NCBI GenBank assembly: GCA_030739585.1
Contig: JASLYX010000001.1
Coordinates: 62,001 to 126,000, forward strand
Direction: 5' to 3'
Origin: Candidatus Bathyarchaeota archaeon
GTDB lineage: Archaea > Thermoproteota > Bathyarchaeia > TCS64
DNA length: 64,000 nucleotides
The translations under genes and the position numbers were made by a program. The notes beneath the pieces are model-generated. The model searched no databases and had not been told where the DNA came from. It worked only from the letters and a program-made list of their open reading frames with translations. The stretch's first letter is position 1, and each line of letters begins with the position of its first letter. Shown one piece after another: positions 1 to 64,000 of the stretch.

Positions 1-1
1 C

Positions 2-100
2 CTGACGATCCAGATGATAGCCGCGGGATTTTTCGCCTTAGACGGAGAGGGAGGGGTGTATGTTAACGGGGTGCTCTCCCCAGGAGGATACAGGTTTTAG
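2..100 (+). CDS. 3' end of an unidentified gene cut by the window edge
   Basis: An open frame runs from the first bases of the window to a TAG at 98-100, giving about 32 C-terminal residues ending in VNGVLSPGGYRF. It enters from outside the window without a stop, so it could be the tail of a real protein, but it is short enough to be open by chance. No family is recognised. Confidence 0.35.
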   Translation: MTIQMIAAGFFALDGEGGVYVNGVLSPGGYRF

Positions 101-283
101 ATCAACTGGAGGAATCACCCTGGCGAGGGCGTTATCCCCAGTTCCTAGTGGAATTCCATAGATGAAAGACTTCCCAGCTTCGTTTAACACCTATGAGAAA
201 TAGCTAAGACCTTGCACCTTTGGTTGATCGCGGAAGGTGTATGGGATCTTTGAATACGTGCTCTCAGAGGTTCGGTTATATAA

Positions 284-1222
284 TCATTTTCTGGAAAAAA
301 ACTCTAATTGATACGAGTTTTCGTCTATAATCCCGAGCCTTTTCATTGTATGCCTAAGGGTTGCCGAGTTCTTTTTTCCGAGCTCCTGAAGGGGCTTTCG
401 GGGTTTCCCCACATTAGCTCCCACCATGTTCAGGGCTGCCTTAAGGGGCACAGGATTCGTCTCTACATACATCATCCGCATCAATGGGAAGAATCTAAAG
501 AAGGTCTCCTTGGAGCGCACCACGTCCTCATAGTTATCCCATGGCTTCGAAAGAACCGCAAGTTCTCGAGGGGCGATAGAGCCCGTTACGTTACTAGTGC
601 CCTTCCCCCCAGATGCGAGCACAGGGAAGATGAGGGCGTAGCTAGGGCAATCGCAGCATAATACGTTCAGCCTCCCTCGTGTGAGTTCAACAACCCTGAG
701 GACCCCGTATGGGTTGGGTCCCGCCTCCTTTAGTGCCACGATGTTCTCCAAGCGGGCTAGTCGGGCCACTGTCTCTGCCTCCACATTAACCCCCGTTCTC
801 GAGGGGTTATTGTAGATTACTAGGGGCAGGTCCACAGCCTCGGCGACATCCTTGAAGTAGCCGTAGATGGCCTCCTGACTCGGCTTGATGTATCCGGGCT
901 GGACAATGAGCCCCCCATCGGCCCCGGCGTCCTTGGCGTAGCGGGCGTTTTCAATGGTAAGTTTTGTAGTGGATGCTGAGACTCCTACCAGGGCGGAGAC
1001 CCTATTCTTCGATGCAGCAAGTGATTCGTCTATGATCTTGATCCTCTCGCTTTGGCTTAGGAGAGTAGCCTCACTTGTGGAGCCGAGGAGGAGTATCCCG
1101 TTGCTCCCGTTCTCCACTTGGAAGTCAATCAGGTTACGGAGGATGTCGTAGTCGACCTCATTGTTATCGTTGAAGGGGGTGACCAGTGCTGGCCAGGATC
1201 CCACTATATTGAGTTTCTCCAT
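284..1222 (-). CDS. Dihydrodipicolinate synthase / N-acetylneuraminate lyase family aldolase
   Basis: A 312-residue class I aldolase of the DapA/NAL superfamily, the usual length for the family. These enzymes bind a pyruvate-type substrate as a Schiff base. The signature residues are visible: GSTSEA at about 47-52 (substrate carboxylate loop), Tyr137 within YNNPSRTG, Arg142, and Lys165 in VALKEAG as the Schiff-base lysine; TNPVPLK lies near the C-terminus. The usual GTTGE loop is GSTSE here, so substrate could be lysine-pathway aspartate semialdehyde, a sugar acid or another keto acid. No other lysine-pathway gene is adjacent, so I do not assign DapA. The gene stands alone, with about 316 bases of spacer upstream. 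Confidence 0.85.
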   Translation of the reverse strand: MEKLNIVGSWPALVTPFNDNNEVDYDILRNLIDFQVENGSNGILLLGSTSEATLLSQSERIKIIDESLAASKNRVSALVGVSASTTKLTIENARYAKDAGADGGLIVQPGYIKPSQEAIYGYFKDVAEAVDLPLVIYNNPSRTGVNVEAETVARLARLENIVALKEAGPNPYGVLRVVELTRGRLNVLCCDCPSYALIFPVLASGGKGTSNVTGSIAPRELAVLSKPWDNYEDVVRSKETFFRFFPLMRMMYVETNPVPLKAALNMVGANVGKPRKPLQELGKKNSATLRHTMKRLGIIDENSYQLEFFSRK

Positions 1223-1538
1223 AGCAGTCTATTATGTGTTAGAACGAATTAGGATTTTCCTTTTCGGAATCTCTGTTAGTGCGCGCGACGTGCCCACCAC
1301 AACGAGATCGATTTCCCCCTCGGCCTTGACCATATTGTTGTTGAAAAAATACGCGGCCAAGTATGACCTAAAAATCCTCTAATTTAATCTCACTCCTTGC
1401 CTTTCAAGGTTTTGAGCTCGCGTAGTATATGATCTAAAGATATTTCCAAATCTTTGTTAGATACGACAAATAACCCGCGCGCGCAAATATAGAAGTCTCA
1501 AATGTCTATGACAGATCTAACCATGAAACCTTTGTAAT
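1223..1538. other. Intergenic spacer, no gene seen
   Basis: A 316-base AT-rich spacer upstream of the minus-strand aldolase gene and downstream of the YbaK-family gene. No coherent coding frame was found. It contains two short runs of alternating C and G (1281-1287 and 1476-1484), each preceded by a TGTTAG sequence, discussed under findings. Confidence 0.5.
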
Positions 1539-1991
1539 CTACGTTGAGATCTCTGCCACGATTGCGCCTGTCAAACGCTTTATATCGTTGACCCTGACTT
1601 CAAGCAGTCTATTATTAGAACCACCACCGCAGTAGAACGTCTTAAAGCCCGCCAGCTCCTTATCCAAAACCACCCTCATCAAGGTTTTGTGGAAGATGGT
1701 CGGGGTCCCCCCAGGGGGGTATCCACTAATGGTTTCTGCCTCTAAAAAGGGTATAAGTCTCACTTTCTTCGCACCCAATGCCTTGGCCGCGGCTTTGAGA
1801 TCGACTCTCCTATCCCCTGGGACAACCAGCAAGACGTATTCCCCTTTCCGGGTTTTGGAGACAAGATTCTTGGTGATCCTGTGGAGATCGATTCCCGTGG
1901 CCTCGGAGGCGTCAGCCGTGTGTACCGTCTCTGATTTTTCAATGAATTTGTGCCAGATCCCTTTCTCTTGTAGGTAGACTTCGATATCCAT
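1539..1991 (-). CDS. YbaK/ProX-family aminoacyl-tRNA deacylase
   Basis: A 150-residue single-domain protein of the YbaK/EbsC/ProX editing family, which hydrolyses misacylated tRNAs such as Cys-tRNA(Pro) or Ala-tRNA(Pro) in the cytoplasm. Visible family signatures are ITKNLVSK with the conserved lysine near residue 41, the GYPPGGTPT loop near residue 90, and a C-terminal CGGGSNNRLLEV segment. Length matches free-standing YbaK proteins. It is a lone minus-strand gene. The exact tRNA substrate cannot be read from sequence. A Cys-tRNA editor near a putative bacillithiol locus may be coincidence. Confidence 0.85.
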   Translation of the reverse strand: MDIEVYLQEKGIWHKFIEKSETVHTADASEATGIDLHRITKNLVSKTRKGEYVLLVVPGDRRVDLKAAAKALGAKKVRLIPFLEAETISGYPPGGTPTIFHKTLMRVVLDKELAGFKTFYCGGGSNNRLLEVRVNDIKRLTGAIVAEIST

Positions 1992-2681
1992 GGTGCTACG
2001 TCTCCCAGTGGATGGGCGTAGTCACACAGTGGGAGCCTTCCCATCCCATGATAAGCCTGCTCCCCGGGATCCAGATGACGTTGAAGCAATATTCCGCAAG
2101 GACATGGTGATTACAGCACTTGATCTGAACACAGAAATCCATTATTGATCCCTAAAGCTAAGGACAATGCTAATTAAATCGTTTTCCGGGAGGCTCAATC
2201 CTAATAAAATTGCGGGGGAAGGCGGTCCCCCCCCCTCATCTGTCACCATTCTTGTTATTTCGCTACGCATAGGCTTTTTATGTCATGTGTCTGCTGTAAA
2301 ATTCTAATACTTTAGAAGAGAGCCTTATCTACCTCGTCACAGTATCCTTCTCCTTCATTATGATGTTCTATATGCGCGAGTCCTTATGTACACGCATGCG
2401 GGAGGCAGGATACCAGTTACGAGGCCGAAGAGCTTGAACCACTCCTTAGTTACTTCATGGCTTCGGGTTCCAGCGATGATGTGATCCCTTACTACGTGAC
2501 TACTGCCCTCAATATAGTGGGGGACAACCAGAGATCTAAGAAGAGATAACCTTGGAGTTCTATGGACTTTGAAGAGGTCCAGAGGATGGTCAATAAGAAC
2601 GTTATCTAGGACGCCAAGACCATCATATACCTCCTTTTCCCATGGCGCGCAGCTAGGCTATAGGTAGGCTTCGACCAGTCT
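1992..2681. other. Intergenic region with decayed coding traces
   Basis: About 690 bases between YbaK and bshA without an intact gene. A frame at 2421-2549 (+) reads like protein (EAEELEPLLSYFMASGSS...) and ends in TAA, while the bases just before it read coherently in another frame (MRESLCTRMREAGYQ). A further piece near 2560-2660 (EEVQRMVNKNVI) is broken by TAG. This pattern suggests a frameshifted, decayed gene of unknown function. Confidence 0.35.
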
Positions 2682-2695
2682 CTTTTTATAAAATG
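2682..2695 (+). promoter_or_regulatory. TATA box of the bshA-like gene
   Basis: CTTTTTATAAAATG lies about 45-55 bases before the ATG at 2739, the usual distance for an archaeal TATA element serving a short-leadered transcript. A GGGAG purine run about 12 bases before the ATG could act as ribosome binding site. Confidence 0.5.
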
Positions 2696-2738
2696 ATCCA
2701 TTCATCCTTTCTGAAATTATTCTAGGGAGAACTATACT

Positions 2739-3851
2739 ATGAAGATCGGAGTCACCTGTTATCCCACCGTAGGGGGCAGTGGGATCTTGGCAACCCGCCT
2801 AGGTGTCGAGTTTGCCAAGAGGGGCCACGAGGTCCACTTCGTCACCTATGAGAGGCCCGTTGCCATCCAGGGTGGCGATCCCGAGAATGTCCACGTCCAC
2901 TTAGTTTCCGTTCTTGAGTATCCTCTGTTTAAGTATCCTCCCTATACTATTGCACTAGCCTCGGAGATGTACCGAGTCTCAGAGCAGCATGATCTTGATG
3001 TGTTTCACGTTCATTACTCCATTCCCCATTCTACGGCAGCCCACTTGGCCCGGGAGATGACAGGCGTTCCCTATGTTGTCACGCTTCACGGCTCCGATGT
3101 AACCATCTTGGGGAGTGACTCTTCATATCTTCCCGTAAACTCCCACACTATTGATGAGGCAAACGCTATCACCACAGTCTCCCGGTTCATGGTGGATGAA
3201 GCCTACTCGAGGCTCGGGATCAACAAAGAGATCCGGGTCATTCCCAACTTCGTCGACACCGATATCTTTGCTCCGAATTCTTGCAAAGAGAACTATTTAG
3301 GAAACGGGGAGGACGTTGTTATATCTCATATCTCTAACTTCCGGCCTGTGAAGCGGGTTCATGACCTTGTCTACGCGATGAAGATGGTCTCTAGAAAGGA
3401 TCCAGGCACTAAGCTTATGCTCATTGGAGACGGCCCTGAGAGGATTAGCGTCGAGCGGCTAGTTAAGCGCCTCGACCTTGAAGAGTACGTGACGCTTACA
3501 GGGTTCAGAAGTGACGTCGCGAACCTCCTGAAATGCAGTGACGTAGTGGTCTTGTGCAGCGAGACTGAGAGCGCGCCCCTCACCCTCCTAGAGGGGATGA
3601 GCAGCGGGCTTCCTGTGGTCGCGACGAGGGTGGGTGGGATACCAGAGATCATCAAAGATGGTGTTAATGGTCTTCTGGTGCAGTCTAAGAACCCTGAGGC
3701 GATCGCAGAAAAGATTCTTGAACTCAACTCGGACCCGGAGATGAGACGTAGCCTTGGGGAGGCAGCACGAGAGACCGTGTTAGAGAAGTATACCGCGGAG
3801 AAGATTGTAGGTCAATATCTGGAAACCTATGAGAGCGTGACAATCATCTAG
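2739..3851 (+). CDS. bshA: BshA-type GT4 glycosyltransferase (N-acetylglucosaminyl L-malate synthase)
   Basis: 370 residues, close to the roughly 377 of Bacillus BshA. BshA transfers GlcNAc from UDP-GlcNAc to L-malate, the first step of bacillithiol synthesis. The N-terminus MKIGVTCYPTVGGSG, the segment YPLFKYPPYTIALASEM near residue 65, HVHYSIPH near 95, TLHGSDVTILGSD near 125 and NFVDTDIF near 175 follow BshA rather than generic GT4 enzymes. The C-terminal Rossmann domain has the GT4 EX7E motif in ETESAPLTLLEGM near residue 275. It converges on the minus-strand operon 4133-7632, which holds homologues of the other two Bsh enzymes. A related GT4 transferase acting on another acceptor is the alternative. 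Confidence 0.82.
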   Translation: MKIGVTCYPTVGGSGILATRLGVEFAKRGHEVHFVTYERPVAIQGGDPENVHVHLVSVLEYPLFKYPPYTIALASEMYRVSEQHDLDVFHVHYSIPHSTAAHLAREMTGVPYVVTLHGSDVTILGSDSSYLPVNSHTIDEANAITTVSRFMVDEAYSRLGINKEIRVIPNFVDTDIFAPNSCKENYLGNGEDVVISHISNFRPVKRVHDLVYAMKMVSRKDPGTKLMLIGDGPERISVERLVKRLDLEEYVTLTGFRSDVANLLKCSDVVVLCSETESAPLTLLEGMSSGLPVVATRVGGIPEIIKDGVNGLLVQSKNPEAIAEKILELNSDPEMRRSLGEAARETVLEKYTAEKIVGQYLETYESVTII

Positions 3852-3882
3852 TGTCCCCAATGAACTTGATTTCTTTTGACCT

Positions 3883-4101
3883 TTGAATACCATTCTGAAA
3901 CATGGTAGTCTGATTTGCTCAATCTTGGAAAATCAGAGTGTCGACACAGACGGATATATCAAGTTTTCGAACAGCCCTAGCTTGGGAGTAGAGATCAATG
4001 AGGAAGAGTGCATTAAACATCTCTATGAATCCCGCCCCTCTAGGGATCTACCTGTAGAGGATTTCTTCACTTCCAAGCCAAGGTGGTTGGATCCTGCCTA
4101 A
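3883..4101 (+). pseudogene. Remnant of an enolase-superfamily (mandelate racemase-like) dehydratase, C-terminus only
   Basis: A 72-codon frame opening on TTG. Its centre, DGYIKFSNSPSLGVEINEE, resembles the C-terminal strand of mandelate racemase/sugar-acid dehydratases (DGYI..P..PGLGVE.NEE). The roughly 300 residues that should precede it, including the metal-binding barrel, are absent. It lies between two convergent intact genes, which fits a leftover of a deleted gene. A small functional gene is less likely. Confidence 0.45.
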
Positions 4102-4132
4102 AGGCTCCCGTCGCGGGCAAACATCAGTTAAC

Positions 4133-5887
4133 TTATAGATTCGCATAAAACATCAAAGAGTTGGGGGTGTTCTTGTTGTACTGTCTGAGGAAGACCCCCA
4201 GAAGATCCCTGACCCCAGCGACAGTCGCGATGTCAAACCAGGCCCAGCTCACCTCCTGGCCAAATCTCTCGGGGCTAAATCTGCCCATCGCTGATGACAT
4301 ATATCGCTCGATCTCCTGAACTTGCACCTGCTTTCCCCGCATCTCCGTGATTAAGGCTTGCCTGTCCTCCGGATCTCTGAGTTTTGCTTTGATCTCCTCG
4401 ATCTCCTTCCTGAGGCATACGAGGGTTGCTTCGAGCCGACTTGCTGTCATCTCGATAAAGTCTCGGATGGCCACATGGGCGTTCCTCAGCCCTTCAGGGT
4501 CATCTGCATTCCTGGCCTCGACCCAGTCGCCTAATGCTTCAAAGAGCTCCCCGTCTATTAGGTTGCAGTTTCCCCTAGCCCTTAGATCCCAGGCGTATCT
4601 GTCGTTCCATGGGGCATTATAAAAGAGTCTAGTGTATCTTACGAAGACCGGAAATGGTAGGTCAAGGGCCCTAGCAGCTGGTATAACCTCTGCGTAGTAA
4701 CTTGTCTCTCCAGGTCCCCCGATATGGGCCAATATCGGGACAACAAAGTCGACGACAACTTGGCGAGAGTCGACTCTTGGAGAGATATTTTCTGCAATCT
4801 CGGTGAGATCGGGGCTTCCGGCATTGAAGGAGAACTGATACATCTCGCCGCACCGCGGGCACTTTCCTGAAATACTAGCAGTGACAGAGCCAGCTTTTCT
4901 GCTGTAATTGACCTCGATTCTGGATCTGTTGCATTCTGATTCCTGGCATTCAAGGAAGAACGGCACATAATCGGTCTCCCTGAGACCAATCCCAGCATCA
5001 TAGCCTGAGGCCTTGACGAGTTCCGCAGCCTGGTTGGTCGCCTTTATAAATCTCTCTCGATTGGTAGCTGAGAGAAGGTTTTCATACCCAGATTGAAACA
5101 GTATGCGGGAACCAGGCATCGAAAAGGATAGCATTGGGATACCTAGATCCGTTTCTAGATTGACGAGGGTACCAATGGTTTTAGTGGACCAATCTGAGAC
5201 GTTTTCTGTTGAGTAATAGGCTCCTTTCAGGATAGTAATTGAATGTTCTAGGTTGAGGAGCCCCCTATCCCTGATCCCGGGGTCGGTGTTCCTGAGGAGA
5301 CCACGATAGTTTCCCCGGAGGCTCTCTAGGGCCTTCTTAAGCCAAGCCTCTGGTGGGTTAGGTAATTTATAGATGGGAGCGTTCTCTAATTCTTGGCCCG
5401 CGGGGTAGCTGAAGAGGAGCCCCCTCGGTGAGGGACTGGGGACACGAGTATTGAGGAGCTCTGCCTGAACTCCGTCGTAGTCGGCGACGAAGAAGAGCGG
5501 TACATAGCCCTCCCCCCCAAGGCCGCTCAGACTGGTGATGTAGGCGATCTTGTTGAGGATGAGGCTGGATCCCCCAAGGGCGTAAGGCTGCTGCCCTGTC
5601 TCGATAGCTCCCCGGTCAAGGCGGTCGATATTCTCTGAGGCCTTCTTGGTGAGGATTCCGAGACCCCTCATGTTAGTCTTCATCGCCTTTTTGAGGTCCT
5701 CAAGCTCATCTGGGATCGAGCCGTAAGCCTCTCTGATGCCCCCCAACAACTTGTAGGCACTCCCCATATTGACGGGTATTTTTCCCCAGAGTTCTGTTGC
5801 TGTCTCCCTCTGGGCCCCGCTCTCGACGTAGTCTGTGTAGATCCTATGGACGGGGGCACCTTTAACTTCCTGCGTCAAATCGATCAC
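4133..5887 (-). CDS. bshC: BshC-type bacillithiol synthase (cysteine-adding enzyme) with zinc-ribbon insert
   Basis: 584 residues; bacterial BshC is about 540. BshC joins cysteine to glucosaminyl-malate, the last step of bacillithiol synthesis. Matches to the family in order: GQQP at 98-101 followed by a Rossmann-like segment, VPLFFVADYD near 129-138 (family: PVFWVAGEDHD), HIGGPGETSYYAE at 388-400 (family: IAGPGEI.Y), a charged coiled coil around 485-535, and a C-terminal FLRQYNKNTPNSL similar to the family's YLNRYGP tail. The HD of the usual EDHD motif is not kept. Cysteines CX4C (314, 319) and CX2C (343, 346) form a zinc-ribbon-like insertion that I do not know from bacterial BshC. It is the last gene of a minus-strand run, 57 bases after the amidohydrolase. 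The divergence makes the reaction an inference. Confidence 0.78.
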   Translation of the reverse strand: MIDLTQEVKGAPVHRIYTDYVESGAQRETATELWGKIPVNMGSAYKLLGGIREAYGSIPDELEDLKKAMKTNMRGLGILTKKASENIDRLDRGAIETGQQPYALGGSSLILNKIAYITSLSGLGGEGYVPLFFVADYDGVQAELLNTRVPSPSPRGLLFSYPAGQELENAPIYKLPNPPEAWLKKALESLRGNYRGLLRNTDPGIRDRGLLNLEHSITILKGAYYSTENVSDWSTKTIGTLVNLETDLGIPMLSFSMPGSRILFQSGYENLLSATNRERFIKATNQAAELVKASGYDAGIGLRETDYVPFFLECQESECNRSRIEVNYSRKAGSVTASISGKCPRCGEMYQFSFNAGSPDLTEIAENISPRVDSRQVVVDFVVPILAHIGGPGETSYYAEVIPAARALDLPFPVFVRYTRLFYNAPWNDRYAWDLRARGNCNLIDGELFEALGDWVEARNADDPEGLRNAHVAIRDFIEMTASRLEATLVCLRKEIEEIKAKLRDPEDRQALITEMRGKQVQVQEIERYMSSAMGRFSPERFGQEVSWAWFDIATVAGVRDLLGVFLRQYNKNTPNSLMFYANL

Positions 5888-5944
5888 AAATCTAGTTAAC
5901 GGCTGATTATCCCTTCCCGGTCTAAAAATCCTTCTGGAATAGAC

Positions 5945-6901
5945 TCAATCAACTCTTAGGAGCCTCGCGGCGTTTCCGTAAAAGATCTTCTCAATGCTCT
6001 CATCATCAAGCCCAATGGAGTGGCAGGCCTCAAGTTGCTTCATAAGATAAACCTCACTAAATCCCCGGGGGAAGTAGCTGGAGTCGGTACCGAAGACAAG
6101 TCTGTCCGGGCCTACGGTTTCAGTTGCCCTCTTTATCAGTTTCTCCAGGTCAAGTTCATATGGGAGCCACCGCATCCACTGGTTGGATCCCGAGGTGTCG
6201 ATGAGGATATTAGGGCAGCTCCAGCAGAGCTGGAGGAGCTCCCGGAAATAACCTGAACCGAAGTGGGGGACCACGAAGTTGAGGCGGGGGAACATCTTGG
6301 CTGGCTCCCACAAGGTAAGAGGATTCATGTTCCTGAGGTTGTGGGGTGGGCCGCCTCCACCCCCTAGAACCCCAAAGTGGATCACCACAGGGATTCTGAG
6401 CCTCTCGCAGGCCTCCCAGACCGGATATCCTGCTTCGTCATCGATGGGTCTCGTTTGTCCCGAGGCGATAACTTTGTACCCTTTGAGGCCGAGCTCCTTG
6501 ACTGCGCTTTTTACCTTCTCCTCAGCTCCCTCCTCAAAGAGGGCGTTATGAGCGAATCCGGTGAACCTACGGGGGTTCATCTTTATGACTTTGGCGAGGT
6601 TCTCGTTCCCCCCGCCTGTGACAAAGTTGACCATTTTGATGCCTTTGGAGTCCATGTCAGCAACCCATCGTTCGGCCAGCTGCTTGTCAGAGCAGCCCCG
6701 GGGCTCGGGGGGCTCAAACCCCCAACGTTTCCGCCACTCAGCCCTGTATTTCCTAGACTGTGTGCTGAATATTCCCATCCTTTCCTCACCGTATTTATCT
6801 AGGAGCCGTTTCCTCCGATCTCCCCTACTTTGCCAGTTGGCCGTAGGGAAGTGGGCGTGGAAATCTATGACATTTATACCGTGCTTCGTTTCGTTCACCA
6901 A
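5945..6901 (-). CDS. Amidohydrolase-2 family metal-dependent hydrolase
   Basis: 318 residues of the TIM-barrel amidohydrolase-2 (ACMSD-like) family, enzymes that hydrolyse or decarboxylate small organic substrates using Zn or Mn. The metal motif HAHFP sits near residue 16, VVIHFG near 173, a conserved PHFGSGY near 212 and FGTDSSYFPRG with the catalytic aspartate near 270. It lies between the BshB-type and BshC-type genes with gaps of 59 and 57 bases, so co-transcription is likely. Its substrate is unknown; context suggests an amide, thiol conjugate or pathway intermediate, but this is inference only. Confidence 0.82.
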   Translation of the reverse strand: MVNETKHGINVIDFHAHFPTANWQSRGDRRKRLLDKYGEERMGIFSTQSRKYRAEWRKRWGFEPPEPRGCSDKQLAERWVADMDSKGIKMVNFVTGGGNENLAKVIKMNPRRFTGFAHNALFEEGAEEKVKSAVKELGLKGYKVIASGQTRPIDDEAGYPVWEACERLRIPVVIHFGVLGGGGGPPHNLRNMNPLTLWEPAKMFPRLNFVVPHFGSGYFRELLQLCWSCPNILIDTSGSNQWMRWLPYELDLEKLIKRATETVGPDRLVFGTDSSYFPRGFSEVYLMKQLEACHSIGLDDESIEKIFYGNAARLLRVD

Positions 6902-6960
6902 TTATGGTGTATTTCACGCTGAGCTGGACCTTAAACATTATCTCTTGAGCATCATCCCAA

Positions 6961-7632
6961 TCAAAACAGAGACCTGGTCGCCTTCTTCAAGAAGAAGGGG
7001 CTGCTGATCGCGAGGGGCTCCATGAGGAACGCCTCTGCGTAACCGCAGCCTCCTTGGACGCCTCTGAGTTCCGCTTTCTTCACCATGAAATCCTGGTAAT
7101 ACCCCCATTGGAATTTAGCGAGCTGCGATACATATGCCTCAATGGCAGCCTCCTTTCTTTGCCAGACATCGGAGATGTCGACCACGATGTGAGGGCTGGA
7201 GATAAGGGTGTTCACCTCCATGAGCAGCAACCTTCCCACAACCCAGGGGTCGTCATAGATCGTTTCGTGGCCTGCCCACTCCAGTGCCTCTTTAACAAGC
7301 CCGTGGGCGGCCCGGTGCTCCCGGTGATAGTCGAAGGGGAGATGGGTGATGACAACCCAGGGGCGCCTTTTAACGATGACGTCCGAGACCTTCCGGATGA
7401 GCTCCGGCGTTGGCTTAAGGCTCTCCTCGGGGAATATTATGGGCTTTCTGATCCCTAAGGCCTCAGCGGCCCGATTCAGCTCAGGGCCTCGCTCAAGGTC
7501 TGAGCATGTGAGGCATAGGGCTCCTACGTTATGCCCCGCCTCGGCGTGGTGGGCGAGAGTGCCCCCACACCCGAATGTCTCGTCGTCAGGATGGGCGAAG
7601 ATCGCCAGAATTCCTCCGGATAATGTAGTCAT
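6961..7632 (-). CDS. bshB: PIG-L/LmbE family deacetylase, candidate BshB
   Basis: 223 residues of the PIG-L family, zinc-dependent N-deacetylases of GlcNAc compounds; BshB members remove acetyl from GlcNAc-malate in bacillithiol synthesis. The zinc site is complete: AHPDDE at about 13-18 and HREHRAAH near 105-112. Length is typical (BshB about 220-235). First gene of the minus-strand run with the amidohydrolase and BshC. PIG-L proteins also act on mycothiol intermediates, lipids and antibiotics, so the BshB assignment rests on the neighbouring BshC and BshA homologues. Confidence 0.8.
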   Translation of the reverse strand: MTTLSGGILAIFAHPDDETFGCGGTLAHHAEAGHNVGALCLTCSDLERGPELNRAAEALGIRKPIIFPEESLKPTPELIRKVSDVIVKRRPWVVITHLPFDYHREHRAAHGLVKEALEWAGHETIYDDPWVVGRLLLMEVNTLISSPHIVVDISDVWQRKEAAIEAYVSQLAKFQWGYYQDFMVKKAELRGVQGGCGYAEAFLMEPLAISSPFFLKKATRSLF

Positions 7633-7831
7633 CGGTATTCGGGTCTACCCAGAGTTTAAAGGGGTTTCCAAGCTTCGTGGGACCGTCTGGATGATCATCT
7701 CAGGAAATTGTACCATTGATGACTCCTATTATGATGCGACCCATATCCCCTTTGGCTCCTCTCTACCTCCCTGGAGCCTCTAATCTGGGAAACAACCCCT
7801 GCCATATTCTTGACGCGATTGTCTCAATTAC

Positions 7832-8857
7832 TTAGCTTTCTAATTCGTCCCTAATTCCTGAGACTGTGTCCTCAAATCCGGGGTCGCCTTCTAGGTCCAA
7901 TATCCTTAGGGAGATCCCTTCAAGCCCATGAGGTCCCAGGTCACGAATTTTTGCGATTTTGAACTGCTCGTGCTCCCAGACGGCTCTTTCTATAACTTTG
8001 TCAGCCCCATTGAGGCGCATAAGCGCAACTGATGCTGCGTCTGATGCTACTCTGTTGCCACTCGCGATAATTATCCCTGGCTCGGCGGCGCGCCTTGAGT
8101 TGCGTTTGTTGGAGACCAAAATCTTGCTAGCGTCGGCAATTATGAGGTCGGCGGAATATGCGAGATTGAGGTCCACGACTTTCGCGTGGTGGGCGTGGCC
8201 GTCGTGGAGCCACTCCCGGCCCACTGAGTCGAGCATGCCCACAACGAGCTTTAAACTGATGGTGAATGTTGCAGTGCTATGAGGTCTCATAATTGGGGTG
8301 AGGATCACCCTCTCGGCGTCGTAAACCCGCTTGGGAATTTTGATGCCCTCCGGCCATGAGGGCGCCCCTGGTGGCTTAACTGTTACCCACTCTTCTTCCT
8401 CCTCGAAGAAGCAGACGCCGATGCCAAGGTCCTCGGCTACCGCAAGCATTCCTAGGTTCTCCATGGTTTGACGGGTGGGGAGTCCCCTCGCTCTCCCGGA
8501 GGTCTCCCCAAGGACGATCTTATCCGGCTGCACTCCAGCACCCATCAGGCTCTCGACAATTGCCCTAACTGTCCCAGGATGTGAGTCTATGGGGTATGGG
8601 TTGTCTGTGTTGCAGTTTGGCTTAATGAGAAACTCACCCTGGACCCCCTCGACAATAGGTGCCAGCCCCCCGAGGAGGGAGATGGCCTCGCGTATCCCGT
8701 TAGCACGGTCGTCCGATCTGACAATTGCAACAACATGCTTGCCGTTCTCATTATACGCGTTAGATCTCAATCGTTTTACTGGCGCCGTCGGTCCCAGCGG
8801 TGGATCTTTGAGGAGCCGGTTATAGAGGGCCATTGATCCCTCGTGAGTAATCTCCAT
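7832..8857 (-). CDS. DUF362 family protein
   Basis: 341 residues of the DUF362 family, proteins of unknown biochemical role that in many anaerobes accompany ferredoxins or Fe-S enzymes. Family features are FLIKPNCNTDNPYP near residue 76, SHPGTVRAIVESL, a GETSGRARG segment, and the central HSTATFTISLKLVVGML with the usual conserved histidine. No CX2CX2C ferredoxin domain follows, so this is the short, cluster-free form. It stands alone on the minus strand, about 200 bases from the bshB-type gene. Function is not assigned. Confidence 0.75.
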   Translation of the reverse strand: MEITHEGSMALYNRLLKDPPLGPTAPVKRLRSNAYNENGKHVVAIVRSDDRANGIREAISLLGGLAPIVEGVQGEFLIKPNCNTDNPYPIDSHPGTVRAIVESLMGAGVQPDKIVLGETSGRARGLPTRQTMENLGMLAVAEDLGIGVCFFEEEEEWVTVKPPGAPSWPEGIKIPKRVYDAERVILTPIMRPHSTATFTISLKLVVGMLDSVGREWLHDGHAHHAKVVDLNLAYSADLIIADASKILVSNKRNSRRAAEPGIIIASGNRVASDAASVALMRLNGADKVIERAVWEHEQFKIAKIRDLGPHGLEGISLRILDLEGDPGFEDTVSGIRDELES

Positions 8858-9077
8858 TTCAGGCCTTAGATCTCGATGATACCGGATATAGTTTCCTAGT
8901 CAGGCGGCGTTCATCCCGAGGGTCTTCCAATTTAAGACCTCTCGGTATTATCGTTGATACAACGCCTTTGATTACTAGTTCGTAACCTATCCTAGTCGGC
9001 CAGAATTACGTCGAAAACTGTTAATGTTCATTGTTGAATTATTTATACTGGATAAAATAAGGAGGGAGGATGAAGTC

Positions 9078-11057
9078 CTACTTCAGGTACCTGTTGAACC
9101 AGCGGACGATGTGCTGAAGCCGTTCTATCCTATGTTTTGGCTTCCCATCCCTGGATAGACCATGGGGCTCGTCTGGAAACCTGATGAACTCGGTGGTCCG
9201 CCCCAGCTTCTTGAGCGCAATGTAGAGCTGTTCCCCCTGCTCTATGGGGCAGCGGTGGTCCTCCTCGCTGTGGATGATGAGCATAGGCGTCGTCATGTTC
9301 GTGACGTACGTGATAGGGGATTTCGCTAAGCAGAGCTCCGGGTCGTCCCAGGGTTCCTTCCCGTTAACGAGTTCGTGGGTGGGCAGGGTCATCCAGCCGA
9401 TGTCACTTGTCCCATGGAAGCTGTACCAGTTACTGATGCATCGCATTGTCACCGCTGCCTTGTACCGATCGGTGTGGCCCACGATCCAATTGGTCATAAA
9501 GCCTCCGTAACTCCCCCCTAATACCCCTAATCTCTCTGGATCTACGTAGTTATAGTTCATGATGACGTGGTCCGTAGCCTCCATGATGTCCATATAGTCC
9601 CTTTCCCCCCAGGACCCGGAAATGAGCCTGGCGAATTGCTCACCGTAACCGATGCTTGCCCTGGGGTTGGTGTACACGACAGCGTATCCGTGGTCGGCGA
9701 GGACTTGGAATTCGTGGCATGTGGAGTCCAGTTTGAACCCGTAAGCCCCTCGGGGACCCCCGTGGATTTGGATACACGTGGGATATTTCTCCCCCTCTTG
9801 GAACTCCCGTGGCTTCACAATCCATCCTTGAACTGAGATGCCGTCACTCGCCGTGAACCAGAACTCTTCGGGTGCGATAATTCTGAGCTTCCTCAAAAGT
9901 CCCTTATTCATCTCGGTTAGCCTCCTTTGCTCTTTATCAAGGATGAATAGTTCAGATGGGGTAACAGCGTCGGACATATTGAAAGCAAATTTCGTACCCG
10001 AGCCGTCTAGGCTGAAGGAACCAATATTCATCTCACCTTTCGTCAACTGCCTCACTTCTCCGTTAATTCCTATTCTGTGGACGTGGGTAGTACCATTTTT
10101 AGGAAACAGGGCGTAGAGATGACAAGAGTCCGGGGACCATTTCAGGCCTGATGACCTGGCTACGGTTCTATCAAATTTGCTGGTGAGGCATTTCACGCCC
10201 TTCCCCTCCAAGTCGAGGATATAAATCTCAGTATTCTTATGCCAGACGAGGTCCGGGTCTTTTAGCTCCCTCCCCGTGAAGGCGATGTATCGCCCGTTGG
10301 GAGACCATTCTAGGATCCCAATGGGGCCCTTTCCTTCCCAGATGAGCGTGGGTTTCCCGCCTTTCACGGGGACGGTGTAGATGTTTCTGTGGAATGATTT
10401 GTCTGCGTCCTCTCCCCTGATGGTGACAAAGGCTATTCTTGTGGAATCGGGGGCCCATGTAGCGGTCTCGATATCAAAGAGTCCGTCAGTGAGCTGCTTG
10501 GCCTTCCCCCCTTTGGCCTGTACTACAAAGATATGAGGATACATCCCTACGCGATAGCCTTTCCCGTCGCGCTTGTACTTAATGCGGCGAATGATCTTTA
10601 CATCACTTCCCTCGGCTTTCTCACCTTTGAAGACATCGGAGAGGAATAAGATGCTCTTACCGTCGGGGGACCATGCAGGGTTCTGAACCGCTTCATCTAC
10701 CTTGGTGACCTGCCGCGCTTCCCCACCATCAGTGGGGAGTATAAAGAGCTGGGGCTTCTTCTTGTCTTCTTCAGGGTCACCAAGGCTGGGGCGATTTGAT
10801 GTGAATAGAATTCTGTCTCCTTTAGGTGACCACCGGGGATTGGATGCGTTCTTCTCTCCTGAGGTGAACTGGATAGGCTTCTTGGTATCGAGATCGAGGA
10901 GCCAGATTTGGGTGTCGTACCTATCCTTTTCAATATTAACCTCAGAGTATGTAAACAGGATTCTTAAGCCGTCGGGGTTGATCTGTGGGTCTCCCACTGG
11001 GGTTGCGGGAAACAGGGACATAATCTCGATCTCCTCAAGTCTCTGCATCTCTATCAT
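9078..11057 (-). CDS. S9 family acylaminoacyl-peptidase / prolyl oligopeptidase
   Basis: 659 residues, two domains: an N-terminal seven-bladed propeller with repeated WSPDG-type blades (NPRWSPKGDRILFTS, NPAWSPDGKSILFLSD and similar) and a C-terminal alpha/beta hydrolase. The triad is visible: Ser in GGSYGGFMTNW near residue 515, Asp in HSEEDHRCP near 596, and His in DEPHGLS near 631. Such S9C enzymes cleave short peptides or acylated amino acids from oligopeptides in the cytoplasm; no signal peptide is seen. Start may be this GTG/ATG-region codon or the methionine four residues on (MIEMQ). Single gene. Confidence 0.93.
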   Translation of the reverse strand: MIEMQRLEEIEIMSLFPATPVGDPQINPDGLRILFTYSEVNIEKDRYDTQIWLLDLDTKKPIQFTSGEKNASNPRWSPKGDRILFTSNRPSLGDPEEDKKKPQLFILPTDGGEARQVTKVDEAVQNPAWSPDGKSILFLSDVFKGEKAEGSDVKIIRRIKYKRDGKGYRVGMYPHIFVVQAKGGKAKQLTDGLFDIETATWAPDSTRIAFVTIRGEDADKSFHRNIYTVPVKGGKPTLIWEGKGPIGILEWSPNGRYIAFTGRELKDPDLVWHKNTEIYILDLEGKGVKCLTSKFDRTVARSSGLKWSPDSCHLYALFPKNGTTHVHRIGINGEVRQLTKGEMNIGSFSLDGSGTKFAFNMSDAVTPSELFILDKEQRRLTEMNKGLLRKLRIIAPEEFWFTASDGISVQGWIVKPREFQEGEKYPTCIQIHGGPRGAYGFKLDSTCHEFQVLADHGYAVVYTNPRASIGYGEQFARLISGSWGERDYMDIMEATDHVIMNYNYVDPERLGVLGGSYGGFMTNWIVGHTDRYKAAVTMRCISNWYSFHGTSDIGWMTLPTHELVNGKEPWDDPELCLAKSPITYVTNMTTPMLIIHSEEDHRCPIEQGEQLYIALKKLGRTTEFIRFPDEPHGLSRDGKPKHRIERLQHIVRWFNRYLK

Positions 11058-11190
11058 TTGTTTGTTTGATGTGAGGGCCTTAAAATATTCCTACTTATTC
11101 CGGAGCCGTCGGAGTTCAACCAACAATACTTGTTTGAACTAAATTAATAAAGAAAAGTCATTTGGAGAACTACACTTTATCGCGTGCGAT

Positions 11191-11787
11191 TTACTCAATG
11201 GTACTGTGCTTCTCTCTCATCGAGGCCTCTGTGACCTCAAGTCGTGTCATTAGTTCAACTATCAGGCCGTCTAGGAAGACGGCGCAGGTGTCCTCGAACA
11301 GGGTCCCCATAGGGACTAGGGGCTTGTGTTCTCCCAAGAGCTGGCGGCTCTGGTACTCGCTCTCCTCAGAGACAGAATCCCGTCCGGGAACCACTACGAG
11401 ATGGTCAGAGACCCGGGCTAGCTCAGATTCGGGGTAGCAGGTGACTGAGAAGATGATCGAACCGAGCCGTTTCGCTACACGGGCTGCCGTTATGGACATG
11501 GCACTTTTCCCAGAGCCCGAGATAATTATGACTATGTCTCCCTCCCCAATGGCGGGTGTTATGGTCTCCCCCATCACGTAGACATCAATGCCCACGTGCA
11601 TTAGGCGCATCGCGAAGGCCTTTCCCACTAGTCCGCTCCTCCCCGCGCCCAGGATAAGGGCCTTTTTCCCACCCCTCTTTACGTTCATCAGGGTGTCTAG
11701 CAAGGCCTCCACCTGTCCCAGATCAATGGCGTTGACCGCTCTGCTTATCCCACGCAGGATCTCTCCGGATGCCTCCCACCAGCTCAA
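11191..11787 (-). CDS. hxlB: 6-phospho-3-hexuloisomerase (SIS domain)
   Basis: 198 residues, a single SIS domain. The family converts D-arabino-hexulose 6-phosphate to fructose 6-phosphate; archaea use it in reverse, with hexulose-phosphate synthase, to make ribulose 5-phosphate without a pentose phosphate pathway. Visible motifs are LILGAGRSGLVGKAFAMRL near residue 45, ISGSGKSAMSI near 88 and the C-terminal ALLGEHKPLVPMGTLFED-type segment typical of HxlB. Length is typical (about 185-200). Start is TTG. The partner hxlA is not in the window. Confidence 0.9.
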   Translation of the reverse strand: MSWWEASGEILRGISRAVNAIDLGQVEALLDTLMNVKRGGKKALILGAGRSGLVGKAFAMRLMHVGIDVYVMGETITPAIGEGDIVIIISGSGKSAMSITAARVAKRLGSIIFSVTCYPESELARVSDHLVVVPGRDSVSEESEYQSRQLLGEHKPLVPMGTLFEDTCAVFLDGLIVELMTRLEVTEASMREKHSTIE

Positions 11788-12111
11788 AAAGGTTCCCTAA
11801 TATAATCGTCAAGGCGAATTAAAAACATAAGTCTCTCCACGAGTTTAAATCCCGAAACGGATCATTCTAGAGTGATGGAAAAACGCTCGAAATGATGGAC
11901 GGGATCCACTTTATCGACTTTTCTGCGTAAAAGAATCGCGGTATAGCGCTGTATTTTAAACTGCTCGGAGGGCATATTCCCTTGGACTTCGGGATGGGGG
12001 GCAAGTCTTTGAGATGATCGAGATCGAGCTTGAGTTCCTGAGAAAGGGATAGGGTGACGTCAATGCCCTCTCTATCCTCACAGACACATGGACCCCGCGT
12101 GTGTGGTGCTG
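11788..12111. other. Intergenic spacer with a short interrupted frame
   Basis: 324 bases with no convincing gene. A plus-strand frame from 12014 (MIEIELEFLRKG) stops at TAG 12050-12052 and continues in frame for about 20 codons. It is too short to call. Confidence 0.35.
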
Positions 12112-12339
12112 CTATTGATCTTGGGAGATCTGTTGCTCGCTGTGGCCCTCTATTATCCGCTCAATCTCCTCGAGGACGATGTCCCTATTCGCGGGCTCAT
12201 CTCGCCAGCGTTTGTCGAGATCCCTTCGCTTTTTAGCAGATACCAAGCCCTTGGCCCGGACAGTATTCAGTAGCTCAACAAACTGCCCGTATCTTAACCG
12301 TTCGTTTTCTTGAATTGTATTCATTATTGTCTCCAACAT
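12112..12339 (-). CDS. Small hypothetical charged protein
   Basis: 75 residues, rich in charged residues (RRDLDKRWRDEPANRD near the centre, EEIERIIEGH near the end), probably helical, without membrane segments or metal motifs. No family is recognised. Support for reality is a TATA-like ATATATAT about 25 bases ahead of the ATG, the spacing expected for a leaderless transcript, and protein-like composition. It borders a decayed region. Confidence 0.5.
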   Translation of the reverse strand: MLETIMNTIQENERLRYGQFVELLNTVRAKGLVSAKKRRDLDKRWRDEPANRDIVLEEIERIIEGHSEQQISQDQ

Positions 12340-12359
12340 TCACATTTAATCTGGATTGG

Positions 12360-12368
12360 ATATATATC
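12360..12368 (-). promoter_or_regulatory. TATA-like element before the small protein gene
   Basis: Read on the minus strand this is GGATATATAT, about 22-28 bases upstream of the ATG at 12339. The distance fits an archaeal TATA box for a leaderless mRNA. Confidence 0.4.
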
Positions 12369-12399
12369 CATGTATATTCTAAAGGGCTTGGCCTTAGAG

Positions 12400-13260
12400 T
12401 TACTTTGCTCCTTCCTCATGCGTCGGACGATCTCCTAGTATTCCCTCTTGGACATTAAGTGGAATGCCCTTAGGCTCTTGGTTTACAAGCTCTAGGTAGA
12501 TCCGTCTATGACCGGATGGTCTATCACCCTTACATCTATGGGCGGTCAACTGACGAGCTTGTGCAGAACTGTGGAAAGTCCGTGTGTAAGGGGTGGAAGT
12601 TCGTGCGTTAGGGGCTGCCTGAAACGGGAGGAGCCCTAGAGTATCGGGTCAAGGAGGGACGTCTTGAGTCTATGAAGTCCATCCGGATCGCTATGGAGCA
12701 AATATCCATGGTGAGGGATCCCTTAGTCATGATATTCAGATCTGCCTTGACATCAATACCCTTCTAGACATCGCTTGCACGATCACACTGTGTCAGGCCC
12801 TCGAGAAGCATAGGCCCTTTATCCTTGAGGGTTCGCTGAAATCTGATAACCCAGTAAGCTACAGGACTCTGGTGCGCCTCGTCTCAGTTCCCATCATATC
12901 GGAGAAGCAGTGGAGCTCCAAATTGAGGGGGTTCATTAAAGTCATCTAGGAGGGGCTCATCAACTACCCCTGCATTACAGGGGGGGCTTAAAGAGTCCCT
13001 CATGATCACCCACTGGCGTGAAATCCACTACTTCAATATCTCCCTCAGAACTCCTTAGGCCCTGTAGCCGCAGTAGTGTGTGCTATCTCTACATGACCCC
13101 CATCAATGTAGGCGTCCAGTAGATATGTCCCCCCAGCCAAGGAGCTTAGCCATGGGCCTCTTCCCCGAGCAGATTGAGTGGGATGGCGGCTACGCCTTTG
13201 CCTCGAACGTGCCCGGGCTGACGTTCGACGGGGCGCTAGCCGAAACTAGACGGATATAGG
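12400..13260 (+). pseudogene. Decayed coding region, function unknown
   Basis: About 860 bases with protein-like reading in shifting frames on the plus strand. One piece reads VYDRMVYHPYIYGRSTDELV then is cut by TAG; another contains LDINTLLDIACTITLCQALE and runs for about 60 codons to a TAG near 12947; a third, 13152-13259, opens with MGLFPEQIEWDGGYAF and ends in TAG. Pieces lie in different frames with TAG, TAA and TGA stops between them. I read this as one or two inactivated genes. No family is recognised, so origin from a mobile element cannot be shown. Confidence 0.45.
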
Positions 13261-13413
13261 CCACAGGATGGCCTCCGCTGCTGAGGCACGATGATGGGCC
13301 TTCACTAACTGGTCGCCTCCACGGATTGCACTCTTAAATTGGCCTTGAAGTCTACTACTGTTATAACCGCGTTCTAAACGAACCTTAAACCGGATAATCA
13401 AGGATTTTTTTTA

Positions 13414-13490
13414 TGGTGGGACCGGTGGGATTTGAACCCACGATCTCGCACACCCCAAGCGCGAATCTTGCCAAGCTGGACCACGGTCCC
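13414..13490 (-). tRNA. tRNA-Pro (anticodon GGG)
   Basis: The minus strand folds as a full cloverleaf of 77 nt: acceptor stem GGGACCG pairing CGGTCCC, a D arm, anticodon stem CGCGC/GTGCG around the loop TTGGGGT giving anticodon GGG, and T arm GTGGG-TTCAAAT-CCCAC. Discriminator A is followed by an encoded CCA. No intron is visible. It starts 6 bases after the stop codon of the kinase gene on the same strand, so the two may share a transcript. Confidence 0.95.
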
Positions 13491-13496
13491 GAGTAC

Positions 13497-14297
13497 CTAA
13501 CAACGATCAACCCCCCGCCTAAAACTCTTACCCCCCAGCCTAGCGACATCTAATATCTCTTGAAACGACCCCTCCCCCGGCCGACGTCGGTACGCCGACA
13601 AAGCAGTCTTAAGCTTACCCCGGTCAGTTTGCGGCAAACTCTTTTCTAATCTCCCCGCCATCCCTCGGTTGAAGAAGAGATAATGCGCTAATGACGTCAC
13701 ATTGGCACATCTTCTAGATATACTAGCCGACTCGAAATCTACGATCCTCACGACTCCCTTCGATATAATCACATGACGCCGGGCGTTTGAGAGTTCCCCA
13801 TGATCCAGACCTACGACGTCCATCCTCCGGGCCTGCTCCATGAGGTCCATTAGAACCATTCGCAAAAGTCCAACCTCCCCAGGCCCTAATCCCTCCACCC
13901 AGTCCACGAGGTAGTACCCATCTACAAGATCCATGACCAAAGCTTCCTTGGAGACCCTCAGAAGTTGCGGTCCCACCGAGACTCCATTCGCCACACCCAG
14001 AAATCTTGCCTCGGCCTCCATAGACGTCCTGTTTGCATCAGTCCGCCTGATCTTGACGGCAACCTCCTCTCCTCCAAGTAGCGCAGCCATCACCACTCCC
14101 ACATGCCCTTTGCCCATAACTGGTATGCCAATTAGCATATGGCGCCCCCTCAGAACGAGAGCGGAGACACCCATCGCTTCAAGCTCCTTCAGGACAACAT
14201 GTGCCCTCTCGGCATCATAGGAGGGGTAAGAGAGAAGAAAACTGGCGCGACTCTCCAAGAGCGCTTGGAGGGGGATTACGTCACTCAAACCATCCAT
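13497..14297 (-). CDS. Predicted small Ser/Thr protein kinase (COG2112 type)
   Basis: 266 residues with a compact kinase fold related to RIO/Bud32 enzymes. Visible elements: VAVKIRRTDANR near residue 80 with the ATP-binding lysine, LDHGELSNARRHV near 165 as catalytic loop (D, N), and VRIVDFESAS near 185 as the DFG-type metal-binding motif (here DFE). Predicted archaeal kinases of this kind have no well-established substrate. The start overlaps the end of the CCA-adding enzyme gene by 17 bases, and tRNA-Pro follows its stop by 6 bases, tying it to tRNA genes by position. Confidence 0.82.
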   Translation of the reverse strand: MDGLSDVIPLQALLESRASFLLSYPSYDAERAHVVLKELEAMGVSALVLRGRHMLIGIPVMGKGHVGVVMAALLGGEEVAVKIRRTDANRTSMEAEARFLGVANGVSVGPQLLRVSKEALVMDLVDGYYLVDWVEGLGPGEVGLLRMVLMDLMEQARRMDVVGLDHGELSNARRHVIISKGVVRIVDFESASISRRCANVTSLAHYLFFNRGMAGRLEKSLPQTDRGKLKTALSAYRRRPGEGSFQEILDVARLGGKSFRRGVDRC

Positions 14298-15687
14298 GCC
14301 GGCCCCTCAGGAAAGCATCAAGGATCACAGCAAAATCGGGTGTCACGACAGATTCGGCCCCCCCTCCGAGGAGAATGCTGAAACCCCTGGACACTCTTTC
14401 AGCTATCCCCCCTGAGATGCCTATGCCCCGACCGCCGTCTTTGAGAAGCGATTTAAGCGCGGTTCCGACCTCTCGATTCCCCCGTTTCACCATGACCTGC
14501 CATCGATCCCCTTTCACCCAGGGACCTGATACCGTATCATCTGAGCTAGTATAGGTCTCTAGGAACCTACGGCTCCCTTCCACTATCCTCACAGGTGGTC
14601 CAGTTTTAACAACGAAAGATGACAAGATTGCAGACTCCAATTCGAAAACAAAGATATGGCGCGATAACTCATCACTCCAGACTTTGGAGCGGACCACGCT
14701 GAAACCCGTCTTCCCGAGGGCGGTAACCAAAGCCCTTTCCGACTTGTATAGCTGACCCCAGAGCACGTCCTGGACCTCTACCTCCCCATCCCTCACCACT
14801 AGGAAGACTAGGTCGAACCCGTGGCTACGAACTCTTGTCATTAACCCGTCGATATTCACTTCCCTCTCAACAGGATAGAAGAACTCCCAACGTGGCCCCT
14901 CAAGAAAAGCCCTAGCAGCGGCCGAGAACTCCCAAAACCGGTTCTCTGATACGGCCGAGGCCACGTTCCTCCTAGGGTCAACTGGGTCTTGAACTATTAG
15001 GGGCTCCCTGAACCGTTTCTTGAAATTCCCATGATCTGCATTCTTCAAGGGATCCACAACCTCGCCCTGTCTCCACCCAGAAGCCGTTTCAAGTACCCTC
15101 TCAAAGGAACCAATGGCGATCATAAGCAGCTCACAGAGATATCCGGAGAATCCCCCCACCTTTACTTCGGCACCGTAAACACCTATGCCCTTCATGAAAC
15201 GCTTAAGGAGACGGACTTCATCCTTTGCTGATTCTGCGAGGTGATCTAAAACAAACCTCGTGTGGAGTGGGGTCCTATCTGTGGCTGAGACAAGCCCATT
15301 TTTGGGGTTTATATGGAAACATGGTACGAAGTCGACCGTGAAGCCATCAATCTCGGCAATCAGATAGGGGTGCTCGGCATAGGCCTCGATCCATCCCTCC
15401 CCAACAAAGTCTTTTACAACATCCAATACTGTTTGGAGGTCCGATCTCCTGTATTCTTCCTCAAGGACGATGAAGACATCAAAATCCCTATCCCCCGAAA
15501 TCCAGGTCCCCCGGGCGACAGACCCGTGGACCTCTGTAATCCCACTGATCCCGACTTCTGCAAGTCTAATCCCAAGATCCTCTACTACCTTTCGGGCAAA
15601 CTTCTCAACAGCCTCCACCTCGGCTTGCCCAGGTACCACGGCATCTAGCACTCTATCTCGTATCTCCTCCCAGGATGAGCCTCTCAC
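14281..15687 (-). CDS. cca: CCA-adding tRNA nucleotidyltransferase (archaeal class I)
   Basis: 468 residues, full length for archaeal class I CCA enzymes, which add CCA to tRNA 3' ends without a template. The nucleotidyltransferase core HGSVARGTWISGDRDFDVFI near residues 55-73 carries the GS motif and DXD metal-binding pair, with the third carboxylate in FTVDFVPCF near 110. The KRFMKGIGVYGAEVKVGGFSG segment near 165-185 is also typical. It precedes the kinase gene (17-base overlap) and follows thpR after a 505-base spacer, the functional company archaeal cca usually keeps. Confidence 0.96.
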   Translation of the reverse strand: MRGSSWEEIRDRVLDAVVPGQAEVEAVEKFARKVVEDLGIRLAEVGISGITEVHGSVARGTWISGDRDFDVFIVLEEEYRRSDLQTVLDVVKDFVGEGWIEAYAEHPYLIAEIDGFTVDFVPCFHINPKNGLVSATDRTPLHTRFVLDHLAESAKDEVRLLKRFMKGIGVYGAEVKVGGFSGYLCELLMIAIGSFERVLETASGWRQGEVVDPLKNADHGNFKKRFREPLIVQDPVDPRRNVASAVSENRFWEFSAAARAFLEGPRWEFFYPVEREVNIDGLMTRVRSHGFDLVFLVVRDGEVEVQDVLWGQLYKSERALVTALGKTGFSVVRSKVWSDELSRHIFVFELESAILSSFVVKTGPPVRIVEGSRRFLETYTSSDDTVSGPWVKGDRWQVMVKRGNREVGTALKSLLKDGGRGIGISGGIAERVSRGFSILLGGGAESVVTPDFAVILDAFLRGRHGWFE

Positions 15688-16192
15688 CGTCTAGTACACC
15701 GCAGGGAATAGATCAAATAAGAATCCTATAAGCACACTGTACAGGTCAAGAGTAACCGGCTAACATGGCGTGAAAAGTCGTCACATCTGGAACCTAGAGT
15801 CACCGGTTCCCCTGGTTAACCGTGGATACTGAGAACAATCTCAGTATCCTCTCCCTTAGCATGGCGGTCGATCACCATTAAGTTTTGTCCCCGAGACGCG
15901 TGCACGCGCTGTCAAAATTCGGGATACACCTCCGGTAACCGTTGTAGCAACGCTCTTTCACCCGCGTAATGTTGAGGAGATGAGCTTATAGTTCATTTAG
16001 GCTATAGCCTCCCACCTCCTATGTTAGGGCGCCCCGCTTCTCCCTCCGGAGCCCCGAGATGGTTCTCTCCATCCAGCTCTTGCTTTTCACGATTGAGCTG
16101 AAACTGTCGCAGGTAGCTGTGTAGATGCATAGCTCCGTTCTTTCATAGACGTTTGCCAAGACACCCCTGGAATCAACTGCATGCGCAACGCA
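15688..16192. other. Hairpin-rich intergenic region
   Basis: 505 bases between thpR and cca, both on the minus strand. It holds a perfect inverted repeat at 15824-15849, a palindromic element centred near 15902 and a small hairpin near 15950-15962. On the minus strand, a frame directly after the thpR stop codon stays open to 16019 and reads like protein (LANVYERTELCIYTATC...). No recognised RNA family or gene. Confidence 0.5.
15824..15849. repeat. Perfect inverted repeat, 11-bp stem
   Basis: GGATACTGAGA, loop ACAA, then TCTCAGTATCC: an 11-base-pair stem with no mismatch. It lies about 135 bases upstream of the cca start. It could be an RNA hairpin, a protein-binding site, or a structure in the thpR 3' region. 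Confidence 0.7.
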
Positions 16193-16786
16193 CTAACTCC
16201 GATCAGACTCCGCTAGGGTCGAATATAACGGTCCCCTCGGTGTTAAGACGCTCTGCTTCAGCTTAATGCTCCTGACATCGAAACCTCCAAAAACCGCGTC
16301 TCTATACTTGAGAACCTCCTCCATGAGCAAATCCCGATTTCTCCCCGACCTCACCCTGGCGATAGTGATATGAGGGTTGAACCGTCGCCCCTCATGTTTG
16401 AACCCCAGCCCAACAAACCCCGCCTCCAACTCACGGAAAATAGCCGCCAACTCGTCAATTCCCTCAGAAACACCCATCCATATCACTCTGGGTCTCCTCA
16501 GATTTGGGAATGCTCCTATCTCCGTTAGGGTCATTCGGAACGGCTCAAATCTCAAACTAGTCACTATATGCTTCACCTCTTCCAGAAGCCTTTTTTCTAT
16601 GTCTCCTAGGAATTTTAGGGTTAGATGGACATTTTCCAGCTTCACAAGCTTCAGTTCTCCCCCAGATCCAATCAGACCGGCCTGAAAACCCCTCAAAGCG
16701 TCTAAGATGCCTGGATCAGCCACATCGACCGCGACGAAACACCGGATACCCAATTCTCCGCACCCAGCAACAAATTGACCATACAA
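16193..16786 (-). CDS. thpR: RNA 2',3'-cyclic phosphodiesterase (2H family)
   Basis: 197 residues of the 2H phosphoesterase family (formerly 2'-5' RNA ligase), opening 2',3'-cyclic phosphates on RNA ends. The two HXT motifs are present: HLTLKFLG near residue 55 and HITIARVR near 140. Most homologues begin just before RCFVAVD; a TTG at 16751-16753 would give that start, so the first 11 residues may not be translated. Located upstream of cca in the same direction, a common archaeal pairing for RNA end processing. Confidence 0.92.
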   Translation of the reverse strand: MYGQFVAGCGELGIRCFVAVDVADPGILDALRGFQAGLIGSGGELKLVKLENVHLTLKFLGDIEKRLLEEVKHIVTSLRFEPFRMTLTEIGAFPNLRRPRVIWMGVSEGIDELAAIFRELEAGFVGLGFKHEGRRFNPHITIARVRSGRNRDLLMEEVLKYRDAVFGGFDVRSIKLKQSVLTPRGPLYSTLAESDRS

Positions 16787-16824
16787 GATAAAGTAGTTAT
16801 CATGATCTCGAGCTAAAGGGAAAA

Positions 16825-17760
16825 ATGAATGATAATCTAGGTTCCCCTCACATCAAGCATATTAACGACCCACCTACCCTAGGAGCAATGGAACCCGGCC
16901 CCTTCCTCCTCGTTATGATCTCTGCGTGCTCCCATGCCACATGGAACTTCCTCGCGAAGAAAGGTGAAGACAAGGAAGCCTACATGTGGATCATGGTTTC
17001 CACCTCCCTCATAACCCTCATCCCCATCTATCTAATCTTCCTCCCCAACTGGACATTCCCCCTTACTGCCCTTCCCTACATGCTCGTAAGCGCCGTAGCT
17101 GAGACCCTCTATTTCATAACCCTGAGTAAGGCATACGAACTGGGAGATCTCTCCGTCGTCTACCCACTCGCTCGTTCCTCCCCCCTATTCTTATCTGTCC
17201 TGGCGGTTTTACTTTTGAACGAGAGTATATCGGCTTGGGGTGCAGTGGGTATCTTACTAATGGTAATCGGCGTCTACACCATTCATCTTAGAAGCTTTGA
17301 TCTCAAGGGGCTGTTCCTCCCATTCCGCTCTTTGAAAGGGCGAGCTTCCCAATTCGCGATTTTGACTGCCATCTGGACTACGGTCTACTCCATCGCAGAC
17401 AAAGTTGCCGTTGGCACAGTGGACCCTTTGCTTTACTCTCTCTGGCTTGAGGTGTTCATTTTTCCTCTATTGACTGTAGTTGTCCTCTGGAGGCGAGGGA
17501 AAGAATCAATAAAACGGGAATTGAGGAACTCCTGGGTCAACGCTACCGCAGGAGGCTTCCTAATGAGGATCGGCTATGTTCTCGTCCTTATTGCGATGAG
17601 CCGCGTCCAGGTCAGTTACATCCTTGCTCTCCGCCAGGTCAGCGTCGTTCTAGGAGCTGCTGCAGGAGTGTTTTTCTTACAGGAGAAATATGGTCGAGTA
17701 CGCCTCATTAGCTCCACGCTCATATTCCTAGGTGTTTACATCCTCGCAATCTTATCCTGA
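16825..17760 (+). CDS. EamA/DMT-family transporter
   Basis: 311 residues with about ten hydrophobic helices arranged as two five-helix EamA repeats, typical of drug/metabolite exporters in the cytoplasmic membrane. The first helix contains HATWNFLAKKGED, close to the EamA start signature; VVYPLARSSPLF near residue 115 is the conserved mid-repeat motif. The likely start is the ATG at 16888 (MEPGPFLL), since the 21 residues before it are polar and not conserved in the family. Substrate unknown. Divergent from thpR. Confidence 0.88.
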   Translation: MNDNLGSPHIKHINDPPTLGAMEPGPFLLVMISACSHATWNFLAKKGEDKEAYMWIMVSTSLITLIPIYLIFLPNWTFPLTALPYMLVSAVAETLYFITLSKAYELGDLSVVYPLARSSPLFLSVLAVLLLNESISAWGAVGILLMVIGVYTIHLRSFDLKGLFLPFRSLKGRASQFAILTAIWTTVYSIADKVAVGTVDPLLYSLWLEVFIFPLLTVVVLWRRGKESIKRELRNSWVNATAGGFLMRIGYVLVLIAMSRVQVSYILALRQVSVVLGAAAGVFFLQEKYGRVRLISSTLIFLGVYILAILS

Positions 17761-18083
17761 GGACAGAACCTCTCGACGACTGGAATAGTAAAATGTATAA
17801 TGGCCACCTACTCGTTCTGGGAGGAGCGCGCGCGTTCATAGGCCCAATGTTATTTCAGAACCGTTTATGGTTCTCCTTATTTAGTCTGATCGTTAGCTGG
17901 GCAACCCTGGAAAATTTGGTTGATGAAAATCAAGCAATTTAAATCCAGGTCTTCTGTGTTTGGTTTGATGCCCGATTATAAAGGGGGCGGGGGGCTAAGG
18001 CTGGACGAGTCATGTTTGGAGCAGACTTTAAGAACGTCTATGTTAAGGCCCTGTGATCGGTTCTTGAACGGATTAGATGATAT
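17761..18083. other. Intergenic spacer, no gene seen
   Basis: 323 bases before the UPF0200 gene. No supportable coding frame. It contains a nine-base alternating CG run at 17826-17834. Confidence 0.5.
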
Positions 18084-18632
18084 ATGGTTAAACAGCTCCT
18101 TTTGATCACTGGTATGACTGGGTCTGGGAAGACTACCCTCGTCGCACACTTCAAGAACATGGGGATCGCGTCCGTGACCATGGGGGACGTCATACGGGCT
18201 CTCGCCAGGAAAAAAGGTCTCCCCCCCACACCAGAAAATTTTGGACGTCTCTTCACGGAGATAAGGAAAGAGGGGGGTGATGACGCCGTGGCCAAGCTAT
18301 GCATTGACGAGATCGATAAGATACCCGATGGCCTAATTCTTATAGACGGAATAAAGAATATGGAGGAGGTCGGGGTCTTCAGCAGGAAATTTAAGGTCAC
18401 TCTAGTGGCTGTTTTTGCCGACCAGAAGACTCGATATGCACGTCTTTTAGCTAGAGGCCGCAGTGACGACCCACCTGACATAGCTACGTTCAAGGCCCGA
18501 GATGCCCGTGAGCTTGGTTTCAACCTGGGGCATGCCATCGCCCTCGCCGATTATACTATTCTGAACGAGGGGAATCTCGAGGACCTCAAGGCAGAGTTCG
18601 ATATCTTGAGAGAACATCTGAGAGGGATATAG
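18084..18632 (+). CDS. UPF0200 family nucleotide kinase-like ATPase
   Basis: 182 residues with a P-loop, ITGMTGSGKTTL at about 8-19, and a kinase-like fold related to dephospho-CoA and adenylate kinases. LILIDGIKNMEEV near residue 88 is the Walker B/DGI motif shared by UPF0200. Members are nearly confined to archaea and have no proven substrate. The stop is four bases from the start of the UPF0201 gene; the two families commonly lie together in archaea, suggesting a joint role, possibly in RNA metabolism. Confidence 0.9.
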   Translation: MVKQLLLITGMTGSGKTTLVAHFKNMGIASVTMGDVIRALARKKGLPPTPENFGRLFTEIRKEGGDDAVAKLCIDEIDKIPDGLILIDGIKNMEEVGVFSRKFKVTLVAVFADQKTRYARLLARGRSDDPPDIATFKARDARELGFNLGHAIALADYTILNEGNLEDLKAEFDILREHLRGI

Positions 18633-18636
18633 CGGA

Positions 18637-19020
18637 ATGAAGGGAGTGGTTAGGGTTAAGGTACATTCTACTGAGAGCGTGGAGAGGGTAAAGCAAGCTG
18701 TTAGGAATGTTTTAGGGGAGATCAAACTTCATAAATCCGATGATGGACGGGGGTCCATCCTCAAAGGGGATCTCGAGAAGATGGAGGACCTCCTTCCTAT
18801 TAGACAACTGATTGCCAGGATGCGGATAAGAGACGCCGCTTTTTCGTTTTTGACCCAATCATCCACTGACGATCGCTTATCCTTCGGTTTAAATAAGCAG
18901 GCGGCCTACGCAGGTCGCGCCTCCTTCCATAGCGCTGATGTGTCTGTATTGGGTCCAATCCAGTTCCAAATCACTGGAGAAATTGAAAATATAGTTGGTT
19001 TTCTGTGCGGAAAATTCTGA
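18637..19020 (+). CDS. UPF0201 family protein (COG1325, RNA-binding fold)
   Basis: 127 residues of archaeal UPF0201/COG1325, described as RNA-binding with a dsRBD-like fold and linked to the exosome by genome context. Characteristic segments are VRVKVHSTESVERVKQAVRN at the N-terminus and the C-terminal half FGLNKQAAYAGRASFH. Four bases separate it from the UPF0200 gene, so translation is probably coupled. Length is usual for the family. Confidence 0.88.
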   Translation: MKGVVRVKVHSTESVERVKQAVRNVLGEIKLHKSDDGRGSILKGDLEKMEDLLPIRQLIARMRIRDAAFSFLTQSSTDDRLSFGLNKQAAYAGRASFHSADVSVLGPIQFQITGEIENIVGFLCGKF

Positions 19021-19227
19021 GAATCTCTTGAGTCCGTTTTATATGCAGAGTGTCTATGCTGGGAATGCCCCACCACAAACAATATATAACGCGCATCTAA
19101 CCATAAGTGATTCCCCGAAATGGTGAGGTTTTCAATTTTCTCCGATGCAAAAAGATATCGCTATTTGTGCCAAATACATTCTCTTTTTACAAAGGGTTTG
19201 AGGCTTCAATTCTATTCTACTTAAGGG

Positions 19228-19734
19228 ATGAAAGGTTTCATGATTGAGCTAAACGCAGCATCGCTTTTAGATGAGGGAGTTGCAGAGTTCAGTTGGGATG
19301 AGTGCCATCAGTGTGGAAAGTGCACCAGTGGCTGTCCCTCGGCGAAATATTTGGACCTGAATCCGAGACGGATTGTCGCGATGACTCAACGGGATCTCAT
19401 ACGTGAGGTCCTTGACTCTGGTGTCATCTGGACATGCACGGGGTGCCTCCAGTGCATAGAACGGTGTCCTCGGGATATCACCCCCTATGACATCATCGTA
19501 TCCCTACAGAATCAGGCCGTCCGAGAGGGACTTCCGTACCCGAAGGGGCTTTCAAAGATGATGGGCTCCGTAAAGCGCCATAGTTCCATCCAGCTCCCCC
19601 AAGAGGTTGTTGATAGGGAATTCGATTCTTTCGAACGTGATGAGCTTGGTCTTCCGGAGATGAGTAAACCGATGGATATGAAGAAGTTCCTTGAGGCCCT
19701 CGAGAAAGTAATGGAGGAAAGAGATGATGCCTGA
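19228..19734 (+). CDS. hdrC: HdrC-like 4Fe-4S electron-transfer subunit
   Basis: 168 residues, the soluble HdrC type. Two 4Fe-4S motifs, CHQCGKCTSGCP near residue 27 and CTGCLQCIERCP near 71, followed by the RDITPYDIIVSLQNQA helix typical of HdrC. It passes electrons between HdrA and HdrB in heterodisulfide reductase-type complexes. The C-terminal half is a charged helical tail. The hdrB start overlaps its stop, so these are translationally coupled. No membrane heme b domain, unlike QmoC. An ATG at residue 5 is an alternative start. Confidence 0.93.
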   Translation: MKGFMIELNAASLLDEGVAEFSWDECHQCGKCTSGCPSAKYLDLNPRRIVAMTQRDLIREVLDSGVIWTCTGCLQCIERCPRDITPYDIIVSLQNQAVREGLPYPKGLSKMMGSVKRHSSIQLPQEVVDREFDSFERDELGLPEMSKPMDMKKFLEALEKVMEERDDA

Positions 19735-20608
19735 ATACGCCTTTTTTATCGGTTGTACAATTCAGACGGAGCAATATGGCTTTGAGATGTCCGCGCGGGA
19801 GACACTTCCCCGGCTAGGGATAGATCTTGTGGATCTCGAAGGTTTCAGCTGCTGCGGCTACCCTTTAAGGAGCATCAACGAAAAAAGCTGGGTATACCTT
19901 ACCGCAAGAAACATGGCCATAGCGAACGACAAAGGGCTCAATGTTCTTACCTTGTGTAATGGATGCCACCTCTCTATGTGCGAGGTCAAACATCTCCTTA
20001 ACGAAGACCCAGAGCTCCATGAAGAGATCAACAAGATTCTGGCTATAGAGGGGTTGAAATATTCGGGGGAGGGTAGTTCTCATCACCTCCTCGACGTTTT
20101 GAGGAAAGACGCCGGCGCTGATGATATCAAGGGACTTGTGAAGGTACCGCTAGATGGGTTCAAATTTGCGGCTCATTACGGGTGCCATGTCCTAAGACCG
20201 AGTGTCATAGGGAGACCCGATGACTCAGAGAATCCCCATCTCATCGAAGATCTCACCATAGCTCTTGGGGCCAAGACCGATCTATATCCTGAGAGGCTCG
20301 ACTGCTGCGGGGCAAACCTCGTAGTGAACGACCCCGAGACCTCTTTTAAGATGACGGGGGAGAAGCTGAAGGCCGTTCAGGCCCAAGAATTCGACGGGAT
20401 GGTGACCGTCTGTCCCTTCTGCCACAAAATGTACGATGCGAAGCAGGGCGCGGTCAAGAATATACTCGGTGATGATACCATTGAGCTCCCGGTAATATAT
20501 TATACCCAGCTCCTTGGCCTCGCCATGGGAATTGGACAGGAGGCGTTAGGAATCAACTTCAACCTAAGCCCCGTTGATGTTCTTCTTGAGAAGCTGGAAG
20601 TCGATTGA
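19724..20608 (+). CDS. hdrB: HdrB-like CCG-domain subunit
   Basis: 294 residues with two cysteine-rich CCG domains: CTIQ, SCCGYP near residue 45 and CNGCHLSM near 77; then YGCHVLRP near 150, LDCCGANLVV near 190 and CPFCHKM near 229. In HdrB each set holds a noncubane 4Fe-4S cluster that reduces the heterodisulfide CoM-S-S-CoB. Here the natural oxidant is unknown: no methanogenesis genes are in the window. Overlaps hdrC by 11 bases and is followed within one base by the hdrA-like gene. Confidence 0.93.
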   Translation: MMPEYAFFIGCTIQTEQYGFEMSARETLPRLGIDLVDLEGFSCCGYPLRSINEKSWVYLTARNMAIANDKGLNVLTLCNGCHLSMCEVKHLLNEDPELHEEINKILAIEGLKYSGEGSSHHLLDVLRKDAGADDIKGLVKVPLDGFKFAAHYGCHVLRPSVIGRPDDSENPHLIEDLTIALGAKTDLYPERLDCCGANLVVNDPETSFKMTGEKLKAVQAQEFDGMVTVCPFCHKMYDAKQGAVKNILGDDTIELPVIYYTQLLGLAMGIGQEALGINFNLSPVDVLLEKLEVD

Positions 20609-20609
20609 A

Positions 20610-21926
20610 TTGGCAAAGATTGAATCCGTTGTCGTGATAGGTGGAGGCATAGCAGGGATGCAAGCTTCCCTAGACCTAGCCGACAGGGGTTACCAGGTCC
20701 ATCTTGTTGAGACGACTCCAAGCATAGGGGGGAAAATGGCGCTCCTCGATAAGACTTTCCCCACCATGGACTGCTCCAACTGCATCCTATCCCCTAAAAT
20801 GATCGAGGTTTATCGCCACCCTAACATAGAGCTCCTAACCTACTCTGAGGTTAAAGAGATTACGGGGGAAGCTGGGGATTTCACAGTTGAGGTTATAAAG
20901 AAACCTAGGTACATCGACGAGGACAAATGTGTGGGTTGCGGGATATGCGCCGAGAAATGCCCTGCGAGAGTCACAGACGAATGGCAGATGGGACTCTCCC
21001 GGAGAAAAGCAGTTCATATTCCCTTTACCCAGTCCGTTCCACTTGTCTACAGGATTGATAGGGAGCACTGCCTCTACTTTCAAAAGGGGATCTGCAGAGT
21101 CTGCGAAAAGTTCTGCGATCCCAATGCCATCGACTTCGAGCAGAAAGGGGAGATCATCAAGATCAAAGCCAGTGCCACAATAGTGGCCACAGGCCTCGAA
21201 CTCCATGATCCCTCAGCCCTGAAGGAATACGGCTATGGGCGGTATGAGGATGTCATCACGGCTATGGAGTTGGAGCGGCTCGTTTCGGCCAGCGGCCCGA
21301 CGAAGGGGGATCTGACTCGCCCCTCCAACCAGGATCACCCTCATGACGTCGCTTTTATACAGTGCGTAGGTTCAAGAGACCTCGTCGAAGGCAAGCCATA
21401 CTGCTCCGCGGTCTGCTGCATGCATGCAACAAAAGAGGCTGTTCTGGTCAAGGAACATGCTCCTGATGCTGATGTTACAATATTCTACACAGACATCAGG
21501 GCATTCGGAAAGGGCTTCAGAGAGTTTGTGAACAGAGCCCGAGAAGAGTATGGGATAAAATATGTCCGGGCCAAGCCCAGCGAGATAAGGAAGAATCACG
21601 AATCCGGAAGACTATATTTCTGGTACGAGGAGACCCATACTGGTGAGATGAAAGAGGGGGTCTTCGATTTAGTCGTTCTCTGCACGGCTTTGACCCCCAG
21701 TGAGGGAAACCCCGAGCTATCTGAGATCTTGGGCGTAGAGCTTGACGAGCATGGTTTCTTTGTCAAACCGAGCCCTATACTGGCCCCCTTTGACACAACT
21801 AGAGAGGGTGTCCTGATGTGCGGTTTTTGTCGAGGACCCAAGGACATTCCAGACACTATTATAGAAGCAAGCGGTGCGGCCGCAAGGACCGCAGAGATAA
21901 TTGAATCCATGGGAAAGGCGAAATAG
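20610..21926 (+). CDS. HdrA/QmoA-like FAD subunit, short form
   Basis: About 438 residues from a TTG at 20610, one base after the hdrB stop. FAD-binding GGGIAGMQASLDLADRG at the N-terminus, GGKMALLDKTFPTMDCSNC with the HdrA cysteine pair near residue 70, one ferredoxin motif CVGCGICAEKCP, a second cysteine group CRVCEKFC, and IQCVGSRD plus CSAVCCMHATKEA near 265-290. Compared with classical HdrA (about 650 residues) it lacks the C-terminal two-cluster ferredoxin domain, like QmoA in size. It should sit next to HdrBC or the following large subunit. Confidence 0.88.
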   Translation: MAKIESVVVIGGGIAGMQASLDLADRGYQVHLVETTPSIGGKMALLDKTFPTMDCSNCILSPKMIEVYRHPNIELLTYSEVKEITGEAGDFTVEVIKKPRYIDEDKCVGCGICAEKCPARVTDEWQMGLSRRKAVHIPFTQSVPLVYRIDREHCLYFQKGICRVCEKFCDPNAIDFEQKGEIIKIKASATIVATGLELHDPSALKEYGYGRYEDVITAMELERLVSASGPTKGDLTRPSNQDHPHDVAFIQCVGSRDLVEGKPYCSAVCCMHATKEAVLVKEHAPDADVTIFYTDIRAFGKGFREFVNRAREEYGIKYVRAKPSEIRKNHESGRLYFWYEETHTGEMKEGVFDLVVLCTALTPSEGNPELSEILGVELDEHGFFVKPSPILAPFDTTREGVLMCGFCRGPKDIPDTIIEASGAAARTAEIIESMGKAK

Positions 21927-21927
21927 T

Positions 21928-24087
21928 TTGAGCGAAAATAATACAAACGAACCTAGGATAGGTGTTTTCCTATGCCATTGTGGCTCAAATATCGCCGGCG
22001 TCGTCGGCATGAAGGAGGTTGCGGAGCATGTAAAGGGTCTCCCCTCGGTTGATTACGTTGAAGAGAACCTATTCACCTGTTCCTCTGACGGGATTCAGTG
22101 CATCCAGGATGCTATCGCCGAGGAGAAGCTTGAAAGGGTCGTGGTGGCCTCCTGTACCCCTAGGACCCACCAGCCCCTCTTCAGGAATGCCTGTGAGGAA
22201 GCTGGCCTCAACCAGTACCTCTTCCAGATGGTCAATATCCGGGAGCATGATTCTTGGGTCCATAAGGATCAGGCAGCGGCCACGGAGAAAGCAAAGTACC
22301 TGGTCCAGATGGGTGTGGCAAAGGCCCAGTTCTTGGAGCCCGAGAAGGAGCCCGAGATTGATATTCTTCCTGTTTCCCTTGTGATTGGTGGAGGCGTCTC
22401 CGGACTTTCAGCTGCCCTCTCTGTTGCTAAACAGGGCTTCGACGTCTACTTGGTGGAGAAAGAGACTGAGTTGGGAGGGATCGTCAAAGATCTCCATAAG
22501 ATATATCCCACTGGAGATGATGCGAAAAAAATACTAGAAACTATTATTGAGGCTGTCAAAAATCACGAAAGGATCACCGTGTTCACTTCATCTGAGGTGA
22601 GTTCTATCAGTGGTTTCGTTGGAAGCTTTTCCGCCCAGATCACGTCACGTACTGGTAAGGTTAAACGTGTTGATGTAGGTACCATTATCGTAGCTACAGG
22701 TGCTGAGGTCTTTGAGCCCCAGGGATATTACAGCTATGGAATCAATGAGAAGATCTTGACCCAACTTGAGCTCGAAAAGTTCTTGGGATCGGGCTCTCCG
22801 AGCCTTCCAGAGCGGGTTGTTATGATCCAGTGCGTCGGGGCGATGGAGGAGAACGGAAGGACCTACTGTTCCCGGATCTGCTGTGGGGTCGCTATCAAGA
22901 ATGCTCTCCATATAAAAGAACTGAGCCCCGATACGGACGTCTACATACTCTATAGGGATCTGCTGGCATACGGCATCGAACTGGAGGAGTATTATAGGGA
23001 GGCCCTGAGGGCGGGGATTAAATTCGTGAACTTTGTTCCCGAGCAGCCTCCGAATGTGTCTATCCTTCCAGCGGGTGGCTTCGGGGTCAACATCTATGAC
23101 ACGCTGGTTGGGTTGGAGACTACACTGAATGCCGATATGATCATCCTCTCAACCCCTCTTATTCAGAGAGAGGGCGCTATTGACCTCGCCATGATGCTCC
23201 GGGTCCCAATAGGCACTGACCAATTCTTCTTGGAAGCTCACCCTAAGATGAGGCCTGTGGACTTCTCATCTGAGGGAATCTACCTATGTGGGACGGCCCA
23301 CGGGCCCAAAGGCATCATGGAGAGCATTGCCCAGGCCTACGCTGCAGCATCGAGGGCGGCAATTCCCATGGCCAAGGGGAAGGTCTACGGGGAAGCAGTA
23401 AAAGCAGTATTTGATCCGGCGTTTTGTGTGGGATGTGCAGCATGCGCTGAAGCGTGTCCCTTTGAAGCTATAACTATGAGCTCTTTTAGCGAGCCCAATG
23501 TGAACGAGGCGGAATGTAAAGGATGCGGCATCTGTGCAGTGGAGTGCCCCATGGGAACTATGCAGTTAAAATATTTCAAGGATAGCCAGCTGATCCCTGC
23601 TGTCGAGGCCCTCCTCTCCCCCGGAAAGTGGATGAACCCGGACAAAAGTGCGGAACCTGCGATCGTTTGCTTTGCATGTAAGTGGTGTAGCTACGCGGCC
23701 GCCGACTTTGCAGGAGTTATGCGTTTACAATACCCTGACAACCTCAGGATAATCCTCGTTCCGTGCACGGGCAGGGTAGATTTCAGCCACATTTACAAGG
23801 CATTTGAGAAGGGAGCTGACGGTGTTATCGTGGCGGGATGCCTTAAGGAGCAGTGTCACTATATCGATGGAAACCTCAAAGCGGAGAGGCGGATCGATGT
23901 GGCAAAAAAGGCTCTTGACGTGCTGGAGATAGGTGGCGATCGGCTCGAGATGCTCTTTAATAGCGCAGGCATGCCTAGAGAGTTCGCTGAATTTATATCT
24001 GATTTTACCGAAAAGTTGAGAGGCATGAACCCCTCCATATCAACGAAGGAGACAACGTTAGAACTGGAAACGTTCAGTAAGGATTGA
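21928..24087 (+). CDS. QmoB-like HdrA-MvhD fusion flavoprotein
   Basis: About 719 residues from TTG 21928, two bases after the preceding stop. Domains in order: HdrA N-terminal domain (IGVFLCHCGSNIAG), FAD domain (GGGVSGLSAALSVAKQG near 155), HdrA core IQCVGAMEE and CSRICCGVAIKNA, two ferredoxin clusters CVGCAACAEACP and CKGCGICAVECP near 495-540, then a MvhD domain (CFACKWCS, PCTGRVD, GCLKEQCHY). This is the layout of QmoB and HdrA-MvhD fusions, which pass electrons between FAD, ferredoxin and a 2Fe-2S relay. No hydrogenase or formate dehydrogenase gene is adjacent to supply the MvhD domain. Confidence 0.9.
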   Translation: MSENNTNEPRIGVFLCHCGSNIAGVVGMKEVAEHVKGLPSVDYVEENLFTCSSDGIQCIQDAIAEEKLERVVVASCTPRTHQPLFRNACEEAGLNQYLFQMVNIREHDSWVHKDQAAATEKAKYLVQMGVAKAQFLEPEKEPEIDILPVSLVIGGGVSGLSAALSVAKQGFDVYLVEKETELGGIVKDLHKIYPTGDDAKKILETIIEAVKNHERITVFTSSEVSSISGFVGSFSAQITSRTGKVKRVDVGTIIVATGAEVFEPQGYYSYGINEKILTQLELEKFLGSGSPSLPERVVMIQCVGAMEENGRTYCSRICCGVAIKNALHIKELSPDTDVYILYRDLLAYGIELEEYYREALRAGIKFVNFVPEQPPNVSILPAGGFGVNIYDTLVGLETTLNADMIILSTPLIQREGAIDLAMMLRVPIGTDQFFLEAHPKMRPVDFSSEGIYLCGTAHGPKGIMESIAQAYAAASRAAIPMAKGKVYGEAVKAVFDPAFCVGCAACAEACPFEAITMSSFSEPNVNEAECKGCGICAVECPMGTMQLKYFKDSQLIPAVEALLSPGKWMNPDKSAEPAIVCFACKWCSYAAADFAGVMRLQYPDNLRIILVPCTGRVDFSHIYKAFEKGADGVIVAGCLKEQCHYIDGNLKAERRIDVAKKALDVLEIGGDRLEMLFNSAGMPREFAEFISDFTEKLRGMNPSISTKETTLELETFSKD

Positions 24088-24198
24088 CATCTAGGTATAG
24101 TTATGACAAAATTTCCATGATCAAGATAATCACTATTTATCTAAACCATTTTGTAGTATTTGTATAACAAATATTGGATTCCATCTAACCGGAAAAAA

Positions 24199-24210
24199 CA
24201 TATATAGTAA
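24199..24210 (+). promoter_or_regulatory. TATA box of the glutamate dehydrogenase gene
   Basis: CATATATAGTAA preceded by an A-rich GGAAAAAA (BRE-like) lies about 40-50 bases before the TTG start at 24249. Confidence 0.5.
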
Positions 24211-24248
24211 ACGTGGGCTTCCCTATCCTATTTACGATGTGATGAACT

Positions 24249-25595
24249 TTGAACAGTTACGCTGAGAAAGTTTACAATAGCGTGGTCGAGAATGACCCCG
24301 GTCAAAGGGTCTTTCATCAAGCAGTCTATGAGGTTCTTGATACTATTTCGCCTGCAATTAAAAAATATCCCCATTACGAGAAATATAAGATCCTAGAGAG
24401 AATAGTCGAGCCGGAGAGGGTAGTTCAGTTCCGCGTCACCTGGGAGGACAAGGAGGGCGAAATCCAGGTTAATAGGGGCTTTAGGGTCCAATATAATTCC
24501 GCTATAGGACCTTACAAGGGTGGTCTCAGGTTCCACCCAACAGTCGTTCTTGGTCTCATCAAGTTCCTGGGCTTCGAGCAGAGCTTTAAGAACAGCCTCA
24601 CCGGCCTCCCTATGGGTGGTGGAAAGGGTGGCTCAGACTTTGACCCAAAGGATAAGACCGATGCGGAGGTTGAACGTTTTTGCCACAGTTTTATGCTTGA
24701 GATGCACCGGCACATCGGCCAGTTCGTTGACGTCCCCGCGGGTGACATCGGCGTAGGGGGGCGCGAGATCGGCTACTTATACGGTTCCTTTAGGAAGATC
24801 ACAAACATCCACGGCACTGCTGCCTTCACCGGTAAAGGATCTAACTACGGAGGGAGCCTCATCAGGCCAGAGGCTACTGGCTATGGTGACGTCTACTTCG
24901 TTCAGGAAATGCTCAAGACGAAAGGCGAAGATATGAAGGGCAAGGTTGTCACTATCTCTGGCTCAGGTAACGTCGCTCAGTACGCTGCTGACAAGTGTCT
25001 TCAGATCGGAGCCCGGGTCGTTACGCTGAGCGACTCCAGCGGTTGCGTCTACGTGCCTGAAGGGATCACGCGTGACCAGTGGGACTATATCATGGAGCTT
25101 AAGAACGTCAAGAGAGGAAGGATTAAAGATTTCGCCGAAAAGTACAACGAAGAGTACATCGCAGGGGGAAACCCATGGGTATACAAGTGTGATATCGCAT
25201 TGCCTTGCGCCACCCAGAACGAACTGGATGAAAAGGACGCCCAGACCCTTGTGGATTGCGGGGTGCTAGCCGTGGGCGAGGGAGCCAACATGCCTACCAC
25301 CCTAAAGGGTATCAATATCTTCCTCGAGAACAATGTCCTCTACAGCCCTGGAAAAGCCTCCAACGCTGGAGGCGTCGCGACCTCCGGTCTCGAGATGGCC
25401 CAAAACAGCCAGAGATACTTTTGGAGCAGGGAGGAGGTCGATGCTAGGCTTCACCAGATAATGGTGAACATCCACACGGCTGCATACGAGACTTCCAAGA
25501 TCTTTGGTGAATCGGGTAACTATGTTCTCGGCGCAAATATCACGGGCTTCCTTAAGATCGCCAATGCTATGGTCTCCCAAGGATACCTATCCTAG
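24249..25595 (+). CDS. gdhA: Glutamate dehydrogenase, NADP-type hexameric
   Basis: 448 residues, the length of bacterial-type hexameric NADP glutamate dehydrogenases rather than the about 420 of common archaeal ones. It interconverts 2-oxoglutarate plus ammonia with glutamate. Catalytic lysine lies in GLPMGGGKGGSDFDPK near residue 125, Asp in VPAGDIGVGGREIG near 165, and the Rossmann motif SGSGNVAQYA near 240. Start is TTG; no ATG lies nearby in frame. A TATA box precedes it, so it is likely transcribed separately from the Hdr block. Together with NfnAB-like genes downstream it links nitrogen assimilation to NADPH supply. Possibly acquired from bacteria. Confidence 0.95.
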   Translation: MNSYAEKVYNSVVENDPGQRVFHQAVYEVLDTISPAIKKYPHYEKYKILERIVEPERVVQFRVTWEDKEGEIQVNRGFRVQYNSAIGPYKGGLRFHPTVVLGLIKFLGFEQSFKNSLTGLPMGGGKGGSDFDPKDKTDAEVERFCHSFMLEMHRHIGQFVDVPAGDIGVGGREIGYLYGSFRKITNIHGTAAFTGKGSNYGGSLIRPEATGYGDVYFVQEMLKTKGEDMKGKVVTISGSGNVAQYAADKCLQIGARVVTLSDSSGCVYVPEGITRDQWDYIMELKNVKRGRIKDFAEKYNEEYIAGGNPWVYKCDIALPCATQNELDEKDAQTLVDCGVLAVGEGANMPTTLKGINIFLENNVLYSPGKASNAGGVATSGLEMAQNSQRYFWSREEVDARLHQIMVNIHTAAYETSKIFGESGNYVLGANITGFLKIANAMVSQGYLS

Positions 25596-25788
25596 ATGGC
25601 GATATGATTGTGAGAGGGGAATGACTCTACTTTTTTGTACTCTATGGGGTAATGAGGACGAGATCTCCCCGCTTCGAGTTTTTTCCTCCCGAATCTCCAA
25701 AATATTCGGCTTTTCCCAAGTATAAGGTTATATCCCCTTTTCAGGGGAAATATCCATAGGCCTCACAGGCCATCATTTTCTGACCTCA

Positions 25789-25800
25789 ATTTTATTAATA
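25789..25800 (+). promoter_or_regulatory. TATA-like element of the nfnAB-like operon
   Basis: ATTTTATTAATA lies about 41-52 bases before the ATG at 25841, in an otherwise noncoding 245-base gap after gdhA. Confidence 0.4.
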
Positions 25801-25840
25801 ACCCTTTCAATTGATTTAGGATTCATCAAGGGCTTCAAAA

Positions 25841-26656
25841 ATGTCAAAGATTGTCTCAAAGGTGGTTCTCACCTCTAATGTAAAGCTGTTTGAGGTGGAA
25901 GCCCCAGCAGTTGCCAAAAAGGCCCGCCCGGGGCAGTTCGCGATTCTCAGGACCCACGAGAAGGGCGAGAGGGTCCCTATCACGCTAGCCGGGAGTGATC
26001 CAAAGAAAGGGACGGTTTCCCTCGTCTTCGCGGAGGTCGGAAAGTCCTCAATTCAGTTGGGGAGACTAGAGGAAGGGGATGAGATCCTCAATTTCGCGGC
26101 GCCCTTGGGAAAACCGGCCCCGATGGAGAACTTCGGCAAGGTTATGTGCGTGGGTGGAGGCACCTTTATCGGAGCCCTCCTCTATCACGCTATGGATCTT
26201 AAAGCGCTCGGGAACGAGGTCGTTATCGTCCTTGGGGCTAGGAGCGAGGATCATCTCTTCTTCGTTGAGGAGGCCAGAAAGATCGCTGATGAGCTGTATG
26301 TGTCCACCGACGACGGGAGATTAGAGTACACGGGCCTAGGCTTCTTGGAGGGCCTCTTTGAGGAGTCTTCATACAATCACGTGTTCACTATAGGCCCCAC
26401 ATCGATGCAAAGGATGATTGCGGACATGACTAAACCCTTTGGTATACCAACTTCGGTGAACCTCTTTCCCATCATGGTAGACGGCATGGGGATGTGCGGG
26501 GCTTGCAGGGTTACCGTTGGAGGCGAGACCAAATTCGCTTGTGTTGACGGCCCTGACTTCGACGGCCATCAGGTTGACTACAACCAGCTTTCCTCACGGA
26601 TGAAGGTCTATACCCCTCACGAGAAGATCTGCATGGTCCTAAGCGAGGAGGCTTAA
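25841..26656 (+). CDS. NfnA/SudB-type NAD(P)H-ferredoxin oxidoreductase FAD subunit
   Basis: 271 residues of the ferredoxin-NADP reductase-like small subunit of Nfn and sulfide dehydrogenase (SudB). N-terminal FAD barrel with RPGQFAILRTHEKGERVPIT near residue 30, NAD-binding GGGTFIGALLYH near 108, and a 2Fe-2S motif near 215-240 (DGMGMCGACRVTVGG, then FACVDGPDFDGHQVD). NfnAB bifurcates electrons between NADH, NADPH and ferredoxin; Sud can also reduce polysulfide. Followed after 11 bases by its partner. Confidence 0.92.
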   Translation: MSKIVSKVVLTSNVKLFEVEAPAVAKKARPGQFAILRTHEKGERVPITLAGSDPKKGTVSLVFAEVGKSSIQLGRLEEGDEILNFAAPLGKPAPMENFGKVMCVGGGTFIGALLYHAMDLKALGNEVVIVLGARSEDHLFFVEEARKIADELYVSTDDGRLEYTGLGFLEGLFEESSYNHVFTIGPTSMQRMIADMTKPFGIPTSVNLFPIMVDGMGMCGACRVTVGGETKFACVDGPDFDGHQVDYNQLSSRMKVYTPHEKICMVLSEEA

Positions 26657-26667
26657 CACTGGCGAAC

Positions 26668-28056
26668 TTGAAGCCTGAGGTCAGGATGCCTAAGCAGCCT
26701 CTAGAGGAGAGGATTCGAAACTTCGAGGAGGTGGCGATTGGCTACACCGAGAAGATGGCTGTCGAGGAGGCGAAGCGGTGCCTCACCTGCCCCAATCCCC
26801 AGTGCGTTAAGGGATGTCCCGTAGGCATCGACATCGCTGGGTTCATTGCGTTCGTCAAGGAGAAAAAGTTCGATGAGGCCATTAAGAGGATCAAGGAAAG
26901 GAATGCACTCCCTGCAGTCTGTGGGCGGGTCTGCCCTCAAGAGGATCAGTGCCAGTTTAAATGTATCCTGAAATACCGTGGAGATCCTGTCTCTATTGGT
27001 CGTCTAGAGAGGTTCGTTGCCGACTGGGAGAGACAGAATGGCACGGATATACCCCCCATAGTCGAGAACTCCGGGGGGAGAGTGGCCGTTGTAGGAGGAG
27101 GCCCCGCTGGCCTTACATTAGCCGCGGAACTAGTAAAAAAAGGACATGGGGTCGAGATCTTTGAGGCTCTTCACACTGCCGGTGGTGTGCTGATGTACGG
27201 TATCCCCCAATTCAGGCTGCCCAAGGAGATTGTGCAGGCCGAAGTTGAGTACGTAAAAAAGCTCGGTGTTAAGATCCATCTTGATTCCATGATCGGAATG
27301 CTCCACACCGTCTCAGAGCTGTTTGAACTCGGCTTTGACGCGATCTTCATCGGGAGCGGCGCTGGTTTACCCCGGTTTATGCAAATCCCTGGGGAGAACT
27401 TGAACGGAATCTATTCCGCGAACGAATTCCTCATTCGGATCAACCTCATGAAGGCCTACCGTTTCCCCGAGTACGACACTCCGCTTGATATGGGGAAGGT
27501 CGTGGCGGTTATAGGAGGGGGCAACGTTGCGATGGATGCTATCCGCTCGGCTTTAAGGATGGGGACAGAGAAAGTCTACATCGTCTACCGGAGGGGTATG
27601 GAGGAGCTCCCTGCAAGGCATGAGGAAATAGAGAACGCCGAGGAGGAGGGAGTCGAGTTCAAATTACTGACCAACCCCGTTAGGTTCATCGGCGACGACA
27701 AGAACCAGGTTAAACAAATTGAGCTCATCCGGATGGAGCTTGGGGAGCCTGACGAGTCCGGCAGAAGGAGGCCGGTGCCAATAGAAGGCTCTGAGTTCCT
27801 TCTTAATGTTGACACAGTAGTCATCGCCATCGGCCAGACACCAAACCCCATCATCCAGCAGACCACGGAGGGGCTCGCGACAACCCGGCGGAACACATTG
27901 GTCGTCGATGAGGATACGATGCAGACCAATATAGAGGGCATCTACGCGGGAGGTGACGTCGTTAGCGGGGCAGCCACTGTCATCAGCGCGATGGGAGCCG
28001 GCAAAAATGCGGCGAACGCAATACACGAATATATCATGTCTAAGCGTGATGGTTGA
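26668..28056 (+). CDS. NfnB/SudA-type flavoprotein (GltD-like)
   Basis: 462 residues of the glutamate synthase small-chain family, the large subunit of Nfn/Sud. N-terminal cysteine domain CLTCPNPQCVKGCP near residue 38 and CGRVCPQEDQCQFKC near 84 bind 4Fe-4S clusters; FAD motif VVGGGPAGLTLAAEL near 140; second nucleotide motif VIGGGNVAMDAIRSALRMG near 283; GDVVSGAATVI near 430. With the preceding gene it forms a complete NfnAB/SudAB pair. No GltB large chain is present, which argues against glutamate synthase, although gdhA lies just upstream. Start is a TTG. Confidence 0.92.
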   Translation: MKPEVRMPKQPLEERIRNFEEVAIGYTEKMAVEEAKRCLTCPNPQCVKGCPVGIDIAGFIAFVKEKKFDEAIKRIKERNALPAVCGRVCPQEDQCQFKCILKYRGDPVSIGRLERFVADWERQNGTDIPPIVENSGGRVAVVGGGPAGLTLAAELVKKGHGVEIFEALHTAGGVLMYGIPQFRLPKEIVQAEVEYVKKLGVKIHLDSMIGMLHTVSELFELGFDAIFIGSGAGLPRFMQIPGENLNGIYSANEFLIRINLMKAYRFPEYDTPLDMGKVVAVIGGGNVAMDAIRSALRMGTEKVYIVYRRGMEELPARHEEIENAEEEGVEFKLLTNPVRFIGDDKNQVKQIELIRMELGEPDESGRRRPVPIEGSEFLLNVDTVVIAIGQTPNPIIQQTTEGLATTRRNTLVVDEDTMQTNIEGIYAGGDVVSGAATVISAMGAGKNAANAIHEYIMSKRDG

Positions 28057-28653
28057 CCCATCCCACGAAAAAAGACCATTGGCGGGGTTTTCAACATTTT
28101 ACTATCCTAGAAGAATAATCTTGAACATATAATTGACTAAGTGGACTGTTGAGATCGTCTTTAGCATCGCAGTGATAATAGCTGAACAGCTTATCCAGCC
28201 ATACCTACCACGATAAACGAGCTTCAGAACCCAAGTTCAAAGGTGGTCCTCAAGGAACTATTGGAGATCGAGGAGTGCCCCCAAGAGGAACTCGCCGAGG
28301 CTAGGACCAACCGGAGAAGATTGCCAGGATAGGGTCCTTGCACTACAGGGTCATTGACATGGAAACAGCGGAAACCTAAAGCGGTGCTTACCTCTCTCCT
28401 GGAGCAGACTATGAGCAGTTCCTACGCTTCAAGGCACAACTGGAGAAAGAAACCCCCAACTATTGCTTAAGGCAATTAGGAGACTTTGAGGGAAAGCTGA
28501 TAGGTGGGATGTTTGAGGCCTCCCGCCAGGAAAAAAGGAAGCATCAGTACTGGCTCGAACGGGTGTGCGACGAGTTCGACCCCTAACTTACAAACCAATC
28601 TATTCACGTTTTCAAAAAAGGAAAAGAGGCTAATCAGCCTAGACTTAATGGGG
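28057..28653. other. Spacer containing a decayed gene
   Basis: About 600 bases between convergent nfnB-like and TFB genes. It contains the broken frame described at 28225-28587; the rest shows no coding signal. Confidence 0.5.
28225..28587 (+). pseudogene. Broken gene of unknown family
   Basis: Protein-like sequence in two frames: a first part with VVLKELLEIEECPQEELAEA ends in TAG after a frame change; a second part reads IARIGSLHYRVIDMETAET, is cut by TAA at 28377-28379 and then stays open to TAA at 28585-28587 with DYEQFLRFKAQLEKETPNYC and the charged KRKHQYWLERVCDEFDP. The continuity across the stop indicates an inactivated gene for a charged, probably helical protein. No family is recognised. 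Confidence 0.5.
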
Positions 28654-29610
28654 CTACAGGTCCATCTTGATTGTGAGTTTCTGGGTGAGTTCCTTGTACC
28701 TGTTCCTGATGGTGACCTCAGTTACCTGGGCGCCCCTGGCGATCTCACCCTGAGTGCGGCGCTCATCCGTAAGGAGACTAGCGATATAGGTTGCGGCCGC
28801 TGCGATCCCAGCCGGCCCTCTGCCGCTCGTTAGTCTCATCTCCGAAGCCTGCGTCAATATTTTCATCGCGAGGTTCTCGACACTCCCAGAGAGAATAAGC
28901 TGGTTCACAAATTTGGAGACATAACTCTTTGCTTCCACTGGGGGAACTCGGGTCTCAAGCTTTCGAAGGAGAAATCTATAGTTGCGACCGCTCTCTTTCT
29001 TCGAGATGTTCGAGGCTTTTCCTACTTCCTCGAGGGTACGGATCACCTTGCATTGACGGCATGCCATGTAAATAGATGCTGCTGCCACTCCCTGGATTGA
29101 GCGTCCCCTTATGAGTCGTTTCCCTACGACTTGGCGGTAGATCACTGAAGCAGTTTCGAGGACGTTTTTAGGCAAATTAAGCTTGTACGATATCTTTGTC
29201 AACTCTGAGAGGGCATACGCGAGGTTCCTCTCGCTGGCCCCAGACACCTTGGACCGTCGGTTCCATTTCCTGAGGCGATACGCTTGTGCCCTCTGCTCAG
29301 GCCTAAGCCCTCGACCGTAAATGTCTCTCCCTGTCCAGTCTATGATGGTTGAGAGACCCTTATCGTGGATCGTCCATGTTAAGGGTGCACCCACCCTGGT
29401 CCTTTTCTCCCGTTGCTCGAGGTTGAAGGCTCTCCACTCTGGCCCGTGGTCGAATAGTTCGGATGAAACGACCATGCCACAACTTTGACAGATAAGCTCC
29501 CCCGCCTCATTGTCCTGGAACAGATTACTTTTGCCGCACTCTTGGCAACCCGTTATTTTCTCACTTTTGATCAAGTCATTACTCCCATCCTCTGCTTGCC
29601 TTAGGGTCAT
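28654..29610 (-). CDS. tfb: Transcription initiation factor B (TFB)
   Basis: 318 residues, normal for archaeal TFB. N-terminal zinc ribbon CQECGKSNLF near residue 22 and CQSCGMVVSSE near 40; B-reader/linker region with VGAPLTWTIHDKGLSTIIDW near 73-95; two cyclin repeats, with RGRSIQGVAAASIYMACRQ near 170 and SGRGPAGIAAAATYIASLL near 265. TFB recruits RNA polymerase to TBP-bound promoters. Single gene; converges with the nfn-like operon. Confidence 0.97.
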   Translation of the reverse strand: MTLRQAEDGSNDLIKSEKITGCQECGKSNLFQDNEAGELICQSCGMVVSSELFDHGPEWRAFNLEQREKRTRVGAPLTWTIHDKGLSTIIDWTGRDIYGRGLRPEQRAQAYRLRKWNRRSKVSGASERNLAYALSELTKISYKLNLPKNVLETASVIYRQVVGKRLIRGRSIQGVAAASIYMACRQCKVIRTLEEVGKASNISKKESGRNYRFLLRKLETRVPPVEAKSYVSKFVNQLILSGSVENLAMKILTQASEMRLTSGRGPAGIAAAATYIASLLTDERRTQGEIARGAQVTEVTIRNRYKELTQKLTIKMDL

Positions 29611-30286
29611 ATCTGGGAACCCTTGACTTACTATCCTAAGTATATCTCACGAAGGGGCTACGGTGATAATTTTTTCATCCAGTCCGGCAAATTTCATAGA
29701 ACCCCTTCAGAACCAATGATCTAAAACGAGGGCTTCTTTATATGTGTTTATTGTCTCTAGCTGATACACCCTTAATCTCTGGTTCTAAGTTATGGTCTTA
29801 ATTATTCTCTTTTTGACCTCCTTTTCATGTATGGTGGCATGAATAAGGGTAATTAGAGGCATTCACTTTGATAGTGATTTAACTTATCTTCACTCTTAAA
29901 CATTGATCTAAGCGAATTATTTACCTAATTGAGTCACGTTTAATTCTGCAATTTCTAGAATCCCTTGCAGATGGTTCTGGACGCGCACATCCAGCAGGTT
30001 CTCATTATGGAAATCGACCCGGAGAAGATATGAACGATAAGAGGACAAGCAGCTAGTACGATCTAAACAAGAATAGAGAAGACGTACTTAGCTACTTCAA
30101 AAAGACGGGAGCCCTTATGGAGTTAGAGGCCGCCTCAAGCTGCTCCTACTGAAATTTAAGTGGATGCCCTGTTCTTCTCTTTTGAGCCTAACACCCTTTA
30201 GATATTTACAGTCACCTGAATGGGTGTCCTGTTGAACCTTTGAAAAATATTGGAGCGAAAAAACGGCTCCTACAAAAATTTCTATA
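29611..30286. other. AT-rich spacer with a decayed frame
   Basis: About 675 bases. Near 29970-30150 (+), MVLDAHIQQVLIMEIDPEKI ends in TGA, and in another frame DKRTSS-TAG-YDLNKNREDVLSYFKK runs on for about 25 codons to TGA. This resembles a short decayed gene. The remainder is AT-rich with no feature I can name. Confidence 0.4.
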
Positions 30287-31807
30287 TCAGTAGGAGGTTC
30301 TAAGACGTCCTTGGAGCGCATCCTCGATGACATAAGGAATTTTTTCTATTAAATCTCTGGGCTCTATACGGTAACCCTTCTCTCTCACGGCAATGTCTCC
30401 TGCCACCCCATTGATGAAAGCAGCGGCAACTGCCGATTCTAGAGGCGGTATTCTCTGGGCTAAGAATGCACCCGAGATCCCAGAGAGGACATCGCCTGTT
30501 CCACCGATTGTCATTCCGGGATTCCCCGTCCTATTGAACCGCGTACATGATCCGTTGCTCACAATATCGATGTTTCCCTTGAGAAGTATCGTGGCACCTA
30601 GCCTCTCCGCCTCTTTCCTCACCATCTCTCCTCTCTCTTCAAGAGTCCCTGAGGGGGACTTTTTAGTTAGGATCCAGAACTCTTTAGAGTGTGGGGTGAA
30701 GACTGCATCCGTTTTAATCTCTCTCCTAAACGGATAACTTTTCAAAGCGTCCGCATCGATAAGAACTGGAATCTTCTCCCTCTCAAGCTCTGTAACTATC
30801 TCCATTACGGCTTCCTTGGTTTCTGTGTGGAGTCCCAGGCCAGGACCGATGATTGCTGCATTGATTTTAGTATAGAGGGCGCCTATCTTCTCAGCGTTCC
30901 TAGAGTTTAGTCTAGACCCCTTCAGCTTAACTGTGATTAAGCTTGGAGAGAAACCAGCTATGACAGACGCAACGGATTCGGGGGCTGCAATGTAGACAAT
31001 GTCTACTCCTGTCGCATACGCAGCCATCGCGGCCAGTGAAGGGGCCCCGGAATAGGTCTCACTCCCGCCGATTACGAGGAGGATGCCGTGGTCTCCCTTG
31101 TGGGAGTTTGGAGAACGTTTGTTCGTGGCAATGAATGCATCTCCTGGTCCTGCAAAGAGTTCCGCTTCAGGGGGGATCCCAATAGGCGCAGTTTCAAGTT
31201 CTCCTATATATTCTTGGGCGATCATGAGCCCCTTTTTCTTTCTGTGGAACGTGATGGTCAAGTCAGCTTTAACTGCACTACCCGTGACTTCTCCGGTGTC
31301 CGCATTGATGCCTGTGGGGATGTCCACTGCTATCGTGTATCCCTTTGATGCATTGATGGCTTCAACCATTTCCATGTAAGGCGATGCCAGTGTTCCTATC
31401 CCCCCTGTCCCGATTAGCGCATCAACAATCACGTCTCCTTTGAGATCACTAATCTCCGCTGAGTCTCTTACCTGTATTATGCTGATTGTTTCACTCATTC
31501 CTTGGAGAGCGTCCCAGTTTACCTGAGCTTCTAGGGAGCCAATATTTTTAGCTTGGCCTAGGAGGACGACCCGGGGGATATATCCTGCACCTGCAAGATG
31601 CCGTGCGGCAACGAATCCGTCGCCCCCGTTCCCCCCGAGGCCACAGATGATGTCAATGCTGGTTTCCCTCCTGTAGCGCATCATAATCGCGGAGGCAACC
31701 GCACTTCCAGCGTTTTCCATGAGTTGGAGCTTAGAGACCTGGAGGTAGTCTGAGTTCATCTCCACGGCCTTCATCTCACGGGAGGTAAACGTTCCGTTTG
31801 GGTGCAT
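30287..31807 (-). CDS. nnr: Bifunctional NAD(P)HX epimerase / ADP-dependent dehydratase
   Basis: 506 residues; the N-terminal YjeF_N epimerase domain (ICGLGGNGGDGFVAARHL near residue 55) is fused to a ribokinase-like YjeF_C dehydratase (GGTGDVLSGISGAFLAQ near 435, catalytic aspartate). Together they repair hydrated NADH and NADPH. The fusion and length are standard for archaea and bacteria. Single gene on the minus strand; cytoplasmic. Confidence 0.95.
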   Translation of the reverse strand: MHPNGTFTSREMKAVEMNSDYLQVSKLQLMENAGSAVASAIMMRYRRETSIDIICGLGGNGGDGFVAARHLAGAGYIPRVVLLGQAKNIGSLEAQVNWDALQGMSETISIIQVRDSAEISDLKGDVIVDALIGTGGIGTLASPYMEMVEAINASKGYTIAVDIPTGINADTGEVTGSAVKADLTITFHRKKKGLMIAQEYIGELETAPIGIPPEAELFAGPGDAFIATNKRSPNSHKGDHGILLVIGGSETYSGAPSLAAMAAYATGVDIVYIAAPESVASVIAGFSPSLITVKLKGSRLNSRNAEKIGALYTKINAAIIGPGLGLHTETKEAVMEIVTELEREKIPVLIDADALKSYPFRREIKTDAVFTPHSKEFWILTKKSPSGTLEERGEMVRKEAERLGATILLKGNIDIVSNGSCTRFNRTGNPGMTIGGTGDVLSGISGAFLAQRIPPLESAVAAAFINGVAGDIAVREKGYRIEPRDLIEKIPYVIEDALQGRLRTSY

Positions 31808-32014
31808 TGCCTTTCCCGTCTGTCATCAAGTCTTGCCGGTTCTTAAGATTCGCGTAAGGCTAGGCCTTTAATTTCCCCGGTTTATTCGGTATACTCCCTC
31901 TGAACAACGAACATCTGTTGTGTTTTTTCACGGAAATAAGGGAAAACTCTAGTTAACTTCGATGCTAGCAAACGTTAAGTATTCCTGTTAGATTAAAATA
32001 ATTGAGGTAAACTT

Positions 32015-32242
32015 ATGGCGACTGCTTTTGTACTAATAAACGCCGAGATCGGCTCGGAGACCGAGGTGCTAAAGGATTTAAAGGCGATCGAGGAGGTCAA
32101 AGAGGCCCACATGGTTTATGGCGTCTACGACATTATAGCCAGGATCGGGACCGAGACGATGCAAGAGCTCAAGGACACAATCAGCTGGAAGATCCGCCGT
32201 CTGGATAAGGTCCGCTCAACTCTCACGATGATCGTCGTCTAA
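32015..32242 (+). CDS. Stand-alone Lrp/AsnC ligand-binding (RAM) domain protein
   Basis: 75 residues forming one alpha/beta RAM domain: MATAFVLINAEIGSETEVLK at the N-terminus, VKEAHMVYGVYDIIARI near 28-45. It lacks the helix-turn-helix that full Lrp regulators carry, as is common in archaea, where such proteins may bind amino acids and modulate Lrp partners by co-assembly. Alone in its operon. Confidence 0.9.
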   Translation: MATAFVLINAEIGSETEVLKDLKAIEEVKEAHMVYGVYDIIARIGTETMQELKDTISWKIRRLDKVRSTLTMIVV

Positions 32243-32519
32243 TGCAAAGACCGATCAACTCACTGTTTTTAATCTGATAATCTGTGTTGACCTTTTCAGT
32301 CCTTGTGCGAGTTTGAATGTTTAAGACTGAGTTCTTACGCGTGTAAATTATATGCCATCACTCCCAGCCTTTCATTTTACTGTATTTAGTCTGCAGTGAC
32401 CCTAATGTTAGGGATTTTTATTAAAATATCTTCCAAAGTCTGATGCAAAAAACGTGCACGAATTGATATGTAATCATCAAAACCGATTATTTGAATACCT
32501 GTTGAGTTAAGCGGTCAGT

Positions 32520-33074
32520 TTATAGTGTCTTCAGGAGATCTGCCTTGGTGATTATCCCTGTGATTTTATCTCGTCGTTGGACTATGATAGCCGGGTAGTT
32601 TCTCAGGAGTTCGGCGATGATGGAAATTGGGGCGGCCTCTCCGACTTGGGGAAATGGTTCGTCCATGATTGTCGAGATGGATTGCTCCCCCATGGGGATC
32701 TCAATGCGCCCATTCCTCATGGTGTCGATGATTGTCCTCTCGGTTATGCTCCCTACAGGCCTCTCGCCGTCCATCACCGGGATCTGGGAGAAACCAGTGT
32801 CCCACATTATGTCCATTGTCTTTCGAATTAGGTCGTCCATCTGGATGTTCACGATCTCCTTGGACATGATCTCTTCCGCCTTCTTCTCATTTCCTCTCTC
32901 CAATCCATTAAGGACCTTCAGGATCGACCTTATCCTGGTGTAGGAGGGCTCGATTTTCCTGGCCTCGAGCTTGGCTATGTAGGACTGGCTTACCTCGGCC
33001 TTCTTTGCGAGTTGGGTCTGGGTGAGTCCAAGGGCCCGTCGCCTGTGAGAGATCGAGTCTATTTCTGGGAGCAT
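32520..33074 (-). CDS. HTH (XRE-type) regulator with paired CBS domains
   Basis: 184 residues: an N-terminal XRE helix-turn-helix (RRRALGLTQTQLAKKAEVSQ near 11-30) followed by two CBS motifs (EIMSKEIVNIQMDD near 67; ISTIMDEPFPQVGEAAP near 135). CBS pairs usually bind adenine nucleotides or S-adenosyl compounds, so this is probably a DNA-binding regulator sensing such a ligand. The same architecture is widespread in archaea. Target genes unknown; the neighbouring genes are not obviously linked. Confidence 0.92.
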   Translation of the reverse strand: MLPEIDSISHRRRALGLTQTQLAKKAEVSQSYIAKLEARKIEPSYTRIRSILKVLNGLERGNEKKAEEIMSKEIVNIQMDDLIRKTMDIMWDTGFSQIPVMDGERPVGSITERTIIDTMRNGRIEIPMGEQSISTIMDEPFPQVGEAAPISIIAELLRNYPAIIVQRRDKITGIITKADLLKTL

Positions 33075-33207
33075 GAGTTAAATTTCATCTCAATTACGAT
33101 ATATTCTTTTCGGAATTTTTTTTGGGAGTCGACATTCATTTTGGAATAGAATCCATAGGATCCTCTGGGAAAGTTTTGATGCTTCCAAGGTTCAGACATC
33201 CTTTTTA

Positions 33208-34569
33208 ATGGAGGTGTCTCACCAATTTGAGAGGTTTCAAGCTGTGCTCCTTCACATAGGGATCGATGATACCGACTCCCTCAGCGGAGGCTGTACAACT
33301 TACATTGCAGCCCGGCTTATTGATGTGCTCAACGGTCTCGGAGCCCGGTTCGTTGATTATCCTAACCTCCTGAGACTGAATCCTAATGTCCCTTGGAAGA
33401 CTCGGGGAAACGGGTCCATATGCCTCCGTGTGGAGATAAACCAATCCCGTGAGGAAAAATTACATAGGATGATCCTAGAGCTAGTAGAATCCTACGCGGA
33501 TTTCCATTGTGACCACACCAATCCTGGTGTTGTCTTTCTGGAAGGTACGGTTCCGGCGGATATCATCAAGTTCTCTGAAAGAGTGGTGAAAACCGTTGTA
33601 TCCCTCGATAATGCGCTAAAGTTGGTCGATGATAACGGGGCTTCAGCTATAGGCTTTAAGAACATGAGGGGGATCATCGGGGCACTGGCTGCAGTCGGAG
33701 GGCTCCAAAGAGGCGATCACACATACGAGTTCCTAGCTTACAGATTGCCCGGGAACTGGGGGATCCCTAGACAAGTTGACCGTGACTCAGTGGTACGCAT
33801 GAACAAGGCAACCGCCGGAGCCACATTTAATAACCTGGATCCGGAGACGGGCCAAGCTCTTATCGCGCCAAATGGGCCGGACCCTGTTCTATATGGGATC
33901 CGTGGTGAGGGTCCGTTAGCGGTGAGGAAGGCGGGGCTAATGGTGGATTCTGAGCCTTTGGAAAGTTGGGTGATCTTCAGGACCAATCAGGGCACAGACG
34001 CTCATTTTGATACTCGTATCCCCGTATCATCTTTAAAACCATATAGTCCTGGCGTCCTTGAGGGTCTTATTTTAGGTCTCCCAAAGACAGTTCAGGGGGG
34101 GCATGTATTTGTTGGGCTCATGGACGAGACGGGGAGTGTTGATTGTGCTGCCTATGAGCCCACAGGCGCTTTAAGGGATATCGTTCGGAAACTGATCTCC
34201 GGGGACCGAGTCCGCGTGTATGGAGGAGTTCGAGGTAGTTCTTTTGGTGATCGGGTTACATTCAATTTGGAGAAGCTCGAAATATTGGCACTTGTTAGGG
34301 ACCTTCGCAAGGTGAACCCAAGATGTCCGGAGTGTAGCGGGAGCATGGAGTCGATGGGACGGGGAAAAGGATTCCGATGCAAGAGCTGTAGTTTCAGAGG
34401 AGCCAAGCTAGAGAAGCAAACAGTGGAGGAGGCGAGGCAGATTGGAGAGGGGCTATTTATGCCTCCTCCGAGGGCTCAGAGGCATCTTTTGAAACCCAAG
34501 GTCCGATACAATAAGGAGAAGACGGGGGCTTTCCGTTTAGAGCTGGAAGCTCCGTGGCACTGGCCATAA
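33208..34569 (+). CDS. tiaS: tRNA(Ile2) 2-agmatinylcytidine synthetase
   Basis: 453 residues. TiaS attaches agmatine to C34 of tRNA-Ile(CAU) so that archaea can read AUA codons. Domains in order: N-terminal HIGIDDTDSLSGGCTTYIA (ATP/Mg site), a ferredoxin-like middle, an OB-fold, and a C-terminal zinc ribbon CPECSGSMESMGRGKGFRCKSC near 375-395. A GTG at 33244 gives MLLHIGIDDTDS, the usual family start, so the first 12 residues may be untranslated. Single gene. Confidence 0.95.
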   Translation: MEVSHQFERFQAVLLHIGIDDTDSLSGGCTTYIAARLIDVLNGLGARFVDYPNLLRLNPNVPWKTRGNGSICLRVEINQSREEKLHRMILELVESYADFHCDHTNPGVVFLEGTVPADIIKFSERVVKTVVSLDNALKLVDDNGASAIGFKNMRGIIGALAAVGGLQRGDHTYEFLAYRLPGNWGIPRQVDRDSVVRMNKATAGATFNNLDPETGQALIAPNGPDPVLYGIRGEGPLAVRKAGLMVDSEPLESWVIFRTNQGTDAHFDTRIPVSSLKPYSPGVLEGLILGLPKTVQGGHVFVGLMDETGSVDCAAYEPTGALRDIVRKLISGDRVRVYGGVRGSSFGDRVTFNLEKLEILALVRDLRKVNPRCPECSGSMESMGRGKGFRCKSCSFRGAKLEKQTVEEARQIGEGLFMPPPRAQRHLLKPKVRYNKEKTGAFRLELEAPWHWP

Positions 34570-34649
34570 AAAACTTTTCTTAAAGCATTCAGTTAAAATA
34601 ATATCATAGGATCGTGCAGGTTATTTGTGTACTTGTATAGGTGATTTGA

Positions 34650-35153
34650 ATGGAGTTTGATGATGTTATTAAAACGAGGCGGAGCATCCGCAAGTACAAG
34701 GGAACCCCCGTGCCCAGGGAATCTCTGATGACGATACTTGAGGCGGCGAGAATCGCCCCCTCCTCAGGCCACCGTCAACCTTGGCACTTTATAGTTGTGG
34801 AAGACAAGGGAGTCAGGGTGAAGCTGGCGGGTCGCCGGGCGTGGGTAGCTGATGCTCCGGTGATTATAGTGTTTCTCGCAGATCCTGTGGCTTCACCTAA
34901 CTGGCACCTGAATGACGTGGGGATTGCAGGGGAGCATATCGTCCTCGCGGCGAGGGATCTAGGTCTCGGGACCTGTTGGGTTAGTTGTACCAAGAGAGAT
35001 GCGGAGATTAAGGAGATTCTAGGGATCCCCGACGAGCTGAAAGTGATAGCTTTGACACCATTAGGAGAGCCCGATGAGGTCAAAGTTCCCAAGGAGCGTA
35101 AGAGCCTTGAAGAGATCGTAAGCTGGGGCGAGTATGCAGGCAAGCCGAGTTAA
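34650..35153 (+). CDS. Nitroreductase family flavoprotein
   Basis: 167 residues of the short FMN-dependent nitroreductase family. TRRSIRKYKGTPVP near residue 10 binds FMN phosphate, ARIAPSSGHRQPWHFIVV near 32-50 and the C-terminal GLGTCWVSC and LTPLGEPDE segments are typical. Substrate range in this family is broad, using NAD(P)H. Single gene. Confidence 0.9.
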   Translation: MEFDDVIKTRRSIRKYKGTPVPRESLMTILEAARIAPSSGHRQPWHFIVVEDKGVRVKLAGRRAWVADAPVIIVFLADPVASPNWHLNDVGIAGEHIVLAARDLGLGTCWVSCTKRDAEIKEILGIPDELKVIALTPLGEPDEVKVPKERKSLEEIVSWGEYAGKPS

Positions 35154-35409
35154 GGGGCACAATTTGACCTAGATCGAACTCAAAGGATGCGGGAGATTTC
35201 AGTTAGGGTCACCGCGTGTGAAGTATTGCTAGTGTGGAGTAATTCTACATGTAGTGCTTATCGGTTGGCTGAGATATAAAATCGCTATGTCAATTTCCAA
35301 TTTCATGAACTTTTGTGATCTACTATTTGTCATATATCCCAAGTTTATGCCGAACTCAATCAATAATTCATAAATACTTTTATTTTTAATTAGATTTTTA
35401 TAGATTAAT

Positions 35410-36224
35410 GTGCAAAGATACTTTATAATTAAGATAAAGATCTGTTTTCTTTTCTTATTATTAACCACGATATCGGGGACCTGCTCTGTATACGCTGATC
35501 ATGAAATCACAAGCATTACTGAGTCTAGTGATGTTATTGAGGTTTTAAGCCATAGTTACTATGTTTCTGTAGGTTATTCCTCTGTCGTAGGCGAAGTTCA
35601 GAATATTGGAAGTCAAAACTTGGAGTATGTTGAACTAACTGTAACCTTCTATGATGCCAGTAACAACGTAATCTCCACCTCGTTCACATTCGTTGGGGCA
35701 ACATTCGGCATCCTAAAACCAGGTGACAAAGCCCCCTTTACGCTTTCTTCATTTCCCGATGAGAACCTGGCTGTAGATCATTACAAAGTGGTTGTAGCCG
35801 ATCACATGGTTACCTCAGTGTCTCCTTATCGGGAACTTGAGGTCAAAGGAGTGACTGCAGGAACTGAGTTAGGATATTACAACATTCAGGGAGAAGTAGA
35901 AAACACTGGATCGGTTGATGCGACGTAAGTACAAGTTATTGCTACTTACTATGATTCAGATGGAACGGTTATTGGGACAAGTTTCACATTTACGAATCCG
36001 GAAGATATCAATTCGGGAAGAACCGCTCCCTTTGAGATATCTTCGTTTCCGTTGGAGATTCCCCCGACAGTTATTCCTTGATAGTTGAGCCTATGGAAAC
36101 AGTTAGTGAATCTACACCATCACCTGAAGCAACGCAGGGTATCCCCGGATTCCCGATAGCGTCCATATTCCTTGGTCTTCTAATTGCGATATTTGGACTC
36201 TTAATCAATAATCGTAATATTTGA
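35410..36224 (+). pseudogene. Broken gene for an exported FxLYD-repeat protein with a PGF-type C-terminal anchor
   Basis: A GTG-started frame has a signal peptide (IKICFLFLLLTTISGTCSVY) and one FxLYD-like beta domain (VVGEVQNIGSQNLEYVELTV). In the middle of the second domain, after TGSVDAT, a TAA occurs at 35926-35928, yet the same frame continues in register (VQVIATYYDSDGTVIGT) to TGA 36079-36081. A third frame then gives a Ser/Thr/Pro-rich stretch, IPGFPIASIFLGLLIAIFGL and a short basic tail, ending at 36224. One stop and one frameshift thus split a surface protein of about 270 residues. The area is more AT-rich than its neighbours, hinting at transfer. Confidence 0.75.
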
Positions 36225-36324
36225 TAGCCTGAATTTCATTTCAAGACATTTTTTTCCCGCAAGAGACCGGGAATCGCAATAACCTGTTATAATAGAGTAG
36301 CGGAGTTTTGACAGGTGTCAACCC

Positions 36325-38220
36325 ATGCCGTTCAACCAGGACGAAGATCCCCACCTCTGGCTCGAAAATCTGGAAAACCCAAAGGTGATCGATTGGGCAA
36401 CCGTCCGAGACGCTGAAACTAGAAGCGCGTTAGCCCCGATCTCGAATAGTCTCAGATCCCGTATCGCAGCCTACTACAGCATCCCCGTGGTCATCTCCCT
36501 CAAGGCATCAAGACGGGGGGTCTTCGCCCTCACCCGGGAGGAGGGTGCTTACAAGGTCAAGCTCATTCATCGAGACGGATCGTTCCAAGGTCTCATGGAC
36601 TCGAGGGACCTCGGCGATGATATCCTTATCAAATACGTTCACCCAGACCCAGATGGCGACCGATACGCTCTCAACTACTCTTACGCAGGGTCCGATAAGG
36701 GATACACTGATCTCATGGACACCGACTCTGGTGAGCAGTTTGATCGGCTCGAGGGGGTCACAAATGACGTGACCTGGTTAGATGATGACCGTTTCTACTA
36801 CGTTAGGTCCTATAGGGAGACCGCTACTCCAGATGGTGTCAAACCCCCAACCAGCCGGGTCTTCCTTAGGGATGGTGGCCAGGATGAGATGGTGTACGGC
36901 TCAGGGGTTCCCACCTCCCACGGGTTGAGCATGGGAGAGAGTCTCCATAGCGAGAAGGCTCTCCTCGTGATGAGCTACGGCTGGCACAGGAGCACCGCCA
37001 TCGCGGGCGAGCTCGCGAGCCCCGACTCCTGGGAGAAGATCTACGGAGGCAATGATTTCCTAGCTTACCCGATCGACCGCGTTCGGGGCAAGTATCTCGT
37101 GGCATCATTCGAGGGGAACGGATGGGGGCAGGTCCTCTCCATCGACGATGCCGGGTCCGTGGAGACCGTCCTAGGAGAAGGAAAGGAGGTCCTCCAAGGC
37201 GTCATATCCACGGCGGATAACCTCGTTTCCATCTACATGGTGGATGCATCATCAATTGTCAGGCGCCACGACCTCGAGGGACACCTCATCGACCAGTTTG
37301 ATTTCGAGGCCCCCGGCTCTGTATCCTCACTGACGACAGACGGCTCCGACTTCTTCTTCAAATACCAGTCGTTTACCACCCCTCATAGAGTCTACCGCCT
37401 AGGAGAGGATGGGCTAAACCTTCTCACATCTGAAGATGCGCCCGGCGATTTTGACATTAATGACCTCTGGTCCACCTCCAAAGATGGGACTCGGGTCCAT
37501 TCGTTTCTTGTTAAGAAAAAAGGCGTCAAACCTGTTAAGGCTCTCCTATACGGATATGGGGGCTTCTCGATCCCGTTAACCCCAGTTTACTTCCCCAGCG
37601 CCATTCCCCTCCTTGAGGACGGTGGGGCATTCATCTACGCCAATCTCCGAGGTGGAACCGAGAACGGTGAAGAGTGGCATCGGGCCGGGATGAGGGATAG
37701 GAAGCAGAACGTCTTCGACGATTTCATCTCGGTCATTGAGAAGCTCCGGGAGGAGGGGTCCACAGTCGTAGTCACAGGCAGGAGCAACGGGGGGCTCTTA
37801 GTCGGGGCGACCATGACGCAACGCCCCGAGATCCTCGACGGTGCAGTAATCGGCTACCCCGTACTTGATATGGCGAGGTTCCATGAGCTCTTGATAGGCA
37901 AAGCCTGGGTCCCCGAGTACGGTAACCCAGAGGACCCGAAGGATGTCGAGTTCCTCTCTCGCTACTCCCCCTACCATAACGTCAGGAGAGGCACGGGGTA
38001 TCCCCCAACACTTCTGTTTACCGGGCTCCATGACGACAGGGTTCACCCAGCTCACGCCCTCAAGTTCGCCGCCCTTTTAGAAGATCACGGCCACAAGAGC
38101 TTCCTCCGGGTTGAGACCAAAAGCGGCCACGCAGGAGCGACCCCAGAGACCAAGATTTCAGAAGAGGCGGATGTCTTGGCTTTCGTCTACCAGTCCCTCA
38201 GTTTATCTAAAGACGTCTAG
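36325..38220 (+). CDS. Prolyl oligopeptidase family (S9A) serine peptidase
   Basis: 631 residues. N-terminal PFNQDEDPHLWLENLENPKV is typical of S9A prolyl endopeptidases; a beta-propeller follows, then an alpha/beta hydrolase. Triad: Ser in GRSNGGLLVGA near residue 495, Asp in GLHDDRVHPAHA near 575, His in SGHAGATP near 610. Cleaves peptides after proline, probably cytoplasmic. The nucleophile motif is GRSNGG instead of the usual GGSNGG. Single gene; a second, different S9 peptidase is at 9078-11057. Confidence 0.93.
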   Translation: MPFNQDEDPHLWLENLENPKVIDWATVRDAETRSALAPISNSLRSRIAAYYSIPVVISLKASRRGVFALTREEGAYKVKLIHRDGSFQGLMDSRDLGDDILIKYVHPDPDGDRYALNYSYAGSDKGYTDLMDTDSGEQFDRLEGVTNDVTWLDDDRFYYVRSYRETATPDGVKPPTSRVFLRDGGQDEMVYGSGVPTSHGLSMGESLHSEKALLVMSYGWHRSTAIAGELASPDSWEKIYGGNDFLAYPIDRVRGKYLVASFEGNGWGQVLSIDDAGSVETVLGEGKEVLQGVISTADNLVSIYMVDASSIVRRHDLEGHLIDQFDFEAPGSVSSLTTDGSDFFFKYQSFTTPHRVYRLGEDGLNLLTSEDAPGDFDINDLWSTSKDGTRVHSFLVKKKGVKPVKALLYGYGGFSIPLTPVYFPSAIPLLEDGGAFIYANLRGGTENGEEWHRAGMRDRKQNVFDDFISVIEKLREEGSTVVVTGRSNGGLLVGATMTQRPEILDGAVIGYPVLDMARFHELLIGKAWVPEYGNPEDPKDVEFLSRYSPYHNVRRGTGYPPTLLFTGLHDDRVHPAHALKFAALLEDHGHKSFLRVETKSGHAGATPETKISEEADVLAFVYQSLSLSKDV

Positions 38221-38338
38221 CTCCTAATAAAATTGCATATATTCCTTGTTTTCATGATGCAGGGATTAATCTAGCTGATACGAAACTGGGAAATCAGCCT
38301 TCTATCTCCTATTCCATCTCTGCGGGTACGTAGAGTTC

Positions 38339-39223
38339 TTAGGTGAGGCTCTTCCTGAGCCCCAGATATAGGGCGGTATTAGCGTCAGGAGCTAGCTTCG
38401 TAACTAGGCGCCCTTCCTTGGTGCTGAGAAGAGGATTGACTCCGGGGCCGTGACCGGCGTAGTCACTGGCTCCGTGGATGATAACTCCGATTGTGATGGC
38501 GCCTTTGTAATAACCCCTTCCGTTGATACAGAGTTGGTCCTTGAGGGCGACGATATCCCCAAGTCTCAGAGACTCAAGGCCGTACTTTTTTATAGCATTG
38601 GGATCGTTGGTCTGGATATCGTAGTCCACGGGCTCGGTGTTCCGAGAGAACCCGACGCCAGAGCCCATGAGGTATCCTGGGATCTCCTTCACGACTGGAG
38701 CGACCAGCTTTCCGTTGACCTCCCCGATATCCATTGACTGTAGGAGCCTTGGGCTGCACTTGTTTACCCTTACGTCGTCGTATCCTTCGATTTTAAGCCC
38801 CACGCCGTAGGCCTTAATTTGGACCTTATCACCTATGGCCAGCTTCTCGATGTCATCTTCGCTGAACCAGACCATATCATCTGAGCCAGCGTGGCGCCCC
38901 GTGAAGACCCCCCTGACCCCTTTCCCCTCTTCACTGGTCACCACTTTCGCCTCATTCCCGATACACGCGAAGTGGGCTAGGGCGCAGTCGCTGGGAATTG
39001 GCTTATCCTTTCCCCGGATGGTGACTCCGGGCTCCACGTGGTCCCCTGAGGCCCATCCAAAAGCAGGGTCCCCCACCCTGAGGTTGTATTTGATGCCTCC
39101 CATTCCAACGGAAAGCTTTGGCTGACCGTCCCACTGAGCCCTGTAGCCAATGCTTACTGGGGAGACGATCTCCCCCTGGACGGCGACCTTGATGAGTCTA
39201 TCGCAATTTGTTAGGATCATCAT
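38339..39223 (-). CDS. DUF4438 family protein, copy 2
   Basis: About 294 residues from an ATG at 39221-39223 that overlaps the stop of copy 1 in an ATGA arrangement; a longer frame upstream exists but overlaps copy 1. Conserved segments are IKVAVQGEIVSP, GGIKYNLRVGDPAFGWASGDHVEPGV, LLQSMDIGEVNGKLVAPVV and AITIGVIIHGASDYAGHGPG. DUF4438 proteins, known from thermophilic bacteria and archaea, have no assigned reaction. The tandem pair suggests two subunits of one complex. Confidence 0.85.
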   Translation of the reverse strand: MMILTNCDRLIKVAVQGEIVSPVSIGYRAQWDGQPKLSVGMGGIKYNLRVGDPAFGWASGDHVEPGVTIRGKDKPIPSDCALAHFACIGNEAKVVTSEEGKGVRGVFTGRHAGSDDMVWFSEDDIEKLAIGDKVQIKAYGVGLKIEGYDDVRVNKCSPRLLQSMDIGEVNGKLVAPVVKEIPGYLMGSGVGFSRNTEPVDYDIQTNDPNAIKKYGLESLRLGDIVALKDQLCINGRGYYKGAITIGVIIHGASDYAGHGPGVNPLLSTKEGRLVTKLAPDANTALYLGLRKSLT

Positions 39224-40101
39224 ACGTTTCCCCCTAGGTTCAGGTATTTCGTAAGATTCGCCCATTGATCAATCTTTGGCTGGAGCTCTCCGCCCTTGCC
39301 TGTTAGGAGGGCCGTGACCCCTATGCCCTGACCCATGGAGTTGCTGGCGCCACACGATACGACGCCAATAGTGGCTGCCCCACCAAAGTAGCCCCGGCCC
39401 CAGGCAGTGAGGATGTCCTTAAGATAGACGAGGTCCCCCAGCTTCAGGTCCCTGAGATGCTTGACTGCATCAGGCGATTGGGTCATGACGTCCCAGTTCC
39501 GGCTCTCCGTTGGCGAACCCCCAGAGCCCTGCCCCACGTACTCTGGTGGGATAACCTTAGTCACAGGCACGCAGAGCTTCCCGTTTCTCTCTTCAATCCC
39601 CCATGCATTTAGCAGCTTGGGGGATGTACTCACTGCCCTCACGTTAGGATACTCCGTGAGCTGCAAGCCCATGCCTCTGGCCCGGATCTGAATCTTATCC
39701 TCTATGGCGAGGTTCTGAAGAGTCTTCTCGCTGAAGCTGATAAGGACGTGGTGGGCTCCCCCAGGGAGATAGCCTACCTTGCCGACGACTATCCCTTTAT
39801 CACCCTTTGCTTCTCCCTTTATTATCTTAACCTTGTTGCCAACGTTGGAGAGGTTCCGAAAGGAGCCTTTCTCCCGCTCGTTGCCGATCCCATCTGCAGA
39901 TGCCCCTGGCTCTACCTTTTCTCCCCATGCCCAGCCGAAGCAGGGGTCGCCCACCTTGACATTGTAGACTATGCCTCCCCGGCCAAGGCCTACTTGGGGG
40001 GTCCCGTCCCATCCCGTCATATAGGCCCCCTCAACTGCTGGGTGGGTGATCTTTCCCACTAGGGCCACCTCGAGGAGGCTTCCTTCATTGATTTTCACCA
40101 T
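39220..40101 (-). CDS. DUF4438 family protein, copy 1
   Basis: 293 residues, paralogous to copy 2 downstream; both share YNVKVGDPCFGWAWGEKVEPG-like and ATIGVVSCGASNSMGQGIG-like motifs. No membrane segment or known catalytic motif. Its stop overlaps the start of copy 2, so the genes are probably translated together. The promoter would lie in the 121-base divergent region shared with psmA. Function unknown. Confidence 0.85.
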   Translation of the reverse strand: MVKINEGSLLEVALVGKITHPAVEGAYMTGWDGTPQVGLGRGGIVYNVKVGDPCFGWAWGEKVEPGASADGIGNEREKGSFRNLSNVGNKVKIIKGEAKGDKGIVVGKVGYLPGGAHHVLISFSEKTLQNLAIEDKIQIRARGMGLQLTEYPNVRAVSTSPKLLNAWGIEERNGKLCVPVTKVIPPEYVGQGSGGSPTESRNWDVMTQSPDAVKHLRDLKLGDLVYLKDILTAWGRGYFGGAATIGVVSCGASNSMGQGIGVTALLTGKGGELQPKIDQWANLTKYLNLGGNV

Positions 40102-40167
40102 CTGTTCTCAACACTTGTTTTAGCCCGTAGATCCTATTTGACTGTTGTCCGACTTTTTTCAAAGACG

Positions 40168-40177
40168 TTTATATATT
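40168..40177 (+). promoter_or_regulatory. TATA box of psmA
   Basis: TTTATATATT lies about 46-55 bases before the ATG at 40223, in the divergent region between psmA and the DUF4438 pair. Confidence 0.55.
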
Positions 40178-40222
40178 TCATCCCCATTCATTATCGAAGT
40201 TATTAATCTGAGATGATCGTCT

Positions 40223-40924
40223 ATGATGCGTTCTAACCAATACGATGCTGCCATCACCATATTTTCTCCTGAGGGCCGGTTATACCAGGTTGAGTATGCT
40301 TTGGAGCTCGTGAAACGAGGTGCCCCCATTGTGGGCATCTACTCCCCCTTTGGTGTGGTCCTTGCTGCAAACGAGGCCGTCGACAGCCCCCTCGAAGACG
40401 CCACTTTTTTCAGGAAGATTTTTCAGTTTGACAACCATATCGGAGCGGCAATTGCAGGCCTTAGCAGTGATGCCAGGGTCCTCCTGGATCAGGGCCGCGT
40501 CTACTGCCAGAGCAACAGGCTTCTTTATGATGAGGCACCTGATGTCGAGGGGCTCGTGGGGAACCTGAGCGGGAGGATTCAGGTTTATACCCAACACGGG
40601 GGGATCAGGCCTTTTGGGGTTAGCATGATCATTGCTGGTGTCGACGTAAACGGCCCTGCCCTTCTCACTACGGACCCTAGCGGCTCCTATAGGGGTTACA
40701 AAGCTCGGGCTCTTGGGCGGAGCGCGGATGAAGCGAACCAACTTTTGGACGAAAAATACTTAGATGGCCTCTCTCTTGATGATGCCATAAAGCTTGCTAT
40801 TGAGGTGGTAAATGTTGCCTCTGGCGGGGAGCTCCAAGCGGCGAGCGTCAAGGTAGCAGTCATTCCTACAGAGACCAAGACTCTAAAGAGACTCCCCGAA
40901 GAAGACATAGTAAACTATATGTAG
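40223..40924 (+). CDS. psmA: Proteasome alpha subunit
   Basis: 233 residues. The N-terminal alpha-subunit signature YDAAITIFSPEGRLYQVEYA is intact, and KIFQF near residue 67 supplies the pocket lysine that docks ATPase tails. RVYCQSNRLLYDE and RPFGVSMIIAG are conserved. Some stretches (LAANEAVDSPLEDATFFR) differ from common archaeal sequences. Alpha subunits form the outer rings of the 20S core. Archaeal psmA usually lies with SBDS and exosome genes; here it does not, being flanked by DUF4438 and radA. It may be one of two alpha genes. Confidence 0.95.
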   Translation: MMRSNQYDAAITIFSPEGRLYQVEYALELVKRGAPIVGIYSPFGVVLAANEAVDSPLEDATFFRKIFQFDNHIGAAIAGLSSDARVLLDQGRVYCQSNRLLYDEAPDVEGLVGNLSGRIQVYTQHGGIRPFGVSMIIAGVDVNGPALLTTDPSGSYRGYKARALGRSADEANQLLDEKYLDGLSLDDAIKLAIEVVNVASGGELQAASVKVAVIPTETKTLKRLPEEDIVNYM

Positions 40925-41005
40925 TATTTGCAGGCTTTTTGAATCATTTTTACAGATCCGTTAGAACGAAAAGTCTCAATAAATCCCTAAAACTAAATAA
41001 TGCCG

Positions 41006-41959
41006 CTAGTCGTCATCCGAGTCCACGACCCCGGCTGCGGTGATTGCAAACCTGATCTTCTCCTCTGGGAGACTAGGGGAGTCGATGACCCTAGCAAGTC
41101 TGGTGTTTTTGCGCCCTTTCCTGAGGAAAACTCTGTGGGTGCAGGCATGAGCCATGACGTGACCCCCTGTCGGCTTGTTGGGATCTCCATACATGGTGTC
41201 AGGGGTGGACATCACCTGATTGGTGAGGACTACAGAGACGTTGAAGGCCTCTGCAACCCTGAGGAGCTTGCTGAGGCAGCTGCCCAGCTTCTGTTGACGC
41301 TCTGCAAGGGTGCCTCTTCCGATGTACTCTCCCCTAAAGTGGCCGATCATGCTGTCCATAATGACCAGTTTGATGCCACTCTTTTCCACGAGCTCCGGAA
41401 GGCTGTTAATGAGGATGATCTGATGCTCGCTGTTATATGCTCTGGCAATGAGGATCCCCTCCAGAGTCTTGGTAGCATCTAATCCTCTTTCCTCGGCGAC
41501 TTGCATTATTCTTTCCGGCATGAAAGTGCCCTCGGTGTCTATGACACATACATTGCCCTCGAAACCCCCCTCCGTAATAAGCTGTTGAGCAGTAACCGCG
41601 AGGGTGAAGCAGATCTGGGTCTTCCCCGAACCAAACTCCCCGATGAGTTCGGTGATAGCTCCGGTCTCAATACCTCCGCCTAGAATCCTATCGAGCTCCT
41701 CAGAACCTGTGGTGCACTTTATCATGTGTTTGCGCATCTCCAGAACCTCGATCGCCGGGACGAAGCCAGGGTCTATGTGCATCCGAGCCAGGCGACAGAC
41801 CTTAACGGCTGTGTCACTCCCCATCCCCGCCAGATCAGCGATCTCCCTTGCTGGTGTGACCGCCACAGCCTGTACAGTGGTGAACCCAGCTTTCAGAAGC
41901 TTTTTCACCGTCGTGCTGGCCACGCCCTTCAACATTCCTGACTCAAGTATCTCGGTCAA
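41006..41959 (-). CDS. radA: DNA repair and recombination protein RadA
   Basis: 317 residues, the length of archaeal RadA. N-terminal helix-hairpin-helix (ASTTVKKLLKAGFTTVQAVA), then a RecA core with Walker A GEFGSGKTQ near residue 106, Walker B LVIMDSMIG near 205, and the L2 region VVLTNQVMSTPDTMYGDPNKPTGGH near 245-270. It forms filaments on single-stranded DNA for homologous recombination. Single gene, convergent with psmA. Confidence 0.98.
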   Translation of the reverse strand: MTEILESGMLKGVASTTVKKLLKAGFTTVQAVAVTPAREIADLAGMGSDTAVKVCRLARMHIDPGFVPAIEVLEMRKHMIKCTTGSEELDRILGGGIETGAITELIGEFGSGKTQICFTLAVTAQQLITEGGFEGNVCVIDTEGTFMPERIMQVAEERGLDATKTLEGILIARAYNSEHQIILINSLPELVEKSGIKLVIMDSMIGHFRGEYIGRGTLAERQQKLGSCLSKLLRVAEAFNVSVVLTNQVMSTPDTMYGDPNKPTGGHVMAHACTHRVFLRKGRKNTRLARVIDSPSLPEEKIRFAITAAGVVDSDDD

Positions 41960-42086
41960 TCTAATTCTCCTCAGGCGCAGAGTCAGTTCCGCCTCATATA
42001 AGAAGAACGTAGCTTCCGGTAGAGGGGAGAGGCGGGTGAAAGTAGCCCCGATGCAGTTTTAACAGGAGGGGCTCTACAGATGTTTT

Positions 42087-42866
42087 GTGGACCTAATCAA
42101 TGCTCTAGTCTTGGGGCTTCTCCAGGGCATTCTGGAGTGGCTCCCCGTCTCAAGCCAGGGGAACCTCGTCCTTCTGGCTATTACTCTACTAAGACTCGAG
42201 CCAAGTTATGCCCTGAACTTCTCGGTTTATCTCCACCTAGGTACGGGGCTCGCTGCACTGGTATATTTTCGGCGAGAGGTTATCCGAATAATCAAGCGGG
42301 GATCTGAGGATGATCGAAGGCTCTTCCAGTTCTTAGTTGTAGCGACATTGTTGACTGGGCTCGTTGGTTTTCCACTTTTTATATTCGTAGAGCTAACCAG
42401 CCTTTACGGGGAGGCATTGCTTGCATTGACTGGTGTGGCGCTCCTCTTGACCGCGTGGATTCAGAAGGATAGGGGAACCCTCAGTATACCCCTCCCGAAT
42501 GGCCTCAGGCTTAAAAACGGTCTTATCTTGGGTATTATTCAGGGTCTGGCAGTTATCCCTGGACTGTCTCGCTCAGGGGTGACCACTACGGCCCTCCTGA
42601 TTAAGGGGTTTCCAGGTAAGGAGGCATTCCGCCTTTCCTTCTTGATGAGTATTCCAGCTGTATTTGCGGCCGCAACGGGGCTAGCAGTCGTTAAGGGGGT
42701 GCCCCCTCTTGATAGGGGCATCCTTGTGGCTATTTCAGCGGCTTTCATATCTGCTCTCGTGTCGATTGATATTCTCATCAAGCTGGCTCAGAGAACCCGG
42801 TTTTGGAAGCTCTGTATTCTCTTTGGTTTAATTGCGATCCTCGCTGTCCTCCCGTCCTTCTTTTAG
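42087..42866 (+). CDS. uppP: Undecaprenyl/polyprenyl-diphosphatase (UppP/BacA)
   Basis: 259 residues with about seven or eight membrane helices. Catalytic motifs are visible: GILEWLPVSSQGNLVL near residue 16 (family LxEFLPVSSTGH) and PGLSRSGVTTTALLIKG near 160. It recycles polyprenyl diphosphate to the monophosphate, in archaea the dolichol-type carrier used in glycosylation. Starts with GTG. Single gene, divergent from radA. Confidence 0.93.
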   Translation: MDLINALVLGLLQGILEWLPVSSQGNLVLLAITLLRLEPSYALNFSVYLHLGTGLAALVYFRREVIRIIKRGSEDDRRLFQFLVVATLLTGLVGFPLFIFVELTSLYGEALLALTGVALLLTAWIQKDRGTLSIPLPNGLRLKNGLILGIIQGLAVIPGLSRSGVTTTALLIKGFPGKEAFRLSFLMSIPAVFAAATGLAVVKGVPPLDRGILVAISAAFISALVSIDILIKLAQRTRFWKLCILFGLIAILAVLPSFF

Positions 42867-43013
42867 TAATACTTTGTTTATCGAGAGGAACTGATATGAT
42901 TAATGAATCGCAGAAATAACGCCCGGAAATCAGAGAAAATCCAATTGATGTGTTTATTACCTACTCTGAATTAAAAATCTCTTATCCTCTCTGTTCGATA
43001 TCGATGACTGCTC

Positions 43014-43787
43014 TCAGAGGAAAAGATCCATCTCCCTGAGCCGAACAAGTTCTAACGCTGACGAAGATTCAGTGGGCTCGTACGGATATCCCCTAATTAC
43101 TGCTGCGGGGATTCCCTCATCCGCCTGACCCATGATCAGCTCAGCGGCCCCCGCGAGTTCATCCGCTACCGCTGTCCGTTTCACTTTAAGCTCATACCCA
43201 AAGAGGTCGTACTCTCCCCGCCTATCCCGAATGACGCTTAAACCTGAGGCCCCTACTGCCACGTTCACCTCGCCGTCTCTGTGTCCCCTTCCATGGGTAT
43301 CGCAGACGATCACCGCAATGTCAACTCCCGCCAGCTCTTTGATCCGGTGGCGGAACGCCCGGGCAGATGCATCAGGGTCCTCCGGGAGGAGGGCCACCAC
43401 ATCCTCCCCTGGGACGTTAGACTTGTCAACACCGGAGTTGGCGCAGACGAACCCCTGCCAGGTCTCGGTAATTAGGATTCCCGGGGCCATCCTCCGTATC
43501 GACCTAGAGTTGTCTAAGACGACTTCCACGAGCCGAGGGTCCTTCTGTGTGAATTCTGCATATCGGACAGCTATTTCCGAGGGTTCGACGGAGCCTAGGT
43601 TCACGGTCCTCCCCTCCGCCCTGGAGACGATAATGTGGGACAGGACTACAATATCCATGCTCCAGAGGGGGTTCCCTTGGGTCTTCAAATCCTCCAGGAT
43701 GAGGGCTGCAAGGTCATCTCCCTCCCTGATTATAGGTAAGCCCTTGACGCCAATAATCTCAATACCCATGAAAATCTCATGTGACAA
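43014..43787 (-). CDS. cofE: Coenzyme F420-0:L-glutamate ligase
   Basis: 257 residues, or 251 if the internal ATG at 43767-43769 (MGIEIIGVKG) is used, which matches the family start better. CofE adds glutamates to F420-0 with GTP. Motifs: SNVPGEDVVALLPEDPDASA near 135, VIVCDTHGRGHRDGEVNVAVG near 165-185 (metal site), and DELAGAAELIMGQADEGIPAA near 215. It indicates that this archaeon makes F420. Other cof genes are not in the window. Confidence 0.95.
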   Translation of the reverse strand: MSHEIFMGIEIIGVKGLPIIREGDDLAALILEDLKTQGNPLWSMDIVVLSHIIVSRAEGRTVNLGSVEPSEIAVRYAEFTQKDPRLVEVVLDNSRSIRRMAPGILITETWQGFVCANSGVDKSNVPGEDVVALLPEDPDASARAFRHRIKELAGVDIAVIVCDTHGRGHRDGEVNVAVGASGLSVIRDRRGEYDLFGYELKVKRTAVADELAGAAELIMGQADEGIPAAVIRGYPYEPTESSSALELVRLREMDLFL

Positions 43788-44246
43788 CCAAACTTCAATC
43801 TGTTAAAAGGGAGCCGGTTAGAAAATGCCATTAGACTGGGATCTTACAATGAGAGAAAGACTTTGCGCAAAGGATTTTAATCGTGTTGAACGTCTATTCA
43901 TTCGCATTTGACTTAATTCATCATCAAGATGGACAACCTCCCGGGTGTTTTTCAGATCGATAACCTTTTCGAGACTAAGATCAAGGGTAGCGGTATCAAG
44001 CAGTACCCTCACGTGGTGACGAGAATGCGTGAGGGTGACGAGGTCTGCGTTGTGATCTTCGATCCATGATTTTAGAAGGGCACACGGCTCTCAACAGCGA
44101 TGATTTGTTAGGTTGCGAGGGCCTCAATAGCACCTAATACAGGACGGTAAAGGGCGAATCAGGTCCCAATCACCAACATGCACAATTCCCTGGTTATTAC
44201 AGGCGTAAAGAAATACCTAGAGATGTCCAATGCCAAGTTCATAATG
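43788..44246. other. Intergenic region with a small open frame
   Basis: About 460 bases. A plus-strand frame at 43928-44068 (MDNLPGVFQIDNLFETKIKG..., 46 codons) reads like the N-terminal beta domain of a larger protein, with the segment QYPHVVTRMREGDEVCVV, and then ends in TGA. Later codons also look partly protein-like (MHNSLVITGVKKYLEM near 44178). I judge it a remnant of unknown identity. Confidence 0.35.
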
Positions 44247-44257
44247 TTTTTATAATG
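44247..44257 (+). promoter_or_regulatory. TATA box of the padR operon
   Basis: TTTTTATAATG lies about 43-52 bases before the preferred ATG at 44299. A transcript start 22-28 bases downstream would fall in the tandem repeat described next. Confidence 0.5.
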
Positions 44258-44269
44258 ACCCCCTTGCTA

Positions 44270-44299
44270 GGTAGATACCTACTAGGTTGATATCTACTA
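44270..44299 (+). promoter_or_regulatory. Tandem near-palindromic repeat, probable PadR operator
   Basis: Two adjacent 15-base copies, GGTAGATACCTACTA and GGTTGATATCTACTA, differing at two positions; each contains a near-palindrome (TAGGTAGATACCTA in the first). They overlap the expected transcription start and end at the padR ATG, where a bound repressor would block transcription. Autoregulation by PadR is common. Confidence 0.65.
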
Positions 44300-44838
44300 T
44301 GTTGAGGATTGGACCCCTAGCCTCTGGGGCTGTAAGCCCCCTACAGTTCCTCCTACTCCTACAACTGAATAAAGGTCCAAAATATGGCTATGAGATGCTC
44401 ACCTTCCTAAGAGCGGAGTTCCATGGAGTTTGGGACGTCAAAACGGGGAGCTTCTACCCCGCCTTAAGGAGCCTTGAATCCAGAGGATTTGTAGAGACCT
44501 CCATGATAGATGAAACGGAGTTTTATACTTTGACTCCCAGTGGGGAGTTGCTCCTCAGCAGCTTTAGCGAGCGGATCGAGCTCCGGAGCAAGTTTACTAA
44601 CAGGTACTTTAAGGCCATGTTCAAGCTCATGCCTCCAAATATTACGACCAAAGTTCTCGGGATCTTTAGGAAGCTCAGCGAGGACAATATTGAGTTTTAC
44701 TCCACCCAGATGCTCCTCCTCAATGATTCCATGGACAAGGATGCTCTTATTGAATTTCTAGACGAATCAAAGTCTATAATGGAGGCCCGCCTCGAGAAAA
44801 TTAAGAGTGTGCGGCAGAAGATCAGGGAGGAGATATGA
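44299..44838 (+). CDS. PadR-family transcriptional regulator
   Basis: About 179 residues from ATG 44299; an upstream in-frame TTG at 44287 lies inside the operator repeat and is less likely. N-terminal winged helix: GPKYGYEMLTFLRAEFHGVW near residue 30, TGSFYPALRSLESRGFVE near 50-67. The C-terminal helices (SKSIMEARLEKIKSVRQKI) serve for dimerisation. PadR proteins repress export and stress genes. The stop overlaps the next gene's start (ATGA), placing it at the head of the ABC-transporter operon that it probably controls. Confidence 0.92.
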   Translation: MLRIGPLASGAVSPLQFLLLLQLNKGPKYGYEMLTFLRAEFHGVWDVKTGSFYPALRSLESRGFVETSMIDETEFYTLTPSGELLLSSFSERIELRSKFTNRYFKAMFKLMPPNITTKVLGIFRKLSEDNIEFYSTQMLLLNDSMDKDALIEFLDESKSIMEARLEKIKSVRQKIREEI

Positions 44839-45527
44839 TGTCCGTAATCATGGAGACCGTGGGACTCATAAAGGAGTTTCCCCAGGCCGATGGGATCCTT
44901 AGGGTTCTAAAGGGCATCGACCTTAAAGTCATTGAGGGAGAGTTCATGGCCATAATGGGGCCATCCGGCAGCGGCAAGTCGACCCTTCTCAACATGCTGG
45001 GGGCCCTCGATAAACCGTCGGCCGGGAAAGTCTTCATCCAGGGAACAGACCTTTCCACCTTTAATGACAATGAGCTCGCGGATCTCAGGAATAAGGAAAT
45101 AGGGTTCGTGTTCCAGTTCTTTAACCTAATCCAACGCCTCAACGCCCTGAGCAACGTCGAGCTTCCCATGGCAATTGCCGGGCTCCCCTACAAGGAGAGG
45201 CGTGATAAGGCCCGGAATCTACTCACGCTCGTGGGCCTCGGGGAGAGAATGGACCACAAGCCATCTGAGCTGAGCGGCGGGGAGCAGCAGAGGGTCGCAA
45301 TCGCGAGGGCTCTCGTAAATGATCCCTCGGTATTGCTTTGCGACGAGGTAACTGGGAACCTCGACTCGAAGACGGGCTTTGAGGTAATGGAGCTGCTCCT
45401 GTCTTTTAATAAGGAACAGGGGAAGACGTTCATCCTGATCACCCACGACCCTAACGTTGCCAAGATGGCGCAGCGCCTAGTTCAGATCCAAGATGGAGAA
45501 ATCATTGGAGAGAAACAGCTATGGTGA
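44835..45527 (+). CDS. LolD/MacB-type ABC transporter ATPase
   Basis: 230 residues. Walker A GPSGSGKSTLLNML near residue 42, Q-loop FVFQFFNLI, signature LSGGEQQRVAIARAL near 146, Walker B SVLLCDEVTGNLDSKT near 167. The EVTGNLD variant and length place it in the MacB/LolD/FtsE class, which powers mechanotransmission rather than transmembrane transport. Partner permease is at 47445. Overlaps the padR stop by four bases and the next start by seven. Confidence 0.95.
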   Translation: MMSVIMETVGLIKEFPQADGILRVLKGIDLKVIEGEFMAIMGPSGSGKSTLLNMLGALDKPSAGKVFIQGTDLSTFNDNELADLRNKEIGFVFQFFNLIQRLNALSNVELPMAIAGLPYKERRDKARNLLTLVGLGERMDHKPSELSGGEQQRVAIARALVNDPSVLLCDEVTGNLDSKTGFEVMELLLSFNKEQGKTFILITHDPNVAKMAQRLVQIQDGEIIGEKQLW

Positions 45528-47434
45528 GAATTCTAAAACGTGAAAAAGCATCAATATTGATAATGGTTATCGCAATAGCGATGGCCTTCCAGATCATAAT
45601 GGTCGAGGCACCTGACTACCTGCCCGTCCTCCGGATATCAACTGACGACGTCTACCTCACCGCAGGAGAAGTGAGTGAGATCAAGTTTAACCTGACCAAC
45701 ATGGGCACATGGGATATCTATGAGGCTAAGATCTCTATCTCTGTCCCGTCAACCACGCCAGGGGTATCACTATTGGAGGACTACCACAAAGTCTACAACA
45801 AGATAAAGGGCGGTGCTTTGAAGTCCTTTGTCACCCAGGTATACGTCGACCAGGACACGCCAATCGGTGCTTACAGCCTCACCCTCCAAGCCACGTATAT
45901 GCAAAAAGTCAAGTACGGGGTCGAGATGCTGGAGTCGTCTACTATCCAGATAGGAATTGTGGTCGACAGTGTTTCTAGGCTTAGTTATAGGATGAGTGCA
46001 GAGGCCGAAGACCCTGTGTTCACTGCTGGTGCCGACAACCAACTAAACGTTGTTCTCGGGAACCTCGGGGATGCTACCGTTCACAAGATCGATGCGACTG
46101 TCTCATCTACCTCTCCTTACATCGTGGTGCTTGAAGGATCGAGGTTCACCCATGGTAGCCTAGACGCCAACCTGAGCGTGATGCACCCCGCGACAGTGAG
46201 AGTGTCCAAGAATACGCCTCTAGGGGTCTACACGCTGTCGGAGACAGTGGTTTACGAAGACGAGTCGGGGCAGAGTTATTCCGAGAGTTTCGTTGTGGGG
46301 ATAACAGTTGACAGCTCAACGCTTTCTAATCCCCTGCTAAGCGTCAGCGTCAAATATCCTCAATTAATCGCTGGAGCAGATAATCCTATCACAGTTAACT
46401 TGCTCAACATCGGCAGTGAGAGGCTCCTTGATATCGAGGTCACTCTGGTTTCCGCATCGCCGTACCTCGTGATCTTGGAGGGGGGAAGGATCAACATTGA
46501 TGAACTTGAACTCGAAGAGGGGTTCTCAGCAGATGTTGTTATCGCCGTCTCCAGAAGCGCGCTCGTTGGAGTCTACACTCTATCAACATCATCCTCCTAC
46601 CAGGGACCCGACGGCCAGGGCTACATAGAGGCCTCGACCCTTGGTGTTAGCGTCGAGTCAGTTGAGGTCCCCGTCCAGACCTCGGTCGTGATGAGCGGCT
46701 ATAACTTATCGATCGACCCGGTAAGGCCTGGGGATAGGTTTAGTCTTGTACTGGAGCTGGATTCCCTTGGATCTGACGCCCACGACGTAAAGGTGGCCCT
46801 CTCTCTCGATCCCCTCACAGGGATATCGACGATGAGTCCTACCCTGGTCTCCTTAGATGGCATGGATCCCGGGGAACGGTCCGAGGCCAAGTTCGATCTC
46901 CTTGTGAGCGGTGACGTACGGGCGGGCCAGTACCCCGGCATAGTCACCATCACCTATCTGGACGCCGATGGGCTGCCCAGGAGCTTCATGGAGACCGTGA
47001 CGCTGAGCGTCAGGGGGATAGTTGAATTCAAGCTTATAAATATCGGTACCGTGACGGTGGGCATTGGGGACTCCATAGAGTTCGAGGCTGACATGCTCCT
47101 GGTGGGCACAGAGAGCGTCCAATTTGTGAACATCGAAGTGGTCGAGGACTCAGTCTTCCAGCGCACTGTCGAGAGCGAGGAGTACATAGGGGCAGTCGAT
47201 CCCGACAGCCCCATCCCCTTTGAGGTCCAGTTTAGGGTTGCAGAGGGTGCAGACGCAGGGAAGCACAACTTGATCCTGAGGATCACCTATCAGGATGATT
47301 TGAACCAGCAGCACGTCGAGACCTTGGAGCTCACGTTGGATGTGGAGGAGGTTCGCTCTCAGGGCAACATTGAAACAAGTTCCATAGGCGGTTTCTGGGT
47401 CTGGCTTCGTAAAATCTTGGGATTGGGACCTTAG
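45521..47434 (+). CDS. Exported multi-domain CARDB/COG1361-like protein of the ABC operon
   Basis: 637 residues. N-terminal signal anchor (ASILIMVIAIAMAFQIIMVE), then about five repeated beta-sandwich domains whose strands recur (LRISTDDVYLTAGEVSEIKF, AEDPVFTAGADNQLNVVLGN, VKYPQLIAGADNPITVNLLN). The LTAGADNxLxVxLxNxG pattern is that of CARDB/COG1361 S-layer-like domains. The C-terminus GGFWVWLRKILGLGP may lie on the membrane. It lies between ATPase and permease, so it is probably the extracellular part of the ABC complex, in the place taken by MacA-type adaptors in bacteria. Confidence 0.85.
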   Translation: MVRILKREKASILIMVIAIAMAFQIIMVEAPDYLPVLRISTDDVYLTAGEVSEIKFNLTNMGTWDIYEAKISISVPSTTPGVSLLEDYHKVYNKIKGGALKSFVTQVYVDQDTPIGAYSLTLQATYMQKVKYGVEMLESSTIQIGIVVDSVSRLSYRMSAEAEDPVFTAGADNQLNVVLGNLGDATVHKIDATVSSTSPYIVVLEGSRFTHGSLDANLSVMHPATVRVSKNTPLGVYTLSETVVYEDESGQSYSESFVVGITVDSSTLSNPLLSVSVKYPQLIAGADNPITVNLLNIGSERLLDIEVTLVSASPYLVILEGGRINIDELELEEGFSADVVIAVSRSALVGVYTLSTSSSYQGPDGQGYIEASTLGVSVESVEVPVQTSVVMSGYNLSIDPVRPGDRFSLVLELDSLGSDAHDVKVALSLDPLTGISTMSPTLVSLDGMDPGERSEAKFDLLVSGDVRAGQYPGIVTITYLDADGLPRSFMETVTLSVRGIVEFKLINIGTVTVGIGDSIEFEADMLLVGTESVQFVNIEVVEDSVFQRTVESEEYIGAVDPDSPIPFEVQFRVAEGADAGKHNLILRITYQDDLNQQHVETLELTLDVEEVRSQGNIETSSIGGFWVWLRKILGLGP

Positions 47435-47444
47435 GGGGTAGACT

Positions 47445-48638
47445 TTGAGGATCTTAGATATCTTGCGGATGTCTCTTGAGAGCCTAAAGGAGAGGAAGTT
47501 CAGGTTCGCCCTTAATCTGATAGGCATCCTCATTGGGTGCACCGCGGTTACGGGGCTCGTTTCCATCACCCAAGGGCTGAGTAACAACATCAACACCCAG
47601 CTAGAAGTCTTCGGACCCCAGAATATCATGGTGATCCCAGGTCAGATCCAGCAAGGTAGAGGCATCGTGGGTTCTACGTTGAATTGGAGAGATCTCGAAC
47701 TTATCTCAAAGGTTGAGGACGTCAATGTCGCTACCCCTATAATCGCAAACAAGATAGTTAGCTTCAGCGTGAGGGGTCGATCTTTTATGGTGGAGATGTT
47801 TGGTGTCACCAGCAAGTACTTCGAGATCAATAAGGCCAACGAGGTCGATGACGGCCGACAACTACTTAGGACTGATACATCGGCAGTTGTGATCGGGGCT
47901 AACATTGCTGATCCTCTCGATGAAGATGAGCCTATCCTCGGGGTAGGAGACAGATTAAAGGTCAAGGCAAAGGTGAACGGTAATGAGAAAGAGCTTGCCC
48001 TCCGGGTCGTCGGCATTTATGGAAGAACTGGGGGGAGCTTCGGGGCCGACCTAGACAACTCCATTGCGATACCTCTGAGAACTGCCCAGCAATTCTGGGA
48101 GATCGGGGGAGAGTTCGACTATTTCATAGTCCAGGCCGAAACCCTTGAGGTGATCAGCGATGTTGTTGAGAGGATCGAGGATAAACTGGGTGAAGCAGTC
48201 ACGGTCATAAGCTTCGAATCCGCCCAAGAGCTCGTGGGAGAGGTCATGGGCACCATTGAGGCGGTGCTTGGGGGCATCGCGGCGATCTCCCTCATCGTGG
48301 CAGGCGTTGGCATCATCAACACCATGACTGTGTCTGTAATGGAACGGACTCGGGAGATCGGGGTTCTCAAGGCTGTAGGCGCAAAGAGCAGGGATGTTCT
48401 CCTGATGTTTATCTCTGAGGCCGTCGTCACAGGCATCTTCGGCGGCGTCACAGGATCTCTACTGGGAGTCCTCCTGGCCCAGGTCATCGGGGGCTACATC
48501 AATATGCCCCCCGACCCCAGCCTTGGTCTCGTGGTCTTTGTAGTGGGCTATGCCGTAGCGACAAGCGTTATATCCGGGCTCTACCCTGCGTGGAGAGCAT
48601 CGAATCTGCACCCGGTGGAGGCATTGAGATATGAGTAA
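47445..48638 (+). CDS. MacB/FtsX-family ABC permease
   Basis: 397 residues: helix 1 near residue 20-45 (FALNLIGILIGCTAVTGLVS), a large extracellular MacB_PCD domain, then three C-terminal helices with the FtsX pattern (IAAISLIVAGVGIINTMTVSVMERTREIGVLKAVGA). Works with the LolD-type ATPase encoded two genes upstream. Starts with TTG behind GGGGGT. The stop overlaps the next gene by eight bases. Confidence 0.94.
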   Translation: MRILDILRMSLESLKERKFRFALNLIGILIGCTAVTGLVSITQGLSNNINTQLEVFGPQNIMVIPGQIQQGRGIVGSTLNWRDLELISKVEDVNVATPIIANKIVSFSVRGRSFMVEMFGVTSKYFEINKANEVDDGRQLLRTDTSAVVIGANIADPLDEDEPILGVGDRLKVKAKVNGNEKELALRVVGIYGRTGGSFGADLDNSIAIPLRTAQQFWEIGGEFDYFIVQAETLEVISDVVERIEDKLGEAVTVISFESAQELVGEVMGTIEAVLGGIAAISLIVAGVGIINTMTVSVMERTREIGVLKAVGAKSRDVLLMFISEAVVTGIFGGVTGSLLGVLLAQVIGGYINMPPDPSLGLVVFVVGYAVATSVISGLYPAWRASNLHPVEALRYE

Positions 48639-49335
48639 TAGTAAACGTGGATTCTTTGGAACATTCATAGATTTAGCGTCATCGCCGAGGACCGTTTTCT
48701 CAGGTATTGAAGAGAGCGACCTCAAAAGCGGCATCATCTTGATCATGACCATCGCGCTCCTTTCTGGATGGGCGGGGATGGCCTATTTCACAAAGTCTGA
48801 GCTGCAGCTCCCCAACATGGACTCAGGCTCCAGGCGAGGAAGCCCCATGTTCAACCCAGGGGTTCAGGACTCAGGGGAGATCGATATCGAAACGATCCGC
48901 AGTCGCCTCACCCCCTTCATCGCGCTCGGCGGCATGCTAGGCGCAGTGACCAGATGGATCATACCCAGCATACTCATACTGTTTACAGCGAACATATGGG
49001 TAGGTAAGGGGAGCTCCAAAAGGATGCTCGCGATGACCAGCTTCGCATCGGTACCCCGAATTATCCAGCAGCTCCTAAGGATCATTGACTCATATACCCT
49101 CAACTCAACCGACATTGCATCCCTAACAGCAATGCAGGTGCCTTCCCCGGGCCTGTATGGAAAACTCGTTAACGAGGTGTTCACGGTGTTCAATCTGTTT
49201 GGGGTACTTACAATAATCTTGACCGTTGTCGCTGTCTCGGTTAACTACGAGGCTAATCCCAGGAAAGCAGCTTACGTTACTATCTTGGCATACATAGTGT
49301 ATATGATCCTCCGAGTCTATTTGCCTATACTCTGA
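48631..49335 (+). CDS. Yip1-domain membrane protein
   Basis: 234 residues with about five helices. N-terminal FFGTFIDLASSPRTVFSGIE is typical of Yip1/DUF1282 proteins, which often end archaeal and bacterial operons with MacB-type transporters. Its start overlaps the permease stop (ATGAGTAATAG), so it belongs to the same operon. Role unknown, possibly assembly or regulation of the complex. Confidence 0.85.
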   Translation: MSNSKRGFFGTFIDLASSPRTVFSGIEESDLKSGIILIMTIALLSGWAGMAYFTKSELQLPNMDSGSRRGSPMFNPGVQDSGEIDIETIRSRLTPFIALGGMLGAVTRWIIPSILILFTANIWVGKGSSKRMLAMTSFASVPRIIQQLLRIIDSYTLNSTDIASLTAMQVPSPGLYGKLVNEVFTVFNLFGVLTIILTVVAVSVNYEANPRKAAYVTILAYIVYMILRVYLPIL

Positions 49336-49423
49336 TAGTCTCCCAGGGTTTATTGCTGGCTTACGAACCAGCACCTGGTGTGAATATTGATCTGACTGAT
49401 TTCCATCTGAAGGTTTTTGACCT

Positions 49424-50329
49424 CTAGACCTTAATCCGCATCCCGTCGAAAGCAGTTTCGAAACCCCTCTTCTCGAGGATTGATGTGGCCGGGTGCCCAG
49501 GGTCCATCAACGGGTTCGTATGGTTGAGATGGGTGTAGATGACTCTCCCGATTCCCTTCCCCCTGAGTATCTCCACGCTTTCCTCCACGGGGACGTGGCC
49601 CAGATCGTACGAGGTCTTCGCCAATCCGCTGATCCTCGACAGCTCATCATTCCACCAGAATGATGCGTCAAGCATGAAGAGGTCTGCACCCTCTATCCGT
49701 GTTAGGACCTCGTCTGAGAGGCTCCCTATATCGGGGGTGTATACGAACCTCGCTTCGTCGGTTTGGATCTCATAGCCATAAGTACTGCTAGGGAAGTGGG
49801 AACCATCATCAAGCCTGTCTGTATGCTCGATCTTGAACCCTGAGATCTTCAGGCCTGGCAGGGGCTCCACGATCTTCTCTTCCTTAAGCCCAATGGGATC
49901 TACGTAGTCCATAGCCAGCCGCCCGATGTTCCCGAAGAAGTTACTCCTGTCCCGGGAGCCAAACATGAACTCAATAAGATCCGGGGGAGCGTAGACAGGG
50001 ATGGCAAAGCCCTTCCCCGTTGAGAACTCCGAGACGCCAATAATGTGATCACCATGTCCGTGGGTAAGGAAGACGGCCTCTATCCTACACTGACGGCCGT
50101 TCTTGGCCTCATCCGGCTTAGGTGTGAGCCTGTTCATCTCTAGCTGGAACTTGATGTCTGGAGTAGCATCGAAGAGAACAAGTTGTGTCCCTCCTACGGA
50201 GACGGAGACGGACGAGCGGGTCCGGCTCTGTCCCGGGATCGTACGCGCCTGAGTGCAGTTCTTACAGCAGCAGTCCCATTGGGGAACTCCTCCATTGGAC
50301 CCAGAACCGAGGACCGTGACGATCATCAT
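49424..50329 (-). CDS. PqqB-like metallo-beta-lactamase-fold hydrolase
   Basis: 301 residues. N-terminal VLGSGSNGGVPQWDCCCKNC follows PqqB (GSAAGGGFPQWNCNCPNC), with the extra CXCX2C zinc site, and RTRSSVSVSVGG and DATPDIKFQLE also match. Unlike classical PqqB, the core HXHXDH motif is complete (LTHGHGDHIIG near residue 92), with later ligands in SSTYGYEI, TPDIGSLSDE and THLNHTN. No pqqA, C, D or E gene is nearby. PQQ production is therefore not implied; cyclic phosphate hydrolysis or another MBL reaction is possible. Confidence 0.85.
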   Translation of the reverse strand: MMIVTVLGSGSNGGVPQWDCCCKNCTQARTIPGQSRTRSSVSVSVGGTQLVLFDATPDIKFQLEMNRLTPKPDEAKNGRQCRIEAVFLTHGHGDHIIGVSEFSTGKGFAIPVYAPPDLIEFMFGSRDRSNFFGNIGRLAMDYVDPIGLKEEKIVEPLPGLKISGFKIEHTDRLDDGSHFPSSTYGYEIQTDEARFVYTPDIGSLSDEVLTRIEGADLFMLDASFWWNDELSRISGLAKTSYDLGHVPVEESVEILRGKGIGRVIYTHLNHTNPLMDPGHPATSILEKRGFETAFDGMRIKV

Positions 50330-50402
50330 GGGTTTGGTCTTAGTGGGTTCTTAAAAGCTGAGTGGGCAGGTTGGGCTACCTTTTTACTAGAATAAGGGGT
50401 AT

Positions 50403-51059
50403 ATGGGTTTGATGGCGGAGGTTTACAAGTCGGCTGAGGACACCTTTCTCCTGCTGAAGCACGCGGAGAAATTGGTTGAGGGTAATATCCTCGAGATGGG
50501 CACAGGAAGCGGATACATTGCCATTCAGCTCTCCAAAATGTCCCGGGTGGGGCGGGTTGTAGCGGTGGATGTCAACCCTAAAGCTGTTGAGACCGCCCGG
50601 AACAACGCCCTCATGGCAGGTGTCTCGGAGGCGGTCATGTTTATGGAGAGTGACCTTTTCCAGAGACTAGGTGATTCAAGGTTCAATTGGGTTCTTTTCA
50701 ACCCGCCTTATCTGCCTAGCGAGGGCATCATCGATGAGCCCTCCTGGGCTGGGGGGAGAAATGGAGGAGAGCTGATCACGAGGTTTCTGAGCAAGGCCCC
50801 ACTACATCTCTCACCTGGTGGTAGAATCCTTGCTATTATCTCCTCGAAAACAAACTTTGATTTTAGGAAGGTCGAAAAACAGTATGAAATAAAGGTCTTG
50901 GAAGAGATCCCCCTTTTCTTTGAGACCTTATCGTGCGTTATGTTTGTCCCATTAGCCCTTCTGGAGTCCGATGTAAAATCCCCCGACGAACGCCACGCCG
51001 AAAGGGGCATGGACGACAAAGTTTGTCATCCAAGTCTGAACTCCCGAGGTTTGGCCTAA
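50403..51059 (+). CDS. HemK/PrmC-type class I methyltransferase
   Basis: 218 residues. SAM-binding ILEMGTGSGYIAIQLSK near residue 28 and catalytic NPPYLPSEG near 98 mark N5-glutamine methyltransferases of the HemK/Mtq2 type, which in archaea modify release factor aRF1. Length of about 185-200 is normal; the last 35 residues look nonconserved and overlap the FUN14 gene on the other strand by 108 bases, suggesting an extended tail after stop loss. Confidence 0.92.
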   Translation: MGLMAEVYKSAEDTFLLLKHAEKLVEGNILEMGTGSGYIAIQLSKMSRVGRVVAVDVNPKAVETARNNALMAGVSEAVMFMESDLFQRLGDSRFNWVLFNPPYLPSEGIIDEPSWAGGRNGGELITRFLSKAPLHLSPGGRILAIISSKTNFDFRKVEKQYEIKVLEEIPLFFETLSCVMFVPLALLESDVKSPDERHAERGMDDKVCHPSLNSRGLA

Positions 51060-51269
51060 TATTTCATTGGCGTATAACTGGAGCGCGCCGTAGTCGATAG
51101 TTATGATGTTTTTATAGGCGAGGTATTGTAGACTGAGAAAGAATAACCCTATAATGAGAGCCATGATCTTCGCGGCTTTCTTGATCGCAAAACCCACCAG
51201 GAAGCCACCCACCCCACCGATGCCGAACTCCCCTATCAAGGGAGTCAAGAGGTTCGATAGCTCAATCAT
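50952..51269 (-). CDS. FUN14-family membrane protein
   Basis: 105 residues. GIGGVGGFLVGFAIKKAAK near residue 17 is the FUN14 signature, followed by hydrophobic helices (IMALIIGLFFLSLQYLAY, FGVAFVGGFYIGL). Archaeal members have no known function. Its 3' end overlaps the methyltransferase gene by 108 bases, tail to tail. Confidence 0.9.
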   Translation of the reverse strand: MIELSNLLTPLIGEFGIGGVGGFLVGFAIKKAAKIMALIIGLFFLSLQYLAYKNIITIDYGALQLYANEILGQTSGVQTWMTNFVVHAPFGVAFVGGFYIGLQKG

Positions 51270-51619
51270 CTCGAAAATATACTTTTGTAGACTAATATTT
51301 AATGTATTAGGACAGCAGGTACAAAATCTTATTCACAAACAGATTTCCTTTTCTAGTAGGAGACTCGCGCGTGTGAATATAGGAAATTGAGTTATTATCT
51401 ACTGTTATAGGATATCCCGCGCCCCATAGGTTCTTGTATCCATGGCCCTCCGAGCATTCCCTCATATAACGGGGTTCGCGCGCGCGGTATTTTGCTTAAA
51501 TATCTCGTCTAAAGTTTAGCTTACGTAGGCCTTTATACAGTTTATATAAAAAAAAGATATAAAAACCTATAAGTGAGGTTGTCCCAGACTGCTGAGTACT
51601 CTGTTTCGTATATGCCTGG
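51270..51619. other. Divergent promoter region, no gene seen
   Basis: 350 bases between the FUN14 gene and the ccm-linked gene. It contains an alternating CG run at 51477-51486, another (CGCGCGTGTG) at 51366-51375, and two AT-rich TATA-like elements at 51541-51565. Confidence 0.5.
51541..51565 (+). promoter_or_regulatory. TATA-like elements before the ccmF operon
   Basis: TTTATATAAA at 51541-51550 and AGATATAAAAACC just after it are 67-91 bases before the preferred ATG at 51632; either could serve as the TATA box for the operon ending with ccmF-ccmH. Confidence 0.5.
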
Positions 51620-51631
51620 GTGATCGAGATC

Positions 51632-53275
51632 ATGGTGCGAATAATACCAGGGTCGTTTCGTCTCCTTCTTGTGTTATCTCTGATGACTTTAATTTTGGTT
51701 GTTCCGGCTTTTGCCCAGATACATGATCGGGCGTTGTTAGTTGGGTCAATCTCTTCGGGGGGTCTTCCCGTGGAGGGTATGACGATTATAGCTAATATGG
51801 TGATGGGTGAAACCTATATTCCAGTATCCAACGTCACCACTGACTCTAAAGGGAGGTTTGAGGTATTCGAGGATCTATTCGGTCACCCGTTCCTGCTGGA
51901 GTTCGAATATGGTGGAATAACTCATTTCAAGACTTTCGTATCTGGGAACGGGACCTATACGATTGATCTTGATCTCTCGGGAACTCTGGACTTTAAGGTG
52001 CTTGACTTGGATGGAAGGGGTGTCGAGGGGATTGAGGTGGCGATCGTTAACAAGGTAGGCTATATCATGGGGTACACAGAAACTGACTCCGCAGGATCGG
52101 GTCATTTTGAAGCCCTCAATATTGGAGATCCCTTCAGTCTTATGTTCGACTCTGATGGTGTACCCTACTCTCAGGTCTTCGATTTCGCTAATGAAACCAC
52201 AGCGAGTGTCGAGGTGCAGCTTCTTGAAACGACTTCCAGCGATGGGGGCCTAGAGATGTATATGCACCACGTGATTGTGGAGATGGAAGGAGAGTATCTC
52301 AACGTCTGGGAGGCTATTACCTTCCGCAATCTCGGTGACCGGATCTTCAACAACAGCTGGCTTAAAATATTTCTCCCCTCCGAGGCTGAGGAGATAACCA
52401 GTGATGTTATGGACTGCTGCGTCCAGATCACTGCAGAGGGAATTGTTATCGACCCAATGGACCCTATTTTTCCCAATGGCACCTTCGAGACCACCATTGA
52501 GTACAAGATCGAGGCGAAGTTGGGCACTCAGATATTATCTAAGAGAATGGCGTATGACACTACCTACTTCTATTATTTTATAGAGAACGTCCCAGGAGTC
52601 ACGGTAGAGAGCCCAGTGGGGCTCAGTTACGAGGGGGAGAGGATCCTTGCTGGAACCAACTATCTCATTTATATGGGCCCTGCACTTCAAGCAGGCGAGA
52701 CCGCCAGCGTCCAGTTCAAGGGGCTTATCAGCTGGACAGATGCCCTCATGAAAAACCCCCTAATGTGGGCTGGAGGGCTTCTCGTTGCCCCCATAGCCCT
52801 CTTAGTGTATTTTTTCGTTTTGAAAATCGACGATGAGCCGAAAGATCTTGAACTTATGCCGATTGCACCATTAGGTAAGATCACGGTTTCTTCAGGGTCA
52901 ATAGAGGAGGAATCTCTGTTGGCGGGTAAAGGCTCAAGAGTGGACTTCAAAGTGGAACTGAATGAGTTGAGGCCTGTCCTGTATAAAGTTGAGGAAGAAT
53001 ACATGAACGGCGGGACATCTGAAAAGACACATAGCCCGTTGATATCAAGGTGCGGCGAAAACCTCAAAGAAATCGAAGCTGAGCTTCAGAGTCCCCGGGA
53101 AGATGACGAAATGGATGATCTCGCAGCCGAAGAGTCCGCTATTGGAGCAGTGCTTGGGACGATCACATCGAATCACAATATGGGGATGCTCTCTGAAAGG
53201 GAGTTTTATCTGCTAAAGGAAAGGTACGAGGCGCGCCTAGCCGAGGTTAAGTCGAAGTTAGAGAAGAACGGTTAA
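51632..53275 (+). CDS. Exported membrane protein with carboxypeptidase regulatory-like domains, linked to ccmF
   Basis: About 547 residues from ATG 51632 (GTG 51620 also possible). Signal peptide FRLLLVLSLMTLILVVPAFA, then two beta-sandwich domains of the carboxypeptidase regulatory type (LLVGSISSGGLPVEGMTIIA; DGRGVEGIEVAIV), a middle extracellular domain, one helix near residue 395 (GGLLVAPIALLVYFFVL) and a cytoplasmic charged tail ending in LSEREFYLLKERYEARLAEV, a coiled-coil or SHOCT-like hairpin. Only 23 bases precede ccmF. I suggest a role in cytochrome c maturation, but the function is unknown. Confidence 0.82.
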   Translation: MVRIIPGSFRLLLVLSLMTLILVVPAFAQIHDRALLVGSISSGGLPVEGMTIIANMVMGETYIPVSNVTTDSKGRFEVFEDLFGHPFLLEFEYGGITHFKTFVSGNGTYTIDLDLSGTLDFKVLDLDGRGVEGIEVAIVNKVGYIMGYTETDSAGSGHFEALNIGDPFSLMFDSDGVPYSQVFDFANETTASVEVQLLETTSSDGGLEMYMHHVIVEMEGEYLNVWEAITFRNLGDRIFNNSWLKIFLPSEAEEITSDVMDCCVQITAEGIVIDPMDPIFPNGTFETTIEYKIEAKLGTQILSKRMAYDTTYFYYFIENVPGVTVESPVGLSYEGERILAGTNYLIYMGPALQAGETASVQFKGLISWTDALMKNPLMWAGGLLVAPIALLVYFFVLKIDDEPKDLELMPIAPLGKITVSSGSIEEESLLAGKGSRVDFKVELNELRPVLYKVEEEYMNGGTSEKTHSPLISRCGENLKEIEAELQSPREDDEMDDLAAEESAIGAVLGTITSNHNMGMLSEREFYLLKERYEARLAEVKSKLEKNG

Positions 53276-53298
53276 ACGTTGTATCGATGTGCTAAGCT

Positions 53299-55218
53299 AT
53301 GATTGGATTCGCGAGTCTTGTAGTCGCCGCAGTCGTCATGGAGTTAACAGTGGTTTTCTATGTCGTAGGGTTATATAGAAAGCGATCTGATCTGGAGAGG
53401 TTTGGGGACCACGGCGTTAAGGCGTCATTTGCCCTCTTCACTTTAGCATCCATATACCTGCTCTATCTCCTCCTCACCAAAGATTTCAACAACCTCTATG
53501 TTTCCACTCACACTAATCGGAATCTCCCTACCGTGTATGTGGTCTCTGCGTTCTGGGCAGGGCAGGAGGGATCCCTCCTACTCTGGGGCTGGCTAACTTC
53601 CCTTACGGCTCTTATAGTGGCGAGGAAACAAATATCGGTTGATAAGTTCAAACCCTATGTCGCTACCATCCTCATTATCGTTCAGTTATTCTTCGTGCTA
53701 ACTATGATCTTCGCATCAAACCCCTTTGAGAGACAGAGATCCACGCCGGCTGATGGACAGGGGCTTAACCCTCTACTCCAGGACCCTGGCATGGTTTTGC
53801 ACCCGCCGACTTTGTTTGTCGGGTATGCTCTAATTGCTGTTCCATTCGCTTACGCTATGGCGGGGCTTATGACCAAGGATGAGGAGTGGCTTTCTAAAAT
53901 TAGGACTTGGACCCTTCTATCTTGGTTGTTCTTGTCCTTGGGAATTGCCTTAGGCGGATGGTGGTCTTATCACGTTCTTGGATGGGGTGGTTACTGGGCG
54001 TGGGACCCTGTTGAGAACGCTTCCCTTATGCCATGGCTCATCATCACAGCTTTTCTCCACTCTGTTGTGATTCAAGAGGGTAAAAAGGGGATGAAGCTCT
54101 GGAATATGCTACTTATCACATTCAGTTTCCTCTTAGTCATCTACGCCGCTTTCCTCACTAGAAGTGGCATCATCCAATCGATCCACTCTTTTTCCGGGTC
54201 GTCTTTAGGCCAATACTTTGGGATCTTTCTTGGGATCTCGACCATCGCCACCGTTGCTCTCATCGCGAAACGATATGTATGGCTGAAGAGTAGGAACATC
54301 TTTGAGGCCTACCTCTCAAAGGAATCGGCGTTCCTGTTCAACAACCTCCTGTTCACCGTACTTACCCTCCTTATCATGCTGGGTACCATCTTCCCCCTTC
54401 TCTCCGAGGCCGTCCGGGGATACCAAGTCAGGGTAGGTCCTGGCTACTTCCAGCAGACTGCTTCACCCCTATCGGTGATGCTGATATTCCTCATGGGGCT
54501 GTGTCCCTTGATCGCTTGGAGGCAGGCATCAGTTGCAAGTCTCAAGAGGAATCTTACCTTCCCCTTCCTCATCACCATAGCCACGACAATTGTCCTCTAT
54601 TCTTTAGGAGTGACTCAGCTGGGAGGGATGGTCGTCTCGGCTTCTATCGGCTTTTCCCTGGGATCTATCTTACAGGAGTTCTATAGGGCAACCGACCCCG
54701 AAGACTCTATGCCCTTAGGAAAGCGGTTTTTGACGCTGTTTAGTGCAGCGAAACAGCATCAGAGGAGATATGGAGGATACATCATCCATCTCTCGATGAT
54801 CCTGATCATTGGGGGTATCGCAGGCTCTACTTTCTACGAGAACTCCAGCATGGTTACATTGGGTATTGATGAGCCTTTCGTTCTGGGGCCCTATACAATA
54901 GAGATGACTGATCTCTACTCGACTCAGGAAGCCGAGAGACAATTATACTTCGTTCTGCTCGACATCTACAAAGGAGGATCTAAGATCTATGAGGCGGACC
55001 CCTCCGTCGCGTATTTCTTTGATAGAGAGATGACGATTCGATATCCCTGGGTGAAATCGCAAGGTCTGTCTGACCTCTACCTTATTTACGAGAGCTCCGC
55101 TGAGGGCAGGGCCACTTTTACGTTCAAGATAATTCCCCAAGTAACGTTAATATGGATCGGCACAATTTTGGGCATCCTGGGATCTATTGTGACCATTTGG
55201 AAATTTAAACGGAAGTAA
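53299..55218 (+). CDS. ccmF: Cytochrome c heme lyase CcmF
   Basis: 639 residues with about 14-15 helices. The heme-handling WWD motif GWGGYWAWDPVENASLMPW lies near residues 228-246, and conserved DPGMVLHPPTLFVGY near 170 contains a heme-ligand histidine. CcmF attaches heme delivered by CcmE to apocytochromes. Followed after seven bases by ccmH. This is System I maturation; the ccmABCDE genes lie just downstream on the other strand. Confidence 0.96.
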   Translation: MIGFASLVVAAVVMELTVVFYVVGLYRKRSDLERFGDHGVKASFALFTLASIYLLYLLLTKDFNNLYVSTHTNRNLPTVYVVSAFWAGQEGSLLLWGWLTSLTALIVARKQISVDKFKPYVATILIIVQLFFVLTMIFASNPFERQRSTPADGQGLNPLLQDPGMVLHPPTLFVGYALIAVPFAYAMAGLMTKDEEWLSKIRTWTLLSWLFLSLGIALGGWWSYHVLGWGGYWAWDPVENASLMPWLIITAFLHSVVIQEGKKGMKLWNMLLITFSFLLVIYAAFLTRSGIIQSIHSFSGSSLGQYFGIFLGISTIATVALIAKRYVWLKSRNIFEAYLSKESAFLFNNLLFTVLTLLIMLGTIFPLLSEAVRGYQVRVGPGYFQQTASPLSVMLIFLMGLCPLIAWRQASVASLKRNLTFPFLITIATTIVLYSLGVTQLGGMVVSASIGFSLGSILQEFYRATDPEDSMPLGKRFLTLFSAAKQHQRRYGGYIIHLSMILIIGGIAGSTFYENSSMVTLGIDEPFVLGPYTIEMTDLYSTQEAERQLYFVLLDIYKGGSKIYEADPSVAYFFDREMTIRYPWVKSQGLSDLYLIYESSAEGRATFTFKIIPQVTLIWIGTILGILGSIVTIWKFKRK

Positions 55219-55225
55219 CAAAAAG

Positions 55226-55762
55226 ATGAAGATAAAAGTAGGAAAAGCCGCTTTTCTAACGCTCGTGATACTGAGCTGCTTATTCCTCGTAGGTGGGACT
55301 ACTTCATACGCGAGGGACCCCGTTTCCAGCGTTACGAAGGAGCTTATCTGTACTTGCGGATGTGGAAAGGTAGCATACGATTGTTACTGTGACCTCGCGA
55401 AAGAGTGGAAAGAGCAGATTGCCGTGGATCTGGCTGCAGGGAAGACCAAGACCCCGATCATTGCCAGCTACGTGGAGGTTTACGGGGACGGTGTCCTAGC
55501 TACCCCGAAAAAATCTGGGCTCGAGCTTTCGATCTGGACGTTGCCGGTGATTGCCATTATTTTAGGCACTGCTGTAATCTACACTTATGCCCAGAGAAAG
55601 TCTCCCATCCCTGACTCTGAGGTTGACTCGGAGATTCTGGACTCTGGACATTCGAGTGGGAGGAAGAAAAAGAAAGACAATGATATTTCAAAATCCGTGG
55701 AACACTACGATAATCTACTCTGGAAGGATTACCAGAAAAAGAAAAATAAGAAAAAGTGTTAG
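55226..55762 (+). CDS. ccmH: CcmH-type apocytochrome thioreductase
   Basis: 178 residues. Signal peptide AAFLTLVILSCLFLVGGTTSYA, a short helical domain, one transmembrane helix near 100-120 (SIWTLPVIAIILGTAVIYTY) and a charged tail. The canonical LRCXXC motif is replaced by LICTCGCGKVAYDCYCDLA with five cysteines, more than bacterial CcmH. It keeps apocytochrome thiols reduced for heme attachment. Co-transcribed with ccmF (seven-base gap). Confidence 0.9.
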   Translation: MKIKVGKAAFLTLVILSCLFLVGGTTSYARDPVSSVTKELICTCGCGKVAYDCYCDLAKEWKEQIAVDLAAGKTKTPIIASYVEVYGDGVLATPKKSGLELSIWTLPVIAIILGTAVIYTYAQRKSPIPDSEVDSEILDSGHSSGRKKKKDNDISKSVEHYDNLLWKDYQKKKNKKKC

Positions 55763-56012
55763 ATCCAGTGAACACCTTTGCTTTTCAGCTGTGACTTCCC
55801 CATGAAAGAAGTTTATTCGTTTTTCGATGATTAAGAGCGTCATTCCTGAGAGAACATCAAAACGCTGCAGCCAGGTGTCTCCGAGTTTTACGGTTATTAC
55901 TTCTAAATCCGTTATATACAGCTCTCGCGCGCCCTAATGATGCTTCTCTTTTTCTTTTGTTACGCCATCTCCATCCTCGAGCTCAAAATCAACAAAAGCG
56001 GAAGGGCTTTTG

Positions 56013-56753
56013 TCATTCTTGGAAGACGTGCTCAAATAACAGGAACGATACACCACCGATCGCTAGTAGGAACGCTAGGAGGAGCTGGATCTCCGGTAAA
56101 ACCTCTATTAACGTATAGCCCGAAAGTATCCGCCCAGCCGCTTGGGTGCTGGGAATCAGGACCGGGACAGAGACCGGGAAGAAGAGGAAAGAGAGTAGCA
56201 ATGTCTTGCCCTCTGAGTACATAACAAGGGCCGAGACCAACGAACCTACCAGAGCTAGGTCCATCACCCCCATCACGAACAGAACTAGGATCGCAGGAAT
56301 CACGGCAACATCTAGGTTAAGGAATATAATTGAGGATATAATGGTGGTCAGCAGAACTAGGAGAAGGACCACGAAGCTGTAGAGCACCTTCCCCATTAGC
56401 ACCACGAAGGGTGACGTTGGAAGGCTCCGGAGCCCCGCGATAGTCCCCCTATCCACCTCCCTGGAGAAGCTCGTTGTAAGGGCGAGAATATTTGAGAAGT
56501 AGATCACGATCCAGAGGGCTGCCGAGAGGACCGCGGGATTCCGGATGAATAAGCCCCCCCAAGCAAAGCTGCTCATCAGGATGGAGGTCAGCGCGAAGGC
56601 GATTATGCTCAGGAGTTCGTGGGCACGCCTCAGCTCTACAGTGAGGTCCTTCACAGCTAAGGCAATGGCGAACCTCAGGTTTTCTCCCTCCCCCATCAGA
56701 ATTTTACCTCTCTTTCGATTCTTCCATTCCTCAGGAAAATCCCTCTCCCGCAA
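56013..56753 (-). CDS. ccmB: Heme exporter subunit CcmB
   Basis: 246 residues with six helices, e.g. WIVYFSNILALTTSFSREVD and SFLFFPVSVPVLIPSTQAAG, both CcmB-like. Membrane part of the CcmABCD complex that releases heme-loaded CcmE. The true start is probably ATG near 56694 inside the longer frame, since the first residues overlap the 3' end of ccmA by 58 bases. Confidence 0.93.
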   Translation of the reverse strand: MRERDFPEEWKNRKRGKILMGEGENLRFAIALAVKDLTVELRRAHELLSIIAFALTSILMSSFAWGGLFIRNPAVLSAALWIVIYFSNILALTTSFSREVDRGTIAGLRSLPTSPFVVLMGKVLYSFVVLLLVLLTTIISSIIFLNLDVAVIPAILVLFVMGVMDLALVGSLVSALVMYSEGKTLLLSFLFFPVSVPVLIPSTQAAGRILSGYTLIEVLPEIQLLLAFLLAIGGVSFLLFEHVFQE

Positions 56754-57337
56754 AGTCTTTTTGCCCAGTCCAAGGAGTGGGATGAGATGAGGATCGAGGC
56801 GTCCCGATTCGACTTTAAATGCTTAACCAGGAGCTCGGAGGCGTCAATGTCCAGACCCGAGAAGAGCTCGTCGAGGATTAGGACCTTAGGATGACCTAGC
56901 ATAGCCCTGGCTATATCTGCCCTTTTTCTCAGCCCAAAGGACAGGTGTCGAGCCTTGGTGTTCTTCCATCTTTGCATGTCTGTCATCTCGAGAACCCTTC
57001 CTAAATCCTCTGGGGAAGCGGAAAAGAACTTGCCGTAGAACCTAAGGTTCTCGTTCACGGTGAGCTCATCATACATAAAACTCCGGTGCCCCACGAGTCC
57101 CACTAAGCGTTTTACCCTCTCACGATTTTTTCGGACATCGCTACCCATTACCTGGACCCGGCCAGAGGAGGGGGAGATCTGCCCTGCAACGATTTTCAGA
57201 AGCGTTGATTTTCCTGCTCCGTTGGGTCCTAGGAACGCCACGAAGTCACCTAGGCCAACCTCGAGATCAATGCCCCGAAGGGCGGGTAGAAGATCGTAGG
57301 TTTTGGTCACCCCTCGAAGTTGCACAGCCTGGGACAT
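56696..57337 (-). CDS. ccmA: Heme exporter ATPase CcmA
   Basis: 213 residues, the size of CcmA. Walker A GPNGAGKSTLLKI near residue 35, signature LSFGLRKRADIARAM near 130, Walker B VLILDELFSGLDI near 150. Provides the ATP hydrolysis that detaches holo-CcmE from CcmC. Upstream is a 34-base spacer to ccmE. Confidence 0.94.
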   Translation of the reverse strand: MSQAVQLRGVTKTYDLLPALRGIDLEVGLGDFVAFLGPNGAGKSTLLKIVAGQISPSSGRVQVMGSDVRKNRERVKRLVGLVGHRSFMYDELTVNENLRFYGKFFSASPEDLGRVLEMTDMQRWKNTKARHLSFGLRKRADIARAMLGHPKVLILDELFSGLDIDASELLVKHLKSNRDASILISSHSLDWAKRLCGRGIFLRNGRIEREVKF

Positions 57338-57371
57338 CGTAGAACAAGCGGTGGGGGGTTATTTATCAACT

Positions 57372-57872
57372 TTATTTCGAGAACCAGGTAACTCCGATGT
57401 AACCTACCCCCACCACGCATAGAAGCATCGCTGCTATGAAGAAATTACTAATCTGAGGCGCCTTCTCCTCTGCAGACTCGTATTTAGACGGGCACTTTAC
57501 GAGGAGTTGGTCTGACTCTATGTGACCGTCATTAGTGACACTTCCTATCACTACCACCTGCGTGCTATGGTCGAAGTTCTGAGGAAGGGACCCTTGGAAA
57601 ACAACTGAGAGACGCTGACTTTGGTCGAAGATATCAAACTTGACGATGCCTCCCTCCTCCTGAACTAATGAGTCTAAATCAGCCACTCCAATCACCTGAA
57701 TATCCCTTCCGACGTACCTTTCCGGGTTCGTCAGGATCTGAACCACTGAGATATATGGGTTCACATAGGTGTTCAATCCGTTGTAGGCGAGGAACGCGCT
57801 AGCGACAAGGAAGACCGCGACGACGCCGTACTTTGTGAGTACGTTCAATTTATCAATCCTCAATCTCTTCAA
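57372..57872 (-). CDS. ccmE: Heme chaperone CcmE
   Basis: 166 residues: N-terminal anchor VVAVFLVASAFLAYNGLN, OB-fold domain, and here an extra C-terminal helix (FFIAAMLLCVVGVGYIGVTW). The heme-binding site in bacterial CcmE is a histidine in HXXXY; this protein has the archaeal-type CPSKYESAEEK with cysteine in that place, as reported for CXXXY-type CcmE of archaea and sulfate reducers. Starts TTG and overlaps ccmD by 20 bases. Confidence 0.9.
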   Translation of the reverse strand: MKRLRIDKLNVLTKYGVVAVFLVASAFLAYNGLNTYVNPYISVVQILTNPERYVGRDIQVIGVADLDSLVQEEGGIVKFDIFDQSQRLSVVFQGSLPQNFDHSTQVVVIGSVTNDGHIESDQLLVKCPSKYESAEEKAPQISNFFIAAMLLCVVGVGYIGVTWFSK

Positions 57873-57972
57873 GGCTTTTTTCTATATCAATGCCCCGCTT
57901 TCGGAGCCACAGAGCTGTTACTATTAGGCTGACCCATGTGAGAGTCAGGACGAAAATAGGCTCAATCGGCAT
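57853..57972 (-). CDS. ccmD: CcmD, small membrane protein
   Basis: 39 residues, MPIEPIFVLTLTWVSLIVTA then LWLRKRGIDIEKSLEEIED: one transmembrane helix with a positive inner flank and acidic tail, the exact form of CcmD. The ATG lies 11 bases inside the end of ccmC and the TGA overlaps the start of ccmE, the standard C-D-E order. CcmD holds CcmE in the CcmABC complex. Confidence 0.88.
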   Translation of the reverse strand: MPIEPIFVLTLTWVSLIVTALWLRKRGIDIEKSLEEIED

Positions 57973-58642
57973 TCTGAATCGCCTCCACCCGTTTGAGTTG
58001 TAGCTCGTCGTTGCGCAATTGGACTTTGTAAGCCTTTCTCATTAACCAACCTGTGAAGAGTATCCCCGCGAATATATTCATGATCAGTGCCTGAATCATG
58101 GTACTCGTGAGCCCGAACTCGCCATCCGCAGAGAGTCTCGGGTGAAGTGATGGCCACAGGATAAAAGACAGGTAGCTGAGGGGAACTGTGAGCACTGCAA
58201 GAATGTTATAGACCGCGGATACCGATGCCCGCCTCTCCAAGTTCTCTACCGACATCCTGAGGAAGCAATAGCCCAAGTAGGCTAGCCATAGTATGAGAGT
58301 AGTCGTTTCCCTCGGGTCCCAGTTCCAGTAAACCCCCCAGGTTGCTTTAGCCCAGATAGACCCTCCAATGAGGGTGATCATCCCATAAACCAGCCCAAGG
58401 ATGGCGCATGACTGGGAGAAAGCGTCTAGCCTACGGTCCTTCTTAATCAGATAAGCGATTGCCGTTGCTGCAGAAAGGACAAGCATAATATATGTCGTGA
58501 TGGCTCCCGGCAGGTGGAAATAGAATACCCTTACAAGTTCTCCCAATTCAACCTCCGCCGGAGCGATAAACAAGGCAAAATATATTGCTAATAGGTTAGC
58601 TACTGCAGTGATCCAAATATAGATGTCGTCCCTAAACTTCAC
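57962..58642 (-). CDS. ccmC: Heme-handling protein CcmC
   Basis: 226 residues with six helices. WWD motif present as WAKATWGVYWNWDPRETTTL near residue 110, flanked by the ligand histidines FYFHLPGA near 42 and SLHPRLSAD near 165. CcmC loads heme on CcmE. First gene of the minus-strand ccmCDEAB operon; its start is 23 bases from the divergent heme o synthase gene. Confidence 0.95.
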   Translation of the reverse strand: MKFRDDIYIWITAVANLLAIYFALFIAPAEVELGELVRVFYFHLPGAITTYIMLVLSAATAIAYLIKKDRRLDAFSQSCAILGLVYGMITLIGGSIWAKATWGVYWNWDPRETTTLILWLAYLGYCFLRMSVENLERRASVSAVYNILAVLTVPLSYLSFILWPSLHPRLSADGEFGLTSTMIQALIMNIFAGILFTGWLMRKAYKVQLRNDELQLKRVEAIQNAD

Positions 58643-58665
58643 GTCACTACCTCACGAACCCTGAA

Positions 58666-59691
58666 TTGTTAGTCGTTCCGTTCATTTTGGCTTTCCTTTC
58701 CATGCTCACGTTGACAGTCTTTTTCGTTGGCTCGAACAAACATAAAAGGATATCTCATTCGTTCCGGATGGTATTTATTCCTGCGATACTTTCAATATCG
58801 ACATCCCCTCAGGATGGTAAACCTTTGGACGCATGGAGCTACGTAGAGATATCCAAGCTGAAGCTGGTCTTCCTCCTGGTAATAACATCACTGGGGGCAA
58901 TGTTTGTGGCATCCATTAAAACTGATATCCCCCTCACATTATCCCAGATCGTGTTAGGGAGCCTTACGGCTATCCTTGGCAGCGCGGGATGCAATGTTCT
59001 TACCTCCTACATTGACAGGGACATTGATGCGATAATGGATAGAACCCGAAAGCGACCCCTACCATCCAAGAGAATAGACCCAGCAAGTAACGCTTTGATC
59101 TTTGGGATATTTCTATCAGGCGCTTCAATTGCTTTAGCTGCCTTTCAGAACGTCCTCGCTTTCGTGTTCATCCTCCTCGGTATCCTTGACAATGTCCTAG
59201 TCTACAGTTTATTGACAAAGAGGCGGAGTTCATGGAATATTATCCTCGGAAGCTTAAGCGGGGGATTTGCCCCTCTCTACGGCTGGGTCTTCGTCACTGG
59301 CACAATTGATATCACTGCATTCATCCTTGGATGCATTGTTGTCCTTTGGGTACCCAGCCATATCTGGTCCTTAGCGCTCTACTATCGATCTGACTACGAA
59401 AAAGCAGGTATCCCGATGCTTCCCGTAATCGTGGGGACAAAGACGGCTATCCGATGTATCGCCTTTACGGTAATCCTGATGATGGTGGCCTCATTCGCTC
59501 TATATCTATACGGGGGCTTTGGCATCATCTATCTATCGGTAGCGGTTATTACCGGCGCAGTTGTGCTGGGGGCATATCTGTACCTCTTTTTACGCCCAAC
59601 CCAAAAGCTTGCGTGGACCCTGTTTAAGGTCTCGAGCCCCCAACTGTTTCTACTCTTCACCGCAGCCGTTCTTGATCTCTATTTGGCTTAG
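58666..59691 (+). CDS. ctaB: Protoheme IX farnesyltransferase (heme o synthase), UbiA family
   Basis: 341 residues with about nine helices. NVLTSYIDRDIDAIMDRTRKRPLP near residue 120 is the NDXXD-type prenyl-diphosphate site, and the second motif SDYEKAGIPMLPVIVG near 245 is typical of CtaB. The family core starts near residue 55; the first 50 residues add another helix. It converts heme b to heme o for terminal oxidases. No oxidase gene is in the window. TTG 58666 or ATG 58702 could start. Confidence 0.88.
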   Translation: MLVVPFILAFLSMLTLTVFFVGSNKHKRISHSFRMVFIPAILSISTSPQDGKPLDAWSYVEISKLKLVFLLVITSLGAMFVASIKTDIPLTLSQIVLGSLTAILGSAGCNVLTSYIDRDIDAIMDRTRKRPLPSKRIDPASNALIFGIFLSGASIALAAFQNVLAFVFILLGILDNVLVYSLLTKRRSSWNIILGSLSGGFAPLYGWVFVTGTIDITAFILGCIVVLWVPSHIWSLALYYRSDYEKAGIPMLPVIVGTKTAIRCIAFTVILMMVASFALYLYGGFGIIYLSVAVITGAVVLGAYLYLFLRPTQKLAWTLFKVSSPQLFLLFTAAVLDLYLA

Positions 59692-59746
59692 AACACCATC
59701 TGGCTAATCTGATGATGATTTATTAGAATCGCCAGATAACATCATA

Positions 59747-59992
59747 ATGCCCAGATTGAAAGTGACTTTCTATACAAAGAACGAGTGCACTCTCTGCAAC
59801 TTAGTCCTTGATATGTTAAGAGACCTCAGGGAAGAGCTCTCCTTCGAATTCTATATAGTAGATATCACCAGGTCATTAGATGCCTGGAGGCTTTACTGGG
59901 ATAAGGTACCCGTGATCGAGGCCGGAGAGGAGTTTCTCTCAGGTAGGATCGATGAAAGCGAACTCAGGGGCTTTTTGTTGAGAAAAACATAA
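59747..59992 (+). CDS. Glutaredoxin/thioredoxin-fold protein
   Basis: 81 residues: TFYTKNECTLCNLVLDML with a CTLC active site near residue 14, and KVPVIEAGEEFLSGRID with the cis-proline. This is the DUF836/glutaredoxin-like family. It may reduce thiols in the cytoplasm. The position between heme o synthase and Rieske genes suggests a link to the cytochrome region, but a CcmG role is unlikely without a membrane anchor. Confidence 0.88.
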   Translation: MPRLKVTFYTKNECTLCNLVLDMLRDLREELSFEFYIVDITRSLDAWRLYWDKVPVIEAGEEFLSGRIDESELRGFLLRKT

Positions 59993-60019
59993 GAAAAAGG
60001 GAGTGTCTGACCTGAACAA

Positions 60020-60244
60020 ATGGAGCAGGCTTCTCAGGACATAGACCCTGTTCTCGCAAGCATCAAAACCGATATATATTTCGGGTTGGAAGCTACTCTA
60101 ATCTTCAGATGCACTTCGGGGAGATATTCAATGAATCTAATGGATAATATGCTGTCGAGAACCATCAAAGAACTTATGTTAAGTGTCGTGACCCGAGGAG
60201 CTGATAGCGCCCTCGAAACCGCGTTGGCGCGCATGATCGATTGA
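60020..60244 (+). CDS. Small hypothetical protein upstream of the Rieske gene
   Basis: 74 residues, MEQASQDIDPVLASIKTDIY at the start and a helical end ELMLSVVTRGADSALETALA. No motif or membrane segment is clear. A GGGAGTG precedes the ATG, and its TGA lies 17 bases before the Rieske ATG, so it fits as a real operon member. Family unknown. Confidence 0.5.
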   Translation: MEQASQDIDPVLASIKTDIYFGLEATLIFRCTSGRYSMNLMDNMLSRTIKELMLSVVTRGADSALETALARMID

Positions 60245-60261
60245 CAAGGAGTACGTTAAAG

Positions 60262-60837
60262 ATGTCTATTGTTGGAGACTCAAAAGAGAATACGAAGGAA
60301 AAGGCGATCGAAGAGGGATTTACCCGCAGGGTTTTTCTCACTTTCCTAATGGGAGTTTCCACGGTAATGACAGTCACTCCCTTTGCACCTATGATAGAGT
60401 ACTTTTTCAAGAAACCGGAGAAGAGGGGGGAGAAAAAGAAAGTTGCCAACGTGAGTGATTTAGAGGAGGGTTCCACCACGATCGTCTTCTTTCCGGGGGA
60501 AGAGACTGAAGACCGCACGTTTCTGGTCCACTTGACCCCTGAAGAGGTGGATCAAGCGATCTCAGAGGGACGGGATGAGTTCATAACCGAAGGGTTTGTT
60601 GCTTTCAATAGCATATGTCCCCATCTCCAATGCCCAGTGGGACCCCCAGAAGGGACCCCTGAGGAAGAGGAGTTCGTCTGCCCCTGCCATGGTGGGGTAT
60701 ACAATAAATTCGATGGCACCGTTTTAGGAGGGCCCCCGCCCGCACCTCTCCCTGCCGTGACTCTTGAGGTTGATAAGACAACAGGTGATATCTACGCCAC
60801 TGGGATGATCGGCAAAGTCGGAAGGGGAAGAGTATAG
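60262..60837 (+). CDS. Rieske iron-sulfur protein
   Basis: About 191 residues from ATG 60262, chosen for AAGGAG 12-17 bases upstream. Twin-arginine signal anchor FTRRVFLTFLMGVSTVMTVT near residue 25, then the Rieske domain with CPHLQCPVG and CPCHGGVYN, the cluster ligands of cytochrome bc1/b6f-type proteins. It transfers electrons from quinol toward cytochrome c outside the membrane. Cytochrome b follows after 18 bases, forming a minimal Rieske/cytochrome b pair. Confidence 0.94.
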   Translation: MSIVGDSKENTKEKAIEEGFTRRVFLTFLMGVSTVMTVTPFAPMIEYFFKKPEKRGEKKKVANVSDLEEGSTTIVFFPGEETEDRTFLVHLTPEEVDQAISEGRDEFITEGFVAFNSICPHLQCPVGPPEGTPEEEEFVCPCHGGVYNKFDGTVLGGPPPAPLPAVTLEVDKTTGDIYATGMIGKVGRGRV

Positions 60838-60855
60838 TCCAAGAAGGTTCATGAG

Positions 60856-62163
60856 TTGAATAAAACTGAATTCCTTGTAGAGAAATTAAAGGAAATTTTT
60901 CGGTGGATAGAAGACAGATACAAAGCCACCGTTTTGTCAAGCGTCAGGCTCAACTTCCCACTCACATTCTCTTCCATTCTCTCTAACTTGGGGATGGCGA
61001 CTTTCATCAGCTTTATGATAGCATGTGGAACCGGTCTTTTCCTCCTTCTATATTACACACCGACCCCGTGGAACCTCGCGTATGATTCGATTAAATTCAT
61101 CACGGAGGAGGTCATTTTCGGGCACCTTATTCGAGGCCTCCATTACCACGGTTCAAACGCTATGGTCCTGTTTTCTATCATCCATATCATCTACGTCTTC
61201 TTCAAGAGAATGTACAAAGGGAGATTCGACTTCCTATGGATTACCGGTGTCCTCTTAGGGGTTATCACGGTAATGGTGGCGTTTACGGGATACACTTTAA
61301 TCTTCAACGAGTTGGCTGTTGAAGCACAGAATATAATGATGGGCATTGCTGAGGCTGTCCACCCCCTTGCGAAGCTTCTTATGGCGGGGACTAACCTCAC
61401 GGACAGGTCCTTAAGGCTCTACGCTTTCCATATTGGTCTCATTCCCGCAATGATGCTCGCGCTTATGGGACTGCATTTTCCCAGGGCCCTCAAGATAAGC
61501 ATACCTATGATCATTGGGATCCTCGCGGTTATCTTCCTCGCCACAGCAGTGTACCCCGCTGAGGTGGGCATAAAATTCGATCCGTCGATCTCGACGGAGT
61601 TTAAACCTCCTGAATGGTACTTACTCTGGGTGTTGACCCTCCTCAGGACCTGGGCTCCCGTGATCATCGTGGGGGTCCTAATCCCAGGAGCTCTGGTTAT
61701 GGTCACTATGGGGGTTCCCTGGATCGACCGGGGACGTAAGCCCAAGCTTACTGACAGGCCGGCGTTTGCGGTGATGGGTATGACCTCTATTATCTACTGG
61801 ATATACCTTACCTTGAGAGCGGGCTATGGGGTAGGCCCTCCAGCTCTCCAAATTCCAGTTCATGAAGTCGTAGGAGTCTTTCTGCTTTTCCTTGGCGGAT
61901 CCGCATTCATCTTCAGATTGCTGACCCCCTGGCTCAAGAGTAGACCCAGGGCGAAAAGGAGACCGGCAACTGGTTATCTCAAGGGTAACCTATCCCTCGG
62001 GATATTGTCCCTAATTGTTCTTATCCAGGCAGCTCTCCTATGGGTTTTCTCCTCGGCATATATCCATAGCAACACGGAAATGATGGCCTTCTCCCTAGGA
62101 TTCGTCATCCTGGGCTTTGGTATAGCACAACATGTCTATGCTGTGGCAAATCCAAAAACGTGA
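60856..62163 (+). CDS. Cytochrome b (fused b6/subunit IV type)
   Basis: 435 residues. Heme ligands: LHYHGSNAM and SIIHIIY in helix B, 14 apart, and AFHIGLIPAMMLALMGLHF in helix D with histidines 15 apart, the spacing of b6 rather than mitochondrial b. The quinol-site PEWY motif is present (KPPEWYLLW). More helices follow to give the C-terminal part. TTG start. With the Rieske protein it forms the core of a quinol:electron acceptor oxidoreductase; no cytochrome c1 or f is encoded alongside. Confidence 0.93.
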   Translation: MNKTEFLVEKLKEIFRWIEDRYKATVLSSVRLNFPLTFSSILSNLGMATFISFMIACGTGLFLLLYYTPTPWNLAYDSIKFITEEVIFGHLIRGLHYHGSNAMVLFSIIHIIYVFFKRMYKGRFDFLWITGVLLGVITVMVAFTGYTLIFNELAVEAQNIMMGIAEAVHPLAKLLMAGTNLTDRSLRLYAFHIGLIPAMMLALMGLHFPRALKISIPMIIGILAVIFLATAVYPAEVGIKFDPSISTEFKPPEWYLLWVLTLLRTWAPVIIVGVLIPGALVMVTMGVPWIDRGRKPKLTDRPAFAVMGMTSIIYWIYLTLRAGYGVGPPALQIPVHEVVGVFLLFLGGSAFIFRLLTPWLKSRPRAKRRPATGYLKGNLSLGILSLIVLIQAALLWVFSSAYIHSNTEMMAFSLGFVILGFGIAQHVYAVANPKT

Positions 62164-62314
62164 TTCTACTTTTTCAACTTTTGAACATTTGGCGTAATCT
62201 TATAGTTATGTAGTATTGGATAGCGTTTCTTAGTTATCCCTAAAAATAAATTGATATTTCTTTAGCTCCACGTTGGGGACTACATTAAACTAGTTAATCT
62301 CTACGTGCTAATCA

Positions 62315-63085
62315 TCATTTGATCTTGTAGTAATAGACCGCCACGATCACTGCTACAAGAACTATAAGTGCTCCTCCCCCGTATGCAACGTAGGTAATCA
62401 GTGTGGCCTTCCCCTTATCCTCTTCGAGCCCCTCTTGGAGCTCCTCTAAATCCGCTAGAATTTCTTGGTGCTTGTCCGCGGCCTCAAGTTTTTCGCCTTG
62501 GAGCGTGAGGATCATCCGTCTGTCGTGGATATCATCCTCTGTGTGACAGACTGCGCAGGCTTTCGACTCAATCTCAAAAGTATGACTCTTTTCGTATAGA
62601 TGACAATCGCTACATTTGACTCCTGAGCTGGCATGAGTCCCATTCAGGAACCCCTCGTACCTATGTTCACCTTCTGAGCCCGTGTGGCATCCCCCACACA
62701 GCTCAGGGGATGTGTTCACCGTCATCGTCAATCCCGCCTCATGGCAGGCCTCACAGGTGACTCCCTCTGAGGCGTACTTCCCTGATGCGGCGTCGAATCC
62801 CGTGGTATGACACTCGAGGCATTCTGATGGGCTACCCTGTGATTGCCACTCACTTTGAAATGCCTCATTCGCGAAGGCATTAGCCATGGGCGAATCCTTC
62901 CACTGCTCGTATTCGACCTCGTGACACTCTTTGCAAGTCTCAGAGCCGACATACTCATCTATGCTCTGAGCTATCACTGTAAAATTCGCCCCCAGCAATA
63001 GGATACCTGAGAGCGATATTGCAATTAGACAGGCGCTGACCATGAATCTCATACGGTTTCTCTTGGTGCGCGCAGACATGAACAT
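62315..63085 (-). CDS. Hexaheme cytochrome c with C-terminal anchor
   Basis: 256 residues. N-terminal helix (MVSACLIAISLSGILLLGAN) as signal peptide, six CXXCH sites (CKECH, CLECH, CEACH, CGGCH, CSDCH, CAVCH) with distal histidines in between, then an amphipathic helical stretch and a terminal helix TYVAYGGGALIVLVAVIVAV. It resembles tetraheme/multiheme c554-like domains. Probably carries electrons outside the membrane from the Rieske/cytochrome b complex. Heme attachment needs the Ccm genes encoded nearby. Confidence 0.93.
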   Translation of the reverse strand: MFMSARTKRNRMRFMVSACLIAISLSGILLLGANFTVIAQSIDEYVGSETCKECHEVEYEQWKDSPMANAFANEAFQSEWQSQGSPSECLECHTTGFDAASGKYASEGVTCEACHEAGLTMTVNTSPELCGGCHTGSEGEHRYEGFLNGTHASSGVKCSDCHLYEKSHTFEIESKACAVCHTEDDIHDRRMILTLQGEKLEAADKHQEILADLEELQEGLEEDKGKATLITYVAYGGGALIVLVAVIVAVYYYKIK

Positions 63086-63328
63086 TAGATGTCATCCTCT
63101 GAATTCTAAGGAGTTATCGTGTTTCAGCATTTATGTATTTCTTTCCTTTCCCTTGTTTTTTTTTACTAAGATGAAAGAAATACTTCCTTAACCTTTCTTA
63201 AAATGAGATTTGATCCTTTGAATGATTTACAGATTGATCATAATTCATATCTTGACTAGAAGAAAAGGCATAACATCCCTAGTTCTCCTAAATCCCATGT
63301 TAACAGATAGATTCAAAAACTTGGGGTA

Positions 63329-63781
63329 ATGTTCAAGGTATCGATCCGAATGCTGGAAACAAAAGGCAAACAGACTACCATTTATCTACTATTCTCACTT
63401 ATGATTTTTATGTTAGTTACCAACTCATCTTCAACTACCGAGAGTAGAGCTATACCTGAATATGTGAGAGAACTCCCGAAGGCGTTAAAGGGGGTCTGTA
63501 AGGTCTGTCACGTAAGAGCCTCCGGGGGACCTTTGAACAGCTATGGGGACGATTTCGAATCGTCCGGTAGGCGCACCAGTGCTTTAAACGATCTTGACTC
63601 CGACGCCGATGGTTTCAGCAACGCGGAAGAGCTGGCGGCGGGGTCCCTTCCAGGAGATCAGGATTCTACGCCAACGAGTAAGAATAAAGGAATCAACTTA
63701 TACCTGCTGATGGGCGGGGCAAGTGTGCTCCTCATAATAGCCAGTGTGGCGTTTAGGGCGAGAAACCCCCCTGACTCCTAG
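63329..63781 (+). CDS. Small monoheme cytochrome-like protein with EF-hand-like loop
   Basis: 150 residues. N-terminal signal helix IYLLFSLMIFMLVTNSSS, one heme site GVCKVCHVRASGGPLNSYG near residue 57, a DLDSDADGFSNAEEL calcium-binding-like (thrombospondin type-3/EF-hand) loop near 87-101, and a C-terminal helix YLLMGGASVLLIIASVAF. The heme motif followed by GGPLN.YG occurs in small exported cytochromes of anaerobes. Divergent from the hexaheme gene. Confidence 0.85.
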   Translation: MFKVSIRMLETKGKQTTIYLLFSLMIFMLVTNSSSTTESRAIPEYVRELPKALKGVCKVCHVRASGGPLNSYGDDFESSGRRTSALNDLDSDADGFSNAEELAAGSLPGDQDSTPTSKNKGINLYLLMGGASVLLIIASVAFRARNPPDS

Positions 63782-63883
63782 CCGAGAATACCACATAATG
63801 GACATTTTGTCTTAAGCAATCTTATTATTCTACTTCTCCGGGCTAGATAGTGGAATCCCCCCCTGAAAATAATCCCAACCTCG

Positions 63884-64000
63884 GTGAGTCATCTGGTTAA
63901 AACTAAAGGATTGGCGCTCCTCTCGGGCGGTCTCGACAGCACCCTCGCAGTCAAGGCAATGGTGGACCAGGGATTAGAGATCGAGGCGGTCCACTTTACG
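63884..64000 (+). CDS. PP-loop ATPase, N-terminus (cut by window end)
   Basis: Thirty-nine codons from GTG 63884: VSHLVKTKGLALLSGGLDST then LAVKAMVDQGLEIEAVHFT. SGGLDST is the PP-loop of ATP pyrophosphatases; the whole stretch looks like MnmA/ThiI/TtuA-type tRNA thiolation enzymes. Only the first domain strand is present, so the exact family is open. Confidence 0.75.
   Translation, partial: MSHLVKTKGLALLSGGLDSTLAVKAMVDQGLEIEAVHFT

Follow-up and report, generated by a model that had tools for sequence, protein, structure and literature searches.

A 547-residue exported membrane protein, here called P, is encoded directly upstream of ccmF and ccmH in a genome of Candidatus Bathyarchaeota archaeon, and we propose, with a probability of roughly 0.6, that it acts as third subunit in a heme-ligation module of bacterial-type CcmF and CcmH, in the position of the TPR protein CcmI. 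We infer this function from the position and company of P alone, and the best guess is that it works much as CcmI does, keeping apocytochrome or CcmH next to CcmF. The window, meaning the whole stretch of DNA that was analysed, comprises 64,000 nt (contig JASLYX010000001.1, positions 62,001-126,000, assembly GCA_030739585.1) of a genome of 1.69 Mb with a completeness of 95%. The P gene, its predicted parts, and the ccm genes of the window are as follows.

51632..53275, + strand: gene of protein P (P0001), 547 aa, first in the order P-ccmF-ccmH
51632..51718, + strand: signal segment of P, residues 1-29, ending at AFA before Q (site placed by eye from hydropathy)
51731..52240, + strand: two carboxypeptidase-regulatory-like beta domains of P, residues ~34-117 and ~118-203, borders approximate
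52241..52747, + strand: third all-beta domain of P, residues 204-372, the stretch best matched with the distant archaeal member P0009
52415..52420, + strand: adjacent cysteines C262-C263 (MDCC) of P, present in 3/3 archaeal members and missing in the Metabacillus protein P0005
52766..52822, + strand: transmembrane helix of P, residues ~379-397, by hydropathy
52928..53272, + strand: predicted cytoplasmic tail of P with two helical hairpins, residues 433-487 and 488-547
53299..55218, + strand: ccmF, bacterial type (Pfam CcmF_C, 4.3e-41, and Cytochrom_C_asm, 4.6e-36; tree)
55226..55762, + strand: ccmH (PF03918, 4.1e-16)
56013..56753, - strand: ccmB (PF03379, 4e-17)
56696..57337, - strand: ccmA, an ABC ATPase (ABC_tran, 8.9e-29), assigned from its position between ccmB and ccmE
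57372..57872, - strand: ccmE of the cysteine (System I*) type, motif CPSKY (PF03100, 7.1e-20)
57962..58642, - strand: ccmC (Pfam; 68% identity with the protein of G004, a genome of the same family)

The reading frame of P runs from ATG at 51632 to the stop at 53275 with no inner stops, and an in-frame GTG at 51620 would extend the protein to 551 residues. ORF reading, hydropathy, and Pfam confirmed the initial annotation in describing a 547-residue exported protein with one helix, 23 bases from ccmF. The carboxypeptidase-regulatory-like domains claimed there were recovered weakly: PF13620 (CarboxypepD_reg) matched P in two stretches with an E value of 1.8e-7 and 31.8 bits, just under the curated cut-off of 32.3, and its orthologs at 29.7 and 28.4 bits, below the same cut-off. 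The third domain and the tail hairpins had not been noted there; the third domain (204-372) is taken, from sequence comparison, as the core of the P family. The statement that P is unlike the known Ccm proteins was right, as neither Pfam nor NCBIfam gave a match to any Ccm family at E up to 1. PF03918, the CcmH family, did not match P0001, CcmH being encoded by the next gene but one.

Between the window genome (G000) and another species of the same genus (G006), dN and dS were 0.23 and 1.13 for P and 0.12 and 0.99 for ccmF. The reading frame of P is therefore not a product of chance, and P is under purifying selection. The best-kept part of P in this comparison was the membrane helix region (88% identity over residues 373-398) and the least-kept the linker (38%), with the hairpins in between (49% and 58%) and among the faster-evolving parts. 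An internal repeat of the tail hairpins was evident in the G006 ortholog (z 14.6) and fainter in the P of the window (z 3.0). C-terminal helical hairpins of about 50 aa, described by eye as G-x-[IV]-[ST]-x-x-x-Y, were widespread in the class on otherwise unrelated proteins (L075-L078 and the tail-only matches).

The model of whole P was poor (pLDDT 40.7), with the tail predicted as two helical hairpins (block pLDDT 45-78). The third domain modelled alone was all beta with pLDDT 55.1 and pTM 0.55. A Foldseek search with this model, read at pLDDT 55, gave no match at E 0.001 or better; the best were the N-terminal beta domain of M1 aminopeptidase and the luminal domain of OST1/ribophorin I, with E values from 1.3e-3 to 2.5e-3. 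The VIA Z value was about 5 for these two and 6.5 for the AP-4 mu domain. Ribophorin I consists of beta domains, a helix, and a cytosolic helical bundle. These fold matches are leads, and their values may mean only a common arrangement. A search of PDB by sequence with P gave nothing convincing (best E 0.036), and no report of a likeness between P and ribophorin I was found in the open-access literature searched.

In the window, the stop of P lies 23 bases before the start of ccmF, which is separated from ccmH by 7 bases, and ccmC, ccmE, ccmA, and ccmB are on the opposite strand, directed toward ccmH. The NCBIfam model TIGR01189 (ccmA) matched the ABC ATPase with 119.7 bits, under its cut-off of 131.6. 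A CcmE with cysteine defines System I* in the excerpt of PMC3601427 that was consulted, and its CxxxY motif takes the form CPSKY in the three genomes with P (window, G006, and G439) as well as in Metabacillus. CcmH was located at 55226-55762 in the window, at 12538-13056 in L037, and at 10272-10874 in L074; its cysteines were arranged as CxCxC...CxC in the window and G006, compared with LRCxxC in E. coli, and were accompanied by a long charged C-terminal tail. A UbiA-type prenyltransferase and a small glutaredoxin-like protein (DUF836) were encoded beside ccmC (58666-59992). A Rieske protein and a cytochrome b are encoded next to each other at 60241-62163, followed by a cytochrome with six CxxCH motifs and a protein with one (62315-63781). 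The run from 60241 to 63781 possibly encodes a bc-type complex whose cytochromes are Ccm clients. On the other side of P, the run 44287-49335 held a PadR-like regulator, an ABC ATPase, a permease, and a membrane protein, all recognised by eye, as well as an exported protein of 637 aa that gave NEW3-like matches (PF10633); a run of similar lengths lies upstream in G006.

The gene of P was found beside ccmH or ccmF in 3/3 genomes that carry it. The ortholog in G006 (L029) is 63% identical and stands in the same order, P-ccmF-ccmH. The ccmF of the window was 80% identical to that of Candidatus Bathyarchaeota archaeon isolate BS750m-G27, the single record returned when genome contigs were scanned with CcmF. 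The third member, P0009, is a 411-aa protein of G439 (L074), a genome from a different family of the same class, and was aligned with P at 28% identity over 236 aa (E 5e-36). It has one PF13620 match (28.4 bits, under the cut-off), the third domain, the helix, and a single hairpin. All three archaeal members share the signature S-x-VMDCC ... DPM-x-P-x-x-P. In G439 the gene of P0009 stands between ccmH and ccmC (ccmE-ccmF-ccmH-P0009-ccmC), and ccmA and ccmB are encoded on the opposite strand, indicating that the linkage of P to the ccm genes survives rearrangement. The proposal of the initial annotation that P is a Ccm partner was thus borne out by linkage, in 3/3 genomes with bacterial-type CcmF and CcmH and in two gene orders.

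When 256 genomes of the class were searched with A2, a profile of three rows, 3 matched along the length of P, the same members from which A2 was built and which match by construction; the G439 member had been found with a profile (A1) that did not contain G439. A2 also matched a short stretch only in 42 further genomes, of which 41 corresponded to the helix and tail and 1 to the first beta domain. With a four-row A1, 19 matches were obtained among 151 relatives; G000, G006, and G439 were kept and 16 tail-only matches were dropped. P0001 as query matched 2 of 27 family genomes, and 3 of a phylum draw of 398 genomes, 2 of these at 18 bits and taken as chance. No match to P0001 was found by tblastn in the plasmids, and none was confirmed in viral contigs with the profiles of P and CcmF. 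In G275, the gene upstream of ccmF encodes an exported protein of 435 aa; this protein was considered as a counterpart of P and rejected, as no relation to P was found.

CcmH scored above cut-off in 3/256 class genomes, the same three as P, and three further genomes gave short matches below it. The CcmF of the window matched 27/256 genomes: the three bearing P scored 640-1410 bits, 16 others, with CcmF of full-length type, scored 135-182 bits, and the remaining 8 stayed below 40. P was found only with, and beside, bacterial-type ccmF and ccmH among these 256 genomes, and the surroundings of the 16 other ccmF genes showed neither P nor CcmH, with several contigs short (the shortest 3.2 kb). The probability that P and CcmH fall in the same three of 256 genomes by chance is 3.6e-7 when kinship is ignored. 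The co-occurrence does not amount to three independent events, because two of the genomes belong to one genus and the CcmFs of all three make up a single group, so that everything may go back to one transfer.

Absence of P from the ccmF loci of close relatives had been named by the initial annotation as evidence against it. Within the genus (four genomes), both genomes with ccmF, G000 and G006, carry P, and neither P nor ccmF was found in G007 (76% complete) and G008. At the level of the family the expectation did not hold, as eight other genomes, all among the 16, have ccmF without P. In none of these eight was CcmH found above cut-off, and we explain their lack of P by their carrying another CcmF lineage, assigned by tree for seven and judged by score for G003, which is partly masked.

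A CcmF tree of 28 rows separated the three P-bearing genomes and 6 bacterial sequences (one from E. coli, five from plasmids) from 19 archaeal ones (15 of the class and 4 others; G003 omitted as masked) by a branch with support 100/100, and the CcmFs of the window, G006, and G439 formed one group (99/98). The donor of the module is not named because the root of this tree is not known, the bacterial sample is small, and the letter composition is unusual in seven of the rows. The CcmC of the window was 68% identical to that of G004, 62-63% to those of G015 and G013, and 34% to that of Metabacillus, and its CcmE was 43% identical to that of G004 and 27% to that of Metabacillus. Since CcmC is close to that of the family while CcmF groups with the bacterial proteins, the machine looks, by sequence comparison, like a hybrid in which a CcmF-CcmH-P module of bacterial type is combined with native CcmC. 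The heme-delivery side would be native by sequence for CcmC and by operon for CcmE, CcmA, and CcmB. The P-ccmF-ccmH module is probably of bacterial origin and probably replaced the archaeal-type ccmF of the family.

Bacterial operons offered a further comparison. On the plasmids Metabacillus pB218 and Cytobacillus p1, the order is ccmE-ccmF-ccmH-[116 aa]-[310 aa]-ABC ATPase-ccmB-ccmC-type gene, with a TlpA gene in addition, and a CcmD-family gene is listed on the Metabacillus plasmid. The pairs of interest are located as follows.

L050, 12351-13623: two hypothetical proteins (116 and 310 aa) between ccmH and ccmA, Bacillaceae plasmid
L051, 8348-9620: two hypothetical proteins (116 and 310 aa) between ccmH and ccmA, Bacillaceae plasmid

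The Metabacillus pair consists of P0004 (116 aa) and P0005 (310 aa), with counterparts on Cytobacillus p1, and no Pfam or NCBIfam family scored above cut-off for P0004, P0005, or the Cytobacillus protein P0007. Judged by eye and by alignment, P0005 has a signal, one outer domain, one helix, and one tail hairpin. It was 21-22% identical to P and collinear with it over 238 columns, with an hhalign probability of 1.3% and BLAST E values of 0.11 and 0.022, neither of them significant. In 400 shuffles, its outer domain reached z values of 2.9 (P0001), 4.6 (P0017), and 4.1 (P0009), levels matched by 8, 0, and 2 of the shuffles, and its tail z values of 4.7, 6.8, and 3.4 against the same three. Hairpin tails are generic, so only the likeness of the outer domains counts. 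Common descent of P0005 and P is likely, though not proven, on this comparison. Among the plasmids, tblastn with P0005 returned only the Metabacillus and Cytobacillus records.

The slot after ccmH was occupied by the two hypothetical proteins in 2/2 Bacillaceae plasmid operons and by a TPR protein or an annotated CcmI in all four other plasmid operons with CcmH (Pseudonocardia, Ruegeria, Psychrobacter, and Methylophaga). TPRs were found in the slot proteins of Pseudonocardia and Ruegeria by the same search that gave none in P. The Rhizobium and Deinococcus plasmids, with ccmF and no ccmH in the stretch read, were left out of this count. On the Psychrobacter (L154) and Rhizobium (L155) plasmids, ccmF-type genes lie beside heavy-metal or arsenic resistance genes, and no other ccm genes were seen in the stretch read around the Rhizobium one. 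Elsewhere in bacteria, some ccm operons encode zinc-ribbon proteins and proteins of the carboxypeptidase-regulatory-like kind.

Under the proposed role of P as a third subunit, its third beta domain, outside the membrane, would hold apocytochrome or set CcmH near the heme site of CcmF, its membrane helix would pack against CcmF or CcmH, and the cytoplasmic hairpins would keep the complex together, while the bacterial-type P-ccmF-ccmH module would work with the native heme-delivery genes. The third domain, the helix, and a hairpin appear to be the working core, because they are kept while the carboxypeptidase-regulatory-like domains vary from two to one to none (if P0005 is a relative); the latter domains are most likely spacers. 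A wider reading, which we advance tentatively and hold somewhat less probable than its negation, is that P, P0009, and P0005 belong to one apocytochrome-holding family with a beta domain and a single helix that replaces the TPR protein CcmI in cysteine-type System I of bacteria and archaea, and that moved into this class as a module displacing an archaeal CcmF that works without CcmH.

Three other roles were weighed. P might be a client-specific factor that matures or anchors one multiheme cytochrome instead of serving CcmF-CcmH in general, which we regard as unlikely. Genes with multiple CxxCH motifs are indeed close by, at 62315-63085 in the window (six), at 17646-18695 of L037 in G006 (eleven), and at 14328-18149 of L074 in G439 (seventeen and seven), and specialised CcmF paralogs stand beside large cytochromes in ANME archaea, as described in an excerpt of PMC9012536. 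However, P adjoins ccmF or ccmH and not a cytochrome gene in 3/3 genomes, and 8 of the 16 genomes with the other CcmF have a gene with at least three CxxCH motifs in the stretch read, yet no P. Less probable still, P could be an ordinary surface protein that was carried along with the transferred ccmF-ccmH and takes no part in cytochrome maturation; hairpin-tailed membrane proteins are common in the class, but P is kept beside ccmF or ccmH in two gene orders and two families, and purifying selection and the strongly kept membrane helix argue against a passive passenger. It is highly improbable that P is a CcmG-like redox partner whose C262-C263 pair passes electrons to CcmH or apocytochrome, since the MDCC motif, although invariant in 3/3 archaeal members, is absent from P0005, P has no CxxC and matched none of the thioredoxin-type Pfam families even with E allowed up to 1, and adjacent redoxin-family and CcdA-like genes are present elsewhere in the same genome (C2:211449-212491).

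A third subunit in the sense proposed for P need not be essential, because in the excerpt of PMC3601427 the System I* of Desulfovibrio functions without CcmH and CcmG and does not strictly require CcmI, which nevertheless enhances cytochrome c production in System I*. Excerpts of other studies describe CcmF, CcmH, and CcmI as one heme-ligation complex (PMC3884852) and CcmF as needing CcmH (PMC10746174). For archaea, the consulted part of a study from 2022 describes CcmD, CcmH, and CcmI as lacking in all genomes, and considers replacement of CcmH/I by another protein unlikely on the basis of heterologous expression, for Methanosarcina-type machines (PMC9084895). CcmH has been reported in Ferroglobus (PMC4429474) and in Geoglobus and ANME-2d (PMC9012536), again as given in excerpts of these papers. 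The CcmH of three genomes of the class Bathyarchaeia is at odds with universal absence from archaea as worded in that part of PMC9084895. No published account of P, or of CcmH in this class, was found among the matches listed in the open-access literature, nor any open-access paper linking carboxypeptidase regulatory-like or CcmI-like proteins with ccmF.

Genomes of the class with CcmH and a candidate third subunit thus stand beside family relatives that yielded neither of the two, a natural comparison of two solutions for heme attachment inside one archaeal family. In Bacillaceae, the P0005 gene is an unnamed gene of a bacterial ccm operon and is open to genetics.

The initial annotation had suggested CcmI or CcmG as the proteins for which P substitutes. 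Substitution for CcmG was not borne out. CcmG is thioredoxin-like and works with CcmH, whereas P has neither a thioredoxin domain nor CxxC, and the lack of CxxC together with the redoxin/CcdA-like pair elsewhere makes a CcmG role unlikely. Substitution for CcmI is plausible by position in the operon, but homology to CcmI was not detected. TIGR03142 (N-terminal domain of CcmI, cut-off 29.3 bits) matched neither P0001 nor its tail alone, nor whole P0008, P0007, or P0009, and the best score in six frames of the window genome was 11.9 bits. No TPR was detected in P0001 or P0008 with E allowed up to 1, nor in P0009 with E up to 0.1. Below cut-off, TIGR03142 was the best NCBIfam match of the G006 tail alone (15.4 bits, E 0.017), P0004 (19.0 bits, E 0.0013), and P0005 (15.4 bits, E 0.017), and of 0/4 unrelated hairpin-tailed proteins. 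In shuffles against the loops of bacterial CcmI, however, four unrelated proteins of the class reached z values up to 5.9 and the tails of P orthologs up to 5.2. The likeness of the tails to CcmI is not specific, because unrelated hairpin-tailed proteins match the CcmI loops equally, and homology to CcmI through the tail of P was rejected on the failure of this control.

Compared with P, the Bacillaceae protein P0005 is alike in an outer domain that aligns with the third domain of P and in an operon slot equal to that of P in G439, and differs in lacking a carboxypeptidase-regulatory-like domain and MDCC. CcmI, the C-terminal part of E. coli CcmH, and NrfG are chaperones of the TPR type that handle apocytochrome for the CcmF-CcmH complex. 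P differs from them in having no TPR, an outer part predicted as all beta, and, judged by hydropathy, a single helix downstream of the signal segment in place of the two loop-joined helices of CcmI. It resembles these chaperones in combining a large outer part with a helical hairpin predicted to lie inside, and in being encoded beside ccmF and ccmH as a predicted third subunit.
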